This document shows, piece after piece, positions 1 to 64,000 of a stretch of 64,000 bases of DNA. Position numbers and translations under genes: made by a program. A model generated the notes under the pieces. It searched no databases. It saw only the letters and a list, made by a program, of their open reading frames with translations, and was not told the origin of the DNA. Source of the DNA: Streptomyces sp. I6 (GTDB lineage: Bacteria; Actinomycetota; Actinomycetes; Streptomycetales; Streptomycetaceae); assembly GCA_003725745.1 (NCBI GenBank), contig RHDP01000001.1:5373501-5437500 (forward strand), in the 5' to 3' direction. Position 1 is the stretch's first letter; every line of letters begins with the position of its first letter.

Positions 1-1412
<1,412 letters not shown>

Positions 1413-1438
1413 CCGGCGCGGCCGTGCGCCCGCGTCCC

Positions 1439-1476
1439 CGCCACCGCCCCGGCGACCGGGGGCGGGGGCGGTGGCG
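1439..1476 (+). terminator. Hairpin terminator after the UvrA-like gene
   Basis: A perfect 12-bp inverted repeat (CGCCACCGCCCC at 1439-1450 and its complement at 1465-1476) with a 14-nt loop lies 27 bp after the stop codon. There is no T-tract, as is usual for high-GC actinobacteria. The rest of the spacer to 1811 is GC-rich with no convincing gene. Confidence 0.6.
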
Positions 1477-1811
1477 CGGGCGGGGGCCGGGGTGCCCGCT
1501 TCGGGCGGTGACGGCCCATCGGGCGGGACCCCGGCGGGCCCGACCGGCACCGGAAGCGCCTGCCGCGTACGCCGCCAGCCCCGGCCGGAAGCAAGGGCCC
1601 CGCCCCGCGCCCGCGCCACCGTCCCGCCCGGGCCTTCCGGCTCACCTCTGTCACCCGCACCCCCCACCGGACCGGGGCCGCGGCCACCATTCCGGTCGGT
1701 GGCCCTCGCCCGCCGACAGCGCATCCCGGACCCCGCCCACCGCACACCCGGCGGACCGCCCCCGCGGTGGGCGGACCCCGCTCGCGCCGCCCGACGGAAG
1801 GGACCACACCG

Positions 1812-2750
1812 ATGTCCACGCACCCCGACCACACGACCGTCGTCGTGGGAGCCGGCCCCGCCGGACTCACCGCGGCGCTCGGGCTGGCCAGATACCGCCA
1901 CCCGGTGACCGTCGTGGACGGTCCCCGGCCGGCGAGGAACAGCGCGTCCACCGGTATCCACGGCCATGTGGGGATGGACGGCGCCACCCCCGCCGAGTTC
2001 CGGGCGCGCGCCTGGCGCGAACTCTCCCGCTACCCGGCCGTCCAGCGGCTGGAGGCCGAGGCCGGCAGCGTGCGCCCCGCCGCGGCCGGGGGCTTCCGAG
2101 TCGCCCTCGGCGGCGGCGCGGCCGTCGAGGCCCGGACCGTCCTGCTCGCGACCGGTGTCGTGGACGTCCACCCGGAGGACGTGGACGGCTTCGCGGCGTG
2201 CTGGGGCCGCACCGTGATCCACTGCCCGTTCTGCCTCGGTGAGGAGAACGCCGGCCGGCGCTGGGCGACGGTCGCCGGCAGCGCGGAACTCGCGGGACTG
2301 TCGGCCGTGGCCTTCCGCGCCTGGAGCGAGGACACGATCGCCATCTGCCCGCCGTCCATGCCCGGCCTGGAGACCGCCCGCGCGGCCGCGCGATGCAGCG
2401 GAGGAGACGTCGTCACGGGAACGGTCCGCCGCCTGCACCACCGGGAAGGGGCCCTGTACGCCGTCGAGTTGGACGACGGCCGGCTGCTGGAGCGGGAGAC
2501 CCTGGTGTGGACGCCGCGACAGCGGCAGCAACCCGTCGTGCAGCGGGCGGTCGACGAACTGAAGCTGACGGTCGACGACGCGGGCTTCGTCGACGTCGAC
2601 GCGGCCCAGTGCACCAGCGTGCCCGGCCTGTACGCGGCCGGCGACCTCACCACCCGCTGGAAGCAGTCGGTCACCGCGGCGGCCGCGGCGGGCGCGGCGG
2701 CCGCCGACGCCATCCACATGGCGGCGCTGCTCGGCGCCGCGCACCACTGA
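1812..2750 (+). CDS. Thioredoxin-reductase-like FAD/NAD(P) oxidoreductase with a CPFC redox pair
   Basis: A 312-residue flavoprotein. The N-terminal VVVGAGPAGLTAAL is the FAD-binding dinucleotide fold. The redox motif HCPFC sits near residues 136-140, and the C-terminal LYAAGDLTTRWKQSV stretch is the second FAD contact of the thioredoxin reductase superfamily. True thioredoxin reductases carry CATC, while CPYC/CPFC versions preceded by His are typical of low-molecular-weight dithiol oxidases (GliT/HlmI type) and related uncharacterised enzymes. I chose the ATG at 1812 because GGAAGGG lies about 9 nt upstream and the dinucleotide fold begins directly after it; an upstream in-frame start at 1767 would add an unstructured tail. 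The context (exporter, methyltransferase, UvrA paralogue) is compatible with thiol chemistry on a small molecule, but no substrate is shown. Confidence 0.85.
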   Translation: MSTHPDHTTVVVGAGPAGLTAALGLARYRHPVTVVDGPRPARNSASTGIHGHVGMDGATPAEFRARAWRELSRYPAVQRLEAEAGSVRPAAAGGFRVALGGGAAVEARTVLLATGVVDVHPEDVDGFAACWGRTVIHCPFCLGEENAGRRWATVAGSAELAGLSAVAFRAWSEDTIAICPPSMPGLETARAAARCSGGDVVTGTVRRLHHREGALYAVELDDGRLLERETLVWTPRQRQQPVVQRAVDELKLTVDDAGFVDVDAAQCTSVPGLYAAGDLTTRWKQSVTAAAAAGAAAADAIHMAALLGAAHH

Positions 2751-2816
2751 ACCGGTCGCCGCCCCTCTCACCACTCGTCCCAGGGCCGCGTCGGATCCGG
2801 GAAGGAATCACCTCAG

Positions 2817-3800
2817 ATGCCAGCAGCGATCACAACGGCCGGGCTCTGCAAGCGCTTCGGCTCGCTCACCGCGCTCGACCACCTCGACCTCACGGTGCCC
2901 GAGGGCACGGTGCACGGCGTGCTCGGCCCCAACGGGTCCGGCAAGACCACCACCGTCCGGATCCTGGCCACCCTCATCAGGCCCGACGCGGGAACGGCCG
3001 AGGTGTTCGGCGTGGACGTGCGCAGCGACCCTCGGCGGGTGCGGTCGGTCATCGGGCTCACCGGCCAGTACGCAGCCGTCGACGAACTGCTCACCGGTCG
3101 CGAGAACCTGCACATGATCGGCAGGTTGTTCCGGCTGTCGAAGCCCGGCAGCCGGGCACGCGCGGCCGAACTGCTCGAACGCTTCGGCCTGGAGGACGCG
3201 GCCGACCGGCAGCCCAGGACGTACTCCGGCGGTATGCGGCGCAGGCTCGACATCGCCGCCAGCCTCATGGCGCGGCCCAGGCTCATCTTCCTCGACGAAC
3301 CGACCACCGGCCTCGATCCGCGCAGCCGCATGGAGGTGTGGCGGCTGGTGCGCGAACTGGTCGCCGACGGTACGACCGTACTGCTCACCACCCAGTACCT
3401 GGAGGAGGCGGACCAGCTCGCCGACTCCCTCTCCGTGATCGACCACGGCAGGGTCATCGTCAGCGGCACCCCGGACGAACTGAAGGCCCAGGTGGGCCAG
3501 GACCGGGTCGGGATCACCCTCCTCGATGCGGGCGCCATGGAGCGGACGGTGCGGCTCCTGCGGGAGCGGCTGGGCACCGAACCGGTCGCCGACCCGGACA
3601 GGATGCTCGTCCACGCGCCGCTGTCCGACGGCGGCACCCTGCCCGACCTGCTTCACCTGCTCAGGGAGTCCGGGATCGCGATCGGCGACGTGGCGCTGCG
3701 CCGGCCCACCCTCGACGACGTCTTCCTCGCCGTGACCGGCCGGTCCGCCGAGCAGGGCCCCGACCAGCGGAACTCCGGGAAGGAAACCGAGCGGCCATGA
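2817..3800 (+). CDS. DrrA-type ABC transporter ATP-binding protein
   Basis: A 327-residue ATPase of the daunorubicin-resistance (DrrA) family. It has Walker A GPNGSGKT near residue 38, signature YSGGMRRRLD near 137, Walker B LIFLDEPTTGLDP near 155 and the LTTQYLEEADQLAD segment containing the His-less D/H-loop region typical of this family. A C-terminal domain of about 90 residues after the nucleotide-binding domain is also DrrA-like. It energises export of hydrophobic drugs through the partner permease. Its stop overlaps the start of the permease gene (ATGA), so the two are translationally coupled. A GGAAGG box precedes the ATG. Confidence 0.92.
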   Translation: MPAAITTAGLCKRFGSLTALDHLDLTVPEGTVHGVLGPNGSGKTTTVRILATLIRPDAGTAEVFGVDVRSDPRRVRSVIGLTGQYAAVDELLTGRENLHMIGRLFRLSKPGSRARAAELLERFGLEDAADRQPRTYSGGMRRRLDIAASLMARPRLIFLDEPTTGLDPRSRMEVWRLVRELVADGTTVLLTTQYLEEADQLADSLSVIDHGRVIVSGTPDELKAQVGQDRVGITLLDAGAMERTVRLLRERLGTEPVADPDRMLVHAPLSDGGTLPDLLHLLRESGIAIGDVALRRPTLDDVFLAVTGRSAEQGPDQRNSGKETERP

Positions 3801-4615
3801 CCTCCATCACCCTGACGCGGGAGAGCGGCACGTCGAGCACGCAGGAGCGCAGCGCCTTCGCATGGTGGCTCTCCGACGTGCGGGAGATGACCCTGCGCAA
3901 CGTACGGCACGTACTGCGCAGCCCCGAGCTGGTGATGTTCTCGCTCGTCCAGCCGGTGATGTTCATCCTGCTGTTCACCTATGTCTTCGGCGGCGCCATC
4001 GACGTCGGCGGTGAGCGCTACGTCCAGTTCCTGCTGCCCGGCATCCTCGTCCAGATGGCGCTCTACGGCTCGGCCGCCGGCACCACCATCGGCGTCGCCG
4101 CGGAGATGCGCGAGGGCCTCATGGACCGCTTCCGCTCGATGCCGATGAGCCGCAGCGCCGTGCTCATCGGACGCACGCTGTCGGAGATCTTCCGCAACGT
4201 CGGCGTCGCCGGAGTGACCGTGGGTCTCGGGGTACTGGTCGGCTTCCGGTTCCGGGGCGGCCTGCTGCCCGCGCTGGCCGGCCTGCTGCTGTTGCTGCTG
4301 TTCGGCTACGCGGTGTCCTGGTTCGCCGTCTACCTCGGACTCTCGGTGCGCAACGCGGAGGCGGCCCAGGCGGTCGGCGGTGTCTGGATCTTCCCGTTCA
4401 CGCTGATCTCCTCGGCGTTCGTGCCGACCAGCACGATGCCGGGCTGGCTGGAGGCGTACGCCGCGAACAGCCCCATGACGGCGGCCGTGAACGCGCTGCG
4501 CGCACTGCTCACCGGTGGCCCGGCGACGAGCTACGTACTCCAGACCGTCGCCTGGTCGATCGGGCTGATCGTGGTGTTCGCCCCGCTCGCGGTCCGCAAG
4601 TACGGCTCGCGATGA
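3797..4615 (+). CDS. DrrB-type ABC-2 transporter permease
   Basis: A 272-residue ABC-2 type membrane protein with about six predicted helices. The cytoplasmic N-terminal segment (REMTLRNVRHVLRSPELV) leads into the first helix, followed by the ABC-2 signature region around EMREGLMDRFRSMPMSRSAV and a hydrophobic C-terminal half. It forms the membrane part of the exporter with the preceding ATPase. The start is set by the ATGA overlap with the upstream stop. DrrAB pairs export anthracyclines and other amphipathic compounds, but the substrate here is unknown. Confidence 0.92.
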   Translation: MTSITLTRESGTSSTQERSAFAWWLSDVREMTLRNVRHVLRSPELVMFSLVQPVMFILLFTYVFGGAIDVGGERYVQFLLPGILVQMALYGSAAGTTIGVAAEMREGLMDRFRSMPMSRSAVLIGRTLSEIFRNVGVAGVTVGLGVLVGFRFRGGLLPALAGLLLLLLFGYAVSWFAVYLGLSVRNAEAAQAVGGVWIFPFTLISSAFVPTSTMPGWLEAYAANSPMTAAVNALRALLTGGPATSYVLQTVAWSIGLIVVFAPLAVRKYGSR

Positions 4616-4712
4616 CCCGCGGGCGGTGCCGCTGCGCCCCGGCGAGGGCGTACCGGTCGCCACGACAGAAGTCCGCAAGAGACCGGCGACCCACCCGGAA
4701 GGCGGCGCAATC

Positions 4713-5438
4713 ATGGCCCCCATGACCGAACCTGCCGGACCACCCGAGGGAACCGCCGCGACGGCCGAGGTCTTCGACGCCGTCTACCGCGGGGAGAGCC
4801 CGTTCGGCAAGCGCCCGCCGTGGGACATCGGGGCGCCCCAACCCGCCTACGTCGCCCTGGAGGAGGCGGGACTGATCGGCGGCGCGGTGCTCGACGCGGG
4901 GTGCGGCACCGGCGAGGACGCCCTCCACCTGGCGGGCAGGGGCTACGCGGTGACGGGGCTCGACGTGTCGCCCGCGGCGATCGCCCTCGCCCGGCGGAAG
5001 GCCCGGGAACGCGGGCTCGACGCCGTCTTCGAGGTCGCCGACGCCCTCGACCTCAAGGGCTACGAAGGGCGCTTCGACACCGTGATCGACTCCGGCCTCG
5101 CCCACACCTTCGAAGCCGGCGGGCTGCGCGCCTACGCGGCCGCCCTGCACCGGGCCTGCCGCCCGGGGGCGGTCGTGCACATCCTCTCCGTCAGCGACCG
5201 GGGGGCCCGGGAGATGCAGGCGCGGCTCGCCGAGGCCATCGACCGGATACCGGCGCCCCTCCCGGACGGGGAGTCGGCGGAGCCCGCCCGCAGGCGCTCC
5301 GCGGAGCACCTGCGCGAAGGCTTCGCCGACGGCTGGACCGCCGAGTCGATCGACGAGGCCCTCATCCGCGGCATCGTCCCGACCACCGCGGAACTGCTCG
5401 ACGTGCCCGCCTGGCTCGGACGATTCCGCCGCAGCTGA
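4713..5438 (+). CDS. Class I SAM-dependent methyltransferase
   Basis: A 241-residue methyltransferase. Motif I (VLDAGCGTGEDALHLA) lies near residues 58-73, followed by VTGLDVSPAAI (the acidic ribose-binding residue). The opening VFDAVYRGESPFGKRPPWDIG resembles thiopurine/tellurite-type methyltransferases, which hold a small substrate under the N-terminal lid. I chose the ATG at 4713, with GGAAGG 11 nt upstream; an in-frame start at 4626 lacks a ribosome site. It may act on a thiol, chalcogen or small metabolite; I cannot say which. It lies 97 bp after the exporter, so it may be co-transcribed with it. Confidence 0.82.
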   Translation: MAPMTEPAGPPEGTAATAEVFDAVYRGESPFGKRPPWDIGAPQPAYVALEEAGLIGGAVLDAGCGTGEDALHLAGRGYAVTGLDVSPAAIALARRKARERGLDAVFEVADALDLKGYEGRFDTVIDSGLAHTFEAGGLRAYAAALHRACRPGAVVHILSVSDRGAREMQARLAEAIDRIPAPLPDGESAEPARRRSAEHLREGFADGWTAESIDEALIRGIVPTTAELLDVPAWLGRFRRS

Positions 5439-5478
5439 CCGCGACCATCCGACACGGCGAGTGCGAGGGTGATGAACG

Positions 5479-6861
5479 ATGAAGGTGCGAGTGCGCACGT
5501 GGCTGCGGACCCTCGCGTCCGCACCGGCCAACCGGGCGGCCAGACGGGCACTTCCGCCGGCCGGCGGCTCCCCGGCCGCACCGCACTGGAGCAGGGCCAC
5601 CCGCACCGCCTTCCGGTTCGGCTTCGTCTACGCCGGCCTCTACTGCCTGACGACCCCGCAGATCTATCTCGCCCTGCGCGGCGGCGGGATGGGCCGCCTC
5701 CAGGAGGCGGCCGACTCCTGGGCGAAGCTCTGGGAGATACGCCCGGTGCGGAACCGGGTGTCCGTCCGCGTCCTCGGCAGGGAACTGGGCGACCGCTTCG
5801 ACGGCGGAGACGACCCGCACACCTGGGCCGGGCAGCTCTGCTGGCTGGCGGGCGCCGCCGCGGCCACCCCGCTCTGGTCCGTGCTGGACCGGCACCGGAC
5901 GCACTACACGGCACTGGACAGGTGGTTCCGCCTGGCCGTCCGCTTCTGCCTCGCCGCGCAGATGTTCTCGTACGGCGCGGCCAAGGCCGTCCCGCTCCAG
6001 TTCCAGCTGCCGCCGTCGAAACTCGTCGAGCCGCTCGGCGACCTCAGCCCGATGGGCCTGCTGTGGGCGCAGACGGGGTTCTCGAAGCCGTACCAGATGC
6101 TGCTCGGCTGTGCGGAGATCGCGGGCGGGCTGCTGCTCATCGCGCCGCGCACGGCGACCGCGGGCGCGCTGCTGTCGGCGGCGGAGATGAGCCAGGTGTT
6201 CCTCCTCAACATGACCTTCGACGTCCCCGTCAAGGTCCACTCCTTCCATCTGCTCCTGCTCAGCCTGCTGCTGCTGGCCCCGGAGACGCCCCGCCTGGCC
6301 GGGGCCCTCCTCACGTCGCGCCCGCTGCCCCCGTCCGCCCCTCCGGGCCTCTTCCGCTCCCGCCGGATGAACCGGATCGCCACCGGCCTGCAGGTCGGGG
6401 CGGGGCTCTGGCTGCTCGGCGCGCAACTGCGCAACGACTGGTCGTTCTGGAGGAACCACGGTGGCGGACGGGACAAGCCCGAGCTGTACGGCGTCTGGGA
6501 CGTCACCGACTTCTTCCTCGACGGCGAGCGGCACCCGCCCGCTGCGACCGACGGCCGGCGCTGGCGCCGGGTCGTCGTGGACTCCGCCGACGCCGTGGCC
6601 GTCCAGCACATGGACGACTCGCTCGACCCCTGCATGGCGGTGATCGACATGGACGCCCGCACCATCGCACTGACCAGGACGGCCGATCCGGGGTGGCGGG
6701 CCGCTCTCGCCTTCCGGCGCCCGGCGGACGACCGCCTGACCCTGGAGGGCGAAGCCGACGGCCACCGTCTCCGCCTGCACCTGCGCCGCCGCGACCTCGG
6801 CACGTTCCCGCTGGTCGGTCGGGGCTTTCACTGGGTGCAGGACAACTCGTACCTGCGGTAG
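5479..6861 (+). CDS. DoxX-like multi-pass membrane protein with C-terminal soluble domain
   Basis: A 460-residue protein. Hydrophobic segments occupy roughly residues 45-320 with charged loops, and a soluble C-terminal region of about 120 residues (from KPELYGVWDVTDF) is rich in charged residues. The membrane part contains FSYGAAKAVPLQF and later GCAEIAGGLLLIAPRTATAG, the pattern seen in DoxX-family integral membrane proteins, which are linked to redox and thiol stress. The C-terminal domain is not recognised by me. It begins 40 bp after the methyltransferase, whose end it probably follows in one transcript. No signal peptide is apparent. The function is unproven. Confidence 0.72.
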   Translation: MKVRVRTWLRTLASAPANRAARRALPPAGGSPAAPHWSRATRTAFRFGFVYAGLYCLTTPQIYLALRGGGMGRLQEAADSWAKLWEIRPVRNRVSVRVLGRELGDRFDGGDDPHTWAGQLCWLAGAAAATPLWSVLDRHRTHYTALDRWFRLAVRFCLAAQMFSYGAAKAVPLQFQLPPSKLVEPLGDLSPMGLLWAQTGFSKPYQMLLGCAEIAGGLLLIAPRTATAGALLSAAEMSQVFLLNMTFDVPVKVHSFHLLLLSLLLLAPETPRLAGALLTSRPLPPSAPPGLFRSRRMNRIATGLQVGAGLWLLGAQLRNDWSFWRNHGGGRDKPELYGVWDVTDFFLDGERHPPAATDGRRWRRVVVDSADAVAVQHMDDSLDPCMAVIDMDARTIALTRTADPGWRAALAFRRPADDRLTLEGEADGHRLRLHLRRRDLGTFPLVGRGFHWVQDNSYLR

Positions 6862-6961
6862 CCGTCCGCCGTCCGCCGTCCGCCGTCCGCCGTCTGCCGT
6901 CTGCCGTCTGCCGTCTGCCGTCCGCCTGTCCGCCTGTCCGCCTGTCCGCCTGTCTGCCGGG
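6862..6961. repeat. Degenerate 7-8 bp tandem repeat directly after a stop codon
   Basis: After the TAG at 6861 the sequence runs through about 12 copies of CCGTCCG/CCGTCTG, then four copies of CCGCCTGT. It fills most of the spacer to the next gene and has no coding signal. Confidence 0.9.
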
Positions 6962-7024
6962 CGGTGCACGCGGGACGCGGGACGCGCGGGGCGGTGGCCC
7001 ACCGTCCACGGAAGGAAGCCGCCC

Positions 7025-8407
7025 ATGAGCCTGGACGTGGAACAACTGGTCGCGGGGGTGCGAGGCCCCGTCCTGCTGCCCGGCAGCGCGGAGTACGAGA
7101 GGGAACGGGCCGGTTTCCAGACCGGTTTCCGGCACCGTCCCGCCGTCGCCGTCGGCGCCACCCGCGCCGGGGACGTCCGCGCCGCGGTCCGCTTCGCCGC
7201 CGAGCGCGGGCTGCCGGTCGCCGTGCAGTCCACCGGGCACGGCATCGTGACCGCCCAGGACGGCGAGGGCGTCCTCATCACCACCCGCCGGATGAAGGCC
7301 GTCACGGTGGACGCGGGGGCGCGCACCGTCAGAGCCGAGGCCGGCGTGCAGTGGGGAGAGGTCATCGAGCGGACCGCCCCCCACGGTCTGGCCCCCGTCA
7401 GCGGCTCGGCCCCGCACATCGGCGTCGTCGGGTACCTCCTCGGCGGCGGCATCGGTCTGCTCGGCCGCCAGACCGGCTACGCCAGCGACCATGTTCACGC
7501 CTTCGACATCGTCACCGCCGACGGCGCACTGCGCCGTGTCACGGCCGGCTCCGACCCCGACCTGTTCTGGGCGCTGCGCGGTGGCGGCGGCAACTTCGGC
7601 GCCGTCACCGCCGTCGAGACCGCCCTGGTGCCGGTGGCCCGCCTCTACGGCGGCGGCCTCCGCTTCGCCGCGGACAGCCCCGCCGACGTGCTGCGCGCCT
7701 ACCGGGACTGGACGCTGACACTGCCCGAGGAACTCACCTCCTCCATCGGCCTCATGACCTGCCCGCGGTCGCCCGCCTTCCCCGAGCCGCTGCGCGGACG
7801 CTACGCCGCCCATGTCCGGATCGCGTTCACCGGTCCCGCCGATGAGGGCGAACGGCTCGTGGCGCCCCTGCGCGCGCTGGGACCGCGCGTGACCGACACC
7901 GTCCGGGAGATGCCGTACGCGGAGGCCGGCACGATCTACCAGGACCCGCACGTTCCGCACGCCTACTTCGGCGGGAACGTCCTGCTGCGCGAACTCGACC
8001 CCGACGTCCTGCGGACCGTCGCCGACCTGGCGGGACCCGGCGCCGCCGTGCCCTGCGCTCTCGACGTCCGCCACCTCGGTGGCGCGTTCGCCCGACGGCC
8101 CCCCGAACCGGGCGCGGTCGGCGGCCGCGACGCGGCGTACATGCTGCGGGTGATGACCGGCGGCACGGCCGCGCCGTCCACGGCGGCCCGGCCGGTCCAC
8201 CAGCGCGTCTACGACGCCCTGAAGCAGTGGACCGTCGGCCGCAGTCCCAACTCCGTCTACCACGACGGCGCCCCGATCCTCCCGGAGCAGGTGCGGGAAC
8301 TCTTCGCCGCCGAGGACTTCGAGCGGCTGCGGCGGGTGAAGACCCGGCACGATCCGCACAACCTGTTCCGGTTCACCCACAACATCCCACCGGTGGACGG
8401 GGGCTGA
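7025..8407 (+). CDS. FAD-linked oxidase of the berberine-bridge-enzyme (VAO/PCMH) family
   Basis: A 460-residue oxidase. The N-terminal PCMH-type FAD domain contains QSTGHG near residues 69-74, whose His is the site of covalent FAD attachment in this family, and HIGVVGYLLGGGIGLLGR near 139-156. The C-terminal segment (HDPHNLFRFTHNIPP) is the berberine-bridge signature. The second attachment Cys found in bicovalent members is not visible at its usual place, so single covalent attachment is inferred. Homologues oxidise alcohols, sugars or natural-product intermediates using O2. A GGAAGG site precedes the ATG. It sits downstream of the methyltransferase/DoxX pair, separated by a tandem repeat. 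Confidence 0.88.
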   Translation: MSLDVEQLVAGVRGPVLLPGSAEYERERAGFQTGFRHRPAVAVGATRAGDVRAAVRFAAERGLPVAVQSTGHGIVTAQDGEGVLITTRRMKAVTVDAGARTVRAEAGVQWGEVIERTAPHGLAPVSGSAPHIGVVGYLLGGGIGLLGRQTGYASDHVHAFDIVTADGALRRVTAGSDPDLFWALRGGGGNFGAVTAVETALVPVARLYGGGLRFAADSPADVLRAYRDWTLTLPEELTSSIGLMTCPRSPAFPEPLRGRYAAHVRIAFTGPADEGERLVAPLRALGPRVTDTVREMPYAEAGTIYQDPHVPHAYFGGNVLLRELDPDVLRTVADLAGPGAAVPCALDVRHLGGAFARRPPEPGAVGGRDAAYMLRVMTGGTAAPSTAARPVHQRVYDALKQWTVGRSPNSVYHDGAPILPEQVRELFAAEDFERLRRVKTRHDPHNLFRFTHNIPPVDGG

Positions 8408-8581
8408 CCACGGGGGCGGGCGCCGCCCGCCGGTGCCCGAACGGGTGGGCGTCCCCGGCAGGACGGCCCCGCCGGTGCCGTTCCTCCCATCAGTCCCGGC
8501 CGGGGCCGACCGCGCACCTGCGGCGCGGCTTCCGGCCGGTCGGCGCCGCGGCGGTCGCCGAGGAGGCGCCCGGACCGCCGG

Positions 8582-9170
8582 GTGCGTGGACACACGGCGG
8601 GGACAGCTCCTGGACGCCTCCGGGCACGGCCGGCACGGGGCGCTGCGCGGCAACCCGGCCAGGACCGAGGCCCGGGCCCGGGGCTACCGGCTGGTCTACG
8701 GACCCGGCGACCGGGCGGTGCGCAGCCGCGAGGTGTTCCCGGCCGGGGAGTGGACGCACGTGGCGTCCGCGTTCGACCGGTCCTGGGCGGTGCGGCCGGA
8801 CGGCTCGGGGTGACCGGAGTCGGACGACGACGTTCGACCGGTCCTGGGCGGTGCGGCCGGACGGCTCGGGGTGACCGGAGTCGGACGACGACTCGCTCCA
8901 CCTCGCCGAGGACCTCACCCGGGAGGTCTTCTGCACGCTCGACCGGCTGGGTGACACACACCGACTGATCACCCGGGGCCGGCTGGGGTCCGGTGACGGG
9001 ACGGTGCCGTACCGGCTGTCCGTGCCTCCGGACGGCAGGGTGCGGTTCGCCTGCCGGGAGGCCGGGCCAGTGCTTCGCGGCACTGCGTACTCAGGCGCAT
9101 CGTTTCGCCTGCTGGGGCGGCGACGGGTCCTGTCCCACGAAGGGGTGGTTTCCGAGGGGAGGTCGGCACC
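8582..9170 (+). pseudogene. Decayed LamG/concanavalin-like domain gene
   Basis: Scattered frames here recall a LamG-type lectin fold. One frame reads LLDASGHGRHGALRGNPART, then RSREVFPAGEWTHVASAFDR (the W-H-V-A strand typical of LamG). Further on, another part reads DTHRLITRGRLGSG and VPYRLSVPPDGRVRF. The pieces are in different frames, stops interrupt them, and a 61-bp block is duplicated in the middle, so no single-base repair restores a protein. I see neither a start nor a signal peptide. I call it a remnant of a secreted or surface protein. The rest of the spacer to 9474 has no gene I can support. Confidence 0.55.
8771..8892. repeat. Perfect 61-bp tandem duplication
   Basis: The 61 bp at 8771-8831 (starting GTTCGACCGGTCCTGGGCGG) are repeated exactly at 8832-8892. 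The unit carries an in-frame TGA, so the duplication lies within and helps to break the LamG-like remnant. Confidence 0.97.
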
Positions 9171-9474
9171 GCCGGCCGCTGGTCGGGTCTCCTGGAGACC
9201 GGGCGGTGCGCACCAGTGCCGCCGTGACCGGAGGAGGGTGCGGGATCTGGCGGCCGGGTTCGACCGGACTCGGGCTGTCCGCGCGGACCGCGGCGTCGCC
9301 GCGGCTTCCGTTCGGGGCGCCGCAGCCGGTGCGGCGGTGGCTGCGGGACCGGGCCCGCAGCCTTCGCAGTCCGAGGAAAGCACCCCGGTCACTCAAGCGG
9401 CGAACACCGCATGCGCGCGGGACCGCCGTCACGTTCGCCGCATACCGCAGACGAGGACAGCACAGGGGGATCGG

Positions 9475-9756
9475 ATGACACACACTCCGCGCGGCGGGCC
9501 AGGGCCGGACGAGCGGGCGGTACTGCTCGCGGCGGGGCTGGCGGACCTCGTGGTGAGCGCCGTCGGCTCCGTCGCCGGGACCGTGCAGCAGTTGCTGCGC
9601 CGCTCCGACGGACCGGAACTGGCCCGGGACGCGCAGCAGGACCTGATCGCCCGGGGCCGTATCACGGTCGACCGCCTCGCGGCGCCGCCCGCCCATCTGG
9701 AGGTGCTGGCCCGGCACGCCGCGGCGAGGCGGACGGCGTCCGGTGGCGATGCCTGA
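9475..9756 (+). CDS. Small conserved-type protein of the prenyl operon, function unknown
   Basis: A 93-residue protein starting at the ATG at 9475. The first half is helical and mildly hydrophobic (VLLAAGLADLVVSAVGSVAG). The second half is basic and charged (ELARDAQQDLIARGRI then AHLEVLARHAAARR). No catalytic motif is visible. The stop overlaps the start of the polyprenyl synthetase, so they are co-translated. I do not recognise a named family; a helper or membrane-docking role for the synthetase is only an inference from the overlap. An in-frame extension upstream runs through the decayed region and is rejected because it lacks a ribosome site. Confidence 0.65.
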   Translation: MTHTPRGGPGPDERAVLLAAGLADLVVSAVGSVAGTVQQLLRRSDGPELARDAQQDLIARGRITVDRLAAPPAHLEVLARHAAARRTASGGDA

Positions 9757-10801
9757 GCGCTGGGACCCGGCCGGGTTCAAGGGCCGGATCGACGCCGTGC
9801 TGGCCGACTTCGTGGCCGAGGAGGCCGGACGGCTCCTCGCCGTCGACGAGGCGTTACGGCCGGTGGCGGACCAGTTGCGGGCCTCGGTCGGGCACGGCAA
9901 GCGACTACGTGCCGCCTTCTGCTACTGGGGGTGGCGGACGGCCGGCCAGCCCGACAGCGACGCGATGGCCCGGGCGGCCGCCTCGATGGAACTGGTCCAC
10001 GCCGCGGCGATCGTCCACGACGACCTCATCGACGACAGCCCTCTGCGCCACCATCTGCCCACGGCGCACATGGCGCTGCGGTCCGCCGTCACCGGCCGCC
10101 CCCGGGCGAACGCCGCCGCCCGGTCACTTGCCATGCTGGTCGGGGACCACCTGATGGCGCTGGCGGGCCAGCTGTTCGCCACCAGCGGTCTCCCCGCGGC
10201 CTACCTCGCCAGGGCCCGGCCCATGTGGGGAGAACTCGCCCGGGAGCTGATCGCGGGCGAGTGCCTGGAGATCCTCAAGTCCGGCACCCGACCCGACACC
10301 GGCGTGTCCCTGAAGGTCGTCCGCTTCAAGACGGCCAAGTACACCGTCGAGCACCCCCTGCTGATCGGTGGTCTGCTCGCGGGCGCCGCCCGGGAGCTGC
10401 GTGCCGGCCTCTCCGCTTACGGGCTGCCGCTGGGGGAGGCGTTCCAGCTGCGTGACGACCTGCTCGGCCTGTTCGGCGAGACCGAACGCACCGGCAAGGC
10501 CGCCCTGGACGACATCCGCGGTCACCGGCCCACCGCCCTGCTCGCCCAGGCCTGGGAGTCCGCCGGGCCGGTGCAGCGCGAGCAACTCGCGCTTCTGCTG
10601 GGACGCCATGACCTCGACGAGGGGCACCTGCGTCGGGCGCGGGAGCTGATACGCGCGCTCAAGGCGCCGGAACAGGTGGAGGACATGATCGCCTCCAGGG
10701 TGGGGGAGGCCGTCGGCCACCTGGACGGACTCGATCTTCCCGGCGCGGCGAGACAGGCCCTGACCGAACTGGCCCGGCTGGCCACCGACCGCCGGCACTG
10801 A
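9743..10801 (+). CDS. Polyprenyl (isoprenyl diphosphate) synthetase
   Basis: A 352-residue trans-prenyltransferase. The first Asp-rich motif is VHDDLIDD near residues 91-98, and the second is QLRDDLLGLFGE near 234, with the GETERTGKAALD loop after it. KSGT and KTAKYTVE segments match the conserved helices of the family. The enzyme condenses allylic diphosphates with isopentenyl diphosphate, and its product length cannot be read with confidence. The second motif reads DDLLG rather than DDxxD, a variant common in actinobacterial members. The start is either the GTG at 9743 or the ATG at 9749; both overlap the upstream gene and neither has a clear ribosome site, which fits coupled translation. 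It is followed by a DUF2236 oxygenase. Confidence 0.9.
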   Translation: MAMPERWDPAGFKGRIDAVLADFVAEEAGRLLAVDEALRPVADQLRASVGHGKRLRAAFCYWGWRTAGQPDSDAMARAAASMELVHAAAIVHDDLIDDSPLRHHLPTAHMALRSAVTGRPRANAAARSLAMLVGDHLMALAGQLFATSGLPAAYLARARPMWGELARELIAGECLEILKSGTRPDTGVSLKVVRFKTAKYTVEHPLLIGGLLAGAARELRAGLSAYGLPLGEAFQLRDDLLGLFGETERTGKAALDDIRGHRPTALLAQAWESAGPVQREQLALLLGRHDLDEGHLRRARELIRALKAPEQVEDMIASRVGEAVGHLDGLDLPGAARQALTELARLATDRRH

Positions 10802-10922
10802 CCGACACCGACGGCCGTCACCGTCACCGACACCGACACCGACACCGACCGCCGTCACCGTCACCGATACCGACGGCCGTCACCGGCACCGACCGCCGGC
10901 ACTGACCGACACCGACCGACCG
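10781..10922. repeat. ACCGAC-rich tandem repeat including a copy of the synthetase 3' end
   Basis: The spacer is built from ACCGAC, ACCGTC and GGCCGTC units. The last codons and stop of the synthetase (ACCGACCGCCGGCACTGACC) occur again at about 10890-10909, so the gene end itself was duplicated in the repeat tract. Confidence 0.9.
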
Positions 10923-10974
10923 CGCGGCAGGACCGCTCCCCACCAGGCGCGGCCTGACGGGAAGGACTTCCGAC

Positions 10975-12138
10975 ATGACCTGCACCGAAGCCTCAATGGA
11001 CGCCCTGCGCCGGTCCGGGGACGAACTCGCGGACGCCGTCGTGGCCACTCTCTTCGAACGTGGCGAGGTCGGCACGTTCAACTCGCTGATGCGCCACGTC
11101 ACCACCGCCGGATCGCCACTGCCCGAGGGACTGCCCGACGTCGCCCGAGAGTACCTCCAGGCGACCAGCGCCCCGCCCTCCTGGGTGGACTGGGGGGAGA
11201 TGGAGAGGGCGCGGCTGTTCTTCATCGACAACAACGTCCACATCGCCACCGCGCTCTCCTTCGCCTCCATGCCCGCCTGCTACGTCGTCCCGCACGTCGC
11301 CAGGCTGCTCTCGGCCACCCACGGTCTGGACTACCCGTCGAAGCGGATGGCCGAGACGGGCCAGTTCACCGTCTACCTGATGCAACCCGACGCCTTCGAG
11401 GCCGGCAGCCGGTTCATCCCGGCCGCGCAGAAGGTGCGCCTGCTGCACGCGTCGATCCGCCACCACCTCAAGCGCGAGGACCGCTGGGACACCGCAGCGC
11501 TCGGGACGCCGATCTGCCAGGAGGACATGATCGGCGGGCAGATGTTCTTCTCCCTCCTGGTCCTCGACAGCCTGCACCGCCTGAACATCCACATGTCGAC
11601 CGAGGGCGCCGAAGCCTACTTCTACGCCTGGCGCGTGGTCGGCGCGATGCTCGGCGTCGACCAGGACGCCGTACCCAAGGACCTGGAGGAGGCCCGGCAG
11701 TTCCTCGACCTGTACATGCTGCGCCACATGGGCCCCTCCGCAGAGGGCGCGCACCTGACCCGGCAACTGATCGACCTCTACGAGGAAGTCGTCCCCGGCA
11801 CCTTCTTCGACCCCGTCGTCTCCGCCCTCATCCGCTACCTCATCGGCGACACCTGCGCCGACTGGCTCAACGTGCCGCGCACCGCCTGGGACAACGTCGC
11901 CAAGGTCATCCCGACCCTGCTGGGTGTCCTGGAAAGCATCGAGGACCGCTCCCCGCTCGGCGCGTGGGCCCTGGACCGCCTCGGCCACCTCACCACCGTC
12001 CTCGAGCTGTCCTCCCTCACCCGGGGCCGGGTCATGCACTACGCCATCCCGGAGCAGCTGAAGAAGGACTTCGGGGTCGGCGGCAGCGTGCCGCGCACCC
12101 ACCGCTGGACGCCACCCGCGCCGACCGTGGCCGGGTGA
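10975..12138 (+). CDS. DUF2236 (MpaB / latex-clearing-protein-like) oxygenase-family protein
   Basis: A 387-residue, mostly helical protein of the DUF2236 family, which includes the haem b polyisoprene cleaving enzyme Lcp and the fungal MpaB oxygenase. The diagnostic features I see are R-x-F-F-I-D-N near residues 79-86, the ETGQFTVYLM segment near 124, HASIRHHLKRE near 161 with the conserved R/H/K set used near the haem in Lcp, and EAYFYAWRVVGAMLGV near 205. A GGAAGG site precedes the ATG by 7 nt. It lies 173 bp behind the polyprenyl synthetase across a repeat tract. I infer oxidation of a prenyl chain or prenyl-derived product. Rubber degradation is less likely because I see no Tat or Sec signal. 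Confidence 0.82.
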   Translation: MTCTEASMDALRRSGDELADAVVATLFERGEVGTFNSLMRHVTTAGSPLPEGLPDVAREYLQATSAPPSWVDWGEMERARLFFIDNNVHIATALSFASMPACYVVPHVARLLSATHGLDYPSKRMAETGQFTVYLMQPDAFEAGSRFIPAAQKVRLLHASIRHHLKREDRWDTAALGTPICQEDMIGGQMFFSLLVLDSLHRLNIHMSTEGAEAYFYAWRVVGAMLGVDQDAVPKDLEEARQFLDLYMLRHMGPSAEGAHLTRQLIDLYEEVVPGTFFDPVVSALIRYLIGDTCADWLNVPRTAWDNVAKVIPTLLGVLESIEDRSPLGAWALDRLGHLTTVLELSSLTRGRVMHYAIPEQLKKDFGVGGSVPRTHRWTPPAPTVAG

Positions 12139-12260
12139 GGACGCCGCCGCATCCCCGCCACGGCCTCCGCAGCCCCGGTAGGGCCTCCGCGTCCGCCGTC
12201 CCGAACGGGCGGGCGGCAGGGGTGCGTGGCCGCTGTGCCGAACGGGCCCAGCAGAGCGCC
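12139..12260. other. Spacer after the oxygenase gene, no gene seen
   Basis: GC-rich spacer with short repeated GGCCTCCGC words. I see no gene or convincing terminator. The stretch 12345-12481 is likewise the leader of the XRE gene and holds only its ribosome site (GGGGGAGG near 12464). Confidence 0.5.
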
Positions 12261-12344
12261 TCATGGCGCGCCCACGTTCGCTGCGAGTTCGGCGGTGATC
12301 AGCGTGAGCGTGTCGTTGGAAGCTCCACTGTTCATGTGGTCCAC
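12261..12344 (-). CDS. Possible 27-residue peptide divergent from the XRE regulator
   Basis: On the minus strand a GTG at 12344 (or ATG at 12335) opens a frame ending at TGA 12261-12263. The peptide is VDHMNSGASNDTLTLITAEL plus seven residues (AANVGAP). The central stretch looks like a helix with clean GC-rich codons, and an AGGA lies 13 nt upstream of the GTG. Small divergent genes are sometimes found beside XRE/DUF397 pairs. I cannot assign a function, and chance occurrence in GC-rich DNA is a real alternative. Confidence 0.28.
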   Translation of the reverse strand: MDHMNSGASNDTLTLITAELAANVGAP

Positions 12345-12481
12345 GCTGTCGGTGCCGTCCTGGCGTGACCGGATATGACACGCACACGGGGCGTCGCTGT
12401 AGGTGTGCGGCGGGCGGGTGTAGGCGGGACGGAGCGTGACGGCCGGTGCGGGGGTGCGTTGGCCGGGGGAGGTGGTAGGGG

Positions 12482-13366
12482 ATGAGTGAACCGACGGGTC
12501 TGGTGTACGAGATGACGGGCAGCGGAGACGGCCGCGGTGACCGCGGCGAACGGTACCCCGAACCGGAGACGGGTTCCGGTGTGCTGCGGGTCTTCGGGCG
12601 GCAGTTGAAGCGGTTCCGGGTGCGGGCGGGCTTGGAGCGGCCTGAGTTCGGGTCGCTGACGGGGTACTCGGTGTCGACGATCGCCGCGTACGAGCAGGGG
12701 CGCCGAGTGCCGCCGTCGAGGTTCATCGACCGGGCGGACGAGGTGCTGGACGCGGGCGGTGTCCTCCAGGAGATGAAGGAGGAGGTGGCCCGGGCTCAGT
12801 ATCCGGCGTTCTTCCGGGACGCGGCACGGCTGGAGGGGGAAGCGGTCGAGCTTCACGTGTACGCGACGAAGGCTGTGCCAGGGCTGCTTCAGTCCGACGA
12901 GTACGCGCGCGCCGTGTTCACCATGTGGCGGCCGTTGCTGGCGCAGGACGTCATCGAGGAGCGGGTGGCGGCCCGTCTTGCCCGGCAGGGGGTCTTCTCC
13001 GGCATGCCGCAGCCCACGATCAGCTTTGTGATCGAGGAGTCGGTGCTCAGGCGGCCGCTCGGAGGTCGGGCCGTCATGCGAGGCCAGTTGGAGCATGTTC
13101 TGCTAGCCGGTCAGCTTCGTCATGTCGAAATTCAGGTGGTGCCGACCGAGTTGGAGGAGCACGCTGGATTGGAGGGGCCGTTCACCTTGATCGAGACGCG
13201 AGACGGGCGCAGGATCGCTTACGTGGAGGGGTACAAGGACAGTCGCCTGCATACCGAGCGTCAGGCGGTCCGGGAGCCTGAGGAGCAGTACGGAATCCTC
13301 AGGGCCCAAGCACTCACCCCTCGTGCGTCACTGGCCTTCGTCGAAGAGTTGCTGGGAGAACAATGA
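12482..13366 (+). CDS. XRE-family regulator with DUF5753 domain
   Basis: A 294-residue protein. A disordered acidic N-terminus of about 35 residues is followed by a helix-turn-helix (RQLKRFRVRAGLERPEF, then SLTGYSVSTIAAYEQGRRVP) at about 40-78. From about residue 100 the DUF5753 domain runs to the end (GLLQSDEYARAVF; IEVQVVP-type strand written here as VEIQVVP; FTLIETRDGRRIAYVEGYKD). Such proteins pair with small DUF397 proteins in Streptomyces, as in the WhiJ and AbaA-like loci, where the DNA-binding partner represses development or secondary metabolism. GGAGG lies about 12 nt upstream of the ATG. Its stop overlaps the DUF397 start (ATGA), so both are made together. Confidence 0.9.
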   Translation: MSEPTGLVYEMTGSGDGRGDRGERYPEPETGSGVLRVFGRQLKRFRVRAGLERPEFGSLTGYSVSTIAAYEQGRRVPPSRFIDRADEVLDAGGVLQEMKEEVARAQYPAFFRDAARLEGEAVELHVYATKAVPGLLQSDEYARAVFTMWRPLLAQDVIEERVAARLARQGVFSGMPQPTISFVIEESVLRRPLGGRAVMRGQLEHVLLAGQLRHVEIQVVPTELEEHAGLEGPFTLIETRDGRRIAYVEGYKDSRLHTERQAVREPEEQYGILRAQALTPRASLAFVEELLGEQ

Positions 13367-13560
13367 ACGCCGAGAAGTGCCCCGAGTCCGCGTTGCCGTG
13401 GTTCAAGAGCAGTTACAGCACCGGCTCAGGCGGGGAGTGTATCGAGGTCGCCGTCAGCGCTCACGCCGTGCGTATACGCGACTCCAAGGACGTGGCCCGT
13501 CGCGGCCTTGCGGTCGGCACCGAAGCATGGGCCGCGTTCGTCGGCTTCGCCGTTCGGTGA
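13363..13560 (+). CDS. DUF397 small partner protein
   Basis: A 65-residue DUF397 protein. WFKSSYSTGSGGECIEVAV is the family signature, and VRIRDSKDVA and WAAFVGFAV complete the fold. DUF397 proteins modulate the adjacent XRE/DUF5753 regulator. The ATG overlaps the upstream stop. A strong hairpin terminator follows directly, so the pair is a two-gene unit. Confidence 0.92.
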   Translation: MNAEKCPESALPWFKSSYSTGSGGECIEVAVSAHAVRIRDSKDVARRGLAVGTEAWAAFVGFAVR

Positions 13561-13567
13561 GCGACGG

Positions 13568-13598
13568 CTGTGCCCCCGGTTCTGCACCGGGGGCACAG
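13568..13598 (+). terminator. Strong hairpin terminator of the XRE-DUF397 unit
   Basis: A perfect 13-bp stem (CTGTGCCCCCGGT at 13568-13580, complement at 13586-13598) with a 5-nt loop begins 7 bp after the DUF397 stop. No T-run follows. Confidence 0.8.
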
Positions 13599-13764
13599 TC
13601 ATGCCGCCTGCCCTCGACCGGCGAAGCCACCGCTGCGCCGGGTCGACCGAACGGCAATCCGGCCAGGGACCGGGTCGGTTGGCGGGGAACGGCGGTCAGC
13701 GGACGGCGATGTCAGGACGGCGATGCCGGGACGCCGGCTCCGGTCGCGATTCGGCCGGACCGTG

Positions 13765-13803
13765 ACCTTCACAAATTCTGAGACACGTTCTACTTTTCAG
13801 CGC
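13765..13803 (+). promoter_or_regulatory. AT-richer leader, probable promoter of the beta-helix operon
   Basis: In a GC-rich spacer this short block (TTCACAAATTCTGAGACACG then TTCTACTTTTCAG) is clearly AT-rich and ends at the ATG at 13804. No GGAGG site is present, so the transcript may be leaderless or nearly so. Exact -35 and -10 boxes cannot be fixed by eye. Confidence 0.4.
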
Positions 13804-15873
13804 ATGTGGATGACGTGGACACGTCGAATCATGACGGCCCTCGCCGTCGCCGCCGCGCTGCTGCTGGGCACGGCGACGGCGGCGCCGGCCCACGAGGAGC
13901 GCGAGGTCACCTTCCCCGACGGCACCGGCAGCGTCCCCGAGTACCGCGACGGCCCACCGGACCTGCTGGTCTGCAAGGACGACAGCGGCGACTTCCAGCG
14001 GCGTGTCGCCCGGTTCCCCGACGCGCTGCGCGCACACAACCTCCGGCTCTACGAGCGGTGCCTCCGGGACGGCTACCGCCATATCCAGCAGGCGGTCGAC
14101 GCCGTGGACCGGCCGGGAATGACCATCGCCGTACTGCCCGGCCGCTACGAGGAGGAACCCTCGCAGCCCGAACCGGCCGGAGAATGCGCCCGCCTGGATG
14201 CCCCCAGGGCCGCGCAGGGCTACCAGGTCCTGTCCTACGCTCAGCAGAAGCAGTGCCCGCACAACCAGAACCTGGTCGCGATCCTCGGGAAGCGGGACCT
14301 CCAGATCGAGGGCACCGGGGCCGGACCGCTCGACGTGGTCGTGGACGCCGGCTACCGCAAGCTCAACGCAGTCCGCGCCGACGGCTCCGACGGCGTCTAC
14401 TTCCGCAACTTCACCGCCCAGCGCACGACGTTCAACGCGCTCTACGTGCTGGCCGTGGACGGCTTCGTCATCGACAAGGTGCTCACCCGCTGGAACGACG
14501 AGTACGGCTTCCTCACCTTCGCGAGCGACCACGGCCTGTACCGCGACTGTGAGTCGTACGGCAACGGGGACTCGGGCATCTACCCGGGCAGCGCCTCGGA
14601 CATCAACGACGGCCGCGGGTACGACGTACCCCGCTACTCCATCGAGATCACCGGCTGCCGCAGCCATCACAACCTCCTCGGCTACTCGGGCACGGCGGGC
14701 GACTCGGTCTGGGCCCACGACAACGAGTTCGACCACAACATGGCCGGCGCGTCCATGGACAGCGTCTTCCCCGGGCACCCCGGTCTGCCGCAGAACCACG
14801 CGCGGTTCGAGCGCAACCTCATCCACAGCAACAACCAGAACTACTACCGGTACGTCGTGGACGGCACATGCGCCAAGCCGCCCGCCGAGCGCGGCTACGA
14901 GCGGGGCGTGGTGTGCCCCCAGACGTCCGTACCACCCGGCACGGGCGTCATGGTGGCCGGCGGCAACTGGAACGTCTTCGAGGGCAACTGGGTCTACGGT
15001 CACCAGCGCGCCGCGTTCCACCTCAACGCCGTACCGGCCTACATCCGCGGCGACGAGTCCTGGTCGAGGCAGACCGACACCTCCCACCACAACCGCTTCC
15101 ACGCCAACAAGCTCGGCACCGACCGGGACGGCAAGGCGGCCCCCAACCGCGTCGACGTCTGGTGGGACGGCCAGGGCGAGGGCAACTGCTGGCAGGACGA
15201 CACCTCCGGCAGCACCCCCCGCACCCTGCCGGTGTGTGGTGAGGAGCCGGGGGCGGTGTCCGGCGGATCGCACCGGATCCTCGGAGAGCCGGTCAAACTC
15301 GCCCAGTTGATCGTCTGCTCCGACTACAGCGTCGGGGCGCGGCGGCTGCCCGCGGGCTGCGACTGGTACGGGGCGCGCGGGATCGAACGCGTCGAGGTGC
15401 AGACCGCCCTCGCGATCGCCGGGGTGCTCGCGCTGGTCGGCGGCCTGCTGTGGTGGCGCAGACTGCGCGGGAACCGCTGGGTCGCCGTCGCCACCGCGCT
15501 CGGCGCGGCCGGCCTGGTACTCGACGTCGCGGGCGAGACGCTCTCCCTGTCCGCCACGATCGTCCCGGCGCTCGCCCTGCTGCTCCTGGGGATCTGGTGG
15601 ACCGCCACCGGGCTCGCCCTGCGCACCGGCAGCCCCGCCTTCGGCTGGACGACGGTGGCGATGGGCCTGCTGACCCTGCTCGACGCCTTCGACCAGGCGG
15701 TCGTCATGGTCCCGTGGACGCCGCTCGGCCCGGCGTGGTTGCGCGGGCTGCTGGGCCTGGTGTGGGTCGTGTGGGCGGTGGTGGCCGCGGCACGGCCGGT
15801 GGACGCTTCCCGGTCCGCCGCCACGAACGACCCGGACGCAACCGGTGCGGTACGGCCCGGGGCCGCGTCATGA
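13804..15873 (+). CDS. Secreted right-handed beta-helix protein with C-terminal membrane domain
   Basis: A 689-residue protein. The N-terminus (RRIMTALAVAAALLLGTATAAPAHE) is a signal peptide with an APA-H cleavage region. Residues of about 80-440 hold repeated short strands with N, D and H turns (VRADGSDGVYFRNFTAQ; FEGNWVYGHQRAAFHLNAV; HHNRFHANKLGT), as in NosD/pectate-lyase-like parallel beta-helices. From about residue 520 come five hydrophobic helices (IAGVLALVGGLLWW; ATALGAAGLVLDVAGE and others). The helix domain is therefore outside and the tail in the membrane. The stop overlaps the next gene (ATGA). The beta-helix could bind or cleave carbohydrate or, as with NosD, help metal-site assembly. 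No catalytic triad is recognised. Confidence 0.82.
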   Translation: MWMTWTRRIMTALAVAAALLLGTATAAPAHEEREVTFPDGTGSVPEYRDGPPDLLVCKDDSGDFQRRVARFPDALRAHNLRLYERCLRDGYRHIQQAVDAVDRPGMTIAVLPGRYEEEPSQPEPAGECARLDAPRAAQGYQVLSYAQQKQCPHNQNLVAILGKRDLQIEGTGAGPLDVVVDAGYRKLNAVRADGSDGVYFRNFTAQRTTFNALYVLAVDGFVIDKVLTRWNDEYGFLTFASDHGLYRDCESYGNGDSGIYPGSASDINDGRGYDVPRYSIEITGCRSHHNLLGYSGTAGDSVWAHDNEFDHNMAGASMDSVFPGHPGLPQNHARFERNLIHSNNQNYYRYVVDGTCAKPPAERGYERGVVCPQTSVPPGTGVMVAGGNWNVFEGNWVYGHQRAAFHLNAVPAYIRGDESWSRQTDTSHHNRFHANKLGTDRDGKAAPNRVDVWWDGQGEGNCWQDDTSGSTPRTLPVCGEEPGAVSGGSHRILGEPVKLAQLIVCSDYSVGARRLPAGCDWYGARGIERVEVQTALAIAGVLALVGGLLWWRRLRGNRWVAVATALGAAGLVLDVAGETLSLSATIVPALALLLLGIWWTATGLALRTGSPAFGWTTVAMGLLTLLDAFDQAVVMVPWTPLGPAWLRGLLGLVWVVWAVVAAARPVDASRSAATNDPDATGAVRPGAAS

Positions 15874-16826
15874 GGCCGGGTCAGGACGGCCGTCCCCGGC
15901 GGGCGTCCCCGGCGCTGGTCACGGCGCTGGTCACGGCGGCCCTGGTCCTCGCCGTGGGCTCCTGCACCGAGCGCCCCACCACGCACCACGGGTCGGGCAC
16001 GGGCCACGAGGTGGTCACCGGCCCCGCCGGGACGCTGCTGCCCGGCGGCCACGGAGAGCACTCTCACGACCGCCTGCGGCAGGTACCCGCAGGGGACGCC
16101 CCGACCGTCACCCTGACCGTCCGGCCCGACGCGGAGGACGGCTGGAACGTACGGCTCGCCGTCGGGCGCTTCCGCTTCACCCCGGACAGCGTGGGCGGCG
16201 CGGCCGTCCTGGGCACCGGCCACGCCCATCTGCTGCTGGACGGCGCGAAGATCGCCCGGGTGTACGGCGGCAGCTACCACCTGCCCGCCGAGCGGATACC
16301 CGCCGGCGGCGGGACGCTCACCGCCCGGCTCGTCGCCGACGACCACACCGCCTGGGCCGTGGAGGGGCGCCCCGTCGAGGACACCGTGCGGCTGTCCGGA
16401 GTGTCGCCCGGTGCGCCGCCCGGCGCGACCCCGGAGCCCGGGGACCAGCCGACGGACCAGTCCGGTCAGCCTCCGTCCGGTCAGCCCCAGTCCGGGCAGT
16501 CCCAGTCCGGGCAGTCCCCGTCCGGGCAGTCCCCTGCCGGTGGGCCAGACCAGACCGGCCAGGCCGCCCAGACCGTCGCGATCGCCATCGCAGAAGGCAG
16601 GATCAGTCCGGCACCCGGGCGCATCGACGTGCGGAAGGGCCGGCCCGTCGACCTCCGGGTCACCAGCGACACCGACGACGAACTGCACGTCCACGGAGTG
16701 GACCGCTCGGCCGAACTCAAGGCCGGCCGCACCACCACCCTCCGTGTCGTCATGGACCGGGCGGGGCTGTTCGAGGTCGAGACGCACCGCTCGGGCCTGG
16801 TGCTGGCACAGCTCGCGGTCCGGTGA
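15870..16826 (+). CDS. His-rich lipoprotein with cupredoxin-like C-terminal domain
   Basis: A 318-residue lipoprotein. The signal peptide ends in a lipobox (LAVGSC near residue 31). The mature N-terminus is His-rich (TTHHGSGTGHE; HGEHSHD). A first domain has GTGHAHLLLDGAKIARVYGG, a pattern of small beta domains that hold metals or partners. A Pro/Ser/Gly/Gln linker (SGQSQSGQSPSGQ) is followed by a cupredoxin-like sandwich with VRKGRPVDLRVTSDTDDELH and a late VETHRSG strand, resembling the N-terminal domain of EfeO-type proteins. The blue-copper Cys is absent, so classical electron transfer is unlikely. Its start and stop overlap both neighbours, so the three genes are co-translated. Confidence 0.8.
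   Translation: MRPGQDGRPRRASPALVTALVTAALVLAVGSCTERPTTHHGSGTGHEVVTGPAGTLLPGGHGEHSHDRLRQVPAGDAPTVTLTVRPDAEDGWNVRLAVGRFRFTPDSVGGAAVLGTGHAHLLLDGAKIARVYGGSYHLPAERIPAGGGTLTARLVADDHTAWAVEGRPVEDTVRLSGVSPGAPPGATPEPGDQPTDQSGQPPSGQPQSGQSQSGQSPSGQSPAGGPDQTGQAAQTVAIAIAEGRISPAPGRIDVRKGRPVDLRVTSDTDDELHVHGVDRSAELKAGRTTTLRVVMDRAGLFEVETHRSGLVLAQLAVR
16456..16545. repeat. 15-bp tandem repeat encoding the SGQ-rich linker
   Basis: Units close to CAGTCCGGGCAGTCC repeat about five times in frame, giving SGQPP, SGQPQ, SGQSQ, SGQSP and SGQSP. Copy-number changes would alter only linker length. Confidence 0.9.
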
Positions 16827-18124
16827 ACGGCGTGCACGTTCTCGCCCACGGAGTCGGCTCCCGGCACGATCTGCCCGTCTCGGCCTTCCACGCCTATGCG
16901 GGTGCGTTCGCCGCGCTGCTGTTCTCCTTCCTGGCACTGGGCCTGCTCTGGCCGGAGTCACGCTTCCGCGGAGACCGCTCCGGGCGACCGCTGCCCGCCG
17001 TTCTCCAGCGTGCGGCGGACTCCCGCGCCCTGCGCGGCGGGCTCCGGGCACTGGGACTCGTCGCCGCCACCGCCGTACTCGTCCACCTGGTGGCCGGTCC
17101 GGACGACCCGGCACGCAACCCCGCGCCCGGCGCGGTCTATGTGCTGCTCTGGGTGGGGCTGATACCGGCCTCGATGCTCCTCGGCCCCGTGTGGCGGCTG
17201 CTCAACCCGCTGCGCACGGTGCACCTGCTCGGCTGCCGCGCTCTGCGCAGATCCCCCGACGCCGGACGGCGGGAGCCGGCCCTGCGGCTCGGCCACTGGC
17301 CGGCGGCGGCCGGGCTGCTGGCCTTCACCTGGCTCGAACTCGCCTCCCCCGCCCCCGCTTCCCGCACCGCCCTGCTGCTCTTCCTGCTCTCCTACGCGGC
17401 CGTGCAACTGGCGGGCGCGGCCGTCTGCGGCCGTGTCTGGTTCGACCGGTGCGACGCGTTCGAGGTCTACTCCGCACTGCTCGCCCGGCTCGCGCCCCTG
17501 GGACGTGGAGCCGACGGGCGGCTCGTCCTCCGCAACCCGCTGCACGGACTCGACGGCACCCCCCAGATCCCGGGCCTGGTGGCCACGGTGTGCGTGCTGC
17601 TCGGCAGTACGGCCTACGACGGCTTCTCGGACACCCCGTGGTGGATCAACACGCTTCAGACGTCACCGCTCGGCCGCACCGCGACCGCGACCGCCGGACT
17701 CGCTGGCACCGTGGGCGGCATCGCCCTCCTCTACGTCGTGTGCGCGGGCAGCGCCCGGCTGATCGCCGGGCCGGTGCCGCGGCCGCTCGGCGCCTTCGCC
17801 CACTCCCTGCTGCCGATCGCCGCCGGCTATCTGGTCGCCCACTACTTCTCCCTGCTGACGACCGAGGGACCCCGGACGCTGGTGCTCGCCCTCGACGGCG
17901 CCGGGTCCGGCGGGCTGCCCGCGCCGGACCCGCCGCTCGGGCCGGCGGGCCTCGCCACCCTCCAGGTGGCGGCCGTGGTCACCGGCCACGTCCTCGGTGT
18001 CGTCGCGGCGCACGACCGGTCCGTACGCCTGTTCCCGCCGGCTCGGGCGGTCGCGGGAGGGATTCCCCTGCTGGTGCTCATGATCGGCTACACCCTCTGC
18101 GGCATCGGACTGCTCGTCGCATGA
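16823..18124 (+). CDS. Polytopic membrane protein of the beta-helix operon
   Basis: A 433-residue integral membrane protein with about ten hydrophobic segments (for example FAALLFSFLALGLLW, YVLLWVGLIPASMLLGPVW, LVLMIGYTLCGIGLLVA). Charged loops contain VWFDRCDAFEVYSALLARLA and LHGLDGTPQIPGLVA. Conserved-looking His residues occur at HLVAGPDDP and HYFSLL. I recognise no transporter family. The start is the GTG at 16823, overlapping the lipoprotein stop (GTGA). I infer a membrane partner for the secreted beta-helix and His-rich lipoprotein, possibly in metal or cofactor handling; the operon structure is the only support. Confidence 0.75.
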   Translation: MNGVHVLAHGVGSRHDLPVSAFHAYAGAFAALLFSFLALGLLWPESRFRGDRSGRPLPAVLQRAADSRALRGGLRALGLVAATAVLVHLVAGPDDPARNPAPGAVYVLLWVGLIPASMLLGPVWRLLNPLRTVHLLGCRALRRSPDAGRREPALRLGHWPAAAGLLAFTWLELASPAPASRTALLLFLLSYAAVQLAGAAVCGRVWFDRCDAFEVYSALLARLAPLGRGADGRLVLRNPLHGLDGTPQIPGLVATVCVLLGSTAYDGFSDTPWWINTLQTSPLGRTATATAGLAGTVGGIALLYVVCAGSARLIAGPVPRPLGAFAHSLLPIAAGYLVAHYFSLLTTEGPRTLVLALDGAGSGGLPAPDPPLGPAGLATLQVAAVVTGHVLGVVAAHDRSVRLFPPARAVAGGIPLLVLMIGYTLCGIGLLVA

Positions 18125-18136
18125 CGCCGCCCGCGC

Positions 18137-18186
18137 CGCCTCCCTCGTCGTGTGCCTCCCTCGTCGTGTGCGCCCCTCGTCGTGTG
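18137..18186. repeat. 16-bp tandem repeat in the convergent spacer
   Basis: Three copies of GCCTCCCTCGTCGTGT-like units follow the stop at 18124. The spacer separates convergent genes, and no clear bidirectional terminator is seen. Confidence 0.85.
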
Positions 18187-18299
18187 CTCCGCCTCCGCCT
18201 CCGGGAGGGGTCGGTCCGTCGTTGGACGGCGACATGCCCGGGACCGCTACGCCCCGCCGTGGCCTCGTGCGGGGCACTCGGGAAGGACCCGTGGATCCG

Positions 18300-19979
18300 T
18301 CACCGTGCCTCGCGCAGCCAGAGAAGGTATGCGGCAGTCAGTGCGACGGCACGGTCCCCGTCATGCGACAGCTCCCCGAGAGCACGGGTAGCCGTGGCCC
18401 CCGGGATGTCCGCAAGCGCCTGGGTCAACCGTCCACGCGCGGGCGCTTCGGTGATGTCGTGGGCGAGGCGGTCGGCGAGCGCGGTCGCGATCCGATCGGC
18501 CGTCGCGGTGTCGGTCGCCAGCGCGCCGAGTGCGTCGGCCGCGTCGGTGTCGTTCCTTCCCACCACGATCATGTCGATGAGCATCGGGACCGCATCGGCC
18601 GCCCCACGCGCCCCGAGCGCCAGAGCCGCGATCGCGCGGACCGCGAACTCGGGGTCCGCGAGGGCGCCACGGAGCCGCGCGGCAGCCTCATCACCGGGCA
18701 TCTCCGCGAGGGACCGAACGGCACGTTCCCGCACGGCGGCCGCCGGTGAGCCGAGACCCTCCGCGAGCAGGGCCGTGCCGCCGTCGCCCGCACGCGCCAG
18801 TGCCCACCGGAGGGCTCCGGCGACGTTCGGCTCCGTCTCACCGAGTACGGCCTCGACCAAGGCCTCCACCGGCACCGGAACCTCGTCGCCCGAGGAGAGG
18901 GCCGCGCGCTGCCGCGCGTCGGCGCTCTTCGACCCGAGTGCCTGGAGGAGCGCGACGACCCGGAGGACGTCCTCCCAGCCGGCGGGTTCCGCGGAACGGA
19001 TCCGGCGGAGCCGCCTGAGCAGCTCGGTCTCGGCCGCGATGCGGTCGCTTGTCTGGCGGATGAGGTCGTCGACGAGCGCCGAGGCCGTGAAGCCCGGATC
19101 ATCGAGCGCGCGCCCGATCTCCCGGAGCGACAGCCCCAGCGACCGCAGGCTCTCGATGTGGAAGATCCGCCGGATGTCCTCCGCGGAGTACTCCCGGTAG
19201 CCGGAGCCCGTGCGACCCGAAGGCCGCACCAGACCGAGCGATTCGTAATGCCTGAGCATGCGGGCGCTGACCCCGGACCGTCTCGACACCTCACCGATCA
19301 GCACGGTTCTCATCGTCCGTCCTCGGGCCCCGGCGAGAGCCACGACGCGCTTGGCCTCCTCGACCGCCGACTCGAATCCGGCGTCCGGGTCGCGCAGCAG
19401 CCGTTGCGTGGCGAGCGCGTGTGCGCGCACGTGCGGGCCGGACGCCGTCGCCGCAGCACACAGCGCGGGCACGATCACGTCCCCGAGCGCGACCAGCGCC
19501 TGGCTGAGACTCAGCCGCGTCTCCTGCCCACCGCGCCCCAGCTGCTTCGCCAGCATCGTGGCCAAGGCGGACTTCTCGCCATCGGGCACGAGCACGACCG
19601 TGGCCCGCCAGGCACTCCGGGCCACCTCGTCGTCGGCGTCGGACAGCAGCGCCCAGGTGATCGCCGGCCATGCCCGCCGGTCCCCGATCTTGGACAGCGT
19701 GTGCAGCGCCTGGCTCCGTGCCCGCGCACGCTCCGAGCGGACTTCGCGCAGCAGCTCGGGAAGCGTCAGGGCCACCGGGTGGCGGGTGAGCGCCCAGGTC
19801 AGCATGTCCCGGACGAAGAACTCCGGCTCGCTCGCGCACCGCTCGACGAGCTTGCCCACGAAGCGCGGGTCAGGGGCCGTACCGGCCGCCAGCGCAGCCC
19901 GCAGCCGCACCGACGACCGTCCGTCCTCCAGTCCCCGGAGCGCTCGCATCGCATCCGTGTCCCGCCTCGTCGCGGTCAT
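18300..19979 (-). CDS. MerR-family regulator embedded between two HEAT-repeat domains
   Basis: A 559-residue protein. Residues of about 10-215 are helical HEAT-like repeats (TPRFVGKLVERCASEP-type and SQALHTLSKIGDRRAWPAIT). Residues of about 223-330 are a MerR domain (IGEVSRRSGVSARMLRHYES, then SAEDIRRIFHIESLRSLGLS) with a dimerising coiled coil. The rest is a second HEAT array (ERAVRSLAEMPGDEAAARLR; VRAIAALALGARGAADAVPM). The start at 19979 follows GAGGAGGTG. A second possible start (ATG at 19313 after GAGGACGGACG) would give a shorter MerR-HEAT protein from the same frame. No Cys cluster typical of metal sensors is seen, so the HEAT domains probably sense a protein or ligand. A MerR-type operator lies upstream. 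Confidence 0.85.
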   Translation of the reverse strand: MTATRRDTDAMRALRGLEDGRSSVRLRAALAAGTAPDPRFVGKLVERCASEPEFFVRDMLTWALTRHPVALTLPELLREVRSERARARSQALHTLSKIGDRRAWPAITWALLSDADDEVARSAWRATVVLVPDGEKSALATMLAKQLGRGGQETRLSLSQALVALGDVIVPALCAAATASGPHVRAHALATQRLLRDPDAGFESAVEEAKRVVALAGARGRTMRTVLIGEVSRRSGVSARMLRHYESLGLVRPSGRTGSGYREYSAEDIRRIFHIESLRSLGLSLREIGRALDDPGFTASALVDDLIRQTSDRIAAETELLRRLRRIRSAEPAGWEDVLRVVALLQALGSKSADARQRAALSSGDEVPVPVEALVEAVLGETEPNVAGALRWALARAGDGGTALLAEGLGSPAAAVRERAVRSLAEMPGDEAAARLRGALADPEFAVRAIAALALGARGAADAVPMLIDMIVVGRNDTDAADALGALATDTATADRIATALADRLAHDITEAPARGRLTQALADIPGATATRALGELSHDGDRAVALTAAYLLWLREAR

Positions 19980-20008
19980 CGGGACCACCTCCTCGGGAAG
20001 CAGTGAAA

Positions 20009-20033
20009 ACCCTGTCACCGTGTCAAGGTCAAA
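20009..20033 (-). promoter_or_regulatory. MerR-type operator/promoter of the HEAT-MerR gene
   Basis: The 21 bp at 20009-20029 form an imperfect dyad (ACCCTGTCAC-C-GTGTCAAGGT on the plus strand, 8 of 10 arm pairs). Read on the minus strand, TTGACC (20033-20028) and TTCACT are separated by 19 bp, the over-long spacing typical of MerR-activated promoters. It sits 30-50 bp upstream of the gene, so autoregulation is inferred. Confidence 0.65.
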
Positions 20034-20527
20034 CGGGGGGGCAGCCGCCCGTGTCGCGAGTCGCCGAGAGGATCCGGTTCCCCGGGGGTCCTCCGTCCGG
20101 TCCGGTTGCCCGGTCCTCCGCCAGGCCGCACAGCGGACTGCCCGCTTCCGGGGCGTGCGCCGTGCATGAGGAGGGCTGGACGCACCGTTTGCAGTGGCCG
20201 GCCGCACGCGCGGAGGGCGGCGACCCCGGACCCGGCACGGTGGGCGTGGCCGACCCCACCGGGCAGCCGCCGGTGTGAACGCGGCCGCTCGCGCCCGCGG
20301 TCGCGGCCACCCGACGTGTGGCCGGGACGGAGACACTGCCGGTGCACTCGCGCCCGCGTCTGCACTCACGCCCGCCCGCAGCGTCACCACCGGCAGCGCG
20401 TACCGCCGCCTGCGCGCACCGCGGACGGTGAGCGTCGTCACGGAACCCTGACGCGGGCCGGGCATAGCGTGAGACGCAGCAGAGGACACCGGGGCGTCCC
20501 GGTCGGCGCACGACGAGGAGCATGCTC
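20034..20527. other. 490-bp GC-rich spacer, no gene seen
   Basis: This stretch holds the divergent upstream regions of the HEAT-MerR and DUF427 genes. Frames crossing it on either strand lack domain-like sequence and ribosome sites. The only functional signals I see are the MerR operator at its left end and GAGGAG at 20515-20520. Confidence 0.5.
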
Positions 20528-20830
20528 ATGCTGCGTGCCATCTGGAACGGCACCGTGATCGCGGAAGCGGAGCGCACGGTGGTCGTCGAAGGCAACCACT
20601 ACTTCCCGCCCCAGGCGTTGCGCCGCGAGTACTTCACCGAGAGCCGCTCCCGTTCGCTGTGCTTCTGGAAGGGGCTCGCCCGGTACTACACCGTCACCGT
20701 CGACGGGCGGACCATGCCGGACGCGGCCTGGTACTACCCGCGCCCCAGCCCGCTCGCCCGCCGGATCAAAGGCCATGTCGCGTTCGGATGGGGCGTGCGG
20801 GTCGAGGGTGAGCCGGGACCGGCGGCGTAA
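20528..20830 (+). CDS. DUF427 domain protein
   Basis: A 100-residue single-domain DUF427 protein. AIWNGTVIAEAERTVVVEGN at the N-terminus and RSRSLCFWKGLARYYTVTVDG in the middle are characteristic. AAWYYPRPSPLARRIKGHVAF closes the fold. The family has a small beta-barrel structure and is common in actinobacteria; its biochemical role is not established. I chose the ATG at 20528 because GAGGAG is 7 nt upstream; the ATG at 20522 is too close to it. Confidence 0.9.
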   Translation: MLRAIWNGTVIAEAERTVVVEGNHYFPPQALRREYFTESRSRSLCFWKGLARYYTVTVDGRTMPDAAWYYPRPSPLARRIKGHVAFGWGVRVEGEPGPAA

Positions 20831-20980
20831 GCGGCTGCTCGCGACGCCCGCGGCGTAGCCTGCCGCGACCCGCCCCCGCCGGCTCCCTTCCCGCGGTGAC
20901 CTGCTGTCCGCGGCGTCGCCTCCCGCGCCCCCTCCCTCCCGCGCCCCCTCCCTGCCGCGACCCGCTGTCCGCGGCGTTGC

Positions 20981-21060
20981 CCACCGGGGCCCACCGGGGC
21001 CCACCGGGGCCCACCGGGGCCCACCGGGGCCCGCCGGGGTCCGCCGGGGTCCGCCGGGGT
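20981..21060. repeat. Exact 10-bp tandem repeat array
   Basis: Five copies of CCACCGGGGC (20981-21030) are followed in register by three copies of CCGCCGGGGT (21031-21060). It is preceded by two related GCGCCCCCTCCCT units. The 350-bp spacer (20831-21177) has no gene. Confidence 0.97.
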
Positions 21061-21177
21061 CCGCGGACCCGCTGCCCACCCCGCTGCGCACACGTCCGGG
21101 GGATCCCCGTGCCGGGGTTCAGCTTCGGTGAGCGCGCTTACAGATATCGGCGGCGGCGGCGGCATAGCGTGCGGAGC

Positions 21178-21668
21178 ATGGTGTTGCGGCTCGTGCTGGG
21201 CGCGCTGTTCCTCGCGATGGCGGCCGGGCAGCTCGCGTCCCTTCGGCAGATGCCCGGGATCCTGGCCGGGTACGGGCTGGTCGCCGGATCTGCGGCGGCC
21301 GTGCTCGCCGTGGCACTGATCGTGGGCGAGCTGGTGTGCGGGGTGTGGTTCCTGGCCCGCCCGCGCTCCCGAGCGCTCGCGCCGGTGCTGGTGTTCACCG
21401 GTGTCGCCGCGGTGTGGGCTCTGCTGGCCGTCCAGGCGTTCGCGCGCGGGCTCACGGTGGCGAACTGCGGCTGCTTCGGCGTCTATCTCGTCCAGCGCCT
21501 GAACTGGTTCGTCCTCGTCCAGGACGCGCTGCTGCTGCTCTACGCCGGTGTGCTGCTCCGCACGGCCCTCGGGCCCCGCCCGCGCCCGCCGCACGACCCG
21601 CGGCGGCCTCCGGGGGCGGGGCCGGATCCGGGGCCGGGACGCCGGACCGTCAAGACCCTTCCGAGTGA
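21178..21668 (+). CDS. MauE/DoxX-like redox membrane protein
   Basis: A membrane protein with four predicted helices (VLRLVLGALFLAMAAGQ; VLAVALIVGELVCGVWFLA; VLVFTGVAAVWALLAVQAFA; FVLVQDALLLLYAGVLL) and the ANCGCFG motif with two Cys, the hallmark of MauE-type proteins that move reducing power or aid disulfide handling. The start is the ATG at 21178. In the sequence as given the frame has no stop before the radical SAM ATG at 21679, so it reads through in frame. The neighbouring frame stops at TGA 21666-21668, just before the next ribosome site, so one missing base in the G-rich tail would give a separate protein of about 163 residues. I favour this because of the frame breaks nearby. The Pro-rich last 30 residues are unreliable. 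Confidence 0.75.
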
Positions 21669-21678
21669 GGAGTTGGCC

Positions 21679-23252
21679 ATGCCCGAGCCGTCCCGTGCCC
21701 CTGCGCCCCGGCGAAAGGCGGACCGCGACGAGGTGTTCGTGGAGTTCACCAAGTCGATCTGCCCCGTGTGCAAGACGCCCGTCGACGCACAGGTCAACAT
21801 CCGCGAGAGCAAGGTCTATCTGCGCAAGCGATGCCGCGACCACGGCGAGTTCGAGGCCCTGGTCTACGGTGATGCGGAGGAGTACCTGACCTCGGCGCGG
21901 TACAATAAGCCCGGCACGATCCCGCTGGCCTTCCAGACCGAGGTCAGGGACGGCTGCCCGCTGGACTGCGGGCTGTGCCCGGACCACAAGCAGCACGCCT
22001 GCCTCGGCATCATCGAGGTCAACACCGGCTGCAACCTGGACTGTCCGATCTGCTTCGCCGACTCCGGGCACCACGGCGACGGCTACTCCATCACCCGCGA
22101 GCAGTGCGAGCGGATGCTCGACGTCTTCGTGGAGTCGGAGGGCGAGGCGGAGGTGGTGATGTTCTCCGGCGGAGAACCCACCATCCACAAGCACATCCTC
22201 GACTTCATCGACCTCGCCCAGGCACGCCCCATCGCGTGCGTCAACCTCAACACCAACGGCATCCGCCTCGCCACCGACCGGGACTTCGCCGCCCGGCTCG
22301 GCGAACGCAACCGGACCCCGGGTCGGTCGGTGAACGTCTACCTCCAGTTCGACGGCTTCGACGAGCGCACCCATCGGGAGATCCGGGGCCGCGACCTGCG
22401 CTCGTTCAAGCGGCGGGCCCTGGACAACTGCGCCGAGGCCGGCCTCACCGTCACCCTCGTCGCCGCCGTCGAGCGCGGCCTGAACGAGCACGAACTCGGG
22501 GCCGTCATCGAGTACGGCATCGACCACCCCGCCGTGCGCTCCGTGGCCTTCCAGCCGGTCACCCACTCCGGCCGGCACGTGGAGTTCGACCCGCTGAACC
22601 GGCTCACCAACCCCGACGTCATCCGGCTGATCACCGAGCAGCGTCCGGACTGGTTCCGCAAGGGCGACTTCTTCCCCGTCCCCTGCTGCTTCCCCACCTG
22701 CCGCTCCATCACCTACCTGCTGGTCGACGGCGAACCGGGCGACCGGACCGTCGTGCCGATCCCGAGGCTGCTCGACGTGGAGGACCACCTCGACTACGTC
22801 GCCAACCGCGTCATGCCGGACACCGGCGTCCGCGAGGCGCTGGAGAAGCTGTGGTCGGCCTCCGCGTTCATGGGCACGGCGACGACCGAGGAGAAACTGC
22901 GCGCCACCGCCGAGGCACTGGACTGCGCGGACAGCTGCGGCATCGACCTGCCTCAGGCGGTGAAGCAGCTCGACGACAAGGCGTTCATGATCGTCGTGCA
23001 GGACTTCCAGGACCCCTACACCCTCAACGTCAAGCAGCTGATGAAGTGCTGCGTCGAGGAGATCACCCCCGACGGTCGCCTCATCCCCTTCTGCGCCTAC
23101 AACTCCGTCGGCTACCGCGAGCAGGTGCGCGCCCAGATGTCCGGGGTGCCCGTCGCCCAGGTCGTCCCCAACGCCCTGCCGCTCGCCCCCGGCTCACCAC
23201 GACCCCGTACGGTTCGAAGACCGTCCGCACCGTCGCCCGGGAGCAGCCGTGA
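21679..23252 (+). CDS. Radical SAM protein of the tetraether-synthase (Tes/MJ0619) type, one frame break
   Basis: About 524 residues. An N-terminal Cys module (SICPVCKTPVD near 29; RKRCRDHGEFE near 50; GCPLDCGLCPDHKQHACL near 92) precedes the radical SAM motif GCNLDCPICFADSG near 117-130 (CxxxCxxC). MFSGGEPTIHKH near 160 is the SAM-binding GGE motif. More Cys lie at PVPCCFPTCRS, CADSCG and MKCCVEE, with IPFCAYNS near the end. This layout matches the archaeal tetraether-lipid synthase family and its uncharacterised bacterial relatives. GAGGAG is 6 nt upstream of the ATG. Restoring one C in 23186-23190 yields the ending LTTTPYGSKTVRTVAREQP and a stop that overlaps the next gene (GTGA). Alternatives are other radical alkylation reactions; the substrate is unknown. 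Confidence 0.82.
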
Positions 23253-24039
23253 ACAGCGACGAGATCAAGAGCTGCTGCGCCGACGCCTACTCCAGGGACG
23301 TCGTCGCCCTGCTGCTCGGCGACTCCTACCACCCCGGCGGCACCGCCCTGACCCGCCGCCTCGCCGACGCGCTGGGGCTCGCCCGCGACGGCCGCGTGCT
23401 GGATGTGGCCTCCGGCCGCGGCACCTCCGCGCTGCTGCTCGCGGGCGTCTACGGCGTGCGCGTGGACGGCGTCGACTACTCCGCCGCCAACACCGCCCTC
23501 GCCCAGGGGGCGGCCCAGGCGGCCGGATTCGCCGAGCGGACCGGGTTCGTCACCGGCGACGCCGAGCACCTGCCCTACGACGACGGCGTGTTCGACGCGG
23601 TGCTGTGCGAGTGCGCCCTGTGCACCTTCCCCGACAAGGCCCGGGCGGCCGCCGAGTTCGCCCGGGTACTGCGTCCCGGCGGCCGGGTCGGCATCACCGA
23701 CGTCACCGCCGCCCCGGACCGGCTCCCGCCCGAACTCAGGAGCGTCGGCGCCCGGATCGCCTGCGTCGCCGACGCCCGCCCGCTGACCGCGTACGCGGCC
23801 GTCCTGGCCGGCGCCGGACTGCGCACCGTCACCACCGAGCGCCACGACGCCGCCATGCTCCGGATGATCGACCAGATCGAGGCCCGGCTGAACCTGCTGC
23901 GCATCACCTCGCCCGCCAGGCTCGCGGACGCGGGCGTCGACCCGGGCGCGGCCCCCGCCGTCCTGGGGCGGCGCGCGCCGCCGTGGCCCGCGGCGCCCTC
24001 GGCTACGCCCTGCTCACCGCGGTGAAGCCGGTGTCGTGA
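23249..24039 (+). CDS. ArsM-like class I methyltransferase, one frame break near the end
   Basis: About 263 residues. The N-terminal EIKSCCADAYSRD and LLGDSYHPGG segments resemble arsenite methyltransferase-like proteins. Motif I is VLDVASGRGTSALLLA near residue 50, followed by VDGVDYSAANTALA, then CECALCTFPDKARAA (two more Cys) and LRPGGRVGITDVTAAPDRLP. It begins at a GTG overlapping the radical SAM stop, so the two proteins are co-made and may act on one substrate. Adding one G to 23965-23968 restores ARAAVARGALGYALLTAVKP and a stop at 24037-24039. Without it the frame ends earlier in a basic tail. Whether it methylates arsenic, a thiol or a lipid-derived group is not shown. Confidence 0.8.
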
Positions 24040-24141
24040 AGCCGGTGTCGTGAAGCCGGTGTCGTGGAGCCGGTTCCGTCCGCCGTGGCCCGCGGCGCCC
24101 TCGGCTACGCCTGCTCACCGCCGTGGAGCCGGTGTCGTGAA
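24022..24141. repeat. 14-bp tandem repeat plus partial duplication of the methyltransferase 3' end
   Basis: GTGAAGCCGGTGTC is repeated three times (24022-24063), with a fourth variant after it. The stretch CGCCGTGGCCCGCGGCGCCC and what follows at the gene end recurs at about 24081-24141 with a few changes, so the last 60 bp of the gene were copied into the spacer. Confidence 0.92.
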
Positions 24142-24262
24142 GCAGACCCCGGCGCCGATCTACCACCGGGTACGTAAGCGGCCTCACATACCCGCCGCGG
24201 GTGCCGCCCCTAGCGTGGATCGCCAGAGACACACACCACTCCCACATGAGGGGGCGCTCACC

Positions 24263-24751
24263 ATGGCAGCCACCATGCACGTATCCCCGAGCACGGCCGT
24301 CATCCCGGTACACGCGGTCTGGGGAGCCGCGGCCGGTCTGGTCGGCGGGGTCGGGATGGGCATCTGGATGTCGGTGTCGAGGCCGATGGCGGACACCGCG
24401 ATGATCACCATGGTCGCCGGGCTCCTCGGCTCGACCAACGCCTTCGTCGGCTGGATCGTGCACCTGGCCATCGCGCTCTTCGCCGGTGGGGTGTTCGGCG
24501 TACTGGTCGGGCAGTACGCCGAGCGCCTTGCCGCCGGTGCCGCTCTCGGTCTGGCCTACGGCGTGCTGTGGTGGTTCGTCGGCGCGCTGTGGATCATGCC
24601 CGCCAACATGGGCATGCCGGTCTTCGAGTGGAACGCCGTCACCGCGTCCAGCCTCGGCGCCCATCTGGTGTTCGGGCTGCTCGCCGGTCTGACCTACGCC
24701 GCGATCGCCCAGACCGCGAACCACCGGGACTCGGGCCCGGCCGTCCGATGA
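24263..24751 (+). CDS. Small four-helix membrane protein
   Basis: A 162-residue protein with four hydrophobic segments (VWGAAAGLVGGVGMGIWMSV; ITMVAGLLGSTNAFVGWIVH; LALFAGGVFGVLVG-like stretch; HLVFGLLAGLTYAAIAQ) and a short soluble N-terminus. The internal pattern of Gly, Trp and His (GWIVHLAIALF; GALWIMPANMGMPVFEWN) resembles small cofactor- or metal-associated membrane proteins, but I do not recognise the family. The ATG at 24263 has GAGGGGG 8 nt upstream. It lies between the methyltransferase and the CRP-type regulator, so it may belong to the same redox unit. Confidence 0.75.
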   Translation: MAATMHVSPSTAVIPVHAVWGAAAGLVGGVGMGIWMSVSRPMADTAMITMVAGLLGSTNAFVGWIVHLAIALFAGGVFGVLVGQYAERLAAGAALGLAYGVLWWFVGALWIMPANMGMPVFEWNAVTASSLGAHLVFGLLAGLTYAAIAQTANHRDSGPAVR

Positions 24752-24939
24752 CCCCAGCACCGCCCGCGCCGGCCCCCCGCCCCGATGGCCCAGGGCCGGG
24801 CGCCGCGCCGCGTCGGTCACGCGACGACGGCATCGCGGTGTCCTACTGTCTGGCCGACAGCGCCGACGCGCTGGCCGGCCCGGCGTGGGGCGCCGCGCCC
24901 CCGCCCTGGGCCCCGGGACGACGGGAGGAGACGCACACG

Positions 24940-25661
24940 ATGACCCACGCCTACACGGACAGCGACGGGGGCGGGCAGGGGACGTGGTGCATGGCCGAGG
25001 TGGACATCTTCTGCGACCTGTCGGAGAAGGAGATGGCCGCCATCGCGGAAGCGGCGCCGATGAAGACGTACGGCGCCGGTGAGATCCTCCACTCGCCGGA
25101 CCAGCCCAGCGAGGTGCTGTTCATCCTCAAGAAGGGCCGGGTGCGGGTCTTCCGGGTCTCCGCCGACGGACGGGCGCTGACCACGGCGATCATCACCCCG
25201 GGCACGATCTTCGGGGAGATGGTCCTGCTCGGGCAGCACATGTACGACAACTACGCCGAGGCCCTGGACGACGTCATCGTCTGCGTGATGAGCCGCGCCG
25301 ACGTGAACCGGCTGCTGCTGTCCGACGCCCGTATCGCGGCCCGTATCACCGCGATCCTGGGACGCCGGCTGGCCGAGCTGGAGCAGCGCCTGTCGGACAG
25401 CGTCTTCAAGACCGTCGCCCAGCGCATCGCCACCACCCTGGGCACCCTCACCGCCGCCCAGCCCCCGCCGGCCCGCTGCGTCCCGTCGGGCGCCACCCGC
25501 AGATCGCGCTCACCCACGAGCAGATCGCCGCCCTCGCGGGGACCTCCCGCGAGACCTGCACCAAGGTGCTCCACGACTACGCGGACCAGGGGATGATCCG
25601 CCTCGCCCGCGGGCGTATCACCGTCCTCGACGCCGCCCGGCTCAGGGACGCCGGGGGCTGA
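24940..25661 (+). CDS. CRP/FNR-family transcription regulator, one frame break
   Basis: About 240 residues. A cyclic-nucleotide-type sensor domain (IFCDLSEKEMAAIAE; GEILHSPDQPSEVLFILKKG; GTIFGEMVLLGQ) covers residues of about 15-140. A long dimer helix follows, then a winged helix (LTHEQIAALAGTSRETCTKV) and the wing GMIRLARGRITVLD. The visible Cys (WCMAEVDIFCDL) could bind a cluster or cofactor as in FNR/ArnR types. GGGAGGAG lies 9 nt upstream of the ATG. One C restored at 25472-25474 joins the sensor to the DNA-binding domain and gives the stop at 25659. It sits in the middle of a redox-gene block and probably controls it. Confidence 0.85.
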
Positions 25662-25834
25662 CGCCCGCCGGCCGCCGCCGTGTCGAGCAGCCGCCGTGTC
25701 GAGCAGCCGCTGTGCCGGGCCGTCACCGTTGGCGGGCCGTCACCGAACCGTAAGGACCCTACTCCGCACCCGCCGGCCCGGTGGGTTCTACAGTCGCACC
25801 GGAACCGAGCCGAGTACCCCGACAGGAGTCCGCC

Positions 25835-26416
25835 ATGCGCGCCCGCACCCTCCTCCCCGCCGCCCTGGCCGCCACGCTGCTCACGCTCGCCGGATGCGGC
25901 GCAGAAGGCGGCTCCGGCCCGGGGGGCGACACCGGGGCGGTCCCTTCGGCGGCGCCGTCACCGGCCCCGCCCGGCGCGTCGGACGGCGGTGACACCGGCG
26001 GCACCGAGGCGCCCGAGGCCCTGAGGTTCACCGGCACCACCGTGGACGGCGAGCCGTTCGACGCGAAGACGCTCGCGGGCAAGCCGGCGGTGCTGTGGTT
26101 CTGGGCCCCCTGGTGCCCCAAGTGCAAGGCGCAGGCGGCCGAGACGGCCAGGGTCGCCGCCGAGTACACGGGCAAGGCCAACGTGGTCGGTGTGGCGGGC
26201 CTGGACGGGGCCGCCGCCATGAAGGACTTCGTCGCGGAGACGAAGACGGGCGGCTTCCCCCATCTGTCCGACGAGGCCGGTGACGTGTGGAAGCGGTTCG
26301 ACGTCACCGAGCAGAGCCGCTACGTCATCCTCGACGAGAACGGCAAGACCGTCTACGAAGGCGTCCTGCCCGGCGGCGAGGGGCTGGCCGAGAAGGTCGC
26401 CGGACTCACCGGCTGA
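25835..26416 (+). CDS. TlpA-like thioredoxin-fold lipoprotein
   Basis: A 193-residue protein. A lipobox (LTLAGC near residues 17-22) ends the signal peptide. An Ala/Pro/Gly-rich linker of 40 residues precedes a thioredoxin fold with the active site WFWAPWCPKCKAQAAE (CPKC) near residue 90. YVILDENGKTVYEG is the late beta strand. It would act outside the membrane as a thiol-disulfide reductant and obtain electrons from the CcdA-like protein encoded 6 bp downstream. GGAG is upstream of the ATG at 25835. Substrates could be cytochrome c apoproteins or other secreted thiol proteins. Confidence 0.9.
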   Translation: MRARTLLPAALAATLLTLAGCGAEGGSGPGGDTGAVPSAAPSPAPPGASDGGDTGGTEAPEALRFTGTTVDGEPFDAKTLAGKPAVLWFWAPWCPKCKAQAAETARVAAEYTGKANVVGVAGLDGAAAMKDFVAETKTGGFPHLSDEAGDVWKRFDVTEQSRYVILDENGKTVYEGVLPGGEGLAEKVAGLTG

Positions 26417-26422
26417 ACCCCG

Positions 26423-27316
26423 ATGTCCGATCTGCCCCTCGCCCTCGCGCTCACCGCGGGCATGCTCGCCGCCGTCAACCCGTGCGGCTTCGCCCTGCTC
26501 CCCGCCTATCTGTCCCTCCTCGTCCTCGGCGACGACGCCCCCAGCCGCACCGTGGCCGTCGGCCGTGCCCTGATCGCGACCGCTGCCATGACCGCCGGAT
26601 TCGCGGCACTCTTCGGGATCTTCGGCCTGGCCGTGCAGCCCGTAGCGGGCCAGGTGCAGCGGCATCTGCCGTGGTTCACCATCGTCTTCGGGCTCCTCAT
26701 GGCGGGCGCCGGGGCCTGGCTGCTCGCGGGCCGCCGGCTGCCCTCCCCGGCACCGAAGATCCGCCGGGCGCCCGGTCTCACCCGCTCCGTCCCCTCCATG
26801 GCGCTGTTCGGGATGGCGTACGCGGCAGCCTCCCTGGGCTGCACCATCGCCCCGTTCCTCGCGATCGTGGTGTCCGCCGTCCGCAGCGGGTCCACCGGCG
26901 AGGGCGTCGCCCTCTTCGTCGCCTACGCCGCCGGTATGGGCCTGATCGTCGGAGCCGCCTCCCTCACCGTCGCCCTCACCCGCACCACCGCCGTCACGCG
27001 GCTGCGCCGTCTCGGCGCCGCCGCCCCCCGCCTCGGTGGCGCGCTGCTCCTGCTCGTGGGCGCGTACGTGGCGTACTACGGCTGGTACGAGATCCGGGTG
27101 CAGGGCGACCCCGCCACCCGGGATCCGGTCATCGACGCCGCGGGCGCCCTCCAGCGCACCATCGCCGATGCCCTGGACGCCGTGGGTCCAGCGGGGGTCG
27201 CCGCCCTGTTCGCGGCCCTGCTGGTCACGGCGGTGGCGCTGGCCCGACTGCGGCGGGCCCGGCGTCCGCGCGCCCGGGAAGCCGTCCCCCCGCCCGCAGC
27301 GGACCGCTCCCACTGA
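26423..27316 (+). CDS. CcdA/DsbD-type transmembrane thiol electron carrier
   Basis: A 297-residue protein with seven or so helices. The first helix has AAVNPCGFALLPAYLSLL and a later one SLGCTIAPFLAIVV: the two Cys that shuttle electrons in CcdA proteins. A C-terminal pair of extra helices with a soluble loop extends it beyond the usual 240 residues. It passes reductant from cytoplasmic thioredoxin to the TlpA-like lipoprotein encoded just before it (6-bp gap). No cytochrome c assembly genes are visible nearby, so the pair may serve the MauE/radical SAM block instead. Confidence 0.9.
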   Translation: MSDLPLALALTAGMLAAVNPCGFALLPAYLSLLVLGDDAPSRTVAVGRALIATAAMTAGFAALFGIFGLAVQPVAGQVQRHLPWFTIVFGLLMAGAGAWLLAGRRLPSPAPKIRRAPGLTRSVPSMALFGMAYAAASLGCTIAPFLAIVVSAVRSGSTGEGVALFVAYAAGMGLIVGAASLTVALTRTTAVTRLRRLGAAAPRLGGALLLLVGAYVAYYGWYEIRVQGDPATRDPVIDAAGALQRTIADALDAVGPAGVAALFAALLVTAVALARLRRARRPRAREAVPPPAADRSH

Positions 27317-27341
27317 GACCCGGTCGCGGCCAGAGGCGTCC

Positions 27342-27380
27342 CCGGGGGCGGATCAGCGATGAGGCATGTGCCGCCCCCGG
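27342..27380 (+). terminator. Hairpin after the CcdA-like gene
   Basis: A perfect 10-bp stem (CCGGGGGCGG at 27342-27351, complement at 27371-27380) with a 19-nt loop starts 26 bp after the stop. Confidence 0.5.
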
Positions 27381-27707
27381 CCCGCACTCCACGTACTGAC
27401 GGACCGTGAGCCGGTACGTGGCCCAGGCCGGTCCAGGCTCGTCGCGTCCCGTCTCGCGTTCCGTCTCGTGTGCCGTCGTGTCGCGTTCCGTCCCGGTCGG
27501 CGCAGGACGCGAGGCGAGGGAAGGCTACGGGGCCCGTAGCGCGGTTGACCGGCTGCGGTGGGGTGGGTTCGCCTGGGCGACGGCCAGGGCGGATCCATCT
27601 GAACAGTTCATGAACTGAAGCCACCGGACTGACCGAAATCCATCCCCGCCCCATGCTGTTAGGGGCAGACTGTCTCCGTGCATTCAACTTCTGAATTAGG
27701 AGTCTCG
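27381..27707. other. Spacer with low-complexity CGTCTCG/CGTTCCG words, no gene seen
   Basis: The first half repeats TCGCGTCCCGTCTCGCGTTC-like words. The second half becomes AT-richer (near 27597-27700, for example CATTCAACTTCTGAATTAGG) and probably holds the promoter and ribosome site of the secreted protein gene. Confidence 0.5.
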
Positions 27708-28018
27708 ATGTGGCGGATATCCGCTTCAGTAGTCGGTGCAGCGGTGATGGTGGCGCTGTCCACGGCCGGTGTGGCCGCGGCGGCACCGGCGGCCGGGGAG
27801 GCGAGCCGGCTCCCGGGTGCGTCCAGTACGCGGCCACCTGGCGCTACACCCACGTCACCAACGCCTGTGACACCGCGTACCGGTTGACGGTGGAGTACCC
27901 CGACGGCACCGGAGTGCCCTGTCGCGAGGCACAGCCGGGTGCGACGGTCACCTTCCCCGGGTACGGGCCCGGCGGCAACGGCGTCCTGCGGGTCCGGCTG
28001 TGCCCGCCGCCCCTGTGA
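27708..28018 (+). CDS. Small secreted protein with two Cys pairs, one frame break
   Basis: About 103 residues. The N-terminus (WRISASVVGAAVMVALSTAG then VAAAAPAAG) is a Sec signal peptide. The mature part reads CVQYAATWRYTHVTNACDTA and VEYPDGTGVPCREAQPGATV then VLRVRLCPPPL, with four Cys suggesting two disulfides in a small beta fold. The two halves are in different frames; adding one C in 27811-27817 joins them (length then 104 codons). AGGAG is 5 nt upstream of the ATG. It resembles small secreted actinobacterial proteins of unknown role; inhibitor or surface peptide roles are guesses. Confidence 0.6.
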
Positions 28019-28536
28019 CCCACGCCCCGCGCGGGTCTCGCGGCGGCTGACCGGCCGGACCCTCGCACCCGGCAGGCCGTTCCCCGGCGGAGGACCTGCC
28101 CGTCAGAGCGGAGACCCCGGGAGGGCGGCGCCCGCTGGGGGCCGCCGGATCCCGGAGGTTCCCGTACGGTCCGGAGGTTCCCGTGCGGTCCTGATCGGCC
28201 CGACGGTCGGCAGCCCCCGTACGGTCCGGACCGGCGTGCGACGGCCGGTCCCGCGCGGATCGGCGTGCGACGGGAACCCCGGAAGCGGGGCGCGGCGTGC
28301 GACGGGAGCCCGGCACCGGCGCGTCACGGGCTCGCGTTGCGCGCCTCCCCCGGGGGCGGCAACATGGTCGGACGGCCCACGGCCAGGGCCCCGCCGGTGA
28401 GCCGGCGGCGACCGCCGGAAACCCCCGGCGTGCAGGCGATGCGGCGATTTCTCCCAGATCAGCCGGACGTCCCCGGACCGGCTGAGCGGGCGCCTCGGGC
28501 GCCATGGAAGTCCGAGCGACTCCACCACGAGACCGA
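28019..28536. other. 518-bp GC-rich spacer, no gene seen
   Basis: Several frames are open by composition only. Direct repeats of GGAGGTTCCCGTACGGTCC-like words (about 28156-28190) and of CGGCGTGCGACGG (three times, about 28231-28300) are visible. I find no domain-like sequence. Confidence 0.5.
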
Positions 28537-28695
28537 TCAGCGTTCTTGCACGAGACGGATCTGCCACTCGGGTACACCGGCGGCGTCGCGGAGGCGGCCG
28601 ACGCGGACCGTGGTGCGGCACACCGCGCCCGGCGCCGTCCGGTACGGCGGGCATGTCGGACCGGCACTGCACCGAACAACGACGTGTCCGCTCAC
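28537..28695 (-). CDS. Possible 52-residue protein divergent from the aldehyde dehydrogenase remnant
   Basis: A GTG at 28695 with GGAG about 9 nt upstream opens a frame that ends at TGA 28537-28539. The C-terminal half (TTVRVGRLRDAAGVPEWQIR then LVQER) has clean GC-rich codons and an alpha/beta look; the first half has four Cys. I do not recognise it. Chance is possible. Confidence 0.3.
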   Translation of the reverse strand: MSGHVVVRCSAGPTCPPYRTAPGAVCRTTVRVGRLRDAAGVPEWQIRLVQER

Positions 28696-28726
28696 TCATC
28701 GCTCCGGACGAAGCTGGGAGTGAGCC

Positions 28727-29472
28727 ATGACCACTGGGACCGCGTTGCACTGGATCGACGGCACCTGGGTCGGTCCGGGAAGCCGGGACGGCGTTGAAGC
28801 CCGTCCGGCGCCGGGGGAGCAGAATGCGGACGGGCGCGAGATGGCGGCACGGGCGCTCGCGGCGGCCCGGCGGGCCTTCGGCGAGACGCGCTGGAAGGAC
28901 GACCGGCATCTGCGCGCCAGGACCCTGCACGAGATGGCCGACCTGTTCGCCGCGCGCCGGGGCAGATCACCGACGCACTGGCCCAGGTGGACGGCAGCAG
29001 GCGGCGCGCGCGCTTCGAGGCGGAGACGGTGCCGTCGAGGCTGCGGTACTTCGCCTCGCTCGTACGCACCGAGCACGGCCGCGCCCTCGAAGCCGCCCCG
29101 GGGCAGGGCTCCCTCGTCCTGCGGCGCCCCCGCGGGGTGGCGGGCATCGTCGTGCCGCGCCGGTCCCCGGTCGTCCTGCTCGTCTGCTCCCTGGCCCCGG
29201 CCCTGGCAGCCGGTACGACCAGTGTGGTGCGGATGCCGGGGCAGACGGCCCGCGTCAACGCCCTGGTCTTCGGGATCTTCTCCGAGACCGAGTCGCTGCC
29301 GCGCGGAGTCGTGAACGGTTTCACGGAGGAGGACGGCGCGGGTGCCCGGTATCTGGTTGCCGCCGCCGATGTGCCGTGCGCCCTCGACGGGGCCGCCCGG
29401 GAAGCGTCGGCGATGGACGACTTCGTCGAGTGCGAGCGAGTGACGATCACCCCGGGGACCATCCAGCGATAG
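28727..29472 (+). pseudogene. Truncated aldehyde dehydrogenase (N-terminal half only)
   Basis: About 248 residues align in style with the first half of an NAD(P) aldehyde dehydrogenase: LHWIDGTWVGPGSRDGVEAR (N-terminal strand), ARTLHEMADLFAARR, FASLVRTEHGRALE, GVAGIVVPRRSPVVLLVCSL and PALAAGTTSVVRMPGQTA (cofactor domain). One G restored at 28959-28962 joins the two frames. Even then the protein ends after about half the usual 480 residues with an unrelated tail, and the catalytic Cys and Glu are missing. The NAD-binding K of the P-W-N-x-P region is also not conserved. I treat it as a real truncation. It lies beside a molybdenum aldehyde oxidoreductase operon on the opposite strand. Confidence 0.65.
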
Positions 29473-29747
29473 CGGGCCCGTCGTGGCGTTCCGCGGCCCG
29501 CGCTCCCGTCTGCCCGCGCCCCTTCCTGCCCGCACTCGCCCAGGCCCGGGCCCATGCCCGCCCGCACTCCCGGACGCACGGGCCGGGCCGGTCCCGCACC
29601 CGGCCCGGCCCCTGTACCCATGCCCATGCCCATGCCCGCGCCCGCCCCGTGCCTGTCGGCCCGCCCGCCCCCGTACGCCCGCCACAGGCCCCCGGCTGTC
29701 GGCGCCGGCTGTCGGTGCCTTCCGGTGACGCGCGGAACGACCCGAGT
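29473..29747. repeat. Low-complexity GCCC/CCCATG repeats in a convergent spacer
   Basis: The stretch includes CCCATGCCCATGCCCATGCC (about 29617-29640) and runs of GGCCCGG and CGCCCGC. It separates the dehydrogenase remnant from the convergent oxidoreductase operon. No gene is seen. Confidence 0.75.
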
Positions 29748-30732
29748 TCAGTTTCCTTCGCAGAGGTCGAGGAGTGTGGCGACGAGCGTGTCGCAAGCCA
29801 GCGGGACCTTGTAGGCGTTCCCCGGCACGGTGCGTGCCGCCGCCAGCTCCGCGTGCGCCGCCGTGGCGAAGGACTCCGCCGTCCCGGGTGCTCCGCGCAG
29901 GGCCGTCTCCGCCCTGGTCGCGCGCCACGGTTTGGGGGCGACCCCGCCGAACGCGACACGCACATCGCGCACGGTGCCGCCCTCCAGGTCGAGTGCCGCG
30001 GCGACCGAGACCAGTGCGAAGGAGAACGAGGCCCGGTCCCGCACCTTGCGGTAGCGAGAGCGGGCCGCCGTCGGCAGCGGCGGCAGCTGGACCGCCGTGA
30101 TGAGCTCCCCGCGCTCCAGCCCCGTGTCCCGCTCCGGCGCGTCCCGGGAAGCCGGTGCAGCCGGGTCAGGGGTACCCGGCGGCGGCCCGAGGGCCCCACC
30201 GTCATGACGACGGCGTCCACGGCGCACAACGCGACCGCCACGTCGGAGGGGTGCACCGCCACACAGTGCTCCGAGGCCCCCAGGACCGCGTTGTGACCGG
30301 TGAAGCCGCTCAGGGCCGAACAGCCCGAACCGGGTTCCCGCTTGTTGCAGGGGGTGTCCGGGTCCTGGAAGTACACGCAGCGGGTGCGCTGCATGAGATT
30401 CCCGCCCAAGGTGGCGGCGTTGCGCAACTGGGCCGACCCCCCGACACCAGCGCCTGGGAGACCACGGGGTAGCGCTCGCGCACCACCGGATGAGCAGCCA
30501 GGTCGGCGTTGCGGACCGTCGCCCCGATGCGCAACCCCCCGTCGGGAATCTCCTCGACGGTGTCGAGGGGCAGTCCGGTGACGTCCACCAGCACACGGGG
30601 CCGGGCGATCCCGAGCCTCAGGTGCTCGACGAGGTTCGTCCCGCCGCCCAGGAACACCGCGCCCGGGCGGGTCGCGACGAGTGCGACGGCTTCCTCGGCC
30701 GTCGCGGGGCGTTCATAGGCGAAGGGCCGCAT
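29748..30732 (-). CDS. Molybdenum hydroxylase FAD subunit with extra 4-Cys cluster site, two frame breaks
   Basis: About 328 residues of a CO-dehydrogenase/xanthine-dehydrogenase FAD subunit. The N-terminus MRPFAYERPATAEEAVALVA and FLGGGTNLVEHLRLG hold the FAD site. The middle carries NAATLGGNLMQRTRCVYFQD, then PCNKREPGSGC and ASEHCVAVHPSD: four Cys as in PaoB/YagS, where they bind an additional [4Fe-4S] cluster. The end (RYRKVRDRASFSFALVSVAA) is the usual C-terminal domain. Breaks lie at 30437-30442 and at 30143-30145, one missing C each on the plus strand. The start at 30732 follows GGGAGG. It is the third gene of the operon, 255 bp behind the molybdenum subunit across a repeat-rich spacer. 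Confidence 0.85.
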
Positions 30733-30987
30733 CACCCGCCTCCCCGGTCGCGGACCGCGCCCGGGACGCTCCGTTCCGGCGCAGTCCGGGAGCGGCCGGG
30801 CGGGGAACCAGGGCCCCGCAGCCCTCACGGTGCGGATGGCCCTCACCGTGGGGACGGCCTCCGCAGTGCGCATGGCACTCCCAGCACGCGCAGCACGCCC
30901 AGCACACACAGCACATACGGCGCACACCGCCTCCACGCCCCGCACGGCGCACAGGGTCTTCAGGGCGCGCACCGTGGCCCCGCCCGG
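30733..30987. other. Repeat-rich spacer inside the oxidoreductase operon
   Basis: CAGCACGC and CACACAGCACA words repeat between 30880 and 30920, and GTGCGGATGGCC/GTGGGGACGGCC words at 30829-30865. No gene is seen. Confidence 0.55.
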
Positions 30988-33309
30988 TCACGGCTGCTCC
31001 GGCGACCCCGGCCGCGGGAGCGCTCCCGACGGCGGGGGAGTGCCACACGGTGGGGGAGTGCCACAAGCCGGGGGCGCCCCCGGCGGCCCCGGCCGCACCG
31101 AGGGCCCCATCACCTCCACGAGCCGCTGAGGAGTCAGCGGCAGCTCGCGGAAGCGGTGCCCCGTGGCGTGGTGCACCGCGTTGGCGATCGCGGCCGCCGT
31201 GCCGACGATGCCGATCTCGCCGGCCCCCTTGGCTCCCATGGGGCTCGTGTGGAAGTCCTCCTCCTCGACGCAGACGGCGTCGACGCGGGGCACGTCCGCG
31301 TATGTCGCGACGCGATAGGCGGCGAGGTCCCGGGTGAGGAAGTGACCGTGAGCCGGGTCCAGGACGCCTTCCTCGCAGAGGGCCATGGAGACGCCCATGA
31401 CCATGCCGCCGACCAGCTGCGAACGCACCGTCGCCGGGTTGATGACCCGGCCCACGGCGAAGACGCCGAGGAGGCGCGGCACCCGCACCTCCCTGGTGGC
31501 CCTGTCCACGGTGACCTCCGCGAACTGGGCTCCGAAGGCGTGCTGCGAGCACGCGCGCGGCGGGGCGAGTTCGTCGGAGGTGTCCCAGGACACCTCGACG
31601 CCGCCGGGCGGCACCTCGCCGCCGCGCCGCCCGATCTCGGCGCGCAGCGCCTCGCACGCCCGCACCACCGCCGTGCCCCAGGAGGTCGTTCCGCTGGAGC
31701 GCCCGGCCCAGCTCGCCGACGGGTAGGCGCTGTCGCCGAGTTCCGCGGTGACGCGGTCCGCCGGTACCCGGAGGGCGTCGGCGGCGATCTGCGCCAGCAC
31801 CGTCCGGGCTCCCGTACCGACGTCCGCGGCCGCGATACGCACCACATAGCGGCCGTGCGGGTCGGCGTGCACGGTCGCCCGCGAGGGGAACCGGTACTGC
31901 GGAAACGTCGATGCGGCGACGCCCAGGCCCACCAGCCGGTGCCGGTCGCCGCGCCGCGCCCGCAGCCGGTCCCGCTCGGCCCACCCGAAGCGCTCCGCGC
32001 CCAGGCGCAGGCAGGCGGCCAGGTTCCGGGAGCTGAAGGGCCGTCCGCTGTGGGGGTCCACGGGAGTGTCATTGCGCAGCCGCAGCTCGACGGGATCGAT
32101 GGCGCACGCCTCGGCGAGCTCGTCCATCGCCGACTCCAGCGCGAACATCCCCGGGCACTCGCCGGGGCCCGCAGCCACGTGGGGAGGGGACGTGCAGGCG
32201 CGCACGCCGGTGACTGGTCATGCGGTGGGGCGCCGCGTACATGGTGCGGGTGGGTGCGGCCGTGCACTCGGAGAAGTCCCTGATCAGCGAGGTCTGCTCG
32301 AACGCCGCATGGGACACGGCCACCAGGCGGCCGTCCGTCCCGGCCCCGAGGCGGATCCGCTGGATGGTCGGCGTCCGGTATCCCACGACGGCGCTGAGCT
32401 GCTCCCGGCCGAGGGCGGTGACGACCGGCCGCTGCACGACACGGGCCGCCAGAGCGGCCAGGACCACCTGGGCGCGCGGCGCCGCCTTCGAGCCGAAGCC
32501 CGCGCCGATGTGGTGGGCGAGGACCCGCACTCGGTCGGGCCGGATCCCGAAGAGGCGGGCCAGGACGTCACGCGTTCCCGACGGCCCCTGCGTGGTGTCG
32601 TGGACGGTCAGGAACCCTCCTTGCCAGTACGCCAGCGACGCGTGCGGCTCCAGCACATGGTGGTGGTACGGGGGCGTGCGGTACACCGCGTCCACGCGTA
32701 CGGCGGAGCGCGGCAGCGCGGCCTCCGGGTCGCCGTGCACGCAGTCGGCGGGGAACCACGGGCCGTGCCCGGGGGCGGCTGAAGCGAGAGGCCGTCGGTG
32801 GCCAGCTGTACCTCGTGCGGGCGGGCGGCGTACTCGACGTCCACGCGGAGCGCGGCCTCCCGGGCGAGAAGCGGGGACTCGGCGACGACGGCCGCGACGA
32901 ACTGCCCCCGGTAGGCGATGCCGGGAGACTGGAACAGGGCGAGTTCCCCGTCGCCCGCTCTGCGCAGGCGCGGGCAGTTGGCGAAGTAGATCACGGCCGT
33001 CACACCGGGCAGGGCGAGGGCCCGCTGGGGACGGACCGCCCGCACCCGTCCATGGGCCACCGCCGCCGGGACCACCGCGACGTAAGCGGCCCTCGGCATC
33101 CTCACGTCGCCGGCGTAGCGCGCCCGGCCGGTGACCTTCTCCCCGGCCTCCCGCCGGGGGAGGGAGGCGCCGGTGAAGCGCTGAGCCGGGGCCGCCGCCA
33201 CCGGGGCGGCGGTGCTCGCGGGCGGGCCGGGCGGCCCCCGCCGGTCGTCCGGCGGCGTCCCGCCGCCGGACGGACCGGGTACGGGTCCGCTCCGCCGCGG
33301 GCGCGTCAT
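30988..33309 (-). CDS. Molybdopterin-binding subunit of aldehyde-oxidoreductase type, three frame breaks
   Basis: About 774 residues, PaoC/xanthine-dehydrogenase large-subunit family. Recognisable parts are VTGRARYAGDVRMPRAAYVA (N-terminal barrel), DAVYRTPPYHHHVLEPHASL (substrate funnel), HHIGAGFGSK (cofactor loop), GECPGMFALESAMDELA, AADVGTGARTVLAQIAADAL (Mo-cofactor QxxG-like segment) and SPMGAKGAGEIGIVG with the catalytic Glu. It hydroxylates aldehydes or aromatic N-heterocycles using water. The ATG overlaps the stop of the iron-sulfur subunit. Single-base losses at 32768-32775, 32181-32184 and 32162-32167 put the protein in three frames; three restored bases give 775 codons. The C-terminal tail repeats GTPPPCGTPPPSG. 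Confidence 0.85.
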
Positions 33310-33851
33310 CGCACCGCGTCCCTGATCGCCGCCACGATGTTCTGGTAGGCGCCGCACCTGCAGAGGTTCCCGCTCATACGCTCCCGGATCTCCGCGTCGG
33401 TGAGTGCGGGGGCACCGGTGGGTCCGTCCGTCACGGCGCTCGGCCACCCCCGCGCGGCCTCGTCCAGCATTCCTGCCGCCGAGCACAGCTGCCCGGGCGT
33501 GCAGAACCCGCACTGGAGGGCGTCGCGCGCCATGAAAGCCCGCTGCAGGGGGTGGAGTTCCGCTCCGGAGAGGCCCTCGACCGTCACCACGCCGGCGGCG
33601 TCGCAGGTGACGGCCAGCCTCAGACAGCTGTAGACGCGACGGCCGTCGACCAGCACGGTGCAGCAGCCGCACTGCCCCCGTTCGCAGCCGGCTTTCGCGC
33701 CGGTCAGTCCCAGCCGGTCGCGCAGCACGTCGAGCAGCGACATCCTGGTGTCGACCGTGAGCTGCCGGGCCTCACCGTTGACGTACAGGGCGAGTTCCAC
33801 GAGGACCGGCGGGCCCGCGTCGGGCCCCCGGAGCGTCTGCGCGTGTGCCAT
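33306..33851 (-). CDS. [2Fe-2S] subunit of the molybdenum hydroxylase
   Basis: A 181-residue intact protein. The first plant-type cluster site is GCERGQCGCCTVLVDG (CxxxxCxCC) near 55-70 and the second is QCGFCTPGQ with SGNLCRCGAYQNI near 112-170. It relays electrons from the molybdenum site to the FAD subunit. Unlike PaoA of E. coli, no Tat signal is present at the N-terminus (AHAQTLRGPDAGPPVLVELA), so the enzyme should be cytoplasmic. It is the first gene of the operon and overlaps the next (ATGA). No XdhC/MocA-type maturation gene is visible nearby. Confidence 0.93.
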   Translation of the reverse strand: MAHAQTLRGPDAGPPVLVELALYVNGEARQLTVDTRMSLLDVLRDRLGLTGAKAGCERGQCGCCTVLVDGRRVYSCLRLAVTCDAAGVVTVEGLSGAELHPLQRAFMARDALQCGFCTPGQLCSAAGMLDEAARGWPSAVTDGPTGAPALTDAEIRERMSGNLCRCGAYQNIVAAIRDAVR

Positions 33852-34174
33852 CGGCGGGCTCCGGATGCGATCGTGCCCGGGCTGCTGCGGCCGCGTGGGT
33901 CACGGGCCGCCCGCCCCGGTGCTCGGCCCCCGTGCGGTACGTGCGGTACCTCCGCCCTCCCGCTTCGCACACTATCCCCGAACGATCCCCGGCGCATCGG
34001 CGTGGACCGGCGCACGGGCCCGGCGCCGAAGGAGCCGGACCCGGGCGACGCGATCAGGCCGACCCGCCCGGCCCGCCCCGGCGCACACAGGCGCACACCG
34101 GAGGCACCAGAGGCACCAGAGGTACCGGAGGCACCAGAGGTGCACGGCGACCCGGCCCGTGCTGTGATGGGCCG
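33852..34174. other. Divergent spacer with 9-bp tandem repeats
   Basis: It carries the promoters of the oxidoreductase operon and the MFS gene. At 34102-34141 AGGCACCAG-type 9-mers repeat four to five times (AGGCACCAGAGGCACCAGAG). No gene is seen. Confidence 0.7.
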
Positions 34175-35721
34175 GTGAGGCGTTCCCGTGCGATCGACCC
34201 GCGGCAACGCATGACGATGGCTCTGGCGTGCGTCACCAGCTCCGTACTCTTCTCCAGCGCCCCGAGCATCACGCTCGCCCTGCCGACCATCCAGCGCGAC
34301 CTCGACGCCACGGCGGCCACCCTGCGCTGGATCGTGATCGCGGCCCAGCTCCCGCTCTGCTGCCTGGCGGCCGCCGCCGGACGCCTCTCCGACCTGCTGG
34401 GGTACCGGACCGTGCTCCGGTCCGCCCTGCTCTGCTTCGCCGTCGCCTCCGCCGTCTGCGCCCTGGGGCCCACCGGCGGCTGGCTGATCGCCGGCCGGGT
34501 CCTCCAGGGGGTCGCCGCGGCCCTGGCAGCTCCGCTGGGGATCGCCCTGCTGGCCAGGGAGATCCCGGTCCGTATGCGCGGGTGGGCGCTCGGCACCCTC
34601 GCTCTGTCGATCACCGTGACCAGTACGGCGGCCCCGTACCTCGTCGCGGTGCTGACCGACTACGCCGACTGGCGCTGGGGTTTCGGCGTCTACACGGCGG
34701 CGGGGCTCGTCCTGCTCGTACTCGCCCGGCGCGAGAGCTACGGGACGGGCAGGACCGCGGTGCCCATGGACTGGAAGGGACTGCTCACCCTGACGGGCGG
34801 ACTCACCCTGGTCGTGGTCTCGCTGGAGAGAGTGGCCGCCTGGGGCACCGGGACCTCACGGCCCTGCTGCTCCTCCTCACCGGTGCCGCCCTTCTCCTGG
34901 TGTTCGTGCTGGTGGAGAGGACTACCGCCGATCCCCTCATCGACCTCGGGATGTGCCGGCGCCCCAACGTGGTCGCCGCCGCCGGCGGCCTGGCGCTCGC
35001 CCAGTGGGCGAGCCTGGTGCTGTCGATCTACCTCAGCCTCTACCTGCAGCAGGTGCTCGGCTACAGCGCCCTGCAGGCCGGACTGGTCGCCCTGCCCGGG
35101 GCCCTGGGCCCGCTCCTGCTGCCCCGCCTGGTGGGGCGGCTGCACGACTACGCGCCCAACTGGTGGACCGTCGTCGGCGGAGCCCTGCTGGGGGCGGTGT
35201 CCCTCATGCTGGTCGCCCTGGCCGTCGACCGGGGCGACGTCGTGACGCTGATGCTGGCGCTGCTCGCCTTCGGCTGCGCGGCGCCCCTGGTCTACACACC
35301 GGCCAGCGGATTCGCCATGTCCGCCGTGCCCACCGCCGCCTACGGGCTGATCGGCGGCTTCACCACGACGGCCCGCCAGCTGGGCGGGGTCCTGGGCCTG
35401 GCAGTCTCCGGGATGCTCTTCGCCCAGGTGCAGGCGGGCGCGCTCGCGCACCTCACCCGTACGGAGCGACTCGGCACCGTACAGCGGCACGATCTGGACA
35501 GCCTGGTCTCCGACGGCGAGCGGGGCCGCCGGCTGCTGGACTCACTGCCCCGACCGTCGGCGCAGGCCGTGCTCGACTCCGCGAACGGCGCCTACACCGC
35601 TGGGTTCACCGCCGTCCTCCTCGCCACGGCGGGACTGCTCGCCCTCGGCTGCGTGAGCATGCTGGTGGCTCTCCGGCACCGGATGAGCGGACTGACCGGG
35701 GAAACGGGCCGCCCCGGCTGA
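34175..35721 (+). CDS. MFS drug exporter (DHA2/EmrB-like), one frame break
   Basis: About 515 residues with 14 likely helices. ITLALPTIQRDLDATAATLR is the first-loop region of the 14-helix drug:H+ antiporters. GRLSDLLGYRTVL is the loop 2-3 motif A and GRVLQGVAAALAAPLGIALL is motif B/C-like. The second half (LGYSALQAGLVALPGALGPL; GFTTTARQLGGVLGLAVSG) is in the next frame until one G is restored at 34842-34845. The start is uncertain: the GTG at 34175 or the ATG at 34211. The substrate is unknown; it could export an aldehyde or aromatic compound, but this is only from proximity. Confidence 0.85.
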
Positions 35722-35793
35722 ACGGGGCGCGGGCACAGGGTTCCGGTCAGGACGCGGTCAGGTCGCGGACCCGGCACCGGGCTGGAGCCGGGC

Positions 35794-35870
35794 CGGCTGC
35801 GGATCCGGACCCGGACCCGGACCCGGCCGCGGGCCGGACCCCGGCTGGACCCGGACCGGCTGCGGACGTC
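35794..35870. repeat. CCGGAC hexamer repeat in a convergent spacer
   Basis: GGACCCGGACCCGGACCCGG and nearby CCGGCTGCGGA words fill the 156 bp between the convergent MFS and phosphatase genes. Confidence 0.85.
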
Positions 35871-35877
35871 GGCAAGC

Positions 35878-37952
35878 TCACTCCCGCACGCGTGCGATGA
35901 GCAGCGCCACGTCGTCCTCCACCGTGCCCCGCCGCAGGGAGCCCAGCAGGCGGTCGCAGGTCTCCTCCAGCCCCGCGGCCGGCCCCGCCATCAGTGTGAG
36001 CAGCACATGCAGCCGGGCGTCGATGTCCTGGTCTCGGGTCTCCACCAGGCCGTCGGTGTAGAGGACGAGCGTGTCCCCCGGGCACAGGGGGAAGTCGACC
36101 GAGCGGAACTCCACTCCGCCGACGCCCAGCGGCACCCCGGTCGGCAGGTCGAGCAGCACCGGCGCCTCACCGGGCCGCAGCAGCACCGGCGGCAGGTGCC
36201 CGGCCGTGGAGACGCACACCCGGCCCCGGTGCGGGTCGTACAGCGCGTACAGGCACGTCGCGATGTACGGCTCCAGCCCGGCGGTGATCGAGTCCAGGTG
36301 CCGCAGCACCTCCTCGGGCCCCAGGCCCAGGGAGGCGAGGGTCTGGGTCGCGGTGCGCAGCCGCCCCATCGCCGTCGCCGCGTTGATCCCGCTGCCCATC
36401 ACGTCCCCCACCACCAGTGCGGTCTTTCCGTCGCTGAGGGGAGGATGTCGAACCAGTCGCCGCCGACCTCGCTGACCGCCCCCGCGGGCTGGTACCGGGA
36501 GGCCACCTCCAGCCCGACCAGGTTCAGCGGATGCCGCGGCAGCAGACTGCGCTGGAGGGCCAGCGCCGCGTCGCGCTGCTGCTGGTACCAGCGGGCGTTG
36601 TCGATGCACACCGCCGCCCGGCTCGCCAGCTCCCCGGCCAGCAGCACGTCGTCGGAGTCGAACGGCACCGGGTTGCGGAACCGCTTGAGGTCGAGCGCAC
36701 CCAGCACCTCCCCGCGGGCGATCAGCGGCACGGCCAGGTACGAGTGCACCCCCGCCGCCGCCAGCAGCACCGACGCGGCCGCGTCCCGCGCGATCCGCGG
36801 CAGATCCTCGCCGGCCACGTGCGGCACCACGATCGGCTCGCCCGTCCGCACGCACAGGGTGACCAGCCGGTCGGCGTCGTAGCGGGTGAGTTCGCCCGGC
36901 GGGTCGGCCGCCTGCACCGCGACGGTCGGGTGCGCCACCGCCACGGCGAGCGCGCGGAACACCGCCGTGCCGTCGGCCGGCACCGCCTCACGCCGCCCCT
37001 CGACCGCCGAGTCCAGCACGTCCACCGCGGCGATGTCGGCGAGCTCCGGCACCGCCACGTCGGCCAGCTCCCGGGCGGTCTCCCACAGGTCCAGGGTGGT
37101 GCCGATCCGCATCGACGCGTCGGCGACCAGGGCGAGCCGGTGCCGGGCCCGCTCCGCCTCCCTGGCGGCGTGATGCCGGTCCGTCACGTCCACCACGGAC
37201 AGCGCGACGCCGAGGATGCGGCCGCGGGCGTCCTCCAGCCGGTACAGGGACACCGACCAGGCGTGCTCGGTGTCCTGGTCGGACGGCGTGCGCCCCAGCA
37301 CCTGGCGGTCCACCATGGGCGTGCCGGTCTCCAGCACCCGGCGCATGGCCGCCTCGAGCCGGGTGGCGTCCAGGAACGGCAGGGTCTCGCTCACCCGGCG
37401 GCGCACATGCTGCTCCGCCGGAAGCCCGCTGACCGCCGCCAGCGCCGGGTTGACCGTCACACAGCGCAGATCGGGGTCGAGCACGGCGAGGCCGATCGGC
37501 GACTGGTCCACCAGCCGCACCGACAGCGCCAGGTCCCGCTCCACCTGGCGCAGGGCCTCCTGACTGGTGGACAGCCCCAGGGCGTAGAAGCCGCCGTGCC
37601 GGTCCTGGAGCCGCATGTTGCGGAACTCCAGCAGCCGGACCGCGCCGTCCTTGCGCCTGACCGGGAACACCCCGGCCCAGTTCTCGCCGCTCTCCATCAC
37701 GCTGGAGAACAGGTCGAGGACGGCCCCGAAGTGCTCCTCCTCGACCAGCAGCCGCAGCGCGTACTGCCCGAGCGCCTCCTCCGCGGTGTAGCCCAGCAGC
37801 TCCTCGGCCTGGCGGCTCCACAGGGCGATCCGCCCCTCCGCGTCCAGCACCACCGGCGCCAGTCCGAGGACGTCGAGCAGCCCGCCGGGCGGGGCGGGGC
37901 CGGCCTCCACGCTCGGTACCAGGTCACCGGGGAACGCTTCGGTGCCACCCAT
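35878..37952 (-). CDS. PAS-PAS-GAF-SpoIIE sensor phosphatase, one frame break
   Basis: About 691 residues. A first PAS domain (ALWSRQAEELLGYTAEEALG) and a second (DPDLRCVTVNPALAAVSGLP) are followed by a GAF domain (LAVPLIARGEVLGALDLKRF) and a PP2C/SpoIIE phosphatase (EVGGDWFDILP; LVVGDVMGSGINAATAMGRL; DTLVLYTDGLVE; VEDDVALLIARV). The metal-binding Asp residues are present. Such proteins dephosphorylate anti-anti-sigma factors in response to cues. One base is missing on the plus-strand run 36438-36441. It follows the next phosphatase gene by 129 bp on the same strand. Confidence 0.9.
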
Positions 37953-38081
37953 CCGCAGCCGCTCCTCCCGCCACCGTCACAGGGCTTTTGTGCAGGTCAT
38001 GCCCACCCCGCCGGAAACCTGGGCGCTCGCGCTCTCCATCGTCCCTCCGCGCCCCGATCCATGCAGCTCCGGCTCCACCGG

Positions 38082-40511
38082 TCAGCCCGGCAGCTCCTGC
38101 TCGGTCCACACAGTCTTGCCCTCTTGCACGTGACGTGTACCCCACCTCGACGTCAGTTGTGCCACGAGCAGCAGCCCGCGGCCGCCCTCGTCGGTGCTGC
38201 GGGCCCGCAGCAGATGCGGCGAGGTGCTGCTGGGGTCGGAGACCTCGCAGATCAGCCGGTGCAGACGGATCAGCCGCAGGGTCACCGGGCCGCCCGCGTA
38301 GCGGTAGGCGTTGGTGACGAGCTCGCTCACCACCAGCTCCGTCGTGAAGACCATCTCCTCCAGCCCCCACTCGGTCAGCTTCCGGGCGGTCAGTGCCCTG
38401 GCCCGGGCCGGGGTGGTCGGCTCGGCGGGCAGCACCCAGGTCGCGACCTGCTCGGACGCCAGGGTGCGGGTCCTGGCCAGCAGCAGCGCCACGTCGTCGG
38501 CGGGCCGCGCGGGCAGCAGTGTGTCCACCACCGCCTGGGCCATGTCCTCCAGCGGCCGGTGCGGGCCGCTGAGGGCCTCCGACAGGCGGTCGAGACCGGC
38601 GTCGATGTCGTGCGCGTCGCCCTCGACCAGCCCGTTGGTGTAGAGGGCGAGCACGCTGTTCTCGGGCAGCTCCAGCTCCTCGGACTCGAACGGCAGTCCA
38701 CCGAGGCCCAGCGGGGGCCCGGCCGGCAGGTCGGGCAGGCTCACCCGGCCTTCCGGCGTGACGAGCGCGGGCGGCGGGTGGCCCGCGCGGGCCACGGAGC
38801 AGATCCGCGACACCGGGTCGTACACGGCGTACAGGCAGGTGGCGCCCACCACCTGCTCGCCGGGACCGCCGTCGTCGCCCTGCTCCTGCTCACCGGCCAG
38901 CCGCGTCACCAGGTCGTCCAGGTGGGACAGCACCTCGCCCGGTTCCAGGTCCAGATCGGCCAGGGTGTGCACCGCTGTCCGCAGCCGGCCCATCGTCGCC
39001 GCGGCGTTGATGCCGTGGCCGACGACGTCGCCGACGACCAGCGCCACCCGGGCCCCGGAGAGCGGGATCACGTCGAACCAGTCGCCCCCGACCCCCGCGG
39101 AGCCGCCTGCCGGCAGATACCGGTGCGCCACCCGCACCGCCGGCTGCGAGGGCACTCTGCGCGGCAGCAGACGGCGCTGCAGGGCGAGCGCCGTCCGGTG
39201 CTCCTGGGTGTACCGGCGGGCGTTGTCGATGGCGACCCCGGCCCGGGCCGCGAACTCGTTCGCCAACGTCAGGTCGTCCTCTTCGAACGGCTCCGGGACG
39301 GCGTACCGCCACAGGCAGACGAGCCCCAGCACCAGGCCCCTGGCGGTCAGCGGTACGACCATCAGCGAGTGGACGCCGAGCGCTCGGACGTGCCCGGCCC
39401 TGTCGGGGTCGAGGCCCAGCCCCGCGCCGTCCCTGTCCAGGCGGGCGACCAGCACCGGGCGCCTGGTCACCAGGGACCGGGCCTGCGGTGAGCCCTCGGG
39501 GAAGGACCTGAGCGTTCCCACCGGGTACATCACCTGCTCGGGAAACGGCGCGACCGACTTGAACGCGGCCCGTCGCAGCGGGCCGCCGCGCTCCGGGAAC
39601 AGCGCCTCGCCGAGCCCGACCGCCGGCAGGAGGTCGACCGTCACACAGTCGGCGATACCGGGCACGGCGACGTCCACCAGCTCATGGGCCGTGGCCTCCA
39701 CGTCCAGCGTGGTGCCGATGCGCTCGCTCGCCTCGTTCAGCATCGCCAGCCGGCGGCGTGCCCGGTGCCGGTCGGTGACGTCCTCCACCAGCTGGGTCAC
39801 CCCGAGCGTGCGGCCGGCCGAGTCCTCCATACGGAACGCCGACACCGCGACGTAGCGCTCGGCCCCCGGATCGGCGAGCAGCCGGCACGACTGCTCCGTG
39901 AAGATCATCGGTGTCCCGGTCTCCAGGACCTCGCTGAGCCGGGACTCGATCGTCTCGGCGTCCGCGGCCACCAGGAAGTCACCGATGCGCCGTCCCCGGG
40001 CCTGGTCGGAGGTGATGCCGCCGATGTGCGCTATCGGCCGGTTGACCCGCAGGATCGCCAGACCCGGGTCGTGCACCGACAGACCGATGGGAGAGCGGCG
40101 GAACAGCCCCTCCATGACCGACCGGTCGATCTCCCACTGGGCGACCTCCTCCGCCGGCGCGCCCAGCAGCAGCCACTCGTCCTCCCGGCCCTCCCGTGCC
40201 ACCCGTGCGGCCCGGACGCCGAAACGGGACCTTCGGCCCTCCCGGTCGAGGACCGGCAGCACCCCGAACCAGCCTCCGTCCCGCACACAGCCCGCCGCGG
40301 CCTCCCGCACGAGGCCGCGGTCGCGGACGTCGACGAGGAAGTCCTCCGCGCGGCGGCCGAGGGCCTGCTCGTCGGTGAATCCCAGGAGTTCGCGCGCACG
40401 CTCGCTCCAGCCGACCACCGATCCCCGCTCGTCCAGTACGACGGAGAGGGCCCGCCCCAGCGAGAACGGGTCCTCCGGGCTCTCACTGATCAGGGTCACG
40501 GATCCGGTCAT
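38082..40511 (-). CDS. PAS-PAS-GAF-SpoIIE phosphatase with C-terminal HATPase kinase domain
   Basis: About 809 residues, intact. Two PAS domains (GWSERARELLGFTDEQALGR; HDPGLAILRVNRPIAHIGGI), a GAF domain (LGLVCLWRYAVPEPFEEDDL), a SpoIIE phosphatase (GVGGDWFDVIPLSGARVALV; VLALYTNGLVEGDAHDID) and an RsbW-like ATPase (ELVVSELVTNAYRYAGG; STDEGGRGLLLVAQL) in order. Having both phosphatase and anti-sigma kinase-like domains lets one protein set the phosphorylation of a partner anti-anti-sigma factor. I chose the ATG at 40511, with the ATG at 40520 also possible. No partner anti-sigma antagonist is seen nearby. Confidence 0.9.
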   Translation of the reverse strand: MTGSVTLISESPEDPFSLGRALSVVLDERGSVVGWSERARELLGFTDEQALGRRAEDFLVDVRDRGLVREAAAGCVRDGGWFGVLPVLDREGRRSRFGVRAARVAREGREDEWLLLGAPAEEVAQWEIDRSVMEGLFRRSPIGLSVHDPGLAILRVNRPIAHIGGITSDQARGRRIGDFLVAADAETIESRLSEVLETGTPMIFTEQSCRLLADPGAERYVAVSAFRMEDSAGRTLGVTQLVEDVTDRHRARRRLAMLNEASERIGTTLDVEATAHELVDVAVPGIADCVTVDLLPAVGLGEALFPERGGPLRRAAFKSVAPFPEQVMYPVGTLRSFPEGSPQARSLVTRRPVLVARLDRDGAGLGLDPDRAGHVRALGVHSLMVVPLTARGLVLGLVCLWRYAVPEPFEEDDLTLANEFAARAGVAIDNARRYTQEHRTALALQRRLLPRRVPSQPAVRVAHRYLPAGGSAGVGGDWFDVIPLSGARVALVVGDVVGHGINAAATMGRLRTAVHTLADLDLEPGEVLSHLDDLVTRLAGEQEQGDDGGPGEQVVGATCLYAVYDPVSRICSVARAGHPPPALVTPEGRVSLPDLPAGPPLGLGGLPFESEELELPENSVLALYTNGLVEGDAHDIDAGLDRLSEALSGPHRPLEDMAQAVVDTLLPARPADDVALLLARTRTLASEQVATWVLPAEPTTPARARALTARKLTEWGLEEMVFTTELVVSELVTNAYRYAGGPVTLRLIRLHRLICEVSDPSSTSPHLLRARSTDEGGRGLLLVAQLTSRWGTRHVQEGKTVWTEQELPG

Positions 40512-40520
40512 CACTCCCAT

Positions 40521-41460
40521 GCTCCACCGGCTCCGATGGTTGCGCACGCCCCGTGGCCCGTCCGGCACCGCCTCGCCGGGGCGGTTCCCGGTACGGCACC
40601 CGGGGCACGCCGCGGTGGACCGGCGCGGGCGCGACGCGGACAAGGCCTCGGCGGGGCGCTCTGGCATACGGCCTCGACCGCGGGCCGCGCCCTGGAGCCG
40701 TGGCGGCCGTCCGCCCGTGCAGTGTGCTCCCGGGCAGCCACGGCTGCCAACAGGCGTGCACGCACGCGTCCCTCCCCGGGCGTGTGCAGGAGGTACTCGG
40801 CCCTCCCCGGGCGTGTGCAGGAGGTACTCGGCTCTCCCCGGCGTCCCGGGCTGCGGGGCGCTCCCGGCGTCCGGTGCCGCGCGGGGTCCACGTCCGGGGG
40901 CGTGGCGGCGTTCACGTCAGGGGTGCGGGCGGTGGCTTCCCGGAGTCTCGGGCCGTGGCGGCCGGGCGCGCGCCTTTCCCCGGTACGGGGGCCGCCGCGA
41001 GCCGCCGCAACGTCGCGCACCCGTGGTGGGCCGGGGCGCCGACCGGTACCGGCGGGCGGGCGGGCGCCCCGTCCGCGGCGGGCCCCGTTCCGCACCGCGG
41101 GGGCGGGCCGACCCGGCGGGTCTCGCCGCGGCCTCAGGCGTGCGCTTCGAGCCGCCGCGACGCGCCGCGACGCGCAGCGACGCCGCGCGACCGTGATGCG
41201 CCCGGGCGTCGGCGGGCGCTCCCGCCGGCCGGCACCCGGCCGGGTCCTGGGGAGCCGCTGCCGGCCCCTTTCACCGCGGGTCCTTCGTGACGCGGGGCCT
41301 CTCTGCCGTGGGCCCCGTCCGGGGCGGCCGTTCGGGGCGGGCCCCGTTCCGCACCGCGCGGCGCCGCCTGGACCCGGGCCGGGCGCCGCTTGTCCGGGCC
41401 GGGCGCGACTCGCCCGTGTCGCTGTTGGGCCGAACGGGTGAGGGACGCGAAGATGGTCGC
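40521..41460. other. 940-bp GC-rich spacer with direct repeats, no gene seen
   Basis: Frames are open on both strands by composition, without domains or ribosome sites. It holds the 31-bp-period repeat listed separately and a 23-bp direct repeat (GGCGGGCCCCGTTCCGCACC at about 41077 and 41336). Confidence 0.55.
40771..40831. repeat. 30-bp direct repeat with 31-bp period
   Basis: CCTCCCCGGGCGTGTGCAGG plus AGGTACTCGG occurs at 40771-40800 and exactly again at 40802-40831. A third start of the unit follows. Confidence 0.95.
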
Positions 41461-41874
41461 ATGAGCAGGTACGAGAGGTTCGACGTCACCGACGAGCAGT
41501 GGGAGGGCCTGGCCCAGGTCGTGCCGCTGCGGGGCCGCAACGAGTGGCCGTCACGCGTGGACCACCGCACGATCCCCCGGGACGGCCTCGCCGCGCCGGC
41601 CGCCGAGGTGGAGCAGCGCCGGATGGTCGTGCTGCGCGTGCAGGTCTTCGCCGACGCCCGCGAGGTCGCCGAGTACCTCGTCGCCCAGGTCCCGGTGCTG
41701 CTCGACCTCACGAGCGCGGACGCCGAAGTCGCCAAGCGCATCCTGGACTTCAGCAGCGGGGTGGTCTTCGGGCTCGGCTGCGGGATGCACCGCGTGGACC
41801 GCAACGTGTTCCTGCTCGCGCCCGTCGGTACGGAGGTCGACGGTCTCGCGGCGACCGCCGTCCCCCATTCGTAG
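41461..41874 (+). CDS. SepF-like cell-division protein
   Basis: A 137-residue SepF paralogue. The SepF core is clear: VVLRVQVFADAREVAEYLVA, VPVLLDLTSADAEVAKRILD and FSSGVVFGLGCGMHRVDRNV. SepF polymerises and tethers FtsZ to the membrane. Streptomyces carry one true SepF in the division cluster plus shorter SepF-like proteins (SflA, SflB) elsewhere, and this gene is not near ftsZ and lacks the usual long N-terminal membrane helix linker. I therefore call it a SepF-like paralogue. The ATG at 41461 begins the conserved part; upstream frame extension lacks a ribosome site. Confidence 0.88.
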   Translation: MSRYERFDVTDEQWEGLAQVVPLRGRNEWPSRVDHRTIPRDGLAAPAAEVEQRRMVVLRVQVFADAREVAEYLVAQVPVLLDLTSADAEVAKRILDFSSGVVFGLGCGMHRVDRNVFLLAPVGTEVDGLAATAVPHS

Positions 41875-41930
41875 GAAGCGTTTCCCGAGGTATCGGTTCG
41901 GCGTGCCGGGCCCTGCGTAGCGTCCGCCGC

Positions 41931-43066
41931 GTGGACGTACCCGCCAGCCGCCCCGTCGTCACCGAACTGCGTCTCTCCTCCTTCGCCGCGCACCGGGGGA
42001 GGGTGGTGCCGCTCGCCCCCGTGACCCTCTTCGCCGGGCCGAGCGGCAGCGGCAAGTCGACCGTGCTGCGCGCGTACGAGGCGCTGGCCCGGCTCGGAGC
42101 CGGCGCCCCGCTCGGCGAGGTGTTCCCCGATCCGTTGGGCTGCGTGCCCGAGGGCGCGGCACGCGACGAGCAGGGCTGGCGGGGTTTCCGGATCGGCTGC
42201 ACGGTCGACGGCCCGGAAGGGCCCGTCCGCCTCGACGTCGCCGTGCAGGCCGACCCCGAACTGCGGATCGCCGGTGAGCGGTTGACCGCCCACGGGCGGA
42301 CACTGCTGAGCACCGCGCTGCGCGACCCCGGGCGCTCTCGCGTCCAGGCGGCCTGGCACACCGCCGGCGACGCCCGGGTCACCCGCGCGCCGTTCCCCGG
42401 CGACCTGCTCGGCACGGCGCTGCTGCCGCTGCGGGTCGCGGGGACGACGGACGGGCAGCGGCAGGTGCTGGCGGCCGCCGAGCAGGTCGTGGTGGCGCTG
42501 CGGTCGGTCTTCCCCTGTGATCCCCGGCCCGAGGGGATGCGCGTGCCGGTTCCGCCGGGGAGGGGCGGCTGCGGCGAGGCTGCGGCAACCTGGCCGCCGT
42601 GCTCCACCGGACCCGCCACGAGTGCCCCCGCCGCCACGCCAGGCTGACGTCGGCCGCCCGCGCGGGATGCGCCGGCCCCGTCAGCGAGATCGGGGTCGAG
42701 GCGCTCGCCGACGGGACGGTCCGTGCGGTCCTGGGCCGCGGCGGCACGGCCCGGGCCACCCCGCTCGGGCGGCTGGGGGACGGCGAACTGCGGTTCCTGG
42801 CCCTCGCCCTGGTCCTGCTGACCGGTCCCGGTGTGCTGGCGGTCGATCAGGCGGCGGAGGTCCCGAGGGCCCTGCAGTCGCTGACCGTCCTCGCCGAGAA
42901 CCTGGATCGCGCCTTGGACGCCGCCCAGTTCCGGTCCCTTGTGGCGCTGGCGGCGGCCGTCTGCGCGGAGGGGCATCTGCGGCTGGTGGGAGAGGTGGGA
43001 AGGGCGGGGGACGTGGCGGCCGCGCGGGAGATCCGCGGTGTGACGGTGGTAGACCTGGTGCGATGA
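41931..43066 (+). CDS. P-loop ATPase (SMC/RecF-like small AAA), one frame break
   Basis: About 378 residues. It starts with ELRLSSFAAHRGRVVPLAPV and the Walker A GPSGSGKSTVLRAYEALARL near residue 40, typical of the RecF/ABC-like ATP-binding proteins that lack a transporter. Later LGDGELRFLALALVLLTGPG resembles a signature-type segment and VLAVDQAAEV a Walker B-like one. The last stretch (LDAAQFRSLVALAAAVCAEG) is helical. One G restored at 42557-42560 joins the halves (379 codons). The end overlaps the MazG-like gene (ATGA). Overlap with a nucleotide pyrophosphohydrolase suggests a role in nucleotide or DNA stress; this is inference. Confidence 0.72.
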
Positions 43067-43434
43067 CGGAACTGGACGTGCGGGCGCTGCAGCGCAGACT
43101 GGCCGAGTTCGCCGCGGCGCGGAACTGGCAGCCGTACCACACACCGAAGAACCTCGCCGTGGCACTGACGGTCGAGGCGGCGGAACTCGTGGAGATCTTC
43201 CAGTGGCTGACGCCGGAGGAGTCGGCACGGGTGATGGACGACCCGCGACGGTCCCACCGGGTGGCCGACGAGGTCGCCGACGTGCTCGCCTATCTGCTCC
43301 AGTTCTGCGAGGTGGTAGGGGTCGACGTGCTCCGGGCGCTCTCGGACAAGATCGACCGGAATGAGCTCCGTTTCCCGCCCGCTGAAGGGGCATCCGACGG
43401 CCCCTCAGCTCGGGATCGTCACTCTCCGGAGTGA
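43063..43434 (+). CDS. MazG-like nucleotide pyrophosphohydrolase
   Basis: A 123-residue MazG/dCTPase-type protein. NLAVALTVEAAELVEIFQWL is the first metal-binding helix (EAAEL, E) and VADEVADVLAYLLQFCEVVG the second (E-x-x-D). WQPYHTPKN is the loop before them. These enzymes hydrolyse dNTPs or modified nucleotides to monophosphates. The ATG overlaps the ATPase stop. The C-terminal tail after RNELRFPPAEG is disordered. Confidence 0.92.
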   Translation: MTELDVRALQRRLAEFAAARNWQPYHTPKNLAVALTVEAAELVEIFQWLTPEESARVMDDPRRSHRVADEVADVLAYLLQFCEVVGVDVLRALSDKIDRNELRFPPAEGASDGPSARDRHSPE

Positions 43435-43559
43435 TTGACCTTTCCTCAAGCGGCCACCTGTCCACAGATTTCCGAATTCCCCTGGCTTTTCGTCTGGAGC
43501 TCATTCACTCTGGGTAGTGACTCAGTGGGCAGAAAGTCGTACGAACGGGGGCGGCGTCC

Positions 43560-44117
43560 ATGGATGCGGAACGGCTCGTGGCGATCGGCAGGCGCGCACT
43601 CGCTGAGTGCCGCGTGGCGTTCGACGTCGTGGTGGAGGCCTGGCAGGCCCAGGCCCTCGCGCAGGCGATCGGAGGCCGGCTGGCGGTGAGCGGACCCCAG
43701 GAGCTGAGAGGCGAGGCGCGCGGGCTGAGCGAGGCCAGCGGCCGGGCCGGCATACTCGCCGACCCGGCCGCCCTGCGCTCGGGCGGCCCGAGAGCCGCGC
43801 AGCTCACGGAAGTGGCCAATCCCTGGCGGGCGTTGGATGCGCTCGGGACCCTGCTCGGCGAGGTCGGCATAGCGCTCGTCGGCGTCGCCTGCGCCACGGA
43901 CGAGGAGGGCCTCTACTGGCAGTGCATCGAGGCGATCGACGCCGCGGACGAGTCCAGCGACCACGTCCGCGCCATGCTCCACCGCCTCGCCCTGTGCGAG
44001 CGTGACCGGGAGCGCCGAAGAGACCGCGACCGGGAGTGGGCAGCCGGCGCGGTGCTCGGCGGTGAGAGCGCCGCCCGCAGACCGGACCCGGCGGAGCCGA
44101 CGGCGAGCCCTCCCTGA
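43560..44117 (+). CDS. DUF6099-like actinobacterial protein
   Basis: A 185-residue helical protein starting MDAERLVAIGRRALAECRVA. The segments VVEAWQAQALAQAIGGRLAV, GPQELRGEARGLSEASGR and NPWRALDALGTLLGEVGIAL match my memory of the Streptomyces family annotated DUF6099. Cys-containing VACATDEEGLYWQCIEAID follows, and a charged coiled-coil-like tail (ERDRERRRDRDREW) ends it. No enzymatic motif is seen. The upstream 125 bp is AT-richer (TTGACC near 43437; TTCACTCTGGGTAGTGAC near 43504) and should hold a promoter. Function unknown. Confidence 0.65.
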   Translation: MDAERLVAIGRRALAECRVAFDVVVEAWQAQALAQAIGGRLAVSGPQELRGEARGLSEASGRAGILADPAALRSGGPRAAQLTEVANPWRALDALGTLLGEVGIALVGVACATDEEGLYWQCIEAIDAADESSDHVRAMLHRLALCERDRERRRDRDREWAAGAVLGGESAARRPDPAEPTASPP

Positions 44118-44379
44118 GCGGGAGGCCCCGCGCTCACCGCGCCGAACGGACACCGCGCCGAACGGACACTGCGCCGCGCGGCCGGGGCGGTGCGTCCACT
44201 TCGCGGTGCGTGCACTGGGCCGTGCGGCCGGGCTCCGCGGCCGCAGTGCCGCGCCCCGCGGCCGGGCACGGCGGGACCGGCGGGCTGCAGCGCGCCCGGG
44301 CACGGCGTGACCGATGGGGCGGGGACCGTACCCGGCGCCGGCACGGGCTGAGCCGTTGCCCAAGGTGCAGGATGGATGG
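44118..44379. other. GC-rich spacer, no gene seen
   Basis: The sequence ACCGCGCCGAACGGACAC is repeated with slight change at about 44138-44172. No gene or clear terminator is visible. Confidence 0.5.
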
Positions 44380-45303
44380 ATGGACCTTCGCATCTTCACC
44401 GAACCCCAGCAAGGCGCCTCCTACGACACCCTGCTCACCGTGGCCAGAGCCACCGAGGACCTCGGCTTCGACGCCTTCTTCCGCTCGGACCACTATCTCA
44501 GCATGGGATCGGCGGACGGCCTGCCCGGACCCACCGACGCCTGGATCACCCTGGCCGGGCTCGCCCGCGAGACCAGGCGGATCAGGCTCGGCACACTGAT
44601 GACGGCAGGCACCTTCCGGCTGCCCGGTGTGCTCGCCATCCAGGTCGCGCAGGTCGACCGGATGTCCGGCGGCCGCGTCGAGCTCGGACTCGGCGCGGGC
44701 TGGTTCGAGGAGGAGCACCGGGCCTACGGCATCCCCTTCCCCAAGGAGAGGTTCGCCCGCCTCGAGGAGCAACTCGCCATCCTCACCGGCCTGTGGGGCA
44801 CGGAGACCGGCAAAACCTTCAGCTTTGACGGGCGGTACTACCGGCTCGAGGACTCCCCGGCGCTGCCCAAGCCCGCCCAGCGTAAGGTCCCGGTGCTCAT
44901 CGGCGGCCACGGCGCCACCCGCACCCCGCGGCTGGCGGCACGGTACGCCGACGAGTTCAACATCCCCTTCGCGTCGCCACAGGACACGGAGCGCCAGTTC
45001 GGCCGTGTCCGCGCGGCCGCCGAGGCGGCCGGGCGTCCCCCCGGTGACCTCGTCTACTCCAACGCCCTCGTCGTCTGCGTGGGCAGGGACGACGCGGAGG
45101 TCTCCCGCCGCGCCGCCGCCATCGGCCGCGAGGTCGACGAGCTGAAGTCCAACGGCCTCGCCGGCTCGCCCGCCGAGGTGGTCGACAAGCTCGGCCGGTA
45201 CGCCGCCACCGGCTCTTCCCGCGTCTACCTCCAGGTCCTCGACCTGCACGACCTCGACCACCTGGAACTCATCTCCGCACAGGTCCAGTCCCAGCTGGAC
45301 TGA
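44380..45303 (+). CDS. F420-dependent LLM-class flavin oxidoreductase
   Basis: A 307-residue luciferase-like barrel. MDLRIFTEPQQGASYDTLLT opens the barrel, FRSDHYLSMGSADGLPGPTD includes the D-H pair of F420-binding LLM proteins, and LGLGAGWFEEEHRAYGIPFP is the family signature. KVPVLIGGHGATRTPRLAAR follows. F420 dependence is inferred from the subfamily (PPOX-independent LLM). It can oxidise or reduce alcohols, enoates or aldehydes. Three overlapping ATGs occur at 44372-44382; only 44380 is in frame. Confidence 0.88.
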   Translation: MDLRIFTEPQQGASYDTLLTVARATEDLGFDAFFRSDHYLSMGSADGLPGPTDAWITLAGLARETRRIRLGTLMTAGTFRLPGVLAIQVAQVDRMSGGRVELGLGAGWFEEEHRAYGIPFPKERFARLEEQLAILTGLWGTETGKTFSFDGRYYRLEDSPALPKPAQRKVPVLIGGHGATRTPRLAARYADEFNIPFASPQDTERQFGRVRAAAEAAGRPPGDLVYSNALVVCVGRDDAEVSRRAAAIGREVDELKSNGLAGSPAEVVDKLGRYAATGSSRVYLQVLDLHDLDHLELISAQVQSQLD

Positions 45304-45355
45304 AGCCGCCCGCCGTCCCGCCCGCCGTCCCGCCCGCCGTCCCGCCCGCCGTCCT
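45304..45355. repeat. 12-bp tandem repeat after the LLM oxidoreductase stop
   Basis: About four copies of CCCGCCCGCCGT start within a few bases of the TGA at 45303 and run into the leader of the next gene. Confidence 0.93.
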
Positions 45356-45378
45356 GGACGTCGCCAACGGAGCCGCCA

Positions 45379-46293
45379 GTGAAGCCCGCCCGCAGTCTCG
45401 CCGCCGCCCTCGCCGGGGACAGCCCGCTCGTCCTCGACGGCGGACTGTCCAACCAACTGGAGGCACAGGGCTGCGACCTGTCCGACGACCTCTGGTCGGC
45501 ACGGCTGCTCGCCGACGGGCCCGAGCAGATCGAGGCCGCGCACACGGCGTATGTGCGGGCGGGTGCCCAGGTGCTCATCACCTCCAGCTACCAGGCCACC
45601 TACGAGGGGTTCGCCCGGCGCGGAGCGCGCCGTGACGAGGCGTCCGCGCTCCTCGCCCGCAGCGTGGCGCTGGCGCGCGCAGCCGCGGAGCGGGCGGCTC
45701 GGGAGGTGTGGGTGGCCGCTTCGGTGGGACCGTACGGCGCGATGCTCGCCGACGGCAGCGAGTACCGGGGCCGTTACGGACTGGCGGTGCGGGAACTGGA
45801 GGCCTTCCATCGCCCCCGTGTGGAGACCCTCGCCCAGGCCGGCCCGGACGTCCTCGCCCTGGAGACCGTGCCGGACACCGACGAGGCGGCTGCCCTGCTG
45901 CGGGCCACGGCGGACGCCGGCGTGCCGGTGTGGCTCTCCTACACGATCGAGGGCGGACGCACCCGCGCGGGCCAGGACCTCGGGGCGGCCTTCGCTCTGG
46001 TCGCGGGCCACGACCACGTCATCGCCGTCGGCGTCAACTGCTGCGAACCCGCCGACGCGGACCGCGCCGTGGAGACCGCCGCCCGCGAGACCGGCAGGCC
46101 GGTCGTGGTCTATCCCAACAGCGGGGAACGGTGGGACGCCCGCACCCGTGCCTGGTCCGGCGGCATCACCTTCGACCCGGCACGGCTGCCCGACTGGGCC
46201 GCCGCCGGGGCCCGCCTGGTCGGCGGATGCTGCCGCGTCGGACCGGACCGCATCGCCGCCCTCGCCGCGCTCACCCGGGCTTCACACCAGTGA
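45379..46293 (+). CDS. mmuM: Homocysteine S-methyltransferase
   Basis: A 304-residue Pfam-type homocysteine S-methyltransferase. VLDGGLSNQLEAQGCDLSDD is the N-terminal site, ITSSYQATYEGF the substrate loop, VNCCEP near 218 and GGCCRVGP near 282 the zinc Cys residues. It moves a methyl group from S-methylmethionine or SAM to homocysteine to make methionine, in the cytoplasm. The GTG at 45379 has CGGAG 8 nt upstream. It sits upstream of the RNA repair operon but is separated from it by 89 bp, and no functional link is known. Confidence 0.92.
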   Translation: MKPARSLAAALAGDSPLVLDGGLSNQLEAQGCDLSDDLWSARLLADGPEQIEAAHTAYVRAGAQVLITSSYQATYEGFARRGARRDEASALLARSVALARAAAERAAREVWVAASVGPYGAMLADGSEYRGRYGLAVRELEAFHRPRVETLAQAGPDVLALETVPDTDEAAALLRATADAGVPVWLSYTIEGGRTRAGQDLGAAFALVAGHDHVIAVGVNCCEPADADRAVETAARETGRPVVVYPNSGERWDARTRAWSGGITFDPARLPDWAAAGARLVGGCCRVGPDRIAALAALTRASHQ

Positions 46294-46382
46294 GCCGGGC
46301 CGGGTCGCCGCCCCGCGGCAGCGGTCCGGGACCACGGAAAACCGTTGTTCGGCACGGTGGCAGGCCGGTGATACTCGGGCAC

Positions 46383-47999
46383 GTGTTCCTGACGATCAGC
46401 ACCACCGGCACCCCCGAGCGCCCCGCCACCGACCTGGGCTTCCTGCTCCACAAGCACCCAGGCAGGGCGCAGGCGTTCTCCACTTCGCACGGCACGGCCC
46501 ACATCCTCTACCCCGAGGCGAGCGCCGAACGCTGCACCGCCGCGCTGCTGCTGGAGGTGGATCCCGTGGCGCTGGTGCGGCGCGCCAGGGGCAGGAGCAG
46601 TGGCGGAGCACCCGACTCCGCCCTGGCCCAGTACGTCAACGACCGCCCCTATGCGGCGTCCTCGCTGGTCGCCGTCGCCATGAGCACCGTCTTCAAGAGC
46701 GCGCTGCGCGGAGTGTGCGCCGCGATGCCGGAACGGGCCGCGAGCCCGCTGCCGCTGCGGATCGAGGTGCCCGCACTGCCCGCGCGCGGCGGTCCCGAAC
46801 TCGTCCGCAGGCTGTTCGGGCCGCTGGGCTGGGACAGCGTGGAGGCCGAGCCGGTCGTGCTCGACGAGCAGTTCCCGGAGTGGGGCGACTCCCGTTACGT
46901 ACGACTGGTACTCGAAGGGGAGCTGCGCCTCGCCGACGCCCTGCGCCAGCTCTATGTGCTGCTGCCTGTCCTGGACGACGCCAAGCACTACTGGGTGGCG
47001 CCGGACGAGGTCGACAAACTGCTGCGGGCCGGCGAGGGCTGGCTGGCCGACCACCCCGAGCAGCAGCTGATCACCAGCCGCTATCTGTCCCGCCGCCGGG
47101 GACTCACCCGGCAGGCCACGGAGCGGCTCGAACTCGCACGCCTCGCCGAGAGCGACGACCTCGAGGCGGAGGCGGTCGACAACGCGGTGGACGAGACGAA
47201 GGACACCGAGGAGCGCCCGGTCCCGCTCGCCGAGCAGCGGCGCACCGCGATCCTGGACGTTCTCCGCGCGGCGGGCGCGTCGACTGTGCTCGACCTCGGC
47301 TGCGGGCAGGGCCGGCTCGTCCAGGAACTCCTCAAGGACATCCGCTTCACCGCCATCGCCGGTGTGGACGTGTCCGTGCGAGCCCTCGCGATCGCTGCTC
47401 GCCGGCTGCGCCTGGAGCGTCTGGGCGAGCGGCAGTCCGGCCGCGTCACCCTTGTGCAGGGCTCGCTCACGTACACCGACAAGCGCCTCGCGGGCTATGA
47501 CGCCGCGGTCCTCAGCGAGGTCGTGGAGCACATCGACCTGCCGCGGCTGCCCGCGCTCGAGTACGCCGTGTTCGGCTCCGCACGCCCGCGTACGGTGATC
47601 GTCACCACGCCGAACGTCGAGTACAACGTGCGCTGGGAGACCCTGCCCGCCGGGCACGCACGCCACAGCGACCACCGCTTCGAGTGGAACCGCGAGGAGT
47701 TCCGCGACTGGGCCGCCCGGGTCGCGGAGCGGCATGGCTACGACGTGGTGTACATGCCGGTCGGTGACGACGATCCGGAGGTCGGCCCGCCGACGCAGAT
47801 GGCCGTCTTCACCCTGACCCCCGCCGAATCCACGGCGGGCCGCCCGGCGGCCGGACCACACACCGGCCGAGCGGGGACCGCCGGGAGTCCGGACGCGCCC
47901 CCGGCCCCGGTCTCCCGCACCGTCACCACCCAGGCCATGCACGGCACCGAGGCCACGAACACCCCACTGGTGCCCGCAGAAAAAGGGGTCCACCAGTGA
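46383..47999 (+). CDS. hen1: Hen1 3'-terminal RNA ribose 2'-O-methyltransferase
   Basis: A 538-residue bacterial Hen1. The N-terminal half (FLTISTTGTPERPATDLGFL; LHKHPGRAQAFSTSHGTAHI) is the domain that binds Pnkp and promotes ligation. The C-terminal methyltransferase has VLDLGCGQGRLVQELL near 300, SEVVEHIDLPRLPALE near 378 and ETLPAGHARHSDHRFEWNRE near 420, which supply the E/H/H Mn-binding set of Hen1. It 2'-O-methylates the 3' end of a cleaved RNA before sealing, which blocks re-cleavage. The start is the GTG at 46383, directly before the conserved FLTISTTGTP. Its GTGA overlap with pnkp links both proteins. The C-terminal 50 residues are disordered. Confidence 0.95.
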   Translation: MFLTISTTGTPERPATDLGFLLHKHPGRAQAFSTSHGTAHILYPEASAERCTAALLLEVDPVALVRRARGRSSGGAPDSALAQYVNDRPYAASSLVAVAMSTVFKSALRGVCAAMPERAASPLPLRIEVPALPARGGPELVRRLFGPLGWDSVEAEPVVLDEQFPEWGDSRYVRLVLEGELRLADALRQLYVLLPVLDDAKHYWVAPDEVDKLLRAGEGWLADHPEQQLITSRYLSRRRGLTRQATERLELARLAESDDLEAEAVDNAVDETKDTEERPVPLAEQRRTAILDVLRAAGASTVLDLGCGQGRLVQELLKDIRFTAIAGVDVSVRALAIAARRLRLERLGERQSGRVTLVQGSLTYTDKRLAGYDAAVLSEVVEHIDLPRLPALEYAVFGSARPRTVIVTTPNVEYNVRWETLPAGHARHSDHRFEWNREEFRDWAARVAERHGYDVVYMPVGDDDPEVGPPTQMAVFTLTPAESTAGRPAAGPHTGRAGTAGSPDAPPAPVSRTVTTQAMHGTEATNTPLVPAEKGVHQ

Positions 48000-50548
48000 C
48001 CACCACCCGCGAACTGCCCGTCACCGACCTGTCTCTCGTGGTCCTCATCGGCGCCACCGGATCCGGCAAGTCCACCTTCGCCCGCAAGCACTTCAGGCCC
48101 ACCGAGGTGATCTCCTCGGACTTCTGCCGCGGCCTGGTCGCCGACGACGAGAACGACCAGAGCGCCAGTGGCGACGCCTTCGACGTCCTCCACTACATCG
48201 TCGGCAAGCGGCTCGCCGCCGGTCGGCTGACCGTCGTCGACGCGACCAGCGTCCAGCGGGAGAGCCGCCGCGAACTCGTCCGGCTCGCCCGCCGGCACGA
48301 CGTCCTGCCGATCGCCATCGTCCTCGACATTCCCGAGGAGGTGTGCGCCGCACGCAACGCGGTCCGCCCGGACCGCGCGGGCATGCCCCGCCGTGTCATC
48401 CAGCGCCACCGGCGCGAACTGCGTCGTTCCCTGCGTGGCCTGGAACGCGAGGGCTTCCGCAAGGTCCACGTCCTGCGGAGCGTCGAGGAGGCCGACGCCG
48501 CCGAGATCGTGCTGGAGAAGCGCTACAACGACCTGCGCCACCTCACCGGTCCGTTCGACATCGTCGGCGACATCCACGGCTGCAGCTCCGAACTGGAGAC
48601 CCTGCTCGGCCGACTCGGCTATGTGGACGGCGCACACCCCGAGGGCCGCACCGCCGTCTTCGTCGGTGACCTCGTCGACCGCGGGCCCGACAGCCCCGGT
48701 GTGCTGCGCCGTGTCATGGGTATGGTCGCCGCCGGCAACGCCCTCTGTGTGCCCGGAAACCACGAGAACAAGCTCGGACGCTGGCTCAGGGGCCGGAACG
48801 TCCGGCACACCCACGGGCTCGCCGAGACCATCGAGCAACTGGACCGCGAGGACGCCGCCGACCCCCGGTTCCGCGGCCGGGTGGCGGAGTTCATCGACGG
48901 GCTCGTGAGCCACTACGTTCTCGACGAGGGCCGGCTCGTGGTCTGCCACGCCGGCCTGCCCGAGAAGTACCACGGCCGCACCTCGGGCCGGGTCCGCTCC
49001 CACGCCCTGTACGGCGACACCACCGGCGAGACGGACGAGTTCGGGCTGCCCGTACGGTACCCATGGGCGGAGGACTACCGCGGCCGCGCCGCGGTGGTGT
49101 ACGGACACACCCCCGTGCCCACGGCCTCCTGGGTCAACAACACCATCTGCCTCGACACCGGCGCCGTCTTCGGCGGCAGGCTGACCGCACTGCGATGGCC
49201 GGAGCGGGAACTCGTCGACGTTCCCGCCGAGCAGGTCTGGTACGAGCCCGTCAGGCCGCTCCTCACCGAGGCGCCCGGCGGGCGCGAGGGCCGGCCACTG
49301 GACCTCACCGACGTCCACGGACGCCGTATCGTGGAGACCGGGCACATGGGACGCGTCGCGGTGCGCGAGGAGAACGCCGCCGCCGCCCTGGAGGTGATGA
49401 GCCGGTTCGCCGTCGACCCGCGGCTGCTCGCCTACCTCCCGCCGACCATGGCGCCCACCGCGACGTCGCGGAAGGAAGGCTATCTGGAACACCCGGAGGA
49501 GGCGTTCGCCCAGTACCGGGCCGACGGGGTGGAACGGGTCGTGTGCGAGGAGAAGCACATGGGTTCCCGGGCCGTCGCCCTGGTGTGCCGTGACGCGGGC
49601 GTCGCGCACGAGCGCTTCGGTACCGACGGTGTCAGCGGCGTCCTGCACACCCGCACCGGCCGCCCCTTCTTCGACGACCCCGACGTCACCGAGCGGGTCC
49701 TCGGCCGGCTGCGCACGGCGATCACCGGAGCGGGGCTGTGGGACGAACTCGGCACCGACTGGCTGCTCCTGGACGCCGAACTCATGCCGTGGTCGCTCAA
49801 GGCCTCCGGACTGCTCCGCAAGCAGTACGCCGCCGTCGGCGCCGCGTCCCGCGCGGTGCTCCCCGGCGCCACGGCCGCCCTCGAGGCGGCCGTGGCCCGC
49901 GGTGTCGACGCCGGCGACCTACTGGATCGCCAGCGTCAACGTGCGACGGACGCCGCAGCGTTCACCGATGCCTACCGCCGGTACTGCTGGACCACCGACG
50001 GCCTGGACGGTGTGCGCCTCGCGCCCTTCCAGATCCTCGCCGGGCAGGGCCGCTCCCTGGCCGGCCTGCCCCACGACGAGCAACTGGCCCTGCTGGACCG
50101 GCTGGTGGATGCCGACGGCACGGCGGCCGGGCCCGGACTGCTGCAGCGCACCCGCCGCCTCGTCGTCGACACCGGCGACGAGGACTCGGTGAAGACCGGG
50201 ACCGAGTGGTGGCTGGAGATGACCGCGGCGGGTGGCGAAGGCATGGTCGTCAAACCCCTGCACGCCCTGGTGCGCGACGCCGAGGGCCGGCTCGTCCAGC
50301 CGGGCGTCAAGGTCCGCGGCCGGGAGTACCTGCGGATCATCTACGGCCCCGAGTACACCCGCCCGGACAACCTGACCCGGCTGCGCGACCGCTTCCTCGG
50401 CCACAAGCGTTCACTGGCCCTGCGCGAGTACGCGCTCGGTCTGGAGGCCCTCGACCGCCTCGCCGGCGGGGAGCCGCTGTGGCGCGTCCACGAAACCGTG
50501 TTCGCGGTGCTCGCGCTGGAGTCGGAGCCGGTCGACCCCCGGCTGTAG
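47996..50548 (+). CDS. pnkp: Pnkp polynucleotide kinase-phosphatase-ligase
   Basis: An 850-residue three-domain RNA end-healing and sealing enzyme. The kinase domain has the P-loop GATGSGKSTFARKH near 19-32. The metallophosphatase domain has FDIVGDIHGCSSELETLL near 188, GDLVDRGPDSPGVLRR near 224, GNHENKLG near 254 and VVYGHTPVPTASW near 366. The adenylyltransferase domain has CEEKHMGSRAVALV near 516 (the lysine nucleophile) and later EGMVVKP with VKVRGREYLRIIYGPEY. It repairs RNA cut by ribotoxins together with Hen1. The GTG start overlaps the hen1 stop, and AAAAAGGGG is a good ribosome site. Confidence 0.96.
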   Translation: MTTTRELPVTDLSLVVLIGATGSGKSTFARKHFRPTEVISSDFCRGLVADDENDQSASGDAFDVLHYIVGKRLAAGRLTVVDATSVQRESRRELVRLARRHDVLPIAIVLDIPEEVCAARNAVRPDRAGMPRRVIQRHRRELRRSLRGLEREGFRKVHVLRSVEEADAAEIVLEKRYNDLRHLTGPFDIVGDIHGCSSELETLLGRLGYVDGAHPEGRTAVFVGDLVDRGPDSPGVLRRVMGMVAAGNALCVPGNHENKLGRWLRGRNVRHTHGLAETIEQLDREDAADPRFRGRVAEFIDGLVSHYVLDEGRLVVCHAGLPEKYHGRTSGRVRSHALYGDTTGETDEFGLPVRYPWAEDYRGRAAVVYGHTPVPTASWVNNTICLDTGAVFGGRLTALRWPERELVDVPAEQVWYEPVRPLLTEAPGGREGRPLDLTDVHGRRIVETGHMGRVAVREENAAAALEVMSRFAVDPRLLAYLPPTMAPTATSRKEGYLEHPEEAFAQYRADGVERVVCEEKHMGSRAVALVCRDAGVAHERFGTDGVSGVLHTRTGRPFFDDPDVTERVLGRLRTAITGAGLWDELGTDWLLLDAELMPWSLKASGLLRKQYAAVGAASRAVLPGATAALEAAVARGVDAGDLLDRQRQRATDAAAFTDAYRRYCWTTDGLDGVRLAPFQILAGQGRSLAGLPHDEQLALLDRLVDADGTAAGPGLLQRTRRLVVDTGDEDSVKTGTEWWLEMTAAGGEGMVVKPLHALVRDAEGRLVQPGVKVRGREYLRIIYGPEYTRPDNLTRLRDRFLGHKRSLALREYALGLEALDRLAGGEPLWRVHETVFAVLALESEPVDPRL

Positions 50549-50737
50549 TACGCCGCGAGCGGTGTGGGAGGCCGTGCCCGGCCTCCCCCAGGGGGACACC
50601 GTGTGGCCGCGGGGAGACGTCGGTGCCGACCACCCGTAGGGACGGTGTCATGGGGACGGCCGATGGGTGGACGGTCGCCGGTCGAAGGTCGTCGACCGTC
50701 GGCCGCCGTGTACCGGCGCTCTACGCCTGCGTTGAGG

Positions 50738-50769
<32 letters not shown>

Positions 50770-50853
50770 GAGGGACGGCGCCTGCGGCTGGGCCTGACCA
50801 CCGCGACTGCGCCACCCCCGGACTGCGTTCCGCCGCGGGTGTGCGGCCACCGT

Positions 50854-50890
50854 GTCGCCGGTCGCCGGTCGCCGGTCGCCGGTCGCCGGT
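50854..50890. repeat. GTCGCCG heptamer tandem repeat (five copies)
   Basis: Five exact copies of GTCGCCG from 50854, at the left side of the second long repeat block. Confidence 0.95.
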
Positions 50891-51156
50891 TGTCGACCGT
50901 CGGCCGCCGTGTACCGGCGCCGTACGCCGACACCGCCCCGGGACGGGCACAGGCCCCGCCGCCTGGCCCCTACGCCGCCGCCGGTACCGAGGCCGCGTGC
51001 GGGTCAGGCGGGGGCGCGCCGGACAAGGGCCGACGGTATCTGGGGGGCGGGGCGGGTCCGGGCCGGGAGTTTCAGGGTGCTCACCGGCCCGCGTGCTGGA
51101 TGCGGCGTCGCCGCGATCACCCTCGCCCCCGAGACCCTCGCCTGAGCCTGCCTGAG

Positions 51157-51186
51157 CCTGCCTGAGCCCAGCCGGGCTCAGGCAGG
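51157..51186 (+). terminator. Strong 13-bp hairpin with 4-nt loop
   Basis: CCTGCCTGAGCCC (51157-51169) pairs perfectly with 51174-51186. Its left arm is the third copy of a GCCTGCCTGA-like tandem unit starting at about 51141. It lies 600 bp after pnkp and 320 bp before arcA; terminator or attenuator are both possible. Confidence 0.5.
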
Positions 51187-51507
51187 GGCTCCGGGCCGCC
51201 GTCCGGGCCGTGCGGCCCATCACTCCGCCGCGCGCCGAGCAGTCGGAGCCCGCTCCCGCGGCAGTCCGCCGCGGAGCCGAGCCGCGCGCGACCCCTCCCG
51301 CCTTCCGCCCCGCCGGACGGAACCGACGGCCGGTGCTCCCGGTCCGCAGCCGGGCGAGCCGGCCACCGGAACCGGCCGGCGGGGCCCCCTCGTCGGGACC
51401 GATCCCGCCGCCGGGCCCGCCGGGCGGCCGCGCGATGACGGACGCGACGCCGGACGGTCCGGGCGTTCGCCGAGTGAAGCGACCTCCGGACGGCCAGGAT
51501 GGGGGGC

Positions 51508-52758
51508 ATGGGATTCCATGTCGACTCCGAGACCGGGCGTCTGCGCCGGGTCATTCTGCACCGGCCGGATCTGGAGCTGAAGAGGCTCACGCCGAGCAAC
51601 AAGGACGCGCTGCTCTTCGACGACCTGCTCTGGGTCCGGCGCGCCCGCCAGGAGCACGACGGCTTCGCCGACGTGCTGCGCGACCGGGGTGTCGCCGTCC
51701 ATCTCTTCGGCGATCTGCTGCGGGAGTCGCTGGAGATCCCCGCGGCCCGCAAACTCGTCCTGGACCGGGTCTTCGACGAGAAGGAGTACGGCCCGCTGGC
51801 CACGGACCATCTGCGCGCCGCCTTCGACGAGATGGATACCGGGGCGCTCACCGAGGCGCTCATCGGCGGCGTGACGAAACGGGAGTTCCTCGCCGGCCAC
51901 TCCGAGCCGTCCTCCGTCCGCTTCCACGTCATGGATCTCGACGACTTCCTGCTCGGTCCCCTGCCCAATCACATCTTCACCCGCGACACCTCCGCCTGGA
52001 TCTACGACGGCGTCTCCATCAACGCCATGCGCTGGCCCGCCCGCCGGCGCGAGACCGTGCACTTCGAGGCGATCTACAAGCACCATCCGCTGTTCACCGG
52101 CCCCGAGGCGGGGGAGTTCCACCACTGGTCCGAGGGCCAGGACGACTACCCCTCCACCATCGAGGGCGGCGACGTCCTCGTCATCGGCAACGGAGCCGTA
52201 CTCATCGGCATGAGCGAGCGCACCACCCCCCAGGCGGTGGAGATGCTCGCCCGGGGACTGTTCGCGGCGGGCTCCGCCCGGACGATCGTCGCGCTCGACA
52301 TGCCCAAGCGCCGGGCGTTCATGCACCTGGACACGGTGATGACGATGGTGGACCACGACACGTTCACCCAGTACGCGGGGCTCGGCATGCTGCGCTCGTA
52401 CACGATCGAGCCCGCGGCGGGCGACCGGGCCGTGTCCCTGCGGGTCACCGACCATCCGCCGGAGCACATGCACAGCGCGATCGCGGCGGCCCTCGGGCTC
52501 AAGGACATCCGGGTGCTCACCGCGACGCAGGACGTGCACTCGGCGGAACGGGAGCAGTGGGACGACGGCTGCAACGTCCTGGCCGTGGAGCCCGGCGTCG
52601 TCGTCGCGTACGACCGCAATGTGACGACCAACACCCATCTGCGCAAGCAGGGGATCGAGGTGATAGAGATCCCGGGAAGCGAACTCGGCCGCGGCCGGGG
52701 CGGTCCGCGCTGCATGAGCTGCCCGGTCGAGCGGGACGCCGTCCAGCCGGCTCCCTGA
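51508..52758 (+). CDS. arcA: Arginine deiminase
   Basis: A 416-residue arginine deiminase. [20 protein letters not shown] is the N-terminal start of the family. [47 protein letters not shown] and the C-terminal [14 protein letters not shown] give the Asp, Glu/Gly-Asp, His-x-Asp and Cys of the active site. It converts arginine to citrulline and ammonia. The ATG at 51508 or 51499 may be used; GGGGG lies before the former. The OTCase gene follows 98 bp later, forming two steps of the arginine deiminase route, but no carbamate kinase gene is seen. Confidence 0.95.
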
Positions 52759-52784
52759 CACCCGCCCCTCCGCCCCACCCCCCA

Positions 52785-52830
52785 CCTCGTCGTATAGCAA
52801 TACGGGAGTATGTATAGACTTCCAGTGTCC
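52785..52830 (+). promoter_or_regulatory. AT-rich leader with imperfect dyad before the OTCase gene
   Basis: In a short spacer the sequence CGTATAGCAATACGGGAGTA continues TGTATAGACTT. The inner ATAC-GGGA-GTAT is a perfect dyad flanked by TATAG on both sides. ArgR-type boxes are AT-rich dyads of this length, so an arginine-responsive promoter is possible; the match is not exact. Confidence 0.35.
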
Positions 52831-52856
52831 CGTCAGCGATCCAGGAGCAGCCGACC

Positions 52857-53878
52857 ATGGCGACACAACTCGAAGGCCGCCACTTCCTCAAGGAGCTCGA
52901 CTTCACCGCCGAGGAGTTCCGCGGCCTGGTCGACCTGGCCGCGGAACTCAAGGCCGCCAAGCGGGCCGGTACCGAGGTGCAGCGCCTACGCGGCAAGAAC
53001 ATCGCCCTGATCTTCGAGAAGACCTCCACCCGGACCCGTTGCGCCTTCGAGGTCGCCGCCGCCGACCAGGGCGCGTCGACGACGTACCTCGACCCGGCCG
53101 CCTCCCAGCTGGGACACAAGGAGTCGGTCAAGGACACCGCACGCGTACTCGGCCGCATGTTCGACGGCATCGAGTACCGGGGGAGAGCCAGGCGGCCGTC
53201 GAGGAACTCGCCGCCTACGCGGGGGTCCCGGTGTTCAACGGTCTCACCGACGACTGGCATCCCACCCAGATGCTCGCCGACGTCCTCACCATGACCGAGC
53301 ACACCGACAAGCCGCTCACCTCGACCGCCCTGGCCTACCTCGGCGACGCCCGCTTCAACATGGGCAACTCCTATCTCGTCACCGGCGCGCTGCTCGGCAT
53401 GGACGTGCGGATCGTCGCCCCCAGGGCCTACTGGCCCGCCGACCAGGTCGTCACCGCGGCCCGCGAGGCCGCGAAGGCGAGCGGGGCGACGATCACCCTC
53501 ACCGACGACGTCGCCCGGGGCACCGCGGGCGCGGACTTCGTCGCCACCGACGTCTGGGTCTCCATGGGCGAGCCGAAGGAGGTGTGGGACGAGCGCATCG
53601 CGGCCCTCGCCCCCTACTCGGTGACCATGGACGTCCTGCGTGCCACCGGCAACCCGGACGTCAGGTTCCTGCACTGCCTGCCCGCCTTCCACGACCTCGG
53701 CACCCTCATCGGCCGCGAACTCCACGAGCGGCACGGGCTGACCGCGCTCGAGGTCAGCGACGAGGTGTTCGAGTCCGCTCACTCGGTCGTCTTCGACGAG
53801 GCCGAGAACCGTATGCACACCATCAAGGCCGTCCTCGTCGCGACCATGGCCGGGGCCGGACAGCCGCGCCGCGGCTAG
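52857..53878 (+). CDS. arcB/argF: Ornithine carbamoyltransferase, one frame break
   Basis: About 340 residues. [20 protein letters not shown] contains the STRT carbamoyl-phosphate loop, [20 protein letters not shown] the HPTQ motif, [20 protein letters not shown] the ornithine-side helix and [12 protein letters not shown] the HCLP motif. It interconverts citrulline and ornithine. One G restored at 53179-53183 joins the frames, giving 341 codons. AGGAG is 10 nt before the ATG. Next to arginine deiminase it should act catabolically, but the biosynthetic role cannot be excluded by sequence. Confidence 0.92.
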
Positions 53879-53972
53879 GGGCGGCCCACGGCCGGGCCCG
53901 GGGGCGTGTGCGCCTCCGCTGCCCGGCGCTCGTCTCGTCCGGACAGGTGCAAGCGGCTGCCAAGGGGCGTGA

Positions 53973-54490
53973 TCACGCCTGGGCGGGGGCTCCGGGGAGC
54001 CTGAACCAGACCGCCTTGCCCGTGTGGTGGGGCGATGCCCGCACGCCGCGCTGAGCGTGCGCACCAGCAGCAGCCCGCGGCCGTGCTCCTGCCAGGGGTC
54101 GGGCATCCGGTGCGGGGGCGGGCCCGCCAGATCGCCGGGCGGCGACGGGTCCGGGTCGTGCACCTCGACCCGGCAGCCTTCCGGCAGCAACTGCACCGCC
54201 AGCTCGATGGGGGTGGAGCCGTCGGTGTGCTCCACGGCGTTGGCGACCAGTTCCGCGGTGAGCAGTTCCGCCGTGTCGCAGTCGGCCCCCTCGTCCACGT
54301 CCGCCAGCGCCGTACGCACCAGGGCCCGCGCGATCGGCACCGCCGCGGTGGTGTGCGGCAGCGCGATCCGCCAGAGGCCGGCGGCCTCGGCTGCGGGGGT
54401 GGTTCCGGAAGCGATTCCGGGGGCGTATCCGGGGGAGTGGGACAAGGCTCTGTTTCCGGGGTTTCCGAGGTCTCCGAATGTTCCGATCAC
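53973..54490 (-). CDS. RsbW-like ATP-binding anti-sigma/regulatory kinase, one frame break
   Basis: About 172 residues of a HATPase fold. LLTAELVANAVEHTDGSTPI is the N-box, VEVHDPDPSPPGDLAGPPPH the G1-like DxGxG-type region and HGRGLLLVRTLSAACG the G2 box. A single C restored in the plus-strand run 54029-54032 gives the ending HHTGKAVWFRLPGAPAQA and the stop at 53973. Such single-domain proteins act with anti-sigma factor antagonists in Streptomyces. The start is uncertain; the GTG at 54490 is a guess because no clear ribosome site is seen. It is convergent with the OTCase gene. Confidence 0.75.
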
Positions 54491-54648
54491 GGCGCGCGGG
54501 CGGCCGGTACGGCGTCCGCTACGGCCCCCCACCTTACGAGATGCGCCCGACGGGGCCGGCACAGGACGTCCGGACGGGCCGCGGGCCCCCGTCCCGCCCG
54601 TGCGGGACCTCCGCCGGACCGCGGTACCCCCACGCTCTATCGCGCACT

Positions 54649-54676
54649 CGTGACGGAAGTCACGGAAGAGTGATAA
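54649..54676 (+). promoter_or_regulatory. Palindrome plus -10-like element before the catabolic operon
   Basis: CGTGACGGAAGTCACG is a perfect 6-bp-arm palindrome with a 4-bp spacer (54649-54664). GATAA follows nine bases after GTGACGGAAGTCA. The same layout occurs at 60930-60956 before the other arm of the cluster, so a shared regulator is likely. Confidence 0.6.
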
Positions 54677-54735
54677 ATTCGGGTGGCAGGCAGACGCGGG
54701 ACGAGACGCGCCCCGCCGAAGGAGGCCACACGTCC

Positions 54736-55563
54736 ATGAGCCCCTTTCCCAGCTCCGCACCGCGCACCGAGCAGTGGCACCACATCCGCCTGACCAGGCA
54801 TGACGGCGTTGCCACGGTCACCCTCGACCGCCCCGGGAAACTCAACGCGCTCACCTTCGGCGCCTATGCCGACCTGCGCGACCTGCTCGCCGAACTCTCC
54901 CGGGAACGCTCCGTGCGCGCCCTCGTGCTCGCCGGTGAGGGCCGCGGCTTCTGCTCAGGCGGCGACGTCGACGACATCATCGGCGCCACCCTCGCCATGG
55001 ACACCGCCCAGCTCCTCGACTTCAACCGGATGACCGGCCAGGTCGTACGCGCCCTGCGCGAGTGCCCCTTCCCGGTGATCGCCGCCGTCCACGGCGTCGC
55101 CGCCGGAGCGGGGGCCGTGATCGCCCTCGCCGCCGACTTCCGCGTCGCCGATCCCACCGCCCGGTTCTCCTTCCTCTTCACCAAGGTCGGGCTCTCCGGC
55201 GGAGACATGGGCGCCGCCTACCTGCTGCCCCGCGTCGTCGGCCTCGGCCACGCCACCAGGCTGCTGATGCTCGGTGAACCCGTCGGCGCCACCGAGGCCG
55301 AGCGCATCGGGCTCATCAGCGAACTCACCGGGGAAGGCCAGGCCGGCAAGGCCGCCGCGGACCTCGCCCGCCGCCTCGCCGACGGCCCGGCCCTCGCCCA
55401 CGCCCAGACCAAGGCCCTGCTCACCGCGGAACTCGACATGCCGCTCGCCGCCTCCGTCGAACTCGACGCCGCCACCCAGGCACTGCTGATGAACGGTGAG
55501 GACTACGCCGAGTTCCACGCCGCCTTCACCGAGAAGCGCCCCCCGAACTGGCGCGGACGATGA
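54736..55563 (+). CDS. Enoyl-CoA hydratase/isomerase-family protein
   Basis: A 275-residue crotonase-fold protein. [40 protein letters not shown] (first oxyanion loop) and [20 protein letters not shown] (second loop) are characteristic, with [20 protein letters not shown] after them. In the anthranilate-CoA pathway a hydratase acts on the dearomatised ring-opened intermediates. GGAGG is at 54721-54725, 10 nt before the ATG. It overlaps the next gene (ATGA), so both are co-translated from the palindrome promoter. Confidence 0.92.
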
Positions 55564-58065
55564 CCCCGCCGCACACCCCCGACACCCCGCCCCGAACCGC
55601 CGGGCCCCGAACCGCCGGGCCCCGAACCGGCACCACCGCTCCCGGAGCCTGGCACCCCGCCGCTCCCGGCGCCCCGGACGGGCCGCGCGCCACCCCGCTT
55701 CCCGGTACGCCGTCCCGCCGGAACGCGCCCCTGCGGATCGCCGTCATCGGCGGCGGACCCGGCGGACTCTACGCCGCCGTGCTCCTCAAGCGCCTCGACC
55801 CCGCACGCGACATCACGGTCTGGGAGCGCAACGCCCCGACGACACCTTCGGCTTCGGCGTCGTCCTCTCCGACGAGACCCTCGGCGGCATCGAGCACGCC
55901 GACCCCGCCGTCCACCGCGCGCTCCAGTGCGCATTCGTCCGCTGGGACGACATCGACATCGTCCGCGGCGGCCGCACCCTCACCTCCGGCGGACACGGAT
56001 TCGCCGCGCTCGGCCGCCGCACCCTCCTGCGCATACTCCACGAGCGCTGCGCGGAACTCGGCGTACGCGTCCACTTCCGCACCCCGGCCCCCACCGCGGC
56101 CGAACTCGCCGGCCGCCACGACCTCGTCATCGCCGCCGACGGCGTCAACAGCACCACCCGCACCGCGCACGCCGACGCCTTCCACCCCCGCATCACCACC
56201 CACCGCTGCCGCTACATCTGGCTCGCCGCCGACTTCGCCTTCGAAGCCTTCCGCTTCGAGATCGCCGAGACCGAACACGGCGTCATGCAACTCCACGGCT
56301 ACCCCTTCGAACGCCCCGCACCCGGCCCCCACCCGCCGGCCGGACCCGCCGGCGAGCCGGGCGCGACCGGTGCCTCCACCGTCATCGTCGAAATGCGCGA
56401 AGAGGTCTGGCGCGCCGCCGGACTCGACGCCTGCGACGAGCAGCAGTCCGCGGAACGCTGCGCCAAGATCTTCGCCGAAGCCCTGGGCGGACGTCCTCTC
56501 CGAGGGAACAACTCCGCCTGGACCGCCTTCCGCACCGTCGCCAACGAACACTGGTCCCACGGCAACACCGTGCTCCTCGGCGACGCCGCGCACACCGCCC
56601 ACTTCTCCATCGGCTCCGGCACCAAACTCGCCGTCGAGGACGCCCTCGCCCTCGCCGCCTGCGTCGAGGAACACGCCACCCTCCCCGAGGCCCTCACCGC
56701 GTACGAGGCCGAGCGCCGCCCCGTCGTCGAGTCCACCCAGCGCGCGGCCGCCGCCAGCCTCCGCTGGTTCGAGGACGTCCACACCTACCTCGGCCAGCCG
56801 CCCCGCCAGTTCGCCTTCAACCTCCTCACCCGCAGCCGGCGCGTCACCCACGACAACCTCAGGCTGCGCGACCCCGCCTTCACCCGCGCCGTCGAGGACG
56901 ACTTCGGCTGCCCGCCGGGTACCCCGCCCATGTTCACGCCCCTGCGGCTGCGCGGGCTGACCCTGCGCAACCGCGTCGTCGTCTCACCCATGGACATGTA
57001 CTCCGCCACCGACGGCAACCCCGGCGACTTCCACCTCGTCCACCTCGGCGCCCGAGCCCTCGGCGGAGCCGGACTCGTCATGACCGAGATGGTCTGCGTC
57101 AGCGCAAAGGGCCGCATCACCCCCGGCTGCACCGGCCTCTACACCGACGCCCACACCACCGCCTGGCGCCGCGTCACCGACTTCGTCCACCGCGAGGCCC
57201 CCGGCACCGCCATCGGCGTCCAGCTCGGCCACTCCGGCCGCAAGGGATCCACCCGGCTCATGTGGGAAGGCATCGACCAGCCCCTGCCCGACGGCAACTG
57301 GCCCCTCGTCGCCGCCTCACCCTGCCGTACCGGCCGGGCGTCAACCAGACACCCCACCAGCTGGACCGCGCCGGACTCAGCCTCGTCCGCGACCAGTTCG
57401 CCGCCGCCGCCCGCCGCGCCGCCGACAGCGGCTTCGACCTCCTCGAACTCCACTGCGCCCACGGCTATCTCCTCTCCGGCTTCCTCTCCCCCCTCACCAA
57501 CCACCGCACCGACGCCTACGGAGGCAGCCTCGCCAACCGTCTCCGCTACCCCCTCGAAGTCTTCGACGCCGTCCGGGCCGCCTGGCCCGGCGACCGGCCC
57601 ATGACCGTCCGGATCTCCGCCACCGACTGGGCCGCCGGCGGCACGACGGCCGACGACTCCGTCGAGATCGCCCGCGCCTTCGCCGACCACGGCGCCGACG
57701 CCATCGACGTCTCCACCGGCCAGGTCGTCCCCGGCGAACGCCCCGAGTACGGCCGCTCCTACCAGACCCCCTACGCCGACCGCATCCGCAACGCCCTCCG
57801 CGTACCCGTCATCGCCGTCGGCGCGATCTCCTCGTGGGACGACGTCAACTCCCTCCTCCTCGCCGGCCGCACCGACCTGTGCGCCCTGGCCAGACCCCAC
57901 CTCTACGACCCCCACTGGACGCTCCACGCGGCCGCCGAGCAGAACTACGCGGGCGCGGCCGCGCCCTGGCCCGCGCCCTACCGCGCCGGCAGCCGCACAC
58001 CCCCCACCGGCCGCACCGACGCCCCCAAACCTCGCCTCAGCCTCACCGGAACACCCCACCCGTAG
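55560..58065 (+). CDS. FAD monooxygenase fused to old-yellow-enzyme domain (2-aminobenzoyl-CoA monooxygenase/reductase type), two frame breaks
   Basis: About 835 residues. Residues of about 58-440 are a class A flavin monooxygenase ([60 protein letters not shown]). Residues of about 460-820 are an old-yellow-enzyme barrel ([57 protein letters not shown]). This fusion is typical of 2-aminobenzoyl-CoA monooxygenase/reductase and of salicylyl-CoA 5-hydroxylase relatives. It hydroxylates and then reduces the ring of the CoA thioester. Restoring one C at 55834-55837 and one at 57320-57322 yields 836 codons. The first 58 residues are Pro/Ala-rich, from a 15-bp DNA repeat, and may not be conserved. 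Confidence 0.9.
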
Positions 58066-58261
58066 CCCCGCAGCCCCGCCACCGGGAGGCGCCGGCAGCC
58101 GCACGGGACCACCGCCGCCGACGTGGGAGGCGCCCGGTGCCGCCCCACGTTCACCCGGCAGGGCGCCCCGCGCCCCGCGCCCCCGGATCCGCGTACGGCA
58201 CACCCCGCCACCGGGGAGGCGCCCCGCAGTCCGGCAGCCGCACGGGACCGCCGACGCTCAC
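58066..58261. repeat. Convergent spacer with a duplicated 40-bp block
   Basis: CGCCACCGGGAGGCGCCGGC and AGCCGCACGGGACCACCGCC at about 58078-58115 recur with small changes at about 58207-58252. Inverted GGCGCC words could form hairpins ending both convergent transcripts. Confidence 0.7.
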
Positions 58262-59074
58262 TCACACGGCGTCGGGCCGGACGTACCCCGCCCCCGGGTC
58301 CCGCAGCCGCCGGTGCAGCCCGGAGAACACGGCCGCCGAACGCCCGCCCGGCCAGTCCGCCGGCAGCAGTTCCGCGGGCAGCCCCGGATCCGCGTACGGC
58401 AGCCGCCGCCACGAGTCCAGCGCCAGCAGGTAGTCCCGGTACGCGTCCTCGGCCGGCGTCGTCCCACGCGCCTCCCACGCCCGCAGCACCGGGCCGTGCA
58501 CATCCAGGAACTCCTCGTGCTGCTTCGCCACCCCCGCCAGGTCCCACCAGCGCCCCACCGCCTCGGCCGTCGCCGCGAACCCCAGGTGCTCACCCCGGAA
58601 CAGATCCACGTAGGGATCCAGCTGGAGCCGGCGCAGCGTGTGACGCGTCTCCTCGTAGTAGCGCGCCGGAGCGATCCACACCCCGGCGCCGCCGTGCCGA
58701 AACCCAGCCTGCCGAGACGCGACCGCAGCAGATGCCGCTTGTGCCGCTCCGCCTCCGGCACCGAGAACACGGCAAGCACCCAGCCGTCCGACAGCAGCGC
58801 CGCGCGGCGGCCGAAGATCCGCTCGTCGCCGTCGTCCAGCAGCTGCCGGGCATCGGCCGACAGGGCGTAGCCCGCCGCCCCGGCCGCCGTCCGCTGCGCG
58901 ACGAGCAGCCCCCGCCGCTTCAGCCGCGACACCGAGGAACGCACCGACGGAGCGTCCACCCCCAGTGCCCCAGCAGCCGGATCAGCTCGGCCACCGCGAA
59001 CGGCCCGCCGTCTCGCGTCCGTACGCGCCGTACAGGGTGACGATCAGGGAACGGGGAGTGTGCTGCTCGGCCAC
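58262..59074 (-). CDS. PaaX-family regulator, three frame breaks
   Basis: About 271 residues of a PaaX-type phenylacetyl-CoA-like repressor. The winged helix is VDAPSVRSSVSRLKRRGLLV, preceded by RSLIVTLYGAYGRETGG. The middle ligand domain (ERIFGRRAALLSDGWVLAVF; HLLRSRLGRLGFG; VWIAPARYYEETRHTLRRLQ) and the C-terminal region (FLDVHGPVLRAWEARGTTPA; DSWRRLPYADPGLPAELLPA) follow. Single bases are missing near 59001-59012, at 58968-58971 and at 58681-58684; three restored bases give 272 codons. The GTG at 59074 is the likely start. PaaX repressors respond to aryl-CoA intermediates, which fits the neighbours. Confidence 0.82.
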
Positions 59075-59092
59075 GTGATCACTCTAAGGGCT

Positions 59093-59205
59093 GTCCCGTG
59101 ATCCCCGGTGGACAGCGTCGGCGTCGGATGCGGTGCATCGCAAGGCGGAGTGCCGCCCTCATCCTGGGCGTGTCCGGGCGATCCGACACAACGCGGCGAG
59201 GTGCC
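59093..59205. repeat. Candidate dispersed non-coding repeat with imperfect terminal inversions
   Basis: This spacer block runs from GGACAGCGTCGGCGTCGGAT over GCATCGCAAGGCGGAGTGCC to ACACAACGCGGCGAGGTGCC. Its ends pair imperfectly (GCGGTGCATCGC with GCGGCACCTCGC on the other strand, 9 of 12). I recall similar blocks in Streptomyces spacers, but copy number cannot be checked here. No coding signal is seen. Confidence 0.4.
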
Positions 59206-59233
59206 GCGGCCGTCGTCGTGCGCCCGCCGGGGG

Positions 59234-60882
59234 TTACGGTACAGCTCCCGGGTCCCGCAACCGGAACCGCTGCAACTTCCCCGTCGGTGTACGCGGCAAC
59301 GCGTCCATGAAGACGATCGCCCGCGGGCACTTGTACGGCACCAGGCGCGTCTTGACGAACTCCCGCAGCGCCTCTGCCGTTGCCTCGCCCCGCGCGGCAC
59401 CGTCCCGCAGCACCACGTACGCCGCCACTATCTGGCCCCGCAGCTCGTCGGCGCGGCCCACCACCGCGGCCTCCACCACGTCCGGATGCGCCAGCAGGGC
59501 GTCCTCCACCTCCGGGCCCGCGACGTTGTAACCCGCCGAAATGATCATGTCGTCGGCCCGGGCCACATAGCGGAACCATCCGTCCGGCTCCCGCACGTAG
59601 GTGTCGCCCGTGAGATTCCAGCCGTCCCGCACGTACCCGCCCTGCCGCGGATCCGACAGATAGCGGCACCCCACCGGCCCCCGCACGGCCAGCAGCCCCG
59701 GCTCGCCGTCCGGCACCGGCACCCCGGAACCGCCGTCCACCACCCGGGCCTCCCAGCCCGGGACCGGAACACCCGTCGTCCCCGGCCGGATGTCCCCGTC
59801 CGCCGCCGAGATGAAGATGTGCAGCAGCTCGGTCGCCCCGATGCCGTTGATGATCCGCAGCCCCGTACGCTCCCGCCACGCCTCCCAGGTCGCGGCCGGC
59901 AGGTTCTCCCCGGCGGACACACAGCGCCGCAGCGAGGAGACGTCATGACCGCCGACACCGTCCAGCATCACCCGGTACGCCGTCGGCGCGGTGAACAGCA
60001 CCGACACCCGGTGCTCCGCGATGGCCGGCAGCAACTGCCCCGGCCCCGCCTGCTCCAGCAGCAGCGCCGACGCCCCGGCCCGCAGCGGGAACACCACCAG
60101 ACCGCCCAGGCCGAAGGTGAAGCCGAGCGGTGGGCTGCCCGCGAACACGTCGTCCGGCGTGGGCCGCAGCACCCGCGCGGAGAACGTGTCGGCCACCGCC
60201 AGCACGTCCCGGTGGAAGTGCATGCACCCCTTCGGCCGGCCCGTCGTCCCGCTCGTGAACGCGATCAGCGCCACGTCGTCCGCCGCCGTCTCCACCGCCC
60301 GGTACACGCCGGGCGCGTCCGCCGCCCGCCGCAGCAGATCGCCGGGCCCGTCCCCGCCGAACGCCGTGACCCGCAGCCCCGGCACCTCCGCCTTCACCAG
60401 ATCGTCCAGCGAGCGGATGTCGCACAGCGCATGCGTCACCTGTGCGATGTCGCACATGACCGCCAGTTCCCGGGCCCGCTGCTGGGCGAGGACCGTGACC
60501 GCCACCCCGCCCGCCTTCATCACCGCGAGCCAGCACGCGGCCAGCCACGGAGTCGTCGGGCCGCGCAGCAGCACCCGGTTCCCGGGCACCACGCCCAGTT
60601 CGCCGGTCAGCACATGCGCGATCCGGTCGACCCGGTCGCGCAGCTCCGCGTACGTCCAGACGGCGCCCTTCCCGTCGCGGAACGCGGCACGGTCGCCCCG
60701 TGCCGTTCGATCGTGGCGTCCAGCAGTTCCGTGCCGCAGTTGAGCCGCTGCGGATACCGCAGTTCCGGCAGCTCGAACAGCAGCCGCGGCCACTGCTCGG
60801 GCGGCGGCAGACGGTCCCGCGCGAACGTGTCGTGATGAGCCGAGGGTGTCAGCTCCGGGCCGGCCGAGGGTGTCAGCACCAT
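59234..60882 (-). CDS. Aryl-CoA ligase (2-aminobenzoate-/benzoate-CoA ligase type), one frame break
   Basis: About 549 residues of an adenylate-forming acid-CoA ligase. The start PPPEQWPRLLFELPELRYPQ is the benzoate-CoA-ligase-like N-terminus. ALIAFTSGTTGRPKGCMHFH is the AMP loop, GIGATELLHIFISAADGDIR the middle motif, DDMIISAGYNVAGPEVEDAL the hinge and RTPTGKLQRFRLRDPG the catalytic Lys. It makes the CoA thioester that starts the pathway. One C restored in the plus-strand run 60696-60699 joins the N-terminal part (550 codons). The ATG at 60882 follows GGGGGCGGA. It diverges from the acyl-CoA dehydrogenase gene and precedes the PaaX regulator on the same strand. Confidence 0.9.
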
Positions 60883-60929
60883 TCCGCCCCCTAGTCGTGG
60901 TGGGGTCGCGCAACGAGCGTAGCGTGATG

Positions 60930-60956
60930 GTGACGACAGTCAACGGTTCGCGATAA
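60930..60956 (+). promoter_or_regulatory. Second copy of the GTGACGnnAGTCA-9-GATAA motif in the divergent spacer
   Basis: GTGACGACAGTCA (60930-60942) is followed after nine bases by GATAA (60952-60956), the same layout as at 54650-54676. It lies 75 bp before the acyl-CoA dehydrogenase ATG and could also control the ligase on the other strand. Confidence 0.6.
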
Positions 60957-61031
60957 CCTGCTTCGGGAGGCTGCCGCGCGGCGCCGCCGCCCGCCCGCCC
61001 CGTACTCCGGCCGCAGGAAGTGGGGAACCGG

Positions 61032-62173
61032 ATGCCCGCATTCTCGCTCGAACCGGCACAGACCGCCTGGTGCGCCGAACTGCGCAGCCTCGCCGCGCAG
61101 CGACTGCGCCCCCTCGCGGAGAAGGGCGAACCCGGCCGTGTCAACCGCCCGCTCCTCAGCGCACTCGGCGAACTCGGCCTACTGGAAAGGCTGTTCACCG
61201 CGGGAGCGCTCGACCTCTGCCTGATGCGGGAATCCCTCGCCCACGGCTGCACCGAAGCCGAGACGGCACTCGCCCTCCAGGGACTCGGGGCCCACCCGCT
61301 GCACCGGTCGGGCACCCCCGCCCAGCGCGACCGCTGGCTCCCCGGCGTCGTCGCCGGCCGCACCGTCGCCGCCTTCGCCCTCAGCGAGCCCGGCGCCGGC
61401 TCCGACGCCGCCGCGCTCACCCTCCACGCCGCCCCCGCACCCGACGGACCCGGCTGGCGGCTCACCGGAGAGAAACTCTGGATCTCCAATGCCCCGAGGC
61501 GGACTTCTGCACCGTCTTCGCCCGCACGGGCGAAGCCCCCGGAGCCCGCGGCATCACCGCCTTCCTCGTCCCCGCCGACCGCCCCGGCCTCACCGGCCGG
61601 CCCCTCGACATGCTCTCCCCGCACCCGATCGGCGCCCTCACCTTCGACCGCGTACCCGTCACCCCCGACGACGTCATCGGCCGGCCCGGCGACGGCTTCC
61701 GCGTCGCCATGGACACCCTCAACCTCTTCCGGCCCAGCGTCGGCGCCTTCGCCGTCGGCATGGCCCAGGCCGCCCTCGACGCCACCCTCGACCACACCGC
61801 ACACCGCCATGCCTTCGGCGGCCCCCTCCGGGACCTCCAGGCCGTCTCCCACCAGACGGCCGAGATGGCCACCCGCACCGAGGCCGCCAGGCTGCTCGTC
61901 CACGCCGCGGCCTGCGCCCACGACGCCGGCGCCCCCGACGTGCGGCTCCGCTCCGCCATGGCCAAACTGTTCGCTACCGAGACCGCCCAGTACGTCGTGG
62001 ACACGGCGGTACAACTGCACGGCGCACGCGCACTCCAGCGCGGCCATCTGCTCGAGCACCTCTACCGGGAAGTGCGCGCCCCGCGCATCTACGAAGGCGC
62101 CAGCGAAGTCCAGCGCGGCATCATCGCCAAGGAGCTGTACGCCGGCATCCGCACCGAGGAGACCACCCGATGA
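61032..62173 (+). CDS. Acyl-CoA dehydrogenase family protein, one frame break
   Basis: About 380 residues. AAFALSEPGAGSDAAALTLH is the FAD/acyl-binding signature, LTGEKLWISNAPEADFCTVF joins two frames after restoring one C at 61492-61495, and APRIYEGASEVQRGIIAKEL is the C-terminal signature with the catalytic Glu. HAFGGPLRDLQAVSHQTAEM is the usual C-terminal helix. It oxidises an alicyclic or open-chain CoA ester in the pathway. The ATG at 61032 has AGGAAG 12 nt upstream; the GTG at 61020 is less likely. It overlaps the RidA gene (ATGA). Confidence 0.9.
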
Positions 62174-62568
62174 GCCTCGAACGCATCAACCCGCCCGGGC
62201 TGTCACCCGCCGGGGGCTTCTCCCACGCCGTCGCCGCCACCGGCTCCCGCATCATCTTCCTGGCCGGCCAGACCGCCCTCGACACCGCCGGCAAGGTCAT
62301 CGGCGACGGCCTCGTCGAACAGTTCGAGACAGCCCTCGCCAACCTCCTCGCCGCCCTCGCCGCGGCCGGCGGCACCCCTCACGACCTCGCCCGCGTCACC
62401 GTGTACGCCACCGACGTCGCCGACTACCGACGCCACACCACCGAACTCGGCCGGGTCTGGCACCGGCTCGCCGGCCGCGACTACCCCGCCATGGCGGTCA
62501 TCGGCGCCGTACGCCTCTGGGACGAGGAGGCCCTCGTCGAACTCGACGGAATCGCCGTACTGCCCTGA
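62170..62568 (+). CDS. RidA/YjgF-family enamine/imine deaminase
   Basis: A 132-residue RidA-type protein. INPPGLSPAGGFSHAVAATG opens it, IIFLAGQTALDTAGKVIGDG is the second strand pair and VTVYATDVADYRRHTTELGR the helix after them. The usual catalytic Arg of RidA (in the R-x-x-V-x-V-x-x-L motif near 110) is not clear here; the segment reads YPAMAVIGAVRLWDEEALVE, with an Arg near 116. Related proteins sit in anthranilate-CoA clusters, where an enamine intermediate must lose ammonia. The ATG overlaps the dehydrogenase stop. Confidence 0.88.
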   Translation: MSLERINPPGLSPAGGFSHAVAATGSRIIFLAGQTALDTAGKVIGDGLVEQFETALANLLAALAAAGGTPHDLARVTVYATDVADYRRHTTELGRVWHRLAGRDYPAMAVIGAVRLWDEEALVELDGIAVLP

Positions 62569-62759
62569 CCACGGCCTTGCGCGGACTCTTCGGCGCCGGC
62601 CCTCGGGCAGCACGCCCGCCACCCCCACCGCACCGGTCGCACCGGTCTACCAAGCCGTGCGGGGACCGAACCCGTATCTGATCAACTGGTCAACCCCACC
62701 GGCCGGGCTTACGGTCGAAGGGCGGATGCCCGACAGACATCCGACCAGGCAGACACGCC

Positions 62760-64000
62760 ATGACCACGCCCCGGCCCACTCCCGCACCGAGCGCCGCCGT
62801 CACCTCCCGAGGCGACGGAAACATGACAGCCCTGCTGGTCATCGCCTCGTGCCAGTTGATGGTCGTCCTCGACGCGACCATCGTGAACATCGCCCTGCCG
62901 CACATCCAGAGGTCGCTGCACTTCTCCACCACCGGGCTGGCCTGGGTGGTCAGCGCCTACACGCTCACCTTCGGCGGACTGCTGCTCCTCGGCGGCCGGA
63001 TGGGCGACATCCTCGGCCGGCGGCGGGTGTTCATCACCGGAGTGCTGGTGTTCGTCCTCGCGTCACTGCTCGGCGGGCTCGCCCAGAACGCGCCCCAACT
63101 CCTCGCAGCCCGCGCCCTGCAGGGCGCCGGCGGGGCGGTCGCGTCCCCGACCGCGCTCGCCCTCATCAGCACCACGTTCCGCGAGGGGCCCGCGCGCAAC
63201 CGGGCCTTCGGCGTGTTCGCCGCCGTGTCGGCGGCGGGAGGCGCCCTCGGCCTCCTCGCGGGCGGTGTCATCGTCGAATGGCTCGACTGGCGCTGGGTGT
63301 TCTTCGTCAACGTCCCCATCGGGCTGCTCATCGCCCTCGCCGTCCCGCGCCTCGTACGCGAGTCCGCGCGCCACCCCGGGCACTTCGACGTCGCGGGTGC
63401 CCTGACCTCCACCCTCGGCATGGTGATGCTCGTCTACGGCTTCATCCGCGCCGCGCAGCACGGCTGGCGGGACGCGCTCACGCTGGCGTCGTTCGCCACC
63501 GCGGCCGTGGTGCTCGCGGCGTTCATCCTGGTGGAGACCCGCTCCCGGCAGCCGATCACCCCTCTGCGCATGTTCGCCGACCGCAATCGTGCGGGCACAT
63601 ACGGGATGATGCTCAGCCTCGCCGCGGCCATGTTCGGGATGTTCTTCTTCCTGACGCTCTTCGTGCAGAACGTCCTCGGCTTCTCCCCGCTGCGGGCCGG
63701 TCTGTCCTTCCTGCCCGTCAGCGCGGTGATCGCCACCGGCGCGTGGCTGGCCTCGCACCTGCTGCCCCGGTTCGGGCCCAAGCCGTTCCTGGTGACCGGG
63801 GCACTGCTCGCCACGGCCGGCCTCGCCTGGCTGACCGGTGTCGGCGTGGACGCCACGTACACGGGAGACATCCTCGGGCCCATCGTCCTCTTCGGCTTCG
63901 GGATAGGGCTGCAGTTCGTCTCCCTCATCCTTATGGCGCTCTCCCGCGTCCCGCCGCACGAGTCGGGCGCCGCCTCGGGACTGCTCAACACCAGCCAGCA
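62760..64000 (+). CDS. EmrB/QacA-type MFS exporter, 3' end outside window
   Basis: At least 413 residues of a 14-helix drug:H+ antiporter. VVLDATIVNIALPHIQRSLH is motif D1, GGRMGDILGRRRVFITGVLV motif A, RALQGAGGAVASPTALALIS motif B and LGLLAGGVIVEWLDWRWVFF motif C. The reading frame is open to the window end (SGAASGLLNTSQQ), so at least 60 residues are missing. The ATG at 62760 follows a cytoplasmic tail of about 20 residues. The upstream spacer has TCTGATCAACTGGTCAACCC, an AT-richer dyad-like element that may be an operator. It could export a catabolic intermediate or a drug. Confidence 0.92.
   Translation, partial: MTTPRPTPAPSAAVTSRGDGNMTALLVIASCQLMVVLDATIVNIALPHIQRSLHFSTTGLAWVVSAYTLTFGGLLLLGGRMGDILGRRRVFITGVLVFVLASLLGGLAQNAPQLLAARALQGAGGAVASPTALALISTTFREGPARNRAFGVFAAVSAAGGALGLLAGGVIVEWLDWRWVFFVNVPIGLLIALAVPRLVRESARHPGHFDVAGALTSTLGMVMLVYGFIRAAQHGWRDALTLASFATAAVVLAAFILVETRSRQPITPLRMFADRNRAGTYGMMLSLAAAMFGMFFFLTLFVQNVLGFSPLRAGLSFLPVSAVIATGAWLASHLLPRFGPKPFLVTGALLATAGLAWLTGVGVDATYTGDILGPIVLFGFGIGLQFVSLILMALSRVPPHESGAASGLLNTSQ

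Follow-up and report, generated by a model that had tools for sequence, protein, structure and literature searches.

What does a radical SAM protein related to the archaeal GDGT/macrocyclic archaeol synthase Tes do next to an ArsM-like methyltransferase in a Streptomyces genome, and which of the surrounding genes belong with it? Both proteins are encoded in the window, the whole stretch of 64,000 nucleotides from Streptomyces sp. I6 that was analyzed, within the following group of genes.

20522–20830, + strand: DUF427 (NTP_transf_9) protein, a frequent neighbor (PF04248, 104.2 bits)
21178–21624, + strand: MauE-type redox membrane protein (PF07291, 49.5 bits, cut-off 27; HMM match 21178–21624)
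21679–23252, + strand: radical SAM protein of a Tes/TrsS-like family (PF04055, 78 bits; PF23545 zinc ribbon, 61 bits)
23249–24039, + strand: ArsM-like/DVU_1556-like methyltransferase (PF08241, 75.8 bits)
24263–24751, + strand: small membrane protein without a Pfam match above cut-off
24940–25661, + strand: CRP/FNR-type cNMP-binding regulator (PF00027, 70 bits)
25835–26416, + strand: TlpA/redoxin-like protein with a lipobox-like N-terminus, judged by eye (PF08534, 59.7 bits; PF00578, 59.5 bits)
26423–27316, + strand: CcdA/DsbD-TM-like membrane protein (PF02683, 21.0 bits, under the cut-off of 27.1)

The original prediction described seven consecutive genes on one strand, from the MauE-type to the CcdA-like protein, and all were found on the + strand where it placed them. 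The GTGA overlap at the radical SAM–methyltransferase junction is also present, with the methyltransferase start overlapping the stop of a shifted radical SAM frame. Three of the genes, those for the radical SAM protein, the methyltransferase and the CRP regulator, change frame toward their 3′ ends in this assembly, and relatives carry intact copies. For the methyltransferase and the regulator, HMM matches show the C-terminal part in a different frame from the start (for the regulator, 25446–25658 in the second frame). The radical SAM family match ends 26 positions before the end of the family, the last residues apparently being encoded in another frame, and the MauE frame has no in-frame stop ahead of the radical SAM frame. 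As the assembly has a completeness score of 87%, read errors are a plausible, though unproven, cause of these shifts.

Comparison across genomes separates a conserved pair from variable surroundings. The set of 80 related loci comprises the best of 263 stretches; Streptomyces contributes 47, some pairs come from one genome, and genus or group labels were assigned by hand. A methyltransferase gene lies within 2.5 kb of the radical SAM gene in 79 of the 80 loci once overlapping matches are removed (an overlap count gave a methyltransferase match in 80) and in 17 of 17 genera or groups, which bears out the predicted coupling. In 71 loci, the methyltransferase could begin at a start codon with a four-base overlap of the radical SAM stop. 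A deeper homolog search covered Actinomycetota and plasmid records. Nine of the 19 regions retrieved from the phylum, including one from Streptomyces, contain the pair, as do 6 of 8 plasmid records, five of them haloarchaeal; the plasmid set comprised 8 of 10 records with at least 80% cover. Radical SAM genes without an adjoining methyltransferase were seen in 10 of the 19 regions (two at a contig end), in L112 and L113, and in two of the eight plasmid records. Being conserved in 17 genera or groups as well as in haloarchaea, the core pair is more than a chance arrangement.

The co-occurrence proposed for all seven genes thus holds for the pair, whereas the full set was found in 12 of the 80 loci, in Streptomyces only. 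This is a lower bound because some loci stop at a contig end. The idea of one fixed seven-gene system was rejected on this count. Nor do the counts support the suggested CcdA–TlpA–MauE relay as part of the core: homologs lie within 8 kb in 17 (TlpA), 19 (CcdA) and 40 (MauE) of the 80 loci, those of MauE in two groups. A homolog of the small membrane protein occurs within the same distance in 33 loci, and a Mycolicibacterium homolog of the CcdA-like protein, adjoining the pair, carries a CcdA annotation. Because the neighbor families were built from these same loci, their counts are a measure of homology and not of enrichment. Some other redox partners are more widespread: a mercuric-reductase-like flavoprotein is encoded within 8 kb in 30 of the 80 loci, from 10 groups, and thioredoxin-type genes adjoin the pair in other lineages (some as annotated, some judged by eye). 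A redox need of the pair is therefore plausible.

The DUF427 gene was missing from the original prediction. Such a gene lies within 8 kb in 36 of the 80 loci; the stretch that holds it here has no aligned counterpart at the same place in S. pacificus L020. Molybdenum hydroxylase genes at ~29.4–32.2 kb were considered as part of the system and rejected; their stretch is also without an aligned counterpart in S. pacificus L020.

As predicted, the radical SAM protein is related to Tes/MJ0619. It matches PDB 7tol at an E value of 4e-80, and Tes is the top fold match of its structure model (mean pLDDT 72.9; best match 7tom). Membership in the Tes clade was borne out in part. The protein belongs to the wider Tes-like family, but it falls in a separate clade of 17 rows (100/100) that contains no Tes and in which two Tes catalytic residues are replaced. 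These residues were checked in 17 rows, of which 13 were chosen from 81 actinobacterial radical SAM proteins and four were added. Ligands of the rubredoxin site, the N-cluster and the radical SAM cluster were kept in all 17 chosen subfamily rows and in the window protein. At the position of Tes Met439, the one C-terminal cluster ligand checked individually, all 17 rows have Gln; at that of Tyr459, 16 have Glu and one has Gln. An extract of PMC9433317 describes Met439 and Tyr459 as strictly conserved among archaeal enzymes. The haloarchaeal radical SAM proteins and L140 join Tes (100/99, on long branches), outside the window's clade, and the N-cluster cysteines are absent from four haloarchaeal rows. 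The role of the pair may thus differ between lineages.

The methyltransferase carries two cysteines, Cys122 and Cys172, that were kept in all rows of a 32-row alignment (every fourth of 72 proteins plus 14). Both align with ArsM positions, in SNC and GCIAGA (hhalign probability 99.75), the reference being four Streptomyces ArsM proteins above the curated cut-off. In ArsM, the two cysteines bind the substrate. Among methyltransferase rows adjacent to the radical SAM gene, 109 of 112 have both cysteines and the remaining three have the first cysteine and a gap, while the first cysteine was found in none of five methyltransferases unlinked to a radical SAM gene. Other observations speak against a metalloid substrate. 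The protein scores 85 bits with the arsenite methyltransferase model NF008823, far under the cut-off of 263, and the five haloarchaeal proteins lack the N-terminal Cys-Cys pair. The structure model (mean pLDDT 89.2) matches generic methyltransferases without singling out ArsM, its 50 best fold matches being other methyltransferases and no ArsM. Viral-contig relatives were sought as well, and none occurred among 32 pattern matches.

A CDP-alcohol phosphotransferase gene may connect the pair with lipids in some genomes. Six of 61 related genomes encode it, and all six also have the radical SAM gene (Fisher p 1.3e-7, kinship ignored). This presence search is the sole control, with most genomes from one genus or order; a radical SAM ortholog was counted at 79% identity or more, and any match at E 0.001 was obtained in 37 of the 61. 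The gene lies within 8 kb in 27 of the 80 loci, from three genera. It overlaps the methyltransferase stop in L065 and lies directly 3′ of the methyltransferase in the distant L141. In the window's own genome, no such CDP-alcohol phosphotransferase was detected at E 1e-20.

We tentatively favor, as the best reading of these sequences, an undescribed route in which a radical SAM enzyme and an ArsM-type methyltransferase would make an organo-metalloid, arsenic being the most likely element and the product perhaps lipid-linked. In its favor are the linked methyltransferase, the kept cysteines, the replaced Tes residues, the thioredoxin-type neighbors and the CDP-alcohol phosphotransferase. What follows on metal, reaction, step order and lipid is our inference from these observed features. 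The two enzymes would act on a soft metalloid, most likely arsenic, which the methyltransferase would hold through its two conserved cysteines and methylate from SAM. The radical SAM partner would then add another bond, either at the metalloid or at its organic part, comparable to ArsS and ArsL; C–As bonds in arsenosugar and arsinothricin synthesis are made by radical SAM enzymes, as stated in an extract of PMC12159101. Thioredoxin-like, MauE-like and flavin disulfide-reductase partners, varying by lineage, might keep the substrate and thiols reduced, and in carriers of the CDP-alcohol phosphotransferase the product may go onto phospholipid. A broader proposal, which we consider rather doubtful, is that a Tes/TrsS-fold radical SAM protein and an ArsM-type enzyme constitute an independent metalloid route in soil actinobacteria and haloarchaea that feeds phospholipid through a dedicated CDP-alcohol phosphotransferase. 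Among the three functions originally proposed, metalloid methylation gained most, and lipid chemistry gained some unexpected support; the present data, which bear on it at most indirectly, offered nothing for thiol natural-product chemistry.

Lipid chemistry is the first alternative to weigh. The radical SAM protein could join or alter chains like Tes, the methyltransferase could methylate a lipid or head group, and the CDP-alcohol phosphotransferase could make the donor or acceptor lipid. Full-length Tes homology and the ligands kept in the window's subfamily fit this account, as does the distribution of the phosphotransferase. Genes for a Polyketide_cyc2/lipid-transport domain occur in 44 of the 80 loci, from three genera, a phospholipid methyltransferase-family gene adjoins the pair in L146, and the methyltransferase model has fold matches to phosphoethanolamine methyltransferases. 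We consider this account unlikely. Against it, Met439 and Tyr459 of Tes are replaced, and the metalloid-type cysteines of the methyltransferase are left unexplained. An extract of PMC8941075 also lists 20 Halobacteria genomes with Tes homologs, which may or may not be the genes found here, and notes that lipid analyses in the literature show no GDGT.

Synthesis of a cofactor, pterin or small thiol, in which a small soluble compound would be modified by the radical SAM protein and next methylated by the methyltransferase, appears improbable. In the radical SAM protein, the zinc ribbon belongs to the Pfam family HMPTM, a name of pterin methyltransferases, and in L140 a protein close to the TrsS cut-off (470 of 490 bits) is encoded beside MoaD-like and ferredoxin-like genes (neighbors judged by eye). 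However, a scan of 113 of 198 neighbor genes, all of at least 100 codons and from 18 non-Streptomyces loci, placed no cofactor-synthesis family among the 25 most frequent Pfam families listed; arsenic-resistance families were likewise absent from those 25, which counts against the favored metalloid route. The mercuric reductase model was matched by seven of the 113 proteins. We regard detoxification of mercury or another soft metal as the least probable account: the pair would make a volatile or exportable organic form, together with the mercuric-reductase-like flavoprotein and vicinal-cysteine membrane carriers. The wide recurrence of that flavoprotein fits, and a dihydrolipoyl-dehydrogenase-like flavoprotein is found in three of five haloarchaeal records. 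MerA terminates in Cys-Cys, and so do four of the flavoprotein copies, one adjoining the pair (L071) and three more than 8 kb away; the L072 copy reaches 330.5 of 454.45 bits with the MerA model. Most listed flavoproteins, however, have no Cys-Cys end. Small Cys-Cys membrane proteins of three types occur in 18, 16 and 5 of the 80 loci, and haloarchaeal L110 and L111 likewise encode the second type. Two of the types, however, score under the Pfam cut-offs for MerC (15.3 of 27.6 bits) and MerT (18.5 of 32.9 bits), and the remaining type has no MerC or MerT match. The window is without these small proteins and has one weak flavoprotein match ~19 kb off.

The favored organo-metalloid route would bear on how Tes homologs are interpreted. 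Bacterial homologs have been considered candidates for making the membrane-spanning branched tetraethers that are used as palaeoclimate proxies, and the function of haloarchaeal homologs is called unclear (both in an extract of PMC8941075). If this subgroup and its ArsM-type partner do act on a metalloid, such gene-based inferences would need a check of Met439, Tyr459 and the methyltransferase neighbor. A metalloid route feeding phospholipid would, if real, explain Tes homologs in organisms without tetraethers. The pair also provides a culturable system in which to study what proteins of the TrsS and DVU_1556 families do.

Compared with Tes (MJ0619, NF045702), the window protein is homologous over residues 23–488 and has all rubredoxin, N-cluster and radical SAM cluster ligands. 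It differs in having Gln for Met439 and Glu for Tyr459, in an extra PCCxPxC motif that is absent from MJ0619 and has versions in other homologs, and in its score with the NCBIfam Tes model (325.1 bits, curated cut-off 450). The top NCBIfam matches of the two proteins are TrsS (NF045646) and the DVU_1556 methyltransferase (NF045667), yet both scores are under the cut-offs: 337.8 of 490 bits for the radical SAM protein and 133.4 of 155 bits for the methyltransferase, whose gene end lies in another frame. Two distant methyltransferase homologs reach the NF045667 cut-off (L140, 210.8 bits; L145, 158.9 bits). Our literature search on the two families found no functional paper, and TrsS occupies one table line in an extract of PMC13188914. 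The methyltransferase resembles ArsM in a profile match across most of its length and in the two aligned cysteines, and differs in its low NF008823 score and its N-terminus; arsenite methylation by this protein is putative. Arsenosugar synthesis pairs ArsM with ArsS, and arsinothricin synthesis pairs ArsM with ArsL. The ArsS model TIGR04167 is not among the matches listed (25 of 54) for the window radical SAM protein and reaches 44.1 of 300 bits on homolog L145. The window's pair shares with both systems the combination of a radical SAM enzyme with an ArsM-type methyltransferase.

The seven genes from MauE to CcdA had been predicted to lie consecutively on one strand, and they do so on the plus strand. 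The GTGA expected at the junction of radical SAM stop and methyltransferase start is likewise present, and recurs in S. pacificus, the closest relative of the window genome among named records (radical SAM protein, 97%). The stretches of the window discussed here are as follows.

13831-18124: three genes, for a beta-helix protein, a weakly cupredoxin-like protein (below cut-off) and a protein without Pfam match; aligns with S. pacificus DNA upstream of MauE
18138-21051: minus-strand HEAT-repeat/MerR-type gene, plus DUF427; the S. pacificus locus L020 has no aligned counterpart between these flanks
21178-27316, plus strand: MauE, radical SAM protein, methyltransferase, small membrane protein, CRP, TlpA and CcdA
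24000-24140: short near-repeats (gtgaagccggtgtc) 3' of the methyltransferase gene, where its frame breaks
29447-32205, minus strand: molybdenum hydroxylase genes (MoCoBD_2, 165.1 bits), frames broken as judged by eye; no aligned counterpart in L020

The genome containing the window comprises 7.05 Mb in two contigs, with a completeness score of 87%. The MauE frame has no in-frame stop ahead of the radical SAM gene, the family matches of the methyltransferase and CRP genes are each spread over two frames, and that of the radical SAM protein ends at position 501 of 527. Each family match falls in a single frame in S. pacificus. Read errors are a plausible cause of the broken frames and would fit the completeness score.

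The radical SAM/methyltransferase pair is conserved far more widely than the seven-gene set. Scanning one genome per species yielded 263 stretches encoding a radical SAM relative, and the best 80 of these were taken as loci (47 from Streptomyces; 17 genus or group labels assigned by hand). In 79 of the 80, covering 17/17 labelled genera or groups, the radical SAM gene has a methyltransferase gene no more than 2.5 kb away, and the four-base overlap is possible in 71. The complete seven-gene set occurs in 12 of the 80 loci, all Streptomyces. Four Streptomyces genomes carry two radical SAM loci each (L024/L088, L042/L053, L031/L057 and L034/L050). In the Amycolatopsis locus L071 (5985-7394), the radical SAM gene is immediately preceded by a mercuric-reductase-like gene with a Cys-Cys end.

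Neighbour families within 8 kb, as loci out of 80; because the families were built from these very loci, the figures are plain counts and do not test enrichment.
SRPBCC/Polyketide_cyc2: 44
CRP: 43
MauE: 40
DUF427: 36
Small membrane protein: 33
Mercuric-reductase-like flavoprotein: 30
CDP-alcohol phosphotransferase: 27
CcdA: 19
Small Cys-Cys membrane protein, mostly between MauE and radical SAM: 18
TlpA: 17
DUF3179: 17
MerT-like Cys-Cys protein: 16

Among 61 related genomes, a radical SAM orthologue (at least 79% identity) was found in seven, once as an 82-residue fragment. The methyltransferase (E 1e-40) and a CDP-alcohol phosphotransferase (E 1e-20) each occur in six of these seven and in none of the remaining genomes (Fisher p 1.3e-7 each, uncorrected for kinship). 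The phosphotransferase gene adjoins the radical SAM gene in two genomes; in three the distance is about 2.6-5.3 kb and in one about 39 kb. The genome containing the window has none at E 1e-20. MauE (E 1e-12) was found in 2/61.

Eighteen plasmid records matched, ten with at least 80% query cover, and eight of these ten were examined. Six of them, one from Mycolicibacterium and five from haloarchaea, have the methyltransferase next to the radical SAM gene; none lies near it in the Persicobacter and M. branderi plasmid records. Beside the pair, the Mycolicibacterium plasmid (L104, 3397-10303) also encodes another radical SAM protein, together with a deiodinase-like and a glutaredoxin-domain protein. 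The five haloarchaeal neighbourhoods partly match the actinobacterial set: DUF3179 is present in three, a MerT-like protein in two, a redoxin or peroxiredoxin and DUF547 in three, and an annotated dihydrolipoyl dehydrogenase in three. In one of them, L111, the radical SAM match is divided between two frames. In the wider phylum, 23 of 396 sampled genomes matched the TrsS model (NF045646) at E 1e-30, none above its cut-off. The methyltransferase adjoins the radical SAM gene in 9 of 19 phylum regions examined, one of the nine a Streptomyces, and is not beside it in the other ten, two of which are at a contig end. L112 and L113 likewise have no methyltransferase beside the radical SAM gene. In region L140 (1-1477), one of the nine, the methyltransferase gene, of DVU_1556 type, precedes the near-TrsS radical SAM gene, and ferredoxin-like and MoaD-like genes (by eye) also lie 5' of it.

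The top family of the window methyltransferase is DVU_1556 (NF045667; 133.4 of 155 bits), followed by arsenite methyltransferase (ArsM; 85 of 263 bits). The methyltransferase rows matched a profile of four Streptomyces ArsM proteins above the curated cut-off with a probability of 99.75. Two cysteines, aligned with SNC and GCIAGA of ArsM, are kept in 32/32 rows, haloarchaea included; in ArsM these bind arsenite. Both are present in 109 of 112 adjacent methyltransferase rows, some of which are one gene in two loci, and the other three have the first cysteine and a gap. The first cysteine is missing in 5/5 unlinked methyltransferases; a sixth row, the haloarchaeal L111 partner mis-sorted as unlinked, has both.

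The combination of ArsM-type thiol ligands with a radical SAM enzyme, with reducing partners and with a linked phospholipid enzyme is consistent with an organo-metalloid pathway. PMC12159101 describes C-As bonds made by radical SAM enzymes in arsenosugar and arsinothricin synthesis. Counting against the organo-metalloid reading, the 25 most frequent families listed for 113 neighbours at 18 loci include none for arsenic resistance, 7 of these 113 match a mercuric reductase model, and ArsM is not among the best 50 fold matches of the methyltransferase model. Lipid chemistry, as a rival role for the pair, keeps real weight because the CDP-alcohol phosphotransferase is linked. According to PMC8941075, Tes homologues whose function is unclear occur in haloarchaeal strains that lack GDGT.

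In the open-licence literature, TrsS appears in a single table line, in PMC13188914, no paper was found for DVU_1556, and DUF3179 appears in three. No work on the pair is named in titles or abstract starts among the matches listed, which in two cases were the best 15 of 215 and the best 12 of 232.

In the radical SAM tree, relatives of the window protein form one clade (support 100/100), and the haloarchaeal proteins and L140 group with Tes (100/99), on long branches with unsure joins. Pairing with a methyltransferase thus occurs in two parts of the tree. The rubredoxin ligands, N-cluster ligands and CX3CX2C motif are kept in 17/17 chosen subfamily rows; the N-cluster cysteines are absent from four haloarchaeal rows. 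The best NCBIfam model for the window protein is TrsS, with a score under the TrsS cut-off. The window protein resembles Tes of M. jannaschii over 23-488, and Tes is the top fold match of its model. In build it is Tes-like, but it should not be classed as Tes.
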